DNA from: a virus
Strand: one strand, 5' to 3'
Length of the DNA stretch: 27,309 bases
IMG/VR virus record: IMGVR_UViG_3300024433_000638
Coordinates: 1 to 27,309 of that record
Program-made: the position numbers and the translations under genes
Part shown: piece by piece, positions 1 through 27,309 of the stretch
How the letters are laid out: every line of letters starts with the position of its first letter
Position numbering within the stretch: the first letter of the stretch is position 1
Notes under the pieces: model-generated
What the model was told of the DNA's origin: nothing
The model's database searches: none
Seen by the model: only the letters and a program-made list of their open reading frames with translations

Positions 1-23
1 AATAATGTGATTAATTTTTTCAT
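1..23 (-). CDS. 5' end of a gene running off the left edge (partial)
   Basis: Only seven codons are visible, read on the minus strand from the ATG at 23-21: MKKLITL. Lys-Lys followed by hydrophobic residues is how many signal peptides start, but seven residues cannot establish that. The main support is context. The ATG lies 20 bases downstream of a well-formed Bacteroidetes-type promoter (minus strand, 74-43) and is the first ATG after it. The function is unknown. It follows the ClpC gene on the same strand but has its own promoter. Confidence 0.4.
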
Positions 24-42
24 ATTGTTTGATTTTATACTA

Positions 43-74
43 CAAATATAAGGCAAATAATTCGATTAAACAAA
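43..74 (-). promoter_or_regulatory. Bacteroidetes-type promoter (TTTG-N20-TATATTTG)
   Basis: On the minus strand, TTTG (74-71) is followed after exactly 20 bases by TATATTTG (50-43). This fits the known Bacteroidetes primary sigma consensus, a -33 TTTG and a -7 TAnnTTTG about 19-21 bases apart. It begins just after the ClpC stop codon and points at the ATG at 23, so it drives the gene leaving the window on the left. The architecture is identical to the promoter at 3545-3576. Confidence 0.65.
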
Positions 75-78
75 TTTT

Positions 79-2175
79 TTAAGATATTTTTATTACAATC
101 TCCTCTTTTGACTTAGAATAACTAACCTTAATTGTTTGTCCTTCTTCTACTCTACCACTTAAAATCTCCTCAGAAACAGGATCTTCAATATGTTTTTGTA
201 TCGCCCTATTTAAAGGTCTTGCACCATACTCCTCATCATAACCAACTTCCACTAAATGATCTTTAGCGGTTTTATTAATTTGTAACGTATAACCTATTTC
301 AGAAACCCTACTAACTAATTTATTGATTTCTAACTCAACTATTTTACCTATCTGTTCTTTGGTAAGTGATTTAAATATAATAACGTCATCTAATCTATTT
401 AAGAATTCTGGTGGGAATTGTTTTTTAAGTTCATCAGTTAATAAACTTTCTTTTATCTCATCTTCTCTTTCCATTTTAGACTTAGTACCAAAACCAACAC
501 CCGTACCAAAATCATTTAATTTTTTAACACCAACATTAGATGTCATAATAACCATACAGTTTTTAAAGTTTACCTTTCTACCCGCACTATCGGTTAATTG
601 TCCATCATCTAACATCTGTAATAATGTATTGTAAATGTCTTTGTTGGCTTTCTCTATCTCATCAAACAACACAATAGAGTAAGGTTTTCTTCTCACCTTT
701 TCAGTCAGTTGCCCACCTTCTTCATGTCCAACGTATCCTGGAGGAGAACCAATTAATCTAGAGATTGAGTGTTTTTCTTGAAATTCTGACATATCCATTC
801 TAATGAGAGAATCTTCGTCTCCGAACATAAACTCCGCCAGTTTCTTCGCAATATGTGTTTTACCAACACCTGTGGGACCTAAGAACATAAATGAACCAAT
901 AGGTTTCTTTGGGTTTCTTATACCCACTCTATTTCTTCTAATAGATTTGGCAATCTTTTCTAACGCCATTTCTTGTCCAATTATAGATTTTTCCATATCT
1001 TTTTCCATATCTAACATTCTCTTACCCTGATCCCCACTAATTCGTTTCAATGGTATACCTGTCATAGATGCAACAACTTCATTAACATCTTCAGTAGTTA
1101 TAGGAGTTCTGTCTTTAGATAAACTTTCTAACCATTTATCTTTTTCAATATCTAATTTTTCATTTACGATTCTTTCTTCATCTCTAAGTCTGGCAGCTTC
1201 TTCGTATTTTTGTTTTTTAACGACTTCACCCTTTTTATCTTTAATCTTTAAGATGTCACTTTCTAATTTACTGATAGATTTAGGTGGTTTAATATTAATT
1301 TGACTTTTAGAACCTACCTCATCCATAATATCAATTGCTTTGTCAGGAAATTCTCTATCAGTGATATACCTATCTGCCATTTTAACACATTGTTCAATGG
1401 TTTCTTGTGGGTATTCTACTTTGTGGTATGATTCATACGAATCTTTAATTTTGTTTAAAATCTTAATAGTGTCTTCTACTGAAGGTGGATCGATGATTAC
1501 TTGTTGAAACCTTCTTGTCAATGCACCATCCTTTTCTATGTGTTCTCTAAACTCATCTAAGGTAGTTGCACCTATTAATTGTAAGTCACCTCTCGACAAT
1601 GCGGGTTTTAATACATTCGCAGCATCCATAGAACCACTACTGTTACCTGCACCTACAACATTGTGAAGTTCATCCAAAAATAGGATAACATTATCCACTT
1701 CCATTAATTCGTCAACAATACCTTTAATTCTTTCTTCGAATTGTCCCCTATACTTAGTACCTGCAACCAAAGAAGTTAAATCTAAAGAAACTATTCTTTT
1801 ATCTAATAATGTCCTAGGTGCTTCACCTTGTACGATTTTAAGGGCTAAACCTTCCACTATAGTAGTTTTCCCAACACCAGGGTCACCTATAATAACAGGA
1901 TTGTTCTTTTTCTTTCTAGCCAATATCTGAGCAACTCTTCTAATAGAATCATCCCTACCAATTACAGGGTCAATTTTACCTTCACCTGCTCTTTTAGTTA
2001 CATCTATTGAGAAGTTATCTAATATAGGTGTTTCAGTATTCTTACTACTACTTTTACTTTTTCTATTTTTATAACCACTACCTTCACCATCAGTTTCTGC
2101 GGGTTCTATAGAACTTACTACATTACTTTTACATTTTCTATAACTAATTTTCATATTTTTAAAAATATTACTCAT
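79..2175 (-). CDS. clpC: ClpC-type AAA+ protein unfoldase, main part (frameshifted gene)
   Basis: Hsp100/ClpC ATPase that would unfold protein substrates and thread them into a ClpP peptidase. Visible in 698 residues: first AAA+ domain with Walker A GDPGVGKT (97-104), pore loop KYRG (141-144) and Walker B ILFLDE (164-169); a short UVR-like helical linker (about 300-355, KYEEAARLRDEE), typical of ClpC rather than ClpB; second AAA+ domain with Walker A GPTGVGKT (433-440), pore GYVG (480-483), Walker B IVLFDE (501-506), and sensor-2 GARP (651-654). A VGF tripeptide (560-562) sits where ClpA/ClpX/ClpC carry the ClpP-docking loop, so use of host ClpP is likely. The ATG at 2175 is probably not the real start: this frame stays open upstream to 2283 and encodes the second half of the Clp N-domain. 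No clpP is visible in the window. Confidence 0.93.
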   Translation of the reverse strand: MSNIFKNMKISYRKCKSNVVSSIEPAETDGEGSGYKNRKSKSSSKNTETPILDNFSIDVTKRAGEGKIDPVIGRDDSIRRVAQILARKKKNNPVIIGDPGVGKTTIVEGLALKIVQGEAPRTLLDKRIVSLDLTSLVAGTKYRGQFEERIKGIVDELMEVDNVILFLDELHNVVGAGNSSGSMDAANVLKPALSRGDLQLIGATTLDEFREHIEKDGALTRRFQQVIIDPPSVEDTIKILNKIKDSYESYHKVEYPQETIEQCVKMADRYITDREFPDKAIDIMDEVGSKSQINIKPPKSISKLESDILKIKDKKGEVVKKQKYEEAARLRDEERIVNEKLDIEKDKWLESLSKDRTPITTEDVNEVVASMTGIPLKRISGDQGKRMLDMEKDMEKSIIGQEMALEKIAKSIRRNRVGIRNPKKPIGSFMFLGPTGVGKTHIAKKLAEFMFGDEDSLIRMDMSEFQEKHSISRLIGSPPGYVGHEEGGQLTEKVRRKPYSIVLFDEIEKANKDIYNTLLQMLDDGQLTDSAGRKVNFKNCMVIMTSNVGVKKLNDFGTGVGFGTKSKMEREDEIKESLLTDELKKQFPPEFLNRLDDVIIFKSLTKEQIGKIVELEINKLVSRVSEIGYTLQINKTAKDHLVEVGYDEEYGARPLNRAIQKHIEDPVSEEILSGRVEEGQTIKVSYSKSKEEIVIKIS

Positions 2176-2264
2176 ATCACTTTTTACTTTTATAGAAGCT
2201 AATAATATATGTTGTGTATCTAAATAAGAGTCATTTAAACTATCACACTCTTTTTCCGCACCTT

Positions 2265-2543
2265 TTAAGATATTTCTGTAATATCATCTAACGGAATGTC
2301 TTTCGAAGTAGTTTTAACCTGATCAAAGTCATCTTTCTCCATCATAAGTTTTTTTTCGATTTTCTTATGTAGTTTGTCCACATCCACACCCATTTTTAAT
2401 AACGTATTAATTGCGTTATTATTATAATCATTTATTAAGGATATTACAATATGTTCTATTCTAACTACATCATCACCATAATATTTCGCCTGCTTTAACG
2501 ACATATTTATGATTCTCTTCACTTTTGGTAACACATTTCTCAT
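2265..2543 (-). CDS. clpC: ClpC N-terminal domain, first half (split from the main ORF by a frameshift)
   Basis: Encodes 92 residues that match the first of the two repeats in a Clp N-domain: helix, then IEHIVISLI, then a GVDVDKLHKKIE helix, followed by the inter-repeat segment containing DIPL. The stop at 2267-2265 cuts it before the second repeat. That repeat (ECDSLNDSYLDTQHILLAS) is present in the next frame, 2283-2176, fused directly to the 698-residue ATPase. Adding one T next to 2267-2268 would join everything into one protein of about 821 residues, a normal ClpC length. The start at 2543 follows an ATATTTAT box, as the phage structural genes do. As it stands, this is either a separate adaptor-like fragment or half of a broken or mis-sequenced gene. 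Confidence 0.85.
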   Translation of the reverse strand: MRNVLPKVKRIINMSLKQAKYYGDDVVRIEHIVISLINDYNNNAINTLLKMGVDVDKLHKKIEKKLMMEKDDFDQVKTTSKDIPLDDITEIS

Positions 2544-2562
2544 AATAAATTTGTTTTTTTAT

Positions 2563-2570
2563 ATAAATAT
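2563..2570 (-). promoter_or_regulatory. ATATTTAT box upstream of clpC
   Basis: ATATTTAT on the minus strand, 19 bases before the ATG at 2543. It is one of eleven such boxes placed just upstream of genes here. The complement reads TATAAATA at 2562-2569, the T4 late-promoter box, facing the methyltransferase gene, so this copy could in principle serve either direction. Confidence 0.45.
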
Positions 2571-2603
2571 CATTATCTTTGTTTCAAAGTTAATTATAAT
2601 ATT

Positions 2604-3527
2604 ATGGAAAGTCAATACAAATTACAATTAGGTGATACAAAAATCGTACTAAAAGATATGATTGAGAGAGGGGAAAAAGTAGATATGATATTTACATCAC
2701 CACCCTACTTCTCAATGAGAAAAAATTATAGTGGGAATGATGATGGTGAAATTGGATCGATACATGTGGACGATTACGCAGATTGGTTTTTAGAATTTAC
2801 AGAATTATTTCTTAAAGTTTTAAAACCAAACGGTAGTTTCTTTCTTAATATTAATGATAAAATAGATAAGGGTGTTGTACATCCCGTAATTGATGAGTTA
2901 AAATATAAAATGAGAAAACAGGGTTGGCATATGGTTGCAAAACCCTATATATGGTTTAAGAAAAACGCCATACCAACAAACTGTAAGTATAGGGCGATAG
3001 ATAGATATGAATACGTATTCCATTTTTCTAATTCTAACAAACCAAAGTTTAGGGCAGACAATTGTAGAACAGAACATTCTGAAGTAACTAAAAAACGTTT
3101 TGAGAAACCTGTTACTACTATTAATTCTAGAGATGGGGTATATGATTCACAAATGAGAGAGTTAAACTCTAAAGGTTCATTACCACACAATGTAGTTATC
3201 GCAGCGTCTGAAACAAATCCAGGTATTTTACATCCTGCACCTTTTAGTGTTGAGTTAGCAGAATGGTTTGTTAAAATAGGTTGTGATGAAAATGATATAG
3301 TTTTAGATCCATTTGCAGGTTCATCCACTACTGGTGTAGCTTCACTAAAAAATAATAGAAAATTTATCGGTATAGACTTAGTTGAGTTTAATATTAGTTT
3401 TGGTAGAAAGAGAATGAACCATTATTTAGATACTGGTGAAACATATATACCTAAAAATATGTTAGATGATAAGGGTATAGATGTCAATTATTACAAAATT
3501 AAAGGTAAACACATTAACAATCCTTAA
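2604..3527 (+). CDS. DNA methyltransferase, beta class (N4-cytosine or N6-adenine)
   Basis: S-adenosylmethionine-dependent DNA amino-methyltransferase. The catalytic motif IV TSPPYF (31-36) precedes the cofactor motif I VLDPFAGSSTTG (233-244), an order that defines the beta class; FIGIDL (254-259) follows as motif II. WFKKNAIP (117-124) matches a conserved segment before the variable target-recognition region (about 125-205). SPPY rather than DPPY leans toward N4-cytosine, but the base cannot be settled from the motif. The 307-residue length is complete for the family. No cognate endonuclease is visible, so an orphan phage enzyme that protects phage DNA from host restriction or alters expression is likely. 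It is divergent from clpC across a 60-base gap. Confidence 0.9.
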   Translation: MESQYKLQLGDTKIVLKDMIERGEKVDMIFTSPPYFSMRKNYSGNDDGEIGSIHVDDYADWFLEFTELFLKVLKPNGSFFLNINDKIDKGVVHPVIDELKYKMRKQGWHMVAKPYIWFKKNAIPTNCKYRAIDRYEYVFHFSNSNKPKFRADNCRTEHSEVTKKRFEKPVTTINSRDGVYDSQMRELNSKGSLPHNVVIAASETNPGILHPAPFSVELAEWFVKIGCDENDIVLDPFAGSSTTGVASLKNNRKFIGIDLVEFNISFGRKRMNHYLDTGETYIPKNMLDDKGIDVNYYKIKGKHINNP

Positions 3528-3544
3528 TATTTTAACACAATTTA

Positions 3545-3576
3545 TTTGACTAAATAATAAAATTTTTATATATTTG
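3545..3576 (+). promoter_or_regulatory. Bacteroidetes-type promoter (TTTG-N20-TATATTTG), possibly leaderless
   Basis: TTTG (3545-3548), 20 bases, then TATATTTG (3569-3576): a full match to the Bacteroidetes -33/-7 consensus. The ATG at 3582 is only five bases beyond the -7 element, so transcription would begin at or beside the start codon and give a leaderless or nearly leaderless mRNA. It would drive the small-gene cluster 3582-4722. Confidence 0.65.
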
Positions 3577-3581
3577 TAAAT

Positions 3582-3806
3582 ATGATACCAAGCGCACCGA
3601 CATTTAGAAAAATAGTAATCCTTCTAAAAGATGAAGAAGGTAAACCAACTGATAGAGTAGAATATGAAGATTCTGCAATGGTTATAACAGGTAATTATGT
3701 TTTAATTACTGAAGAAAATAGAGTTTCGATAAATGAACCCTCCGAAATTAAAGGAGATGTTTACGAACTTAAAAAAATACATTCATATAAACTTTTAAAA
3801 GATTAA
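3582..3806 (+). CDS. Small protein of unknown function (74 aa)
   Basis: I do not recognise this protein. It is 74 residues with no membrane segment. The pattern of short beta strands (RKIVILLKD, AMVITGNYVLITEE) around acidic turns suggests a small compact beta fold. It is the first gene after a host-type promoter and may be translated from a leaderless message, since the -7 element ends five bases before the ATG. The next gene begins two bases after its stop, so the two are probably cotranscribed. Placement behind a host-like promoter, in a group of small genes, is what early or middle phage genes look like; that is inference. Confidence 0.75.
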   Translation: MIPSAPTFRKIVILLKDEEGKPTDRVEYEDSAMVITGNYVLITEENRVSINEPSEIKGDVYELKKIHSYKLLKD

Positions 3807-3808
3807 TT

Positions 3809-4105
3809 ATGGTTTTAATAAAACACGAAGAAAACGGATCCATAGAGTGTCTTTATGACTCCTCTAATATTTTAGGTTCAAAGTATATAACCAATCAAAA
3901 AAAATTGGCAATAATATTTAACTCTGGTAGACAATATGTGTACGAAGGGGTTACTTTCACAGATTATTCAAAGTTCGAAAAAAGTGAAAGTCAGGGTAAG
4001 TTATTACATAGTGTGATAAAAAAATATTCATACTCACAATCAAAAGATTTAGTAGATGTAAAACCTTTAGTAGAACAAATAGAAGAAATTAAAAGTACGT
4101 TATGA
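3809..4105 (+). CDS. KTSC-domain protein
   Basis: 98 residues. Roughly 8-70 fits the KTSC domain, a small fold first noted at the C-terminus of a lysyl-tRNA synthetase and common as a stand-alone phage or bacterial protein: a Tyr-Asp strand start (ECLYDSSNILGSKY), a strand pair with IIFNSGRQYVYEGV, then the signature helix-turn SQGKLLHSVIKKYSYS. The molecular role of KTSC proteins is not established. The ATG overlaps no neighbour upstream; its stop overlaps the next ATG (ATGA, 4102-4105), indicating translational coupling. Confidence 0.7.
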   Translation: MVLIKHEENGSIECLYDSSNILGSKYITNQKKLAIIFNSGRQYVYEGVTFTDYSKFEKSESQGKLLHSVIKKYSYSQSKDLVDVKPLVEQIEEIKSTL

Positions 4106-4296
4106 AAAAACCTTCCTACCAGATAAAAAAAATTATGGTTAATAGTGGTAAACCACAACACGTAATTTTATTAGACTCCACAGGTGTAGTGTTCGAAACT
4201 AACAAATTTGAACAGGTAATTAAAATGTGTGAAATATTAAACACTAATTCAGATAGTGGGTGGAGATACGAAATTATCACAATAGTAAATAAATAG
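4102..4296 (+). CDS. Small protein of unknown function (64 aa)
   Basis: 64 residues, not recognised. It starts inside the stop of the KTSC gene (ATGA), so it is almost certainly translated by coupling. The sequence reads as strand (QIKKIMVNS), strand (HVILLDSTGVVFE), helix (FEQVIKMCEILN), strand (RYEIITIV), a small alpha/beta protein, with no signal or membrane segment. A short hairpin and the left arm of an inverted repeat follow directly after the stop. Confidence 0.7.
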   Translation: MKKPSYQIKKIMVNSGKPQHVILLDSTGVVFETNKFEQVIKMCEILNTNSDSGWRYEIITIVNK

Positions 4297-4306
4297 AAAC
4301 GGGCGT
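4292..4306 (+). repeat. Left arm of a 15-bp inverted repeat flanking the 4342-4722 gene
   Basis: AATAGAAACGGGCGT, the exact reverse complement of 4731-4745. The arm itself also folds locally: GAAAC (4296-4300), loop GGGC, GTTTC (4305-4309). The arms are separated by about 424 bases that contain one complete small gene and nothing else. Confidence 0.8.
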
Positions 4307-4341
4307 TTCGATTAATAATAAATAAATAAAAAATAAAAATT

Positions 4342-4722
4342 ATGGATACAATTTTAATAACAGTGTCAGTTTTGTCTACTTTAGGCGTGGTTGCAATAGT
4401 CTTATCTATTGTAAATGTCCTAAATAGGTTAAAAGGTAAGGTTGATGTTGAAACAATGGTTAGTTTGGAACACTATGCCGAAAAGGTAGAAAGTAGTCTT
4501 AGAGAAGACATAGAAAACAATTATAGATTAATAGATAGAAGTGTAGAAGATATACACAATATATACGACAAGAAATATGAAAAGTTGTATGATTACATAT
4601 GTAAGGTTGACAAAAGGATTGATTCAAGATCCGATAAATTAGTCAATCATATGTGTAGTGAGTTTGATCGCCTACACAACAAAATAGATAAAAAAGAAGA
4701 AAAAAAGTTACTTAACGATTAA
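4342..4722 (+). CDS. Small membrane-anchored coiled-coil protein
   Basis: 126 residues. One N-terminal transmembrane segment (about 4-27: ILITVSVLSTLGVVAIVLSI) with few charges before it, then a long charged helical region (about 35-126) rich in Glu, Lys, Asp and Arg with heptad-like spacing (VESSLREDIENNYRLIDRSV), likely a coiled coil on the cytoplasmic side. The architecture is holin- or spanin-adjacent in general shape, but no family motif is visible and I do not assign lysis. It could also organise a complex at the inner membrane. The gene is enclosed by a 15-bp inverted repeat (4292-4306 and 4731-4745). Confidence 0.75.
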   Translation: MDTILITVSVLSTLGVVAIVLSIVNVLNRLKGKVDVETMVSLEHYAEKVESSLREDIENNYRLIDRSVEDIHNIYDKKYEKLYDYICKVDKRIDSRSDKLVNHMCSEFDRLHNKIDKKEEKKLLND

Positions 4723-4750
4723 ATAGTAATACGCCCGTTTCTATTTTTTA
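4721..4750 (+). terminator. Possible weak terminator with right arm of the inverted repeat
   Basis: AAATAG (4721-4726) pairs with CTATTT (4741-4746), followed by more T residues. The stem is AT-only except for one G-C pair, so as a terminator it is weak. The loop holds GCCC, complementary to the GGGC loop of the hairpin at 4296-4309. Positions 4731-4745 (ACGCCCGTTTCTATT) are the right arm of the inverted repeat. Confidence 0.35.
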
Positions 4751-4752
4751 TG

Positions 4753-4780
4753 ATATTTATCCATAAAGAGAAATATTTAT
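4753..4780 (+). promoter_or_regulatory. Two ATATTTAT boxes upstream of the nucleotidyltransferase gene
   Basis: ATATTTAT occurs at 4753-4760 and again at 4773-4780. The first is 24 bases from the ATG at 4785 and follows a T-run, as other copies do. The second is only four bases from the ATG, too close for a -10 element with a leader. Confidence 0.5.
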
Positions 4781-4784
4781 TATT

Positions 4785-5582
4785 ATGGATATAAAAAAAA
4801 TTACAGAACAAGAAGTTAGTGACATAATAAAAAAAGAAGATATTGACTTATCTTCTTTTGAGGTTCAGTCAAGTTTAAACCCAAAAATATTCGATAAAGA
4901 ACAACACATGCATGAAGATGTAAGGAGAAGACTTCTTATGATTGCAGATGATTTCTTTGAAACTTTAAATGTAGGTTGGGTAGATATAGATGATATTATA
5001 TTAACAGGTAGTTTGGCTAATTTTAATTGGTCTAGATTCTCAGATGTAGATTTACATATATTAGTGAATTTCAGTGAGGTAGATGAGAATGAGGAATTAG
5101 TAAAAGAATACTTTAACTCCAAAAAGAATTTATGGAATGAGAAACACGACATAACAATAAAAGGTTATGACGTGGAGTTATATATGCAAGATACTGAAGA
5201 ACCACACGTATCTAGTGGTGTATATTCTATAATGTGGGATGGGTGGGTTATTAAGCCAGATATCACTAAAAAAGAAATAGATTCTAAAAAAGTAGAACAA
5301 AAGGTAAATAATATAATTGATGCAATATATGATATCTATTATATGTACAAACACGAAGACTACGACAAAACAATCAGAATGATTAAAAATCTTAAAGATA
5401 AAATTAAGAAAATGAGACAAACTGGGTTAGATCGTGAAGGTGAGTATTCATTCGAAAATATTGCATTTAAAGTACTAAGAAGAACTATGTATTTAGATAA
5501 ATTAAGTGAGATTGAAACTAAGTCATATGACAAATCACTTACTTTAGATGAATCCAAAATAAGACTTAAGAATATATTATAA
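4785..5582 (+). CDS. Predicted nucleotidyltransferase (polymerase beta-type fold)
   Basis: 265 residues. The core motif is GS (75-76), then SDVDLHILV with the metal-binding pair D87 and D89, then a third acidic position in YDVELYMQD (about D129/E131). This GS-x(n)-DxD-acid pattern defines the minimal nucleotidyltransferase fold, which moves a nucleotidyl group from an NTP to protein, RNA or small molecule; the substrate here is unknown. The N-terminal part (VQSSLNPKIFD and a helical RRRLLMIADDFFETL) resembles an arrangement I associate with phage-encoded members. A C-terminal helical region (about 165-265) completes it. The gene has ATATTTAT boxes like the structural genes, arguing for late expression, and an LDE|S site near the C-terminus. 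Confidence 0.75.
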   Translation: MDIKKITEQEVSDIIKKEDIDLSSFEVQSSLNPKIFDKEQHMHEDVRRRLLMIADDFFETLNVGWVDIDDIILTGSLANFNWSRFSDVDLHILVNFSEVDENEELVKEYFNSKKNLWNEKHDITIKGYDVELYMQDTEEPHVSSGVYSIMWDGWVIKPDITKKEIDSKKVEQKVNNIIDAIYDIYYMYKHEDYDKTIRMIKNLKDKIKKMRQTGLDREGEYSFENIAFKVLRRTMYLDKLSEIETKSYDKSLTLDESKIRLKNIL

Positions 5583-5612
5583 TTTAATTTGTGTTTTTTT
5601 ATAAAAAATGCA

Positions 5613-5620
5613 ATATTTAT
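5613..5620 (+). promoter_or_regulatory. ATATTTAT box upstream of 5637
   Basis: ATATTTAT ends 16 bases before the ATG at 5637, with a seven-T run about 15 bases further upstream. It probably serves the cotranscribed run 5637-11128, which has no other box. Confidence 0.55.
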
Positions 5621-5636
5621 TTAATAAAACATAATT

Positions 5637-5960
5637 ATGGGAACATATTTAACTGGGACATATTCAGTAATACATAACAGTAGTAATGCAGACTTTGATA
5701 ATAACGTATATAGTGCAATATATATTGTAACTGCGAGTGTTGCATTAACAATTAATGGTACAAGTTTCACACCAACAGTTGCGGGAGAAACTATAGATAT
5801 TATCGTACAAGAAGATGGTACTACATTAAACGCAGCTTACCTACTATTAGGAAATCCAAAACCTGCGGGACTATTTAAAACTGGTTTAATAAGTTCAACT
5901 GGTGGTACTGAACAATATCAATTTGTAAACATTAAAACAGGTTTACCAACTAACGGATAA
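5637..5960 (+). CDS. Small beta-rich probable structural protein
   Basis: 107 residues, not recognised as a named family. It is rich in Thr, Ser, Gly, Asn and Val with alternating beta-strand patterns (YSAIYIVTASVALTINGTSF), no Cys, few charges and no membrane segment, which is typical of a virion surface or decoration protein. It is the first gene of a run of structural-type genes and has the presumed late promoter box. A head decoration protein or small fibre/collar protein are the main options; the sequence does not choose between them. Confidence 0.65.
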   Translation: MGTYLTGTYSVIHNSSNADFDNNVYSAIYIVTASVALTINGTSFTPTVAGETIDIIVQEDGTTLNAAYLLLGNPKPAGLFKTGLISSTGGTEQYQFVNIKTGLPTNG

Positions 5961-5979
5961 AAAATATAAAAATATAAAA

Positions 5980-7950
5980 ATGAGAAGAAATATAAATCCA
6001 AAAACATTAAAAGGTCAAGACAAACTTAATAGGGTGTTAGATCTTATGGGAAAAATGAATACTTTAAATGAAAGTAAATCATTTTCTGAATTAGAATTAG
6101 TAAAAAAAGGACCTAATGGTATTGTTTATGGTGTCATTAGAGAAAATCACGATTATTTTATTAAGACATCTAATAAAACTTCAGGTAAATTCTTAGCAGA
6201 AGACTTTAGTTATGTAGGTGGACTTCAAAATAAATATGATGAGAGGTATAATTCATATGCTGAAGCAATTAAACATTTAAATATGAAGTTTGATATGTTA
6301 AATGAGTCATATGGTATTGATTCTAATACTAACATTTTTGAATCTGATGGTGTTGCCTTTGGTGGTGGTGCAGGTTTCGGATTTGTTATGGAAGAAGATG
6401 ATGAAGAAGAAGAAAAGAAAGAAATTATTTCTGATGCGGACGCAGATTTAGAAGAACAAAAGAAAGTACTTAAAGTTGATGCACCTAAAGCGGAGGTACC
6501 TGTAGAGGATGAGGTAGAAGATGAGGTTGATATTGATATGGGTGGAGATATCGCAGATGTTGAGTTCGATGAAGAAGGTGGAGATGAGTTTGGTGACGAA
6601 GGTATGGGCGATGAAGAAGGTGACGAAGACGGAGACACTAAAAAGATTCAAAAGTATACTGGTAAAATTGGACAGATGTTAAGAGATATGGGTGAAGCTG
6701 ATTTAGATTTAGAAAAATACGTAATCAACTCAATTATATCGGCAATGCATTTAGACGAAATGGATGAAGAAGATAAAGAAGATATCATCGAAAAAATAGA
6801 GAGTGGTGATGAAGATGAAGAAGGTGATGATTTCGATATGGAAGGTGGTGATGAAGAAGTGGATATGGATTTAGACGCTGAAGAAGAAACTACTGAAGAG
6901 GCACCAGAAGAAGGTGGTGAAGAATTATCTGAAGGTGAAGACAAAGAAGATGACGATGATGATAAAAAAGTTGTTAATGTTAAAAAAGAACAACTTAAAA
7001 TGTTAGAAGAGGAAGGAATTTGTACTTGTGGTGGTAAATGTTTAATTTATCCTGAAGCTAAAGGTGTGGATGCAGATGATTTATTGAAACAAGGTGCTAA
7101 AAGTGGTAAAGAATGTATTATTCTAACTGACGATAATATGTCAGATTTAAAATCTGAAGGTGAATGTAAGTGTGGTGGAGTAAAACTTAAATGTAAAAAA
7201 GATAAAGAAGAAAAAAATGAAAGTAGAGTTTTTTCTAAAAAACAATTAATGGAATCTTTCTTAAGAAGAACTACAAAAAAATCACTTAAAAGAGTTTTAA
7301 AAGAAAGAAGAGAACTTTGTGAAGAATGTGGTGGTAGATTGACTGAAGGGATGTGTATGGAATGTGGACCAAACGAACACCATATGGGTTCTAAGGCGAC
7401 AGATAAAAGGTTCCCACATTATGATAAAGAAGCATACATTATGGATGAAGAAGACATAATGAATGAAAAACTCGTAGGTAAACAACACAAATTAGATAGA
7501 AATAAAAATGGTAAGGTTGACGCTGAAGACTTCAAAATGTTACGTAAAGGTAGAAAAGATAGAAGACGTAATATAGATGAAGAAGAGATGGATGTTATGG
7601 ACGCTATCGCTACAGGACAAGGTTACTTAGATGCTACTAACGATTTAGATAGAGACTTTGATGGTATCCCTAATCGATTAGATATGGACAACAACGATGA
7701 TGGTGAATTGGATTTCGCAATGGATAACAATAGTGGTGATGACTTTATTGAATTAGATATTGATTTTTTAAGAAACTCTGAGGCACCTGTTAAAGAACCA
7801 GGAATTAAAGAACCTACTACTAAACCAGGTAAAGGAGATAAATGGAGAACTATTAAAAGACCTAAAGTTGATCCTAGACCTAAAGCTAAAAAAATGGATA
7901 GAAGTGACAAACCTCGTCCATCTTATAGAAGAAGAGGTATGTTTAGATAA
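5980..7950 (+). CDS. Large acidic multidomain head-type protein with Cys clusters and Ca-binding repeats
   Basis: 656 residues. In order: N-terminal helix with LNE|S (29-32); a compact domain (about 35-110) ending in LNE|S (107-110); Gly-rich and very acidic stretches (about 125-220 and 275-330); a helical segment between them (222-272); two Cys clusters (C348/C350/C354 and C396/C398/C405); a basic segment containing LME|S (423-426); a four-Cys zinc-ribbon-like motif CxxC-x8-CxxC (447-462); an EF-hand/dockerin-like loop DRNKNGKVDAED (506-517); a thrombospondin type-3-like Asp repeat (about 555-579, DRDFDGIPN and DNNDDGELD); and a basic tail. The acidic core plus protease-like sites resembles a scaffold or internal core protein, but no single family covers it. 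The stop overlaps the next ATG (TAATG). Confidence 0.7.
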   Translation: MRRNINPKTLKGQDKLNRVLDLMGKMNTLNESKSFSELELVKKGPNGIVYGVIRENHDYFIKTSNKTSGKFLAEDFSYVGGLQNKYDERYNSYAEAIKHLNMKFDMLNESYGIDSNTNIFESDGVAFGGGAGFGFVMEEDDEEEEKKEIISDADADLEEQKKVLKVDAPKAEVPVEDEVEDEVDIDMGGDIADVEFDEEGGDEFGDEGMGDEEGDEDGDTKKIQKYTGKIGQMLRDMGEADLDLEKYVINSIISAMHLDEMDEEDKEDIIEKIESGDEDEEGDDFDMEGGDEEVDMDLDAEEETTEEAPEEGGEELSEGEDKEDDDDDKKVVNVKKEQLKMLEEEGICTCGGKCLIYPEAKGVDADDLLKQGAKSGKECIILTDDNMSDLKSEGECKCGGVKLKCKKDKEEKNESRVFSKKQLMESFLRRTTKKSLKRVLKERRELCEECGGRLTEGMCMECGPNEHHMGSKATDKRFPHYDKEAYIMDEEDIMNEKLVGKQHKLDRNKNGKVDAEDFKMLRKGRKDRRRNIDEEEMDVMDAIATGQGYLDATNDLDRDFDGIPNRLDMDNNDDGELDFAMDNNSGDDFIELDIDFLRNSEAPVKEPGIKEPTTKPGKGDKWRTIKRPKVDPRPKAKKMDRSDKPRPSYRRRGMFR

Positions 7951-8348
7951 TGAACTTAGTTTATATAAATAAAATAGGACAAAACTGGAAGGGGAATTAC
8001 ATTTATGAGTTCCTCTTTTCGGATATTTTAGAAGACATAGACGGAGAAGGGTGGGACTCTTATCCATCATCGGGTAATCCAGAACCACCAGAAGGGAAAT
8101 TTATAAAGAAGTCAGGTGTATTAAATACAGATTTAAAATTAGATTTAGTACAAGAATCTGACTCATTTGCAATGTGGGACGCAGTTGACGGAATAGTTGC
8201 AATGGCTTGGGAAAATATGGAAGGATATGATGATTATCCAGATAAAAGATTATATTTTTCATTTGGTGAAAAAATTTCTTCAGTAGAAGATAAACTTTAT
8301 GAAAAAGATATGATAATAATGTATGAAAAAGAAACAATAAACACATAA
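7950..8348 (+). CDS. Protein of unknown function (132 aa)
   Basis: 132 residues, starting on the last base of the preceding stop (TAATG), so translation is coupled. It opens with strands (NLVYINKIGQNWKGNYIYEFLFSD cut by acidic turns), has a Pro-rich turn (SSGNPEPPEGK) and Trp-rich helices (FAMWDAVDGIVAMAWENME). I associate this pattern with conserved uncharacterised phage proteins near structural genes but know no function. There is no capsid-targeting N-terminus and no membrane segment. Confidence 0.7.
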   Translation: MNLVYINKIGQNWKGNYIYEFLFSDILEDIDGEGWDSYPSSGNPEPPEGKFIKKSGVLNTDLKLDLVQESDSFAMWDAVDGIVAMAWENMEGYDDYPDKRLYFSFGEKISSVEDKLYEKDMIIMYEKETINT

Positions 8349-8351
8349 GTT

Positions 8352-8897
8352 ATGGGAAAGAAAATTAAAATTTACGAATCAGAAATTAAAAGAGCAACTA
8401 GACGTAAGTTGATGGAAAATTATTTAGATGAAGACTATGAGATGAGAGACACTTATAGTAAAAGAGATTTTAAACCAACACCTAGAGAAAAAGGTATTGA
8501 AGGGGTATTTGGTAAGTATGGTGATGATATGGATCCTGCAGTTATTAGATATATGAGAAAAAATCCAGACGCAATCTTAAGAAGAATGGCGAAACAATAT
8601 CCTGAGATTTATATGAGAAACGCACCAGTACAACCTGATTACAGAGATTATGACGAACCAATAGACGTTAGTGATCAATATGACGAAGAAGGTTACTATA
8701 TTGATGAGGCGGAAGAAACAACCGTTAAACAAACAAAATATACGCCAGATGAAGTAAAAAGAGCAGAACAAGAGGGTGTAGGTATTAATATAGAAAAAAG
8801 TGGTTCAGTTATGTTAAATAAAGATGGTGGTATGACAGTAACTAGTAAGAACGAATCAACAAAAGACTTATTCAAAAAATTCTTAAATAGAAAGTAA
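8352..8897 (+). CDS. Probable internal head protein with capsid-targeting-like N-terminus (181 aa)
   Basis: 181 residues, function unknown. The N-terminus (MGKKIKIYESEIKRATRRKL) is basic and amphipathic and carries two hydrophobic-x-Glu sites, IYE|S (8-11) and LME|N (20-23), like the removable targeting peptides of T4 internal proteins. The remainder is charged and probably partly disordered (Tyr/Asp-rich middle, about 90-125), ending in a basic helix (STKDLFKKFLNRK). It lies in a tightly packed run; its stop overlaps the next ATG (TAATG). Confidence 0.65.
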   Translation: MGKKIKIYESEIKRATRRKLMENYLDEDYEMRDTYSKRDFKPTPREKGIEGVFGKYGDDMDPAVIRYMRKNPDAILRRMAKQYPEIYMRNAPVQPDYRDYDEPIDVSDQYDEEGYYIDEAEETTVKQTKYTPDEVKRAEQEGVGINIEKSGSVMLNKDGGMTVTSKNESTKDLFKKFLNRK

Positions 8898-9223
8898 TGA
8901 AAAAGAAGGACATAATAAAAAAAATAATGACTGAGAATTTTTTAAATAAAAATCAAAGTAAATATTATTTTAATATTAATGAGTCCAAAAAAGAAAAAGA
9001 AAGTCCTATACATAAAAAAAAGTGGGAACGTTGTGTTAAAGATGTAAAAAAACAAAACAAAGAAAGAGGTGAAGACTATAACCCATATGCAGTTTGCACT
9101 GCATCAATAGGTTATGAAGGTTCAATAAAGAAACCACATAGGAGAAAAGAATCTATTAACCCTAAAATGAAAAAAGGTGAGTTAATGGAATACGTAAATT
9201 CTAAAAACAATGAACGAAAATAG
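8897..9223 (+). CDS. Small basic protein with capsid-targeting-like N-terminus (108 aa)
   Basis: 108 residues, strongly basic. The N-terminus MKKKDIIKKIMTENFLNKN contains MTE|N (11-14), and INE|S follows at about 27-30, so a prohead protease could trim it. The middle (about 41-80) has the pattern KKWERCVKDVKKQ...NPYAVCTASIG with two Cys, a short domain I have seen as a recurrent piece in phage proteins but whose role is unknown to me. A basic, internal, DNA-associated head protein is plausible. Its 3' end overlaps the next gene by 14 bases. Confidence 0.65.
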   Translation: MKKKDIIKKIMTENFLNKNQSKYYFNINESKKEKESPIHKKKWERCVKDVKKQNKERGEDYNPYAVCTASIGYEGSIKKPHRRKESINPKMKKGELMEYVNSKNNERK

Positions 9224-9683
9224 AGGTAAGAAATTACATATTGTACCAGAATTAAATAGAAGTGAATTTAGTGTAATTGTAGGTTGGTTAGAAAAACTTA
9301 GGGAAAGTGGTCTTATCAATATGTTTGGTGCGTACCCACTACTTAATTGGACTAAAAAGGATTTACATAGATGGTTATACGGACAAAAAATGGATATTGA
9401 ATCTTTAGAAGAACAAAAAGAAGCTTTAGAGTATGATATAGAAAACGAAGGGGAAGACAGTGGGTTATATCAAAGTGAATTAGATTCATTAGAAGAAAAA
9501 ATAGAAGTCATCAACTATTTACTAGATAAAAAACAAGCAGTTAGAGATGTATTAATCAGAGCCTCTTTAAAAAGAATTGAAAGAACTAATGGTGATCATG
9601 AAACTAGAAATGTTCAAAGGGTATTTGAAAAATTGGCTAATGAGGCATGGAAGATGTGGACATCAGTAGTATATGATTGGTAA
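9210..9683 (+). CDS. Helical protein of unknown function (157 aa)
   Basis: 157 residues starting inside the 3' end of the previous gene (14-base overlap). The N-terminal half has Trp-containing amphipathic helices (FSVIVGWLEKLRESGLINMF, LHRWLYG). The centre (about 60-110) is a charged coiled coil (LEEQKEALEYDIE, SELDSLEEKIEVINYLLDKK), followed by another helix and a Trp-rich C-terminus. There is no protease-type site at the N-terminus, unlike both neighbours. Context suggests a structural or assembly partner; no family is recognised. Confidence 0.65.
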   Translation: MNENRGKKLHIVPELNRSEFSVIVGWLEKLRESGLINMFGAYPLLNWTKKDLHRWLYGQKMDIESLEEQKEALEYDIENEGEDSGLYQSELDSLEEKIEVINYLLDKKQAVRDVLIRASLKRIERTNGDHETRNVQRVFEKLANEAWKMWTSVVYDW

Positions 9684-9700
9684 TATAAAAAAATATTAAA

Positions 9701-11128
9701 ATGAAAAGAAAAAATATTATAAGTGAAGTTACAAAAAGAGTTCTTAGTGAAAAATTAAGAATTAATAGGATTGTAGAAGCGATTGAATATGATCCAGAAC
9801 ATCCCGAAAGAATGAATCCAGATATTGAAGGTAAACTTAGAAGTGGTGAACATATTTTTGGTAAAAGTAAGTCTATGCCTGTGGGTTCTGATTTACAAAA
9901 TTATTCTGAAAAAATGGCTAGTAAAAGATTTAAAGAGATTATTAATAAAGTAAAAAGATATCATGGTATAGATAGAATTAATCCAATGATGATGCAACAG
10001 ATGTTCCAAATAATGAGTGAAGTTAGTCAAATTGAAACTAGACACAAAGACGCATTAGAACAATTGGCAGTAGACATCGTATCAGAGGAGTTTGATATAC
10101 CAGATCAAATGTTAGAAGCAACCCTTTCACCTCCAGGTTCTGATTTAGGTTTTGATAATGAAGACGAAGAAGACGAAGAAGATTATGGTTCTGATTTCGA
10201 CACCCCAAAGGCACCAAAAAGTGCGAAAAGAATGGAGGAGTTAGAGATGGAAGTCGATAAAAGGAGAGTTATAAACGCATTGATGCAAGGTGCTTCTAAA
10301 AAAGGACACTATATTTTTCATATGGTTGCAGATGAATTAGATTCTATTGACCCTAGACTTATGGGATTATATGGTAAACTTATGTCACTCGCAGATTTTC
10401 AGTATTGGATTATTCCTGATAGTACAATGGCAGGTCAAGCTGGTGGTGTAGAAAAAATTGAGTGGAGAAAAGCTGAAGCACCAGAAGATGAGGATGAAGA
10501 AGAAGAAATGGAAAAAGTAGATATCGAAGAAGATGATGAAATTCCAGTTGTAGTTGCAAAGGCATGGATATTCCCATTATTAGTACATGAATTAATTAAA
10601 GGTACGTTAGAATTATCTGCAATCAATTGGGCGGACGGACATTTAGATTTTGAAGAACAAACAGAAGTAATTAAGAAAGCGGATACAGTAGAAGGTGAAA
10701 TATGGGGAATGAGATTAGGTCCTGGTATGTGGGAAAAATTCTTAGATTGTGTAGGTAGTGATAATTACGATATGAAACAATGGTTATTTCAAGAATTAAC
10801 TAAGTTACCAGCGAAACAATTTCATGAATTTATGAAAGAAATTCTAAGTGGTAGTCAAAAGTGTAAAGAAGTTATCCAAACTCTAAAAGATATTCATGAA
10901 GATGAACCATCAGAAGGTTTAGATGATATTTTAGGTGATACAGGATATAATGATATGGATGATATATTAGACAATTTAGGTGGTGAAGTAGAAGAAGATC
11001 CTATGTTAACAGAACCTAAAGAGGTTGATTATTCTGAGATGTCACCTAGAGAAATACAAGATTTAATTGATGACGCATTGGACAACGGTGATTTTGAAAC
11101 CGTTGAGAAACTCCATAAGTATTTATAA
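9701..11128 (+). CDS. Acidic probable internal or core head protein (475 aa)
   Basis: 475 residues, not recognised as a named family. The N-terminus MKRKNIISEVTKRVLSEKL is basic-hydrophobic with LSE|K (15-18) and then IVE|A (about 24-27), resembling a cleavable capsid-targeting peptide. It is followed by helical segments (FKEIINKVKRYHG), an acidic linker (about 150-168), a mixed domain with Trp (about 195-260), a second acidic stretch (about 258-280), a large helical domain (about 285-405) and an acidic C-terminal region ending in a helix (SPREIQDLIDDALDNGDFET). It is the last gene of its transcription unit, followed by a strong terminator. Confidence 0.65.
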   Translation: MKRKNIISEVTKRVLSEKLRINRIVEAIEYDPEHPERMNPDIEGKLRSGEHIFGKSKSMPVGSDLQNYSEKMASKRFKEIINKVKRYHGIDRINPMMMQQMFQIMSEVSQIETRHKDALEQLAVDIVSEEFDIPDQMLEATLSPPGSDLGFDNEDEEDEEDYGSDFDTPKAPKSAKRMEELEMEVDKRRVINALMQGASKKGHYIFHMVADELDSIDPRLMGLYGKLMSLADFQYWIIPDSTMAGQAGGVEKIEWRKAEAPEDEDEEEEMEKVDIEEDDEIPVVVAKAWIFPLLVHELIKGTLELSAINWADGHLDFEEQTEVIKKADTVEGEIWGMRLGPGMWEKFLDCVGSDNYDMKQWLFQELTKLPAKQFHEFMKEILSGSQKCKEVIQTLKDIHEDEPSEGLDDILGDTGYNDMDDILDNLGGEVEEDPMLTEPKEVDYSEMSPREIQDLIDDALDNGDFETVEKLHKYL

Positions 11129-11146
11129 TCTATAAATTTATTATAT

Positions 11147-11176
11147 AAAAAATCCCATCAATAGGTGGGATTTTTT
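11147..11176 (+). terminator. Strong rho-independent terminator after 9701-11128
   Basis: A 13-bp stem (11147-11159 with 11164-11176, one G-U pair) around an AATA loop. The G/C part is CCCATC / GGTGGG, and the A and T tracts make it symmetric, so it could also work on the minus strand. It ends the transcription unit that begins at 5637. Confidence 0.9.
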
Positions 11177-11187
11177 ATTTTAAATCA

Positions 11188-11195
11188 ATATTTAT
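11188..11195 (+). promoter_or_regulatory. ATATTTAT box upstream of 11209
   Basis: ATATTTAT ends 13 bases before the ATG at 11209 and starts 11 bases after the terminator T-run, so this must be the start of a new transcription unit. That makes it one of the best contextual cases for the box being a promoter. Confidence 0.6.
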
Positions 11196-11208
11196 TAATA
11201 AACAAATA

Positions 11209-12315
11209 ATGTTAGAACCACGAGAGATAAATTTATTTAATAAGATAATGAGTAAGTTGTATAAAAAATATGAAGACTCATATCACATACCTGATTTTAT
11301 AACTGAGATAGATGAGTTATTAGGGTCAGATAGTTATTCATATGAGGAGATTATGTTTGGTGTGTTTAATTTTTTTGTTAACGTTGTTGGTGTAGATCCT
11401 TTTGTTGATTATATTGCTGGTTACGAAGGAGAAGGTCTTTTAAGAAATAACGTTGATAATCCTTATAAAATTTTAAATGGTACAGGATGGATAGACAAAT
11501 ATTATACGTTAGACACATTTATTATTAACCCATCTAAATTTAATAAACGTAAAGAACCTAAATCTGTTTATGGTGATATTCAAATGGAAGGGGATAAAAT
11601 ATATTTAATATGTGATAATTGGGAGGAGTTATCTATATTATATAATGATGATGATAGGGATACCGCAGAAAAGATATTGTCAGAGGATTGGTCAGATTTA
11701 TATGGTTGGTTTGATGTAGATTTAATTAATGAAGTGTGGGATAACCTAGATGAAGAATCTTTAAAACACATAAAAGAATATATTAAAGAAAATAATTTTA
11801 TTGGTAGACAGTTTGATGGTGTTCCTGAAAGATATGATGAAGACCCAGATGGGGATGGGTTAAGAGAAGACATGTTATTGGATAATGATTTATTAGGTGA
11901 GTTAATAGAAAATGAAAGTATGTTTGGTAATTTAGCTTTGGAATTAAAGAATTTTTATAGGTGGGCATATGAATCTGCGGCGGAAAGTGAATTAAGTGGT
12001 GATATGATAAAAGAAGTAATTTCAGTTATTGGTTCTAAACCTGAATGGGATATGGTAAAATCAAAAAAAGAAGGAGGTTCTGATAAATACATACTTAAGT
12101 TCGATATTACAGATAAATTTATGGATGTCAATTATGAGTATTTAGAGTGTCAGGGGGAATTTCCACAAGAAAATGAAAGTTATTTTTTAAATGTAATAGA
12201 AGAATTATTAGATTGTGAGAATGAAATGTTACAAACTCCAGATATGGGTTATTTTTATCCCGATCATATAAAAATCGCAGAACATTTAAATGATAACGTA
12301 TTAGGTAATTTATAA
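11209..12315 (+). CDS. Protein of unknown function with an Asp-rich loop (368 aa)
   Basis: 368 residues, acidic, no recognised family. The N-terminal region (about 1-90) is helical with aromatic residues. A central part (about 145-200) has the pattern SDLYGWFDVDLINEVWDNLD and a helix KHIKEYIKE. An Asp-rich stretch EDPDGDGLRED (about 211-221) resembles a calcium-binding loop. The C-terminal part (about 225-368) mixes helices and strands. It has no signal or membrane segment and no targeting-like N-terminus. It is the first gene after a strong terminator and is followed after one base by the next gene, so the two are cotranscribed. Confidence 0.65.
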   Translation: MLEPREINLFNKIMSKLYKKYEDSYHIPDFITEIDELLGSDSYSYEEIMFGVFNFFVNVVGVDPFVDYIAGYEGEGLLRNNVDNPYKILNGTGWIDKYYTLDTFIINPSKFNKRKEPKSVYGDIQMEGDKIYLICDNWEELSILYNDDDRDTAEKILSEDWSDLYGWFDVDLINEVWDNLDEESLKHIKEYIKENNFIGRQFDGVPERYDEDPDGDGLREDMLLDNDLLGELIENESMFGNLALELKNFYRWAYESAAESELSGDMIKEVISVIGSKPEWDMVKSKKEGGSDKYILKFDITDKFMDVNYEYLECQGEFPQENESYFLNVIEELLDCENEMLQTPDMGYFYPDHIKIAEHLNDNVLGNL

Positions 12316-12316
12316 T

Positions 12317-13183
12317 ATGAAGATTAAACTAACAGAGAGTCAATTAAGTAGAATAGTAGAGGATAATTTACATCCTAAAGAAGAACGTTTTCTTAATAAG
12401 TTTTTCGATAGGGTTGAAAATTTAAGTCCTACAGAATCACTAAAAGTTTACTTTAGTGAATATGGTTTTGATGAACGTATGTTTAAACATAGTAAAAGAA
12501 TACGTGATTGGTTTGAAAATACTATTATACCTAAACTTAGTGGTTTGCACATGGATCATTTAGATGAACGTTTAAATGGTATATTAGAAACTTATATAGA
12601 GGAAGAAATGGAAGAGATAGTTGGTAGTGCTGATAATCCATTAGAAAAATATAACTCTTTAAATAAATTAAAAGAGTTACTAGTAGATAAGATTGGAATT
12701 AGGGGTGTTAAATCTAAAATTTTAAGAGAAGTTATTAGTGGTACGATTGATGACGTAGTATCTTACTTATTTGATAAGTATGATCCTAGAGAATCAATTA
12801 GAATTGCATCTAATATTAAAAATAATATGAATTATAGGGATTATTATAATGATGCAGGAAACCTTACTCGTACTGTTAAAGATTTTGCAGAAAAAAATGG
12901 GATTGTTTTATTTGACAAAATGATAGGTGGTTATACTTTTAAAAGGAGGGATGATACTATGATTAGAGATTTAGTAAGTTATATGAATGACACCCCAAAG
13001 AAAACAAAGAGAGGGTTTTTAAATTATATTGGTAGTGAGGATAGACCAGGACAATTTTCTAAGTTTTGGAGTGCCGCAAACGCTGCAGGTATTATACAAA
13101 AAATAGGTGGTGGTAGTAATGTTACATATAAATTAGGTCCTAACTATAATGCTTTCGAAGAAGGTAATTTAGTTGCATTTTAA
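12317..13183 (+). CDS. Unknown protein with capsid-targeting-like N-terminus and possible winged-helix C-terminus (288 aa)
   Basis: 288 residues. It starts MKIKLTESQLSRIVEDNLHP, with LTE|S (5-8) and IVE|D (13-16), again the pattern of a removable capsid-targeting peptide. The body is helical. The last 70 residues (RGFLNYIGSED, FWSAANAAGIIQKIGGG, VTYKLGPNYNAFEEGNL) read as helix, helix, beta-wing and a closing helix, which I associate with small winged-helix domains in phage proteins; DNA or RNA binding is inference. It sits immediately upstream of the terminase gene. Confidence 0.6.
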   Translation: MKIKLTESQLSRIVEDNLHPKEERFLNKFFDRVENLSPTESLKVYFSEYGFDERMFKHSKRIRDWFENTIIPKLSGLHMDHLDERLNGILETYIEEEMEEIVGSADNPLEKYNSLNKLKELLVDKIGIRGVKSKILREVISGTIDDVVSYLFDKYDPRESIRIASNIKNNMNYRDYYNDAGNLTRTVKDFAEKNGIVLFDKMIGGYTFKRRDDTMIRDLVSYMNDTPKKTKRGFLNYIGSEDRPGQFSKFWSAANAAGIIQKIGGGSNVTYKLGPNYNAFEEGNLVAF

Positions 13184-13193
13184 ACATTTAATC

Positions 13194-13201
13194 ATATTTA
13201 T
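13194..13201 (+). promoter_or_regulatory. ATATTTAT box upstream of terL
   Basis: ATATTTAT ends 13 bases before the ATG at 13215, in a 31-base intergenic gap. The start codon context is AATTATGG without a Shine-Dalgarno sequence. Confidence 0.55.
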
Positions 13202-13214
13202 ATAAAAAAGAATT

Positions 13215-15020
13215 ATGGATAGAGGAGAACAATTGAAAATATTTGCTCGTTGTTTGGGAGATCCTATTTATAGTATTGAAACGTTTTTAAAGACATTTGA
13301 TTTAACACAAGAAGGTATGGTACCTTTTAAGTTGTTTTACAAACAAAAAGAGATTATTAAATCATATGAAGAACACAATCGTAATTTAGTAACCAAACCT
13401 CGACAGGCAGGTGTGTCTACAACTACTGCGGCATATATTGCAGTTAGATCTGCATTTGGTGACCCTGACAACCCTTCTAAAGTGTTGATTTTGGCGAACA
13501 AACAGACACTAGCACAAGAGTTCTTAAAAAAAGTTAAAGACTTTTTAGATCAGATACCTTACTGGGTTTGGGGTTTAAATGAGAATAGTGATTATTTAGA
13601 AATAAATTCAAAAGGACACCTTAAATTAAAGTCTAATGGTTGTGAAATTAGAGCACTAGCAACATCTAAAGATGCGTTAAGGGGTTTTACACCAACATTC
13701 TTAGTTATGGATGAAGCAGCCTTTATCGATAATGGTGCAGACGTATTTGGTGCGGCTTTAGCTTCATTAGGTACTGGTGGTAAGATTGCGTTAATATCCA
13801 CCCCTAATGGTATGGACCCTCTATATTATAAAACTTATGACAAATCTAAAACAGGTGATAACAATTTTAACTTAGTAGAAATGAAATGGTATCATGATGT
13901 TAGATACAATAGAAACCTTTATTGGGTTAAGGGTGAAGATGAGGAAAAAGAAGAGATAATATGTGATACGATAGATAGGACTAAGTTAAGGTGGGAATAT
14001 ATGGATAATATATATGAAACTGATGAATCCACAATCGAACATTATGAAATAATGGTAAAAGATGGTTGGAAACCTTTATCCCCTTGGTATGATGAGATGG
14101 CTGCAGATATGGGTGACCCTAAAAAAATCGCACAAGAGCTCGATGTATCATTTATTGGTTCAGGAGGTAATGTTGTAGATGATGAGTATGTTACGTATCA
14201 TGAAGAAAATTTTGTAAAAGATCCTGTATTTGCTTCTGAAGTTGAGAAGAGTATGTGGATTTGGAAAAAACCTGAAGTTGGACATAAATACATTATGGGT
14301 GTTGATGTTAGTAGGGGTGATGGTAAAGATAGTTCTACTATAGTTATATTAGATTTTGAAAATTTAGAACAAGTTGCAGAATTTAAACATAAGTTACCAC
14401 CAGATATATTGGCAGAAATAGTTTATAAATATGGTAATATGTATAATGCATATACTATAGTAGATATTACAGGTGGTATGGGTGTTGCAACAGTTTTAAA
14501 ACTTCTGGAGATGGAATATAAACATCTTCATTATGATGACCCTAAAAGTAGAAAGTTATCCGAAAAGTATGCAAAAACTGTGTATAAACAAGGTGATAAG
14601 GTACCTGGATTTAATGTTGGTAACACTAGATTACAAATGGTTAGTGAATTAGAAGAACATATTAGAGAGAATAAAACTATTATACGTTCACAAAGAATGA
14701 TTTCTGAACTTAAAACTTTTGTTTATAAAGGAGGTAGACCAGATCATATGGAAGGATATCATGATGATATTATTATGGCATATGCAATGGTAATATTTAT
14801 AATACAAACTTCTTTTAAAAAATTAGAACACGTTGAGAAACAAACTAAGGCAATGTTAGACAGTTGGGTAAACACCACAAATAAATCTAATGACAAAATG
14901 TTTAGTGATAAACAACATACAAATCCTTTCTACACTAACACCCCAACATACGAACCAAAACAAGGTAATAATGGTAATAATGATAACGGAGAATACAATT
15001 GGTTATTTGGAATTAAATAG
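13215..15020 (+). CDS. terL: Terminase large subunit (T4 gp17-like)
   Basis: DNA-packaging motor that hydrolyses ATP to pump DNA into the prohead and cuts the concatemer. In 601 residues: the Walker A variant KPRQAGVST (61-69), typical of large terminases; Walker B FLVMDEA (162-168, D166/E167); motif III ISTPNG (194-199); then an RNase H-like nuclease domain with D364 (MGVDVSRG), D417 (IVDITG) and D517/D518 (YHDDII). The length matches gp17. The C-terminus (about 555-601) is Asn-rich and probably disordered. Unlike T4, no tail sheath or tube genes lie between it and the portal gene. No small terminase is evident in the window. Confidence 0.97.
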   Translation: MDRGEQLKIFARCLGDPIYSIETFLKTFDLTQEGMVPFKLFYKQKEIIKSYEEHNRNLVTKPRQAGVSTTTAAYIAVRSAFGDPDNPSKVLILANKQTLAQEFLKKVKDFLDQIPYWVWGLNENSDYLEINSKGHLKLKSNGCEIRALATSKDALRGFTPTFLVMDEAAFIDNGADVFGAALASLGTGGKIALISTPNGMDPLYYKTYDKSKTGDNNFNLVEMKWYHDVRYNRNLYWVKGEDEEKEEIICDTIDRTKLRWEYMDNIYETDESTIEHYEIMVKDGWKPLSPWYDEMAADMGDPKKIAQELDVSFIGSGGNVVDDEYVTYHEENFVKDPVFASEVEKSMWIWKKPEVGHKYIMGVDVSRGDGKDSSTIVILDFENLEQVAEFKHKLPPDILAEIVYKYGNMYNAYTIVDITGGMGVATVLKLLEMEYKHLHYDDPKSRKLSEKYAKTVYKQGDKVPGFNVGNTRLQMVSELEEHIRENKTIIRSQRMISELKTFVYKGGRPDHMEGYHDDIIMAYAMVIFIIQTSFKKLEHVEKQTKAMLDSWVNTTNKSNDKMFSDKQHTNPFYTNTPTYEPKQGNNGNNDNGEYNWLFGIK

Positions 15021-15036
15021 TATTTAGTTTTTCTAT

Positions 15037-15044
15037 ATATTTAT
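15037..15044 (+). promoter_or_regulatory. ATATTTAT box upstream of the portal gene
   Basis: ATATTTAT, 30 bases before the ATG at 15075, in the 54-base gap after terL. The spacing is longer than at most copies. Confidence 0.5.
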
Positions 15045-15074
15045 TATAATAGTAACAAAGTATATAAAAAGAAA

Positions 15075-16985
15075 ATGGCAAGAAAAACAGTATTTCAACA
15101 ATTAAACGACTTATTTGGACCCGAAGTAAAGAGTCAACAAAATAAGTCTAGATATTCTATAAACGATAAAGAACTCCTTAAAACTAAATCTAAGGAAGAA
15201 TATGACTATGAGAAGTTAAAAAGACAACAAGACGCTTATCTAGCTAATCAATGGAAAAAAGTAGATAATGAAATCTACCAACACTCTATATATTATGAAA
15301 CAACTAGATTAGCATCTTATGCGGATTTCGAGGGTATGGAATTTTTTCCTGAAATTGCAGCAGCTTTAGATATAATGATGGAAGAGTCTACAACTTTAAA
15401 TGCAGAAAATAAAGTGTTAAACATTTTTTCTGAAAGTAGAAGGGTAAGGAGAATATTGGAGGATTTATTTTTTAATAGATTAGATATTCATACATCATTA
15501 CCTATGTGGACTAGAAATGTTTGTAAATATGGTGATGACTTTTTATATTTAAATATCGATCCCGATGACGGTATAACTAGCGTAAAACAATTACCTAATA
15601 TTGAAATTAGTAGGAAAGAAAATGCTGGATTTGGTGAAAACTCAATGAATGCAGAAAAAGATAAATTTAACCCTGTTAAGTTTGTGTGGGGACAAAGAGA
15701 TATTGAGTTTAATGCTTGGCAAATTGCACATTTTAGGTTGTTAGGTGACGATAGAAGATTACCTTATGGTACTTCTATGTTAGAAAAAGCTAGAAGAATA
15801 TGGAAACAACTATTACTTTCTGAAGATGCAATGTTAATATATAGAGTTACTAGGGCACCAGAAAGAAGGATATTTAAAATATTTGTGGGTAATATTGATG
15901 AACAAGATGTACCATCCTATGTAAATAAGATTGCAGATAACTTTAAAAGAAGTCCCGTAATTGATCAAAACACAGGACAGATAGATAGTAGGTACAATCA
16001 AATGGCACAAGATCAAGATTATTTTATTCCTGTTAGGGACGCAAGTGCACCATCACCAATAGAGACTTTACCTGGTGCAACTAACCTATCTGAGATTGCA
16101 GATATACAATATTTACAGAAAAAATTATTTACTGCACTTAGAGTACCTAAACCGTTTTTAGGTTTTGAAGAAACTAATGGTGATGGTAAAAACTTAGCGT
16201 TACAAGATATTAGATTTGCTAGGACTATTAATAGGATACAACAGGCAATGTTACAAGAATTAAATAAGTTAGCAATTATTCATTTATATATTTTAGGTTT
16301 GGAGGATGAGTTAGAAAATTTCACTATAACACTTAATAATCCTTCTACACAAGCAGAGATGTTAAAAATAGAACAAACACAATTAAAAGTTACACTTTAT
16401 AAAGACGCAGTTTCTGATGCAGGTAATGGATTTGGGTCTATGTCAATGACAAGGGCGAGAAAAGAAATACTTGGTATGTCTGACGAAGATATAAGAAATG
16501 ATTTAGAACAACAAAGACTAGAGAAAGCGGCAGCGGCTGAAATGGAACAAACTGCAAACATTATTAAGAAAACAGGAATATTCGATAGAGTAGACAAACT
16601 TTATGGTGATTTCTCTACATTAACAGGTAAATCACCCGAAGAAGGTGGAGATGACACTGGTGGTGAAATGTCTGGTTTTGGTGGTGATGCAGGTGGTTTA
16701 GAATCTGCAGCAGATAGTTTAGCTGGTGGTGAAGCATCGGCAGCAGAAACAGAAACCGCAGTAGAGTCAACAAAAGACAAAAAAGATAATCTTTTATTAG
16801 AACAAGAAAAGAGAAAATACGAAGAGAAAGTTAAAAAATATCAAAACATATATTTAAATAGACTTATGGAAAGTTTAGATAAAAATGATAAAGTTTTTAA
16901 CTTAGATGATGTAGAAAAAGATACGGAAATATTAAACTCAAAAATTGGTGATATCACAAAAGAAATTGAGAATTTAACAAAATAG
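15075..16985 (+). CDS. gp20: Portal vertex protein (T4 gp20-like)
   Basis: Dodecameric portal through which DNA enters and leaves the head. The clearest family signature is YRVTRAPERRIFKIFVGNID (about 256-275), the conserved gp20 segment, followed by the paired helix region DNFKRSPVIDQNTGQI, then FIPVRD, TLPGATNLSEIADIQYLQ and RVPKPFLG, all in the same order as in gp20. At 636 residues it is longer than T4 gp20 because of a C-terminal extension (about 500-636) that is Gly/Ala/Glu-rich and then a charged coiled coil. The extension contains AVE|S and LME|S, possible prohead protease sites that are not expected in a classical portal. Confidence 0.95.
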   Translation: MARKTVFQQLNDLFGPEVKSQQNKSRYSINDKELLKTKSKEEYDYEKLKRQQDAYLANQWKKVDNEIYQHSIYYETTRLASYADFEGMEFFPEIAAALDIMMEESTTLNAENKVLNIFSESRRVRRILEDLFFNRLDIHTSLPMWTRNVCKYGDDFLYLNIDPDDGITSVKQLPNIEISRKENAGFGENSMNAEKDKFNPVKFVWGQRDIEFNAWQIAHFRLLGDDRRLPYGTSMLEKARRIWKQLLLSEDAMLIYRVTRAPERRIFKIFVGNIDEQDVPSYVNKIADNFKRSPVIDQNTGQIDSRYNQMAQDQDYFIPVRDASAPSPIETLPGATNLSEIADIQYLQKKLFTALRVPKPFLGFEETNGDGKNLALQDIRFARTINRIQQAMLQELNKLAIIHLYILGLEDELENFTITLNNPSTQAEMLKIEQTQLKVTLYKDAVSDAGNGFGSMSMTRARKEILGMSDEDIRNDLEQQRLEKAAAAEMEQTANIIKKTGIFDRVDKLYGDFSTLTGKSPEEGGDDTGGEMSGFGGDAGGLESAADSLAGGEASAAETETAVESTKDKKDNLLLEQEKRKYEEKVKKYQNIYLNRLMESLDKNDKVFNLDDVEKDTEILNSKIGDITKEIENLTK

Positions 16986-17005
16986 AACTTTTTTATAAAT
17001 TTAAG

Positions 17006-17013
17006 ATATTTAT
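17006..17013 (+). promoter_or_regulatory. ATATTTAT box upstream of 17028
   Basis: ATATTTAT ends 14 bases before the ATG at 17028, with a six-T run about 15 bases further upstream. Confidence 0.55.
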
Positions 17014-17027
17014 TTATTAAAAAGAAC

Positions 17028-17792
17028 ATGATCAATTTCGGCAACATAAAAGATACCTTTAAAAATTTAGTTATTGAGTCTACAATTAGAAAAGACAATA
17101 AGGGTAAAAAACTATTTTCTAAGTTTTTAAAAACAATCAAAGAAAACCAAACATTAAAAGATCAATACCTAATCTATAGTAATTTACAAAATACTAAACT
17201 TGATGACGGTGTTGAGGCTAGGGAATTTGTTAAGGAGAACATTGAACTTCTTAAAACATTAAATGAAACTCACATTAAGAAAGGTAATGAGTTTTTCCTT
17301 AAACTACTCAAAGGTAATAAAATAGTAAAAGAAAATCAAGAATTTTATAATAAAGTATCTTATTTAGTTAACACTGAAAAGACACCTTCTAACATTAAAA
17401 AGATTAATGAGTCAATTAATTATATTATTAGACTTATGTTAGAAAAAGAAGAAGTAGAAGAAGTTGTCACAGAAAGTATTGATTTACCACCTAGTGTCTT
17501 AACAAAGTTGGCGGTAAATAAATTCAATTCAAAATACTCAGACATTACAGAATCAGAAAAAGAAATAATTAAGACAGTCCTTAATGGTAGTAATGAAGAT
17601 AAAGAAGAAACATTTAATAAACTAAAAAGAAAGTGTATTGACACTATCGATAATAAATTAAATGAGTCTTCTGATTTAGATTTAAAAGATAAACTTTTAA
17701 AAGTTAAAGATAAATTACTAAACACTAATTTTAGTTTAGACAATTTTAATTCGGATATAGGTAAGATTTATGATTTAAATGAATCTATATAA
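17028..17792 (+). CDS. Probable prohead core protein in the gene 67/68 position
   Basis: 254 residues, helical, Lys/Glu/Asn-rich, no membrane segment. It lies between portal and prohead protease, the place of genes 67 and 68 in T4, whose products are prohead core proteins chopped by gp21. Seven hydrophobic-x-Glu sites are each followed by Ser or Thr: VIE|S (15-18), LNE|T (78-81), INE|S (126-129), VTE|S (147-150), ITE|S (173-176), LNE|S (211-214) and LNE|S (250-253). Complete cleavage would reduce it to peptides. No sequence resemblance to gp67 or gp68 is obvious, so the role is inferred from position and sites. A structured RNA region and terminator follow. Confidence 0.65.
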   Translation: MINFGNIKDTFKNLVIESTIRKDNKGKKLFSKFLKTIKENQTLKDQYLIYSNLQNTKLDDGVEAREFVKENIELLKTLNETHIKKGNEFFLKLLKGNKIVKENQEFYNKVSYLVNTEKTPSNIKKINESINYIIRLMLEKEEVEEVVTESIDLPPSVLTKLAVNKFNSKYSDITESEKEIIKTVLNGSNEDKEETFNKLKRKCIDTIDNKLNESSDLDLKDKLLKVKDKLLNTNFSLDNFNSDIGKIYDLNESI

Positions 17793-17808
17793 TAATATTA
17801 ATTAGAAA

Positions 17809-17841
17809 AACGGATTAGGACCGTTATTGTCTACGGACAAT
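17809..17841 (+). ncRNA. Two abutting hairpins of unknown role before the terminator
   Basis: Hairpin 1 is AACGG (17809-17813), loop ATTAGGA, CCGTT (17821-17825). Hairpin 2 begins on the very next base: ATTGTC (17826-17831), loop TACG, GACAAT (17836-17841), giving C(UACG)G, one of the exceptionally stable UNCG tetraloops. They could stack end to end and stand six bases before a terminator hairpin. Whether this is a processed 3' end, a small RNA or a protein-binding site cannot be told from the sequence. No tRNA or known riboswitch fits. Confidence 0.45.
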
Positions 17842-17847
17842 GTATTA

Positions 17848-17880
17848 CCCACTAAAGTTCGCTACTATAGTGGGTTTTTT
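17848..17880 (+). terminator. Rho-independent terminator after 17028-17792
   Basis: CCCACTA (17848-17854) pairs with TAGTGGG (17868-17874) around a 13-base loop and is followed by six T residues. It separates the core-protein gene from the promoter of the next gene. Confidence 0.85.
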
Positions 17881-17892
17881 CTTGACTAAAAT

Positions 17893-17921
17893 TTGACATT
17901 TCACGTTTAAATTTGTATTAT
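17893..17921 (+). promoter_or_regulatory. Possible sigma-70-like promoter upstream of 17970
   Basis: TTGACA (17893-17898), 17 bases, TATTAT (17916-17921). TAAATTTG (17908-17915) also matches the Bacteroidetes -7 form TAnnTTTG, but then the nearest upstream TTG (17882-17884) is 23 bases away, outside the usual spacing. A promoter is expected here because a terminator lies immediately upstream and no ATATTTAT box is present. Confidence 0.45.
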
Positions 17922-17969
17922 TATAATATACAAACTTTAAAAATAACAAAAAAATGAAAGAAATGATTA

Positions 17970-18407
17970 ATGAAATTAGGAAAAGAAATCAAATTAGATT
18001 TATTAGACAACTACAAAACTAAAATTGGGACAGTTAATAACAAAGAATCAAAAAGTTTATACATCAACTTATGTGCGTGGGGACAATTAAGTAAATTAGA
18101 TGAAAACTTAAATTATGATTACTATTTACGTAACGTAAGAAAAAAAATAAAACAAAAATTGAATAACTCCTTAAACAAGGATTTATTCCACAACCATAAG
18201 TACATAGTAGATTTAGATATGAGAACTTCTGGATTATCTGTAGAAAAAAGAAGTTTTATGAGTTGTGAGATAACATTATTCCAAAAGAAGTATCTACCTT
18301 TAAATAAACCTAGAATTGTAGATAATACTAAAGAGATTATCAAAGACGTTGTAACTGACTGTTTGGAAAACAATTCTATTTTCACTTTCCATAGAACTAA
18401 AAAGTAA
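17970..18407 (+). CDS. Protein of unknown function (145 aa)
   Basis: 145 residues, basic, not recognised. N-terminal strands (KEIKLDLLDNY), Cys-Trp segment (YINLCAWGQLSKLD), basic helix (YYLRNVRKKIKQKLNNSL), strands (HKYIVDLDMR, CEITLFQKKY) and a C-terminal helix (TKEIIKDVVTDCLE). The mixed alpha/beta pattern suggests a soluble enzyme-like or regulatory protein rather than a fibre or scaffold. It has none of the protease-type sites frequent in its neighbours and is preceded by its own terminator-promoter pair, so it may be expressed differently from the surrounding head genes. The start is ATG 17970; ATGs at 17954 and 17963 belong to another frame. Confidence 0.7.
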   Translation: MKLGKEIKLDLLDNYKTKIGTVNNKESKSLYINLCAWGQLSKLDENLNYDYYLRNVRKKIKQKLNNSLNKDLFHNHKYIVDLDMRTSGLSVEKRSFMSCEITLFQKKYLPLNKPRIVDNTKEIIKDVVTDCLENNSIFTFHRTKK

Positions 18408-18425
18408 TTTTTTTAACATAGTGAT

Positions 18426-18433
18426 ATATTTAT
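18426..18433 (+). promoter_or_regulatory. ATATTTAT box upstream of the prohead protease gene
   Basis: ATATTTAT ends 20 bases before the ATG at 18454, in the 46-base gap after the 145-residue gene, with a seven-T run about 14 bases upstream. Confidence 0.55.
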
Positions 18434-18453
18434 AATTAAAGTATATCATTATT

Positions 18454-19143
18454 ATGGAAATATTAAAAAAGAACGAGATAAAGAAGAAAGGTATTCTAAT
18501 CGAATATGATGCAGGATACATTTCTCCAAAAGATAACCGACACTTTATTAGTGAAATGACAAAACTATCAAAAGGGGAACCTATTATAGAGGAACCTTTG
18601 ATAGTTTATGCGGTTATGCAGAAATACGGGGTGGAAAACAGAAATGAAAGAGTATATCCTGAAGCTTTACTTAGAAGAGAAGCAGAAAACTATCTTAAAC
18701 TTATTAAAGAAAAAAGAGCGTTAGGTGAAGCAGATCATCCAGAATCGTCTATCGTTGCAGTAAGTAGGATTTCACATAATGTTGTAGACTTATGGTGGGA
18801 AGGTAATGTACTTATGGGTAAACTAGAAATCATTATGTCACCAGGATTCGTAAATCAAGGAATCATATCTTGTGAAGGTGACAGAGTGGCAAATTATTTA
18901 AGAAAAGGTTTAAAGATTGGTGTATCATCTAGAGGTGTAGGTTCTTTAGAAAAAGAAGGTGGTAAAAATATTGTACAAGAAGATTTTGAATTAATTTGTT
19001 GGGATATTGTTACATCACCATCTACTCCAGGATCTTGGATATATAGTGAGGAACCTTCTACAGAACAACAGATGTCAGAATCTAAGACTAAAAAAGAAGA
19101 TACATTACTTAAAGACAATCTTAATAATTTTCTATTAGATTAA
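18454..19143 (+). CDS. gp21: Prohead core protease (T4 gp21-like)
   Basis: Serine protease that degrades the scaffold and trims the capsid protein during head maturation. In 229 residues, the catalytic His is in GEADHPE (H95) and the catalytic Ser in VSSRGVG (S158 or S159), with ICWDIVTSPSTPG (181-193) forming the conserved Asp/Pro-Ser segment of this family. The NRNERVYP segment (62-69) is another family signature. A potential autocleavage site MSE|S (207-210) lies before a charged C-terminal tail, consistent with gp21, which processes itself. Order protease-scaffold-capsid is the same as T4 21-22-23. Confidence 0.95.
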   Translation: MEILKKNEIKKKGILIEYDAGYISPKDNRHFISEMTKLSKGEPIIEEPLIVYAVMQKYGVENRNERVYPEALLRREAENYLKLIKEKRALGEADHPESSIVAVSRISHNVVDLWWEGNVLMGKLEIIMSPGFVNQGIISCEGDRVANYLRKGLKIGVSSRGVGSLEKEGGKNIVQEDFELICWDIVTSPSTPGSWIYSEEPSTEQQMSESKTKKEDTLLKDNLNNFLLD

Positions 19144-19172
19144 TAAAAAAACACACTTTTTAGATTTATTGC

Positions 19173-19180
19173 ATATTTAT
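19173..19180 (+). promoter_or_regulatory. ATATTTAT box upstream of the scaffold gene
   Basis: ATATTTAT 58 bases before the ATG at 19239, the largest spacing among the copies. The extra space holds the AATGCATT double palindrome (19187-19204). No box is seen before the capsid gene, so this one may serve both genes. Confidence 0.5.
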
Positions 19181-19186
19181 TAATTA

Positions 19187-19204
19187 AATGCATTGTAATG
19201 CATT
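19187..19204. repeat. Paired palindrome AATGCATT-GT-AATGCATT
   Basis: Two copies of the self-complementary octamer AATGCATT (19187-19194 and 19197-19204), two bases apart, in the leader region between the presumed promoter box and the scaffold start. It could be an operator for a dimeric protein or, in RNA, a hairpin with a tiny loop in the leader of the scaffold-capsid mRNA. No comparable element precedes other genes here. Confidence 0.6.
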
Positions 19205-19238
19205 ATTAATAATAATATTTTAAAAAAATAAAATTAAA

Positions 19239-20624
19239 ATGGCTGAAAAAAAGAAATCAATCATCGAAGAGGCTTTACTAGAAGCAAAGTCTTTAGAAGA
19301 TGCCTTAAAAGCCAACACGAAAGAAATGCTTGCGGCACATATGTCCAAGGAATTTGAAAGTATCGTTGAGTCGTCTTTAAAAGAGAAAGACGAAGAAGTC
19401 AAAGAAGAAGAAACTGAAGAAGTTTCTGAACAAATGGATGACGATGCTATTGAAGGGTCTGATGATGAAAAAGAAGAAGTAGTTGACTTAGATGTTGATG
19501 AAGATGATGATTCTGATGAAGATGAAATGGAAGACATGGAGTTAGATTTAGATGTAGTCGATTCTGATGAAGATGAAGTTGATGACGTTGAACTTGATTT
19601 GGATACCGAACTAGACTTAGATGCTGGTGAAGGTGAAGAAGATATGGGAGATGTTGAAATGGATTTAGAATTACCTATGGATATGGAAATGGGAGGAGAA
19701 GAAGTAATGGACTTAACAGATGCGTCTGATGACGAAGTTATTAAAGTATTTAAAAAACTCTCTGACGATGATGAAGTAGAAGTAGTAAAAGATGGTGACG
19801 CAATTCATTTAACAGATAACGAAACTGGTGCAGAGTATTACATTAAAGAATCTATGGATGAAATGGAAGAAATGATGAACGAAAAAGAGTATTGTGCTGA
19901 AGGCGATTGTGGTGGAATGGGTGAAACCATTTACGAAATCGAAATGGATGAAGATTCTGACATCGCTGAAATGATGAAAGAAATGGATGACATGGATGAC
20001 ATGGATGAAGGACATTACGAAGAAGGTTATCATATGAAAGAAGAGGACATGGAAGAAGGTGCTTACATTGATGAGGAGGAAGAGAAAATAGAAGAAGATA
20101 GACTACAAAGACACAGAAAGTTCGCTGGTAAACAAAGATACAGTGGAGCTAAAGTCGGTAGAAGAGACGAATCTAGAAAATCTCGTAAACCTCTAATCAA
20201 TAGAAAACCAAAATCATCTACAGTTTCTGAAAATAAGATAATGAAAGATTACAGAGAGTTGAAGTCTAAAAACGAAGAGTATAAGAAAGCACTCAATGTA
20301 TTCAAAGACAAACTCAATGAGGTGGCTTTGTTCAACACTAATTTAGCGTATGTGAATAGACTTTTCACTGAGCATTCAACAACCAAAAAGGAAAAAATGG
20401 ATATCCTTAAAAGGTTTGACAATGCTGAGACCATTAAAGAGTCTAAAAACATTTACAAAACAGTTAAAACTGAGTTGGATAACGTACAACCAATCAATGA
20501 GTCTGTCGAAAGAAAAGTTAATAAGACTATAGAGTCTTCAAAGTCGACAAATCTAAATGAATCTACTGCATATGTAGATCCACAGATTACGGCAATTAAA
20601 GATTTAATGAGAAGAATCTCATAA
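19239..20624 (+). CDS. Acidic prohead scaffolding protein (T4 gp22 position)
   Basis: 461 residues directly between protease and capsid genes, where T4 has gene 22. Helical N-terminus (1-48, IIEEALLEAKSLEDALKANT); very acidic low-complexity region (about 50-160, Asp/Glu runs); a small domain (about 160-205); a second acidic Met-rich region (about 205-285) with a CAEGDC pair; a basic segment (about 288-327); then a coiled-coil C-terminal half (about 330-461). Candidate cleavage sites include IVE|S (42-45), IKE|S (399-402), INE|S (419-422) and LNE|S (439-442), as expected for a scaffold destroyed at maturation. Identification rests on position and composition, not on sequence likeness to gp22. 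Confidence 0.85.
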   Translation: MAEKKKSIIEEALLEAKSLEDALKANTKEMLAAHMSKEFESIVESSLKEKDEEVKEEETEEVSEQMDDDAIEGSDDEKEEVVDLDVDEDDDSDEDEMEDMELDLDVVDSDEDEVDDVELDLDTELDLDAGEGEEDMGDVEMDLELPMDMEMGGEEVMDLTDASDDEVIKVFKKLSDDDEVEVVKDGDAIHLTDNETGAEYYIKESMDEMEEMMNEKEYCAEGDCGGMGETIYEIEMDEDSDIAEMMKEMDDMDDMDEGHYEEGYHMKEEDMEEGAYIDEEEEKIEEDRLQRHRKFAGKQRYSGAKVGRRDESRKSRKPLINRKPKSSTVSENKIMKDYRELKSKNEEYKKALNVFKDKLNEVALFNTNLAYVNRLFTEHSTTKKEKMDILKRFDNAETIKESKNIYKTVKTELDNVQPINESVERKVNKTIESSKSTNLNESTAYVDPQITAIKDLMRRIS

Positions 20625-20657
20625 AAAATAATAACAAAAAAATAAAAAACTCAAAAA

Positions 20658-22418
20658 ATGGGACATTTATTAAATTCAGGTGAAGTCGGAAATATCGGAC
20701 TAGAACACCTAAAACAAATTAGATCTAAAACTATTTCTAAGTGGAACAAACTTGGTTTCCTAGAAGGTTTAAAAGGTCACGTAAAAGAGAACATCGCACA
20801 GTTGTATGAAAACCAAGCGTCTTCACTACTTAACGAATCTACAGATGCAGGTTCGTCAGGTTCATTCGAGACAGTGGTATTTCCAATTGTACGAAGAGTA
20901 TTCTCAAAATTATTGGCGAATGATATCGTATCGGTACAAGCGATGAACATGCCAATTGGAAAATTATTCTTTTTTGTACCTAAAACATCATCTACACAAG
21001 TTCCTTTGAACGGTAAAGATGGTGGTGCTAACGGATCACTACCAGAATGTGTTATTTCTGGTTGTAGTTCAGCAACTACAATCACTCCATTCTTAGAGAA
21101 GTCACTATATGACTTATTCTATAATGATGGTTTATTTGACGCATCTAAAGGAAAACAACTCGTTACTGCAGGTGGAGAGGATTCTTTCTATGGTGTTGTA
21201 CTTAACGCTAACGGAGAAAAAGTTCCTACTGCATTAACTGCACAACCTTTAGCATCTGATGGTTCATTCAGAAGTGTTAAAATGTGTGTAACTGGATTCT
21301 CTTCTACTAACGCAGGTAGATTAACAGGACCAGACGGAAATGAAATGGATACTGAAACTTTCTTAGCTTCTTTATCAGTAGTTTCTACACCAGCAATCGT
21401 TGATGGTGACGGTAATGAAATTATTGCAGCAGGTGGTACAGTACCATTCAGAGTAGTAACACAGAAATACGGAAGAGGTATCGTTGATTACGGTGATATC
21501 TGTACTCCTGATGGATGTTTACTAATCGAATTGGATCTTACACACCCAGCTTGTATCGATTGTTCTTCTGCTAACTTTGACGGATATGTTGGAGCAGCAA
21601 CAGGAACTTCATTTACAGGTTTGACTGTAGCTTGGAGACGATACGAATCATTAGAATTCGCAACTGAAATGGGTGAGGTATCATTCGAACTTGATGAGGT
21701 TGTGGTTTCTGTAACGGAAAGAAAACTAAGAGCTACTTGGTCACCAGAATTGGCACAAGACGTTAGTGCATTCCATAACATTGATGCGGAAGCAGAACTT
21801 ACGGCATTATTGTCTGAGCAAGTTGCAGCGGAAATCGATAGAGAGATCCTAAGAGACTTGAGAGTTGGTTCAGCTTGGCAATTGAGATGGGATTACAACG
21901 GATGGAAAAGAGCAAATAACGGTGGTGGATTCAACGCTTACACTCAAAAAGAGTGGAATCAGACGTTGATTACTAAAGTAAACCAAATTTCAGCTCAGAT
22001 TCATAAATCAACACTTAGAGGTGGTGCAAACTTTGTCGTAGTTTCGTCTGAAGTTTCAGCTATCTTTGATGATTTGGAGTACTTCCACGTATCAAACGCT
22101 AATCCAGAGCAGGATCAGTACAATATGGGAATTGAGAAAATAGGTTCATTAGGTGGAAGATACACTGTGTATCGTGATCCATATGCACCAGCTAACTCAA
22201 TTATCATTGGACATAAAGGTAAGTCATTGTTGGACACTGGGTACATTTACGCACCTTACGTACCACTACAATTGACACCTACGTTACAAAATCCATTCAA
22301 CTTCTCACCAACGAAGGGGATTATGACAAGATACGCTAAGAAAATGGTTAATAACCGTTTCTATGGTGTTATCACTGTCGATGGTGTTCAAACGTTTGAC
22401 ATTAACGAATTGAGATAA
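20658..22418 (+). CDS. gp23: Major capsid protein (T4 gp23-like, HK97 fold)
   Basis: 586 residues. gp23-like segments in order: VFPIVRRVFSKLLANDIVSV (74-93), AEAELTALLSEQVAAEIDRE (377-396), ANFVVVSSEVSAIF (457-470) and the C-terminal YIYAPYVPLQLTP / GIMTRYAKK (529-562). Residues 57-61, LLNE|S, mark a probable prohead-protease cut after E60, close to the known E65 cut in T4 gp23, removing a helical delta domain. Between about 110 and 335 lies an insertion with seven Cys (131, 136, 210, 282, 287, 299, 302). Base composition is visibly less AT-rich than the neighbours, as expected for a very highly expressed gene. A strong terminator follows. Confidence 0.96.
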   Translation: MGHLLNSGEVGNIGLEHLKQIRSKTISKWNKLGFLEGLKGHVKENIAQLYENQASSLLNESTDAGSSGSFETVVFPIVRRVFSKLLANDIVSVQAMNMPIGKLFFFVPKTSSTQVPLNGKDGGANGSLPECVISGCSSATTITPFLEKSLYDLFYNDGLFDASKGKQLVTAGGEDSFYGVVLNANGEKVPTALTAQPLASDGSFRSVKMCVTGFSSTNAGRLTGPDGNEMDTETFLASLSVVSTPAIVDGDGNEIIAAGGTVPFRVVTQKYGRGIVDYGDICTPDGCLLIELDLTHPACIDCSSANFDGYVGAATGTSFTGLTVAWRRYESLEFATEMGEVSFELDEVVVSVTERKLRATWSPELAQDVSAFHNIDAEAELTALLSEQVAAEIDREILRDLRVGSAWQLRWDYNGWKRANNGGGFNAYTQKEWNQTLITKVNQISAQIHKSTLRGGANFVVVSSEVSAIFDDLEYFHVSNANPEQDQYNMGIEKIGSLGGRYTVYRDPYAPANSIIIGHKGKSLLDTGYIYAPYVPLQLTPTLQNPFNFSPTKGIMTRYAKKMVNNRFYGVITVDGVQTFDINELR

Positions 22419-22437
22419 TCAATTTTATATATGTTAC

Positions 22438-22468
22438 AAAAAGGGTAGATTTTTTCTACCCTTTTTTT
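22438..22468 (+). terminator. Strong rho-independent terminator after the capsid gene
   Basis: A stem of at least 12 bp (AAAAAGGGTAGA, 22438-22449, with TCTACCC plus T-run, 22455-22466) around a five-T loop, ending in seven T residues. It closes the head transcription unit. Confidence 0.92.
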
Positions 22469-22478
22469 GTTTTATAAC

Positions 22479-22486
22479 ATATTTAT
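22479..22486 (+). promoter_or_regulatory. ATATTTAT box upstream of 22506
   Basis: ATATTTAT ends 19 bases before the ATG at 22506 and begins 10 bases after the capsid terminator, again a box directly following a terminator, where a new promoter is needed. Confidence 0.6.
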
Positions 22487-22505
22487 TAATATATTAGCAT
22501 TCCAT

Positions 22506-23375
22506 ATGAGAATTAAAAAGAAACACGTACTATTAGAATCATTGTTAATCGATGTAACTAACGAATTTACTCCAGTAGAGAAAAAGATATTTAAGATGTT
22601 AAAAAAACATTATGGAAATCCAATAAAAACTGAAGAAGGTAAAAAAGAATACTCTCAATGGGATGTCGGTGCTTGGTTGATAGAAACTTTAGATTTACCA
22701 TATCAAGAAGCTTATACTTTAGCTAAAACATATTTTTGGCATTATGAAAAACTATTTGGTGAGGCACCCACATTGAGAAAAAAAGTAAGTTTAGCGTATT
22801 TGTTTCATGAACACTTTAGAGATTTAATGGATAAAGTTAGGGAATCGTATAATGATCAACCTATTGGTAATGTTGTTATAGATTTTGATAGAGATTCTGG
22901 TTTTGAAAGTAATAGAAATATACTTTTTTGGCCAGGATTTAAAGGTTTTACTTTATATATTGCTATGGAGATGGGAGTGATACGATCCTCAGATGGTTTG
23001 AGTGACGCATATGCATATAGTAGACAAACTGATCCTAGACAAATTATAGTTAAGTCGAAATTTTATCCTATCACAAAAGATAAACAAAAAAAAGACGGAT
23101 ATATTAGTGATAAAGATTGGAATGAAGAAATTGATGAAGAAGAGTTTTTAGTTGAGGTTTTTGTAGAGGTTGGTAGAAATGATTCTATAGAACCATCAGA
23201 AAAGATTGAAGACTTTATGTCATTTTATGTTCCGTACCCTAATCCTTTAAATTATACTAATTATAAAAATCTTGTTGAGGGTATCACTGGTGATGTAATA
23301 AAAAAATTAGGTATGACAACGTTTAAACTACATCCTGAAGTTGGTAGTATTAATGTAAATAATCAACCTGATTAG
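22506..23375 (+). CDS. Unknown protein with capsid-targeting-like N-terminus (289 aa)
   Basis: The ATG at 22506 is chosen rather than the in-frame TTG at 22467, because the TTG lies in the terminator T-run and upstream of the promoter box. From this start the protein begins MRIKKKHVLLESLLID, basic and then hydrophobic with LLE|S (9-12), like the other suspected internal proteins. The body (289 residues) has helices with Trp and Tyr (WDVGAWLIETLDLPYQEAY), a strand-rich middle and an acidic patch (NEEIDEEEFLVEVFVEVG). No family is recognised. Its last 26 bases overlap the end of the convergent tail gene. Confidence 0.65.
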   Translation: MRIKKKHVLLESLLIDVTNEFTPVEKKIFKMLKKHYGNPIKTEEGKKEYSQWDVGAWLIETLDLPYQEAYTLAKTYFWHYEKLFGEAPTLRKKVSLAYLFHEHFRDLMDKVRESYNDQPIGNVVIDFDRDSGFESNRNILFWPGFKGFTLYIAMEMGVIRSSDGLSDAYAYSRQTDPRQIIVKSKFYPITKDKQKKDGYISDKDWNEEIDEEEFLVEVFVEVGRNDSIEPSEKIEDFMSFYVPYPNPLNYTNYKNLVEGITGDVIKKLGMTTFKLHPEVGSINVNNQPD

Positions 23376-24756
23376 CAATACTAAATTTCATTGTGTTTCT
23401 GTAAGTTTTAACTAACTGATTAGATGTTAATTTAATATCTATATAGTATTCATTAGGAATCATCCAAGAAGTGTCTAATATAAAATAGTTTTTAAGGAAT
23501 GCTCTATTTACATCAGTCCAATCAATTACATTTACTTCAGTAGAACCTTCCGCAATCCATAACCTATATTGTAAACCATCAATTACTGAACTTTCATTTA
23601 TTGTATATGGTATTCTAGCGTTTACTAATACTTTTCTCTGATCACCTCTTTTAATTTTTTCATCTCTTCTTATACCACTTAAATTAACTTTATATTCTAT
23701 TGGTAAAGATTCACTATCGCCAAAATTATAATATTCTGCATCGTCTTTGATTTCAAACTGAAGTGTAACATCGGGACGATTAATACCATTTATAGTTAGG
23801 TTAGACCACGTATCAGTAAAAATAGTACAATCTGAAGATGTTATAGGTACAAACAATTCAATATAATACACACCTTTAGTTTGTTGTACAACATCATTAC
23901 TCGTAAATGATGAAAATGCAACTCCGTCACCATCGGAAACAATTACAGTAGGTTTAGAATCTAAATTAGTGGGTTCTCCACCTAGATTAGTGTATAGGTA
24001 TAGTCTATTAACCTTACCCCTATAAAAGTTCTTCCTGTCGTCTCTAATTGGGTTATTATATGTAGTTTCTACAAATGGTTCATAATATGTTTGTGTATGT
24101 CTAGTGAAAAACCCAACATACTGTGAAGGTACTACTAATTTTGTTTCCAAATCTCTATCAAAAGAAATACCATAACCATAGTTTGTTGTCCCACCAGTGA
24201 TTAAACTATTAACTTCATCACTAATATCCATTTCGATATTTTCATTTCCTTTATCAAAATGTTGTGTAGTTACAGTAATACCTGATGGTGAACCCGAATA
24301 AACACCAGGTTCGTCCCAAGCATCTGTTGTAGTTGCGTTAATCCAATTACTCGCAGACTCAACAAATGTTATGTTATCGTTTGGTTGTAAACTAAAAAAT
24401 TGTTCATAATCATAACCACAACCCTCATCCCATAATTTATTAACTCTAAATAGGTTTAAATCAAAAGAAGATGTTCTTTGTTTACCATCTAATAATTTTT
24501 GTGCCTGTAAATCTTCATCAAAAAATGAACTATTTGTCATTCTCAATGTGTGTTTGACATTAGATAAGTCACCTAATTCACCACAATTAAATCTTTCTTG
24601 TAAATCAGTTACGTCAAAATATAATAAATGTCTTGTAAAATCTTCCTGTGTCTCTTTACCACCATAATATAATTGTGCAATAGGATTTCTACCTGTATTA
24701 ACTTGAGTACCAAATATAATAGTGTTATTTTTATCTATGTAAGTTCTAGTTACCAT
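23350..24756 (-). CDS. Probable tail or baseplate structural protein with DNRLRE-like N-terminal region
   Basis: 468 residues, almost all beta. The N-terminal half (about 1-220) has the pattern of DNRLRE-type beta-sandwich domains: LLYFDVTDLQER, a strand series, LNLFRVNKLWDEGCGYDYEQ, then a Trp-Asn segment with DAWDEPGVYSG and IEMDISDEVNSLI. Such domains occur in surface and carbohydrate-associated proteins. The C-terminal half looks like further beta-sandwiches (YKVNLSGIRRDEKIKRGD, YRLWIAEGSTEVNVIDW). It follows the putative spike gene on the same strand, so a baseplate or fibre-base protein is likely. Family membership is tentative. It has its own ATATTTAT box, so it can be transcribed apart from the operon. 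Confidence 0.6.
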   Translation of the reverse strand: MVTRTYIDKNNTIIFGTQVNTGRNPIAQLYYGGKETQEDFTRHLLYFDVTDLQERFNCGELGDLSNVKHTLRMTNSSFFDEDLQAQKLLDGKQRTSSFDLNLFRVNKLWDEGCGYDYEQFFSLQPNDNITFVESASNWINATTTDAWDEPGVYSGSPSGITVTTQHFDKGNENIEMDISDEVNSLITGGTTNYGYGISFDRDLETKLVVPSQYVGFFTRHTQTYYEPFVETTYNNPIRDDRKNFYRGKVNRLYLYTNLGGEPTNLDSKPTVIVSDGDGVAFSSFTSNDVVQQTKGVYYIELFVPITSSDCTIFTDTWSNLTINGINRPDVTLQFEIKDDAEYYNFGDSESLPIEYKVNLSGIRRDEKIKRGDQRKVLVNARIPYTINESSVIDGLQYRLWIAEGSTEVNVIDWTDVNRAFLKNYFILDTSWMIPNEYYIDIKLTSNQLVKTYRNTMKFSIANQVDYLH

Positions 24757-24768
24757 ACCTTTTTAATA

Positions 24769-24776
24769 ATAAATAT
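24769..24776 (-). promoter_or_regulatory. ATATTTAT box upstream of 24756
   Basis: ATATTTAT on the minus strand, 12 bases before the ATG at 24756, filling most of the 21-base gap to the upstream gene. It shows that the box also marks tail genes and the other strand. Confidence 0.55.
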
Positions 24777-24777
24777 C

Positions 24778-26085
24778 TTAATTACTATTAATGTTCTTAT
24801 TTAATATTTTATTTAAATCAAATCTTAATACATCCGTAGTAATAGTGCTAGGATCTGCAGGTAATCCATGATAAGGGTGAATATGTAAAGACACATATTT
24901 TTTCATTAATTCTAAAAACTCTACTAAAGTGTCTCCATAAACTAATGGGTGTGCTTGATTATTAATTTTTTCTTGTTCTTCATCACTAATTAAACTGTTA
25001 GGGTCAGTTAAATTAAATGTGTGTTCACCATCGTGACTAATTAAATTTATTTTATTACTTACAATATTAGTTACGCTGGATTGTTTACCTTTATTTTTTT
25101 CTAATTTAACTGTCTTAATAGTTTTTGGTGGACCAGTTATTGGTGTTAAACTAAATACTGCAATGTCTCCACTTACATTTGGTAGTGTATTTAAATAGTC
25201 TTTTGCAGTAGTTTTTATTTTCCATTTCGTACCTCTATTCGCTAAAACAAATGTATTAACAGAAGAAATTGCTAAATCTCTTGATTGTGTACCGACAAAA
25301 CTAGTTTCATCTTCAAAAGAAGTTTTTAATGTATTTGTTTTTATGTCATAAACATTAATGAAAACCTCAGTTCTATTTACATCATCGCGTCTATATTCAG
25401 ATGGTGGTAGATCTCCCGATAAGATAACACCTGAGTCTAAGATAGTATTCATCTCAACCAAAGTCAATGTATCAGGTATGGGTATTATTTTTGTCTGTAC
25501 TTTTTTCTCTTCTATTACACGTTTTAGTTTATCATTACCATATTTTAATTGTATATATCCTAAATTTTTATCGTTAAATTTTGTAGGTTCTTCTACTAGA
25601 GTTTTACCAACTCTAATCCACATTTCTCTATCTTTTTGTATGATATCGGTATTATATCTACCTTGTAAAATTATATCTTCATCTTTACCATATGAACCTT
25701 CTTCTATTTTGGGGTCATTTAACTTAGTATAACCATCTGGTAATATAGATAAGGCAGAGTTATATTGCTCCTCATTTAAAGAGGTGGGTTGTGTTATTAA
25801 AGGACCTATCCAGAAACGAGTATTTTTAAATGATGATGTCGGTGTTGATTCATTATACTCATACTGAAATACAAAAACACATTCACCTAATTTTGGTAAC
25901 ACAGTTAGGTATTTTGGTAATAATGGTACACAATCTATTAATTCTTTATCCCCTTCTGTATCAATACCAGTAATTCTAACTTTAATTCTACCAGATTTAG
26001 AAACATCTGTTATTGATATAACTTCACCAACCCTTATAATTGGTACCGTATTAATATTGGTACTATCACTATAATAATTATTCAT
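24778..26085 (-). CDS. Baseplate hub/spike protein with N-terminal OB fold (gp5-like)
   Basis: 435 residues. The N-terminal part (about 15-100) has an OB-fold pattern seen in gp5/VgrG-type spike proteins: GEVISITDVSKSGRIKVRI, then IDCVPLLPKYLTVLPKLGE, VFVFQYE and RFWIGPLI. The C-terminal part contains HDGEHTFNLTD and then HPLVYGDTLVEFLELMKKYV followed by a His-rich HIHPYHG, resembling the end segment of phage spike and gpV-like proteins. There is no lysozyme domain, in contrast to T4 gp5. The start is preceded by AGGAGA eight bases upstream, though those bases also encode the end of the previous gene. Confidence 0.75.
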   Translation of the reverse strand: MNNYYSDSTNINTVPIIRVGEVISITDVSKSGRIKVRITGIDTEGDKELIDCVPLLPKYLTVLPKLGECVFVFQYEYNESTPTSSFKNTRFWIGPLITQPTSLNEEQYNSALSILPDGYTKLNDPKIEEGSYGKDEDIILQGRYNTDIIQKDREMWIRVGKTLVEEPTKFNDKNLGYIQLKYGNDKLKRVIEEKKVQTKIIPIPDTLTLVEMNTILDSGVILSGDLPPSEYRRDDVNRTEVFINVYDIKTNTLKTSFEDETSFVGTQSRDLAISSVNTFVLANRGTKWKIKTTAKDYLNTLPNVSGDIAVFSLTPITGPPKTIKTVKLEKNKGKQSSVTNIVSNKINLISHDGEHTFNLTDPNSLISDEEQEKINNQAHPLVYGDTLVEFLELMKKYVSLHIHPYHGLPADPSTITTDVLRFDLNKILNKNINSN

Positions 26086-26087
26086 AA

Positions 26088-26276
26088 TTATTCTCCTTTA
26101 TATCTTTTAGTTAATATATTATTACCTAACAAATATTCTTTTTCTATTGTTTCTAATTTATTAGATAATTTAATTATATTATTTTTAATACTTTCTTGTT
26201 GGTGTAGTAATTCACTAAGCTCCATTTTTATAGACGAATTACTCATATTTTCCCATTCTATTACTTTATTTTTCAT
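26088..26276 (-). CDS. Small coiled-coil protein between baseplate genes (62 aa)
   Basis: 62 residues, mostly one amphipathic helix (about 12-52, IKMELSELLHQQESIKNNII) with heptad-like hydrophobics, probably a coiled coil that binds a baseplate neighbour. It begins three bases after the previous stop (TAAGGTATG) and ends two bases before the spike gene start, so it is embedded in the operon. An alternative start is Met11. Function unknown; a small baseplate component or chaperone is the natural guess. Confidence 0.65.
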   Translation of the reverse strand: MKNKVIEWENMSNSSIKMELSELLHQQESIKNNIIKLSNKLETIEKEYLLGNNILTKRYKGE

Positions 26277-26279
26277 ACC

Positions 26280-26684
26280 TTATCTGATTATCCCTTCCCC
26301 CTTACTTAGTGTCAATGTTGTCCCAATAACAACTATTGGTCCTCCTGCGTTCCCACCTGAAGCTTGTACGGTAGTTCCTGGAGGTATTGCAACCTCAATT
26401 TTAGCGTTAGTAAGTAATGCATTAACTATTTCCTCAACTCTAATAGTTTCCATTTTTAACTCTATATTTTCACCACCACTAGGTAATGGACCGATACCGA
26501 TACCTATTTCTTTTTTCCTTTCAATAATTTTAGATGCGATGTCAATTGCACTTAAACCCTCTCTAAATTTAGAACCTATAAATATTTCTTCTTTAGTGAT
26601 TAGGGGTAAAGGAGTTGGTGGTTTAAATATATTTTTAAATAAAGTTATTATTGTACCGATTGTAGTTTTAAAATTTGTTGCCAT
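26280..26684 (-). CDS. Small baseplate-region protein of unknown function (134 aa)
   Basis: 134 residues. A short hydrophobic N-terminal helix (TIGTIITLFKNIF), a Pro-rich turn, a helix (LSAIDIASKIIERKKE), a Gly/Pro loop (GIGPLPSGGEN), another helix (RVEEIVNALLTNAKIE) and a C-terminal strand-rich Gly segment (IPPGTTVQASGGNAGGPIVV). I associate this combination with conserved uncharacterised proteins beside baseplate hub genes of T4-like phages, but no function is known. It does not show PAAR-repeat spacing. It lies 12 bases after the upstream gene in the same operon. Confidence 0.65.
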   Translation of the reverse strand: MATNFKTTIGTIITLFKNIFKPPTPLPLITKEEIFIGSKFREGLSAIDIASKIIERKKEIGIGIGPLPSGGENIELKMETIRVEEIVNALLTNAKIEVAIPPGTTVQASGGNAGGPIVVIGTTLTLSKGEGIIR

Positions 26685-26696
26685 AATATATTAGTT

Positions 26697-27309
26697 TTAA
26701 TCGCAAAATCTACCTTTTTTACCTATTTCTAAGTTTATATTATTTAATGAATCTAAATTAACTTTATCGGTAAAACCTCTAACAGTGTCCACCGCACTCT
26801 CAGCTTCACCTAATAATTCATTTACATTTTCTAAAGATTCTGTAATAAAAGAAGGTAATAAACTTTTTTTAGACTTAAGAAAATTTAAGTGTTTTTCTTT
26901 TATTTTTTTAGTTACTACACATAGTATTAGTTGTTTTGCAGTTTTTAATGCCATTGGTAGTAAATAATCGTATATAATTTTTCGGATTATTTCAGAAATA
27001 ATATCTCTTATAATACACTCATATTCTTTTAATATTTTTTTAATAGAAATTTCAGTTACTGGTTTACTATTAACTAAAAAATAAAAAAGATTTAACATGA
27101 GTAAATTTTTAGGTGATAAAACTAATCTAGTTAGTGATATTTGTAATGAGGTAATAAATGTCGAAAGAAATTCTCCTGATGCGCCATTCACATTTAAATC
27201 TTTCACATTTGCCGTAGATTCTTTTATTAAATCATCTATTGCATTAGTATATGTCGTTATTTTTTCCTGTAAATTATTAGATTCACTAAGTTTTTTATTA
27301 ATATCATTT
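26697..27309 (-). CDS. Tail/baseplate-operon protein, 5' end beyond the right edge (partial)
   Basis: The frame stays open to the last base of the window: besides 169 residues from a GTG at 27206 there are 34 more codons upstream with no stop (starting NDINKKLSESNNLQEK), so the gene begins outside and only its C-terminal part of about 203 residues is seen. It is helical with several hydrophobic amphipathic stretches (LLMLNLFYFLV, IRDIISEIIRKIIYDYLLPM, TAKQLILCVVTKK) but no clear transmembrane helix, and ends in a polar tail (NINLEIGKKGRFCD). Not recognised; membership in the baseplate operon is by position and 12-base spacing to the next gene. Confidence 0.65.
   Translation of the reverse strand, partial: NDINKKLSESNNLQEKITTYTNAIDDLIKESTANVKDLNVNGASGEFLSTFITSLQISLTRLVLSPKNLLMLNLFYFLVNSKPVTEISIKKILKEYECIIRDIISEIIRKIIYDYLLPMALKTAKQLILCVVTKKIKEKHLNFLKSKKSLLPSFITESLENVNELLGEAESAVDTVRGFTDKVNLDSLNNINLEIGKKGRFCD

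Follow-up and report, generated by a model that had tools for sequence, protein, structure and literature searches.

In phage T4, the internal proteins IPI, IPII, and IPIII and the Alt protein carry a short N-terminal capsid-targeting sequence (CTS) that is removed by the protease gp21 (PMC9026906, PMC3012670). Ten IPIII residues are enough for targeting, and fused foreign proteins are packaged and delivered (PMC9026906, PMC3012670). The internal proteins of T-even phages are diverse proteins with only the CTS in common (PMC3012670), and Alt is an ejected ADP-ribosyltransferase (PMC9026906). Lindsay Black proposed that the CTS provides an evolutionary route by which T4-like phages load varied proteins (PMC9026906). 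Phage-injected proteins are known for few phages because purified virions are needed.

Two other systems are comparable. In phages phiKZ and SPN3US, inner-head and ejection proteins carry N-terminal propeptides that are cut after Glu, and near-identical N termini occur on the diverged paralogues gp53 and gp54 (PMC5694885). However, these propeptides are mostly longer than 100 aa, occur on paralogues, and end at an A-x-E site. A multisubunit virion RNA polymerase is another mark of this type. Polyvalent proteins (Iyer et al. 2017, PMC5512222) include effector domains (i.e., ADP-ribosyltransferase [ART] and GNAT) whose delivery together with the DNA has been proposed, but they are long multidomain chains.

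Here, we analyzed IMGVR_UViG_3300024433_000638, a 27,309-base virus contig with a G+C content of 30.6% (the window; i.e., the entire public entry). Its candidate peptides (11 to 31 aa, [ILV]-x-E sites, unrelated bodies) fall outside the phiKZ/SPN3US type. Like the polyvalent proteins, the tagged and tag-like proteins described below include ART and GNAT domains, but they are single short proteins with a common, putatively removable tag. The likeness to T4 is closer: short N-terminal peptides ending in hydrophobic-x-Glu stand on unrelated bodies; S77 protease, scaffold, and major capsid protein (MCP) are encoded together; and an ADP-ribosyltransferase is found among the tag-like proteins, as Alt is in T4. 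The N terminus of T4 gp24 (MAKINELLRE↓S; an arrow marks a known or putative cleavage point) also resembles the LLRE↓S/N tags found here.

Head genes and candidate propeptides of the window

As judged from sequence matches, the window carries a T4-type head module (terminase, portal, S77 protease, scaffold-like protein, and MCP), in agreement with a preliminary description of this DNA that placed a gp21-like protease and a head block near the genes of interest. That description listed five ORFs (8352, 8897, 9701, 12317, and 22506; genes are named by their start positions) as sharing a short N terminus with a hydrophobic-x-Glu site; all five ORFs and the residues quoted for them are present at the positions reported. 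The features of the window are as follows.

4785..5582, plus strand: nucleotidyltransferase-like protein, N terminus MDIKKITEQEVSDIIKKE↓D (PF01909, E = 2.7e-4; phrog_36119)
5980..7950, plus strand: 656-aa acidic protein whose basic N-terminal peptide ends in TLNE31↓S (in relatives, TLTE↓S)
8352..8897, plus strand: 181-aa protein, basic N-terminal peptide MGKKIKIYESEIKRATRRKLME↓N, candidate propeptide with a net charge of +5
8897..9683, plus strand: gene for a protein of 262 aa in relatives, N terminus MKKKDIIKKIMTE↓N (MKKSQIVKKILLE↓K in L012)
9701..11128, plus strand: 475-aa protein, putative propeptide MKRKNIISEVTKRVLSEKLRINRIVE26↓A, then a conserved body
12317..13183, plus strand: 288-aa protein, LTES-type tag MKIKLTESQLSRIVE↓D
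Starts at 13215: terminase, part of the T4-type head module
Starts at 15075: portal, part of the T4-type head module
17028..17792, plus strand: 254-aa protein between portal and protease, N terminus MINFGNIKDTFKNLVIE17↓S
18454..19143, plus strand: S77 (gp21-like) prohead protease (PF03420, E = 1.6e-25 at 18595-19053; phrog_207, E = 5e-40)
19239..20624, plus strand: scaffold/core-like acidic protein between protease and MCP, N terminus ...SIIEE↓ALLE↓AK (N-terminal alignment)
20658..22418, plus strand: MCP (phrog_138, E = 2e-65), putative maturation site LLNE60↓S aligned with T4 gp23 E65↓A
22506..23375, plus strand: 289-aa protein, N terminus MRIKKKHVLLE↓S, site LLE11↓S (L024 homologue, MIIKKKHVLLE↓S)

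In a search of GenBank phage proteins with the window protease as the query, Flavobacterium phage immuto and Microcystis phage Mel-JY01 were among the closest. At the start of the window (79-2543), a Clp/HSP100-like ATPase is encoded; just upstream, on the minus strand, a separate 92-aa ORF resembles its N-domain.

The hydrophobic-x-Glu sites quoted for the five genes are IYE9↓S and LME22↓N in 8352, MTE13↓N in 8897, LSE17↓K and IVE26↓A in 9701, LTE7↓S and IVE15↓D in 12317, and the single site of 22506 given above. A hydrophobic-x-Glu string within residues 1 to 25 is found in 15 of the 30 window genes, so the five genes would not stand out on this rule alone. Across phages with an S77 protease, 49.8% of N termini contain such a string compared with 37.1% of internal 25-mers, and the rule, being near chance, was abandoned as a criterion. 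The observation is therefore only partly confirmed: the set of five lacks significance under the hydrophobic-x-Glu rule, but the sharper statistics given below show a real signal among N termini; past the peptide, the protein bodies share nothing obvious, as had been described.

The list of five also changes. In L002, L003, L006, and L011, the pair 8897-9223 and 9210-9683 is a single intact gene, which a frameshift splits in the window; the frameshift may be real or an assembly error. Genes 5980 and 17028 had been missed, and 4785 is a weaker addition: its N terminus bears a weak LTES-like resemblance and is linked to tagged proteins in the ungapped N-terminal comparison. The weakest of the original five is 22506, with two homologues only, although its assigned start is backed by the homologue L024:11384.

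Conservation of the peptides differs among the genes. The first 27 residues of 12317 are unchanged in nine relatives, which share as little as 56% identity with the window protein over the full length; 8 of these 27 codons vary among relatives, all synonymously. Among five relatives, 22 of the first 27 codons of 8352 are identical, 3 vary only synonymously, and 2 vary nonsynonymously. In the 8897 family, the tag is kept while the linker length varies. In the 9701 family, E26 is invariant in eight homologues, the upstream peptides differ in both sequence and length, and P1' is A, S, or N. In the 17028 family, a phi-x-E↓[SAG] site is retained in relatives of the window's clade (one with D), while the other clade has no such site. 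In an AlphaFold model of 12317, residues 1 to 20 have a pLDDT of about 50 and an ordered helical body begins at residue 20; the N-terminal peptide is thus predicted to be disordered ahead of a folded body. The fold of 12317 had no PDB match at an E value of 0.001 or better, and the confidence of the predicted structure of 9701 was too low for use. Mature proteins of five of the eight window candidates have pI values of 4.3 to 5.1, and only the 8897 product is clearly basic.

A recurrent N-terminal tag on unrelated proteins

ORFs were called in about 100 loci of S77 phages, and the proteins were clustered by their bodies (i.e., residues 31 onward). N-terminal 32-mers were compared between proteins with unrelated bodies using ungapped 14-residue matches with BLOSUM62 scores of at least 40. 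Such matches were found for 45 pairs of N termini, compared with 0 to 1 pair of internal segments and 5 pairs of C termini (80,601 pairs each). Secretion signals account for some of the 45 pairs; as the cause of the similarity, signal peptides were rejected, since they do not fit the consensus given below. The best-connected N termini had the forms MKKLVRLTEGDLRKIIKESV.., MKSIVKKILREEL.., and MKIKLTESQLSRIVED.., of which MKIKLTESQLSRIVED is that of window gene 12317. EM motif discovery on all N termini overfitted and generalized poorly.

The consensus of this tag (here, the LTES tag) is MKK(I/V)(I/V)RLTESDLxRIVKRVIxE, followed by Q, S, N, or another residue. When viral contigs were scanned with a DNA pattern for LTESDLxxI(V/I), 83 of the 88 matches lay at a protein N terminus. 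The preliminary description had proposed a search of relatives for the N-terminal pattern; the search did find a conserved tag, on 108 proteins in 74 body clusters unrelated by BLAST (scan plus four large genomes). Glu occupies the fixed end position (P1) in 63 of 70 tags, and P3 is I, V, L, or M in all 70. Most of the P1 exceptions represent a variant that is one helix turn longer and also terminates in Glu (MKRRIRLTESDLHRIVNRSVKRVLxE). The amphipathicity of the tag is strong: its helical moment of 0.75 is attained by 0.9% of shuffles.

In four phage genomes held out from training, a tag matrix built on other contigs matched 24 of 1,053 ORF N termini and 1 of 6,373 internal windows; one 296-kb genome (G003) contributed 12 of the 24. 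By regular expression, a 335-kb genome (G008) contains 23 tagged ORFs, with matches in 3 of 1,507 internal windows, and several tagged ORFs are found in a 42.8-kb relative of the window (G044, the contig of L004). In each of these three genomes, the same peptide stands on otherwise unrelated proteins. Within the 27-kb window, the LTES form is found on 12317 only, which was matched by an LTES-tag HMM built from other phages (E = 8.3e-5). T4-like and giant phages with this tag on many unrelated proteins form a wide group, to which the window phage belongs. Between 17028 and the protease gene, L002, L004, and L009 carry a 90-aa gene with a perfect LTES tag, starting MKIKKNGKIVNLTE(S/T)DLR(R/K)IVKRTLNE; the gene is absent from the window, where the gap (17792-17970) is only 178 bases.

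Across approximately 257 Gb of prokaryote genomes, the pattern gave 25 matches, of which 1 was a real tag. This tag is on a 130-kb contig of a Prevotellaceae MAG (L504), probably a rumen phage contig; no S77 protease was detected in that MAG. In a short-peptide tblastn search of isolated phages, the LTES tag gave only a weak match, in one 484-kb uncultured phage, and the tags of immuto matched nothing outside immuto. The immuto genome (L017, L020) has a second recurrent N terminus (FDLKKFLVENKLTxNSKLL) in four places, and MKKSQLRxIIKE-type starts occur in the block upstream of its terminase.

The LTES consensus (MKKIIRLTESDLTRIVKRVIxE) is unrelated to the T4 CTS MKTYQEFIAE and usually longer (about 22 to 25 aa). 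Up to about 23 proteins are tagged per genome here, compared with a handful in T4, and the bodies are mostly small and acidic or without a known domain. Moreover, T4 internal proteins are small and basic, whereas the mature window proteins are mostly acidic. The earlier statement that T4 internal proteins are loaded by exactly this kind of peptide was therefore too strong. That diverse T-even proteins carry a CTS was known (PMC3012670), and a wider role had been suggested (PMC9026906). In the open literature, to which the search was confined, neither the LTES tag nor its scale was found.

Cleavage-site preference and link with the S77 protease

In all 38 MCPs that were aligned with T4 gp23, [LIM][LIV]xE↓ falls exactly at the T4 cleavage position, E65. 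A five-residue matrix trained on these MCP sites alone was scored on the N-terminal 35-mers of other proteins. In S77 phages, 34 of 401 N termini were matched compared with 75 of 2,021 internal segments (Fisher p = 8e-5), and the excess lies in residues 1 to 20. No enrichment was found in podovirus and crAss-like controls lacking S77 (5/118 versus 27/681; p = 0.52). In a positive control, the matrix was trained with T4 left out; it found sites in six of the nine gp21 substrates (IPI, gp68, gp21, gp22, gp23, and gp24) and missed gp67 and IPIII, and the ninth substrate, Alt, lies outside the T4 stretch that was scored. It flagged 3 of 41 other T4 genes, one of them at a site without Glu and another being gp2. 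T4 gp2 (L480) is an injected DNA-end protector whose N-terminal IINE9↓S scores like a gp21 site. The match between the LTES tag and the MCP sites is only partial, since P1' is often Q or N in the tag but A or S in the MCPs. The 24 kb adjoining the head genes of immuto is richer in MCP-like N-terminal sites (6/26 versus 8/152; p = 0.007).

All 12 contigs of at least 100 kb that bear the tag encode the S77 protease, as do 17 of the 23 of at least 60 kb. The six S77-less contigs of the latter set are probably fragments, because they also lack a T4-like MCP. Among random large control contigs, S77 was found in 10 of 18 (five of them near-identical), and two S77-negative control fragments carry the tag. 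Simple co-occurrence of S77 and the tag is weak evidence, because S77 is common in large AT-rich contigs; this inflated measure was set aside, and the association is informative only through the contigs of at least 100 kb and the fragments without an MCP.

Interpretation of the peptides

The shared tag, its confinement to N termini, the co-occurring protease, the common cleavage-site preference, and the invariant junction Glu are direct observations. They are best explained, in our view with good probability, if the peptides are T4-like capsid-targeting propeptides of unrelated sequence that are removed by the S77 protease. We infer core binding, cleavage, presence in virions, and ejection as follows. 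Tagged proteins would bind the prohead scaffold or core through a short amphipathic basic helix during head assembly; the S77 protease would cut after the Glu of [I/L/V]-x-E (i.e., the same kind of site as on the MCP); and the mature protein would be freed inside the DNA-filled head and stay with the DNA. Some of the freed proteins would probably be ejected with the DNA as early-acting effectors, and other processed proteins may be head-core components. We also lean toward the view that a single transferable LTES tag has moved between unrelated genes and that, in T4-like and giant phages, it marks a large set of virion-packaged proteins (up to about 25 per genome).

The strong amphipathicity of the tag and its conservation as a whole, beyond the Glu alone, would suit helices that dock proteins in the prohead or on head or core proteins and stay uncut, with Glu as part of the docking surface. 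We regard such uncut docking as unlikely, since the junction Glu of the 9701 family never varies whereas the rest of the peptide does, the site preference matches that of MCP cleavage sites, and the terminal Glu is kept in tags that differ in length by one helix turn. Membrane binding by an amphipathic basic helix is also conceivable, and the tagged genes of giant phages are scattered across the genome, beyond the vicinity of the head genes, as might be expected if the tag served to localize proteins at the host membrane, in a phage compartment, or on a host protein. A localization signal unrelated to the head is nevertheless very improbable given the close link with S77 and T4-like head genes and the density of MCP-like sites near the head genes of immuto, and it would leave the common site preference unexplained. 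That short hydrophobic-x-Glu strings arose by chance in Glu-rich proteins is suggested by their presence in half of the window genes, but it is extremely unlikely in view of the N-terminal pair excess, the confinement of the tag, the held-out and MCP matrices, the 63 of 70 tags ending in Glu, and the invariant E26; chance is refuted for 12317 and 9701, while 22506 and 4785, taken singly, may still be due to chance.

A different question is what the putatively capsid-targeted proteins are. The protease may simply process 17028, 9701, 5980, and 19239 as ordinary structural or head-core proteins that are not ejected; this possibility has only slightly less than an even chance and is compatible with the capsid-targeting explanation. 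Gene 17028 sits between the portal and protease genes, the place of gp67/68 in T4, and is kept throughout its clade; its product is more probably part of the head core than cargo. Genes 9701 and 5980 encode large acidic proteins that close relatives retain. This reading is inapplicable to the LTES-tagged proteins, which are variable, numerous in each genome, and mostly small. Of the preliminary interpretation, T4-type capsid targeting and Glu-specific maturation by a gp21-like protease thus gain support from the MCP-derived matrix, the invariant junction Glu, the tag on 74 unrelated bodies, and the S77 link. The suggestion that all five proteins are ejected cargo does not: the same protease may equally well process 17028, and perhaps also 9701 and 5980, as head-core or structural proteins.

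Bodies of the tagged proteins

If the capsid-targeting explanation holds, the packaged and possibly injected proteins of T4-like and giant phages could be listed from their genomes, which would open up the injected protein sets of uncultured giant phages and allow functions (e.g., early takeover and counter-defense) to be predicted for dozens of "hypothetical proteins" per genome. The tag would also offer a ready-made signal for loading proteins of choice into phage heads, and Black's proposal for the CTS (PMC9026906) becomes directly testable with it. Most of the tagged proteins have no known domain. By Pfam, some tagged or tag-like proteins match ADP-ribosyltransferase (ART-PolyVal, with a score under the curated cut-off), and other matches are to GNAT, NUDIX, NT5C, cytidylyltransferase, LysM, and alpha/beta-hydrolase. 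Where the match is to NT5C or cytidylyltransferase, the domain begins within about 25 to 30 residues of the N terminus, right after the peptide. A tagged protein of L547 begins MNITESDLNIIVKKVIQE.., and its onward sequence (YYRG...FVSKDKALAMDYG) resembles that of an ADP-ribosyltransferase, making it a candidate member of this class.
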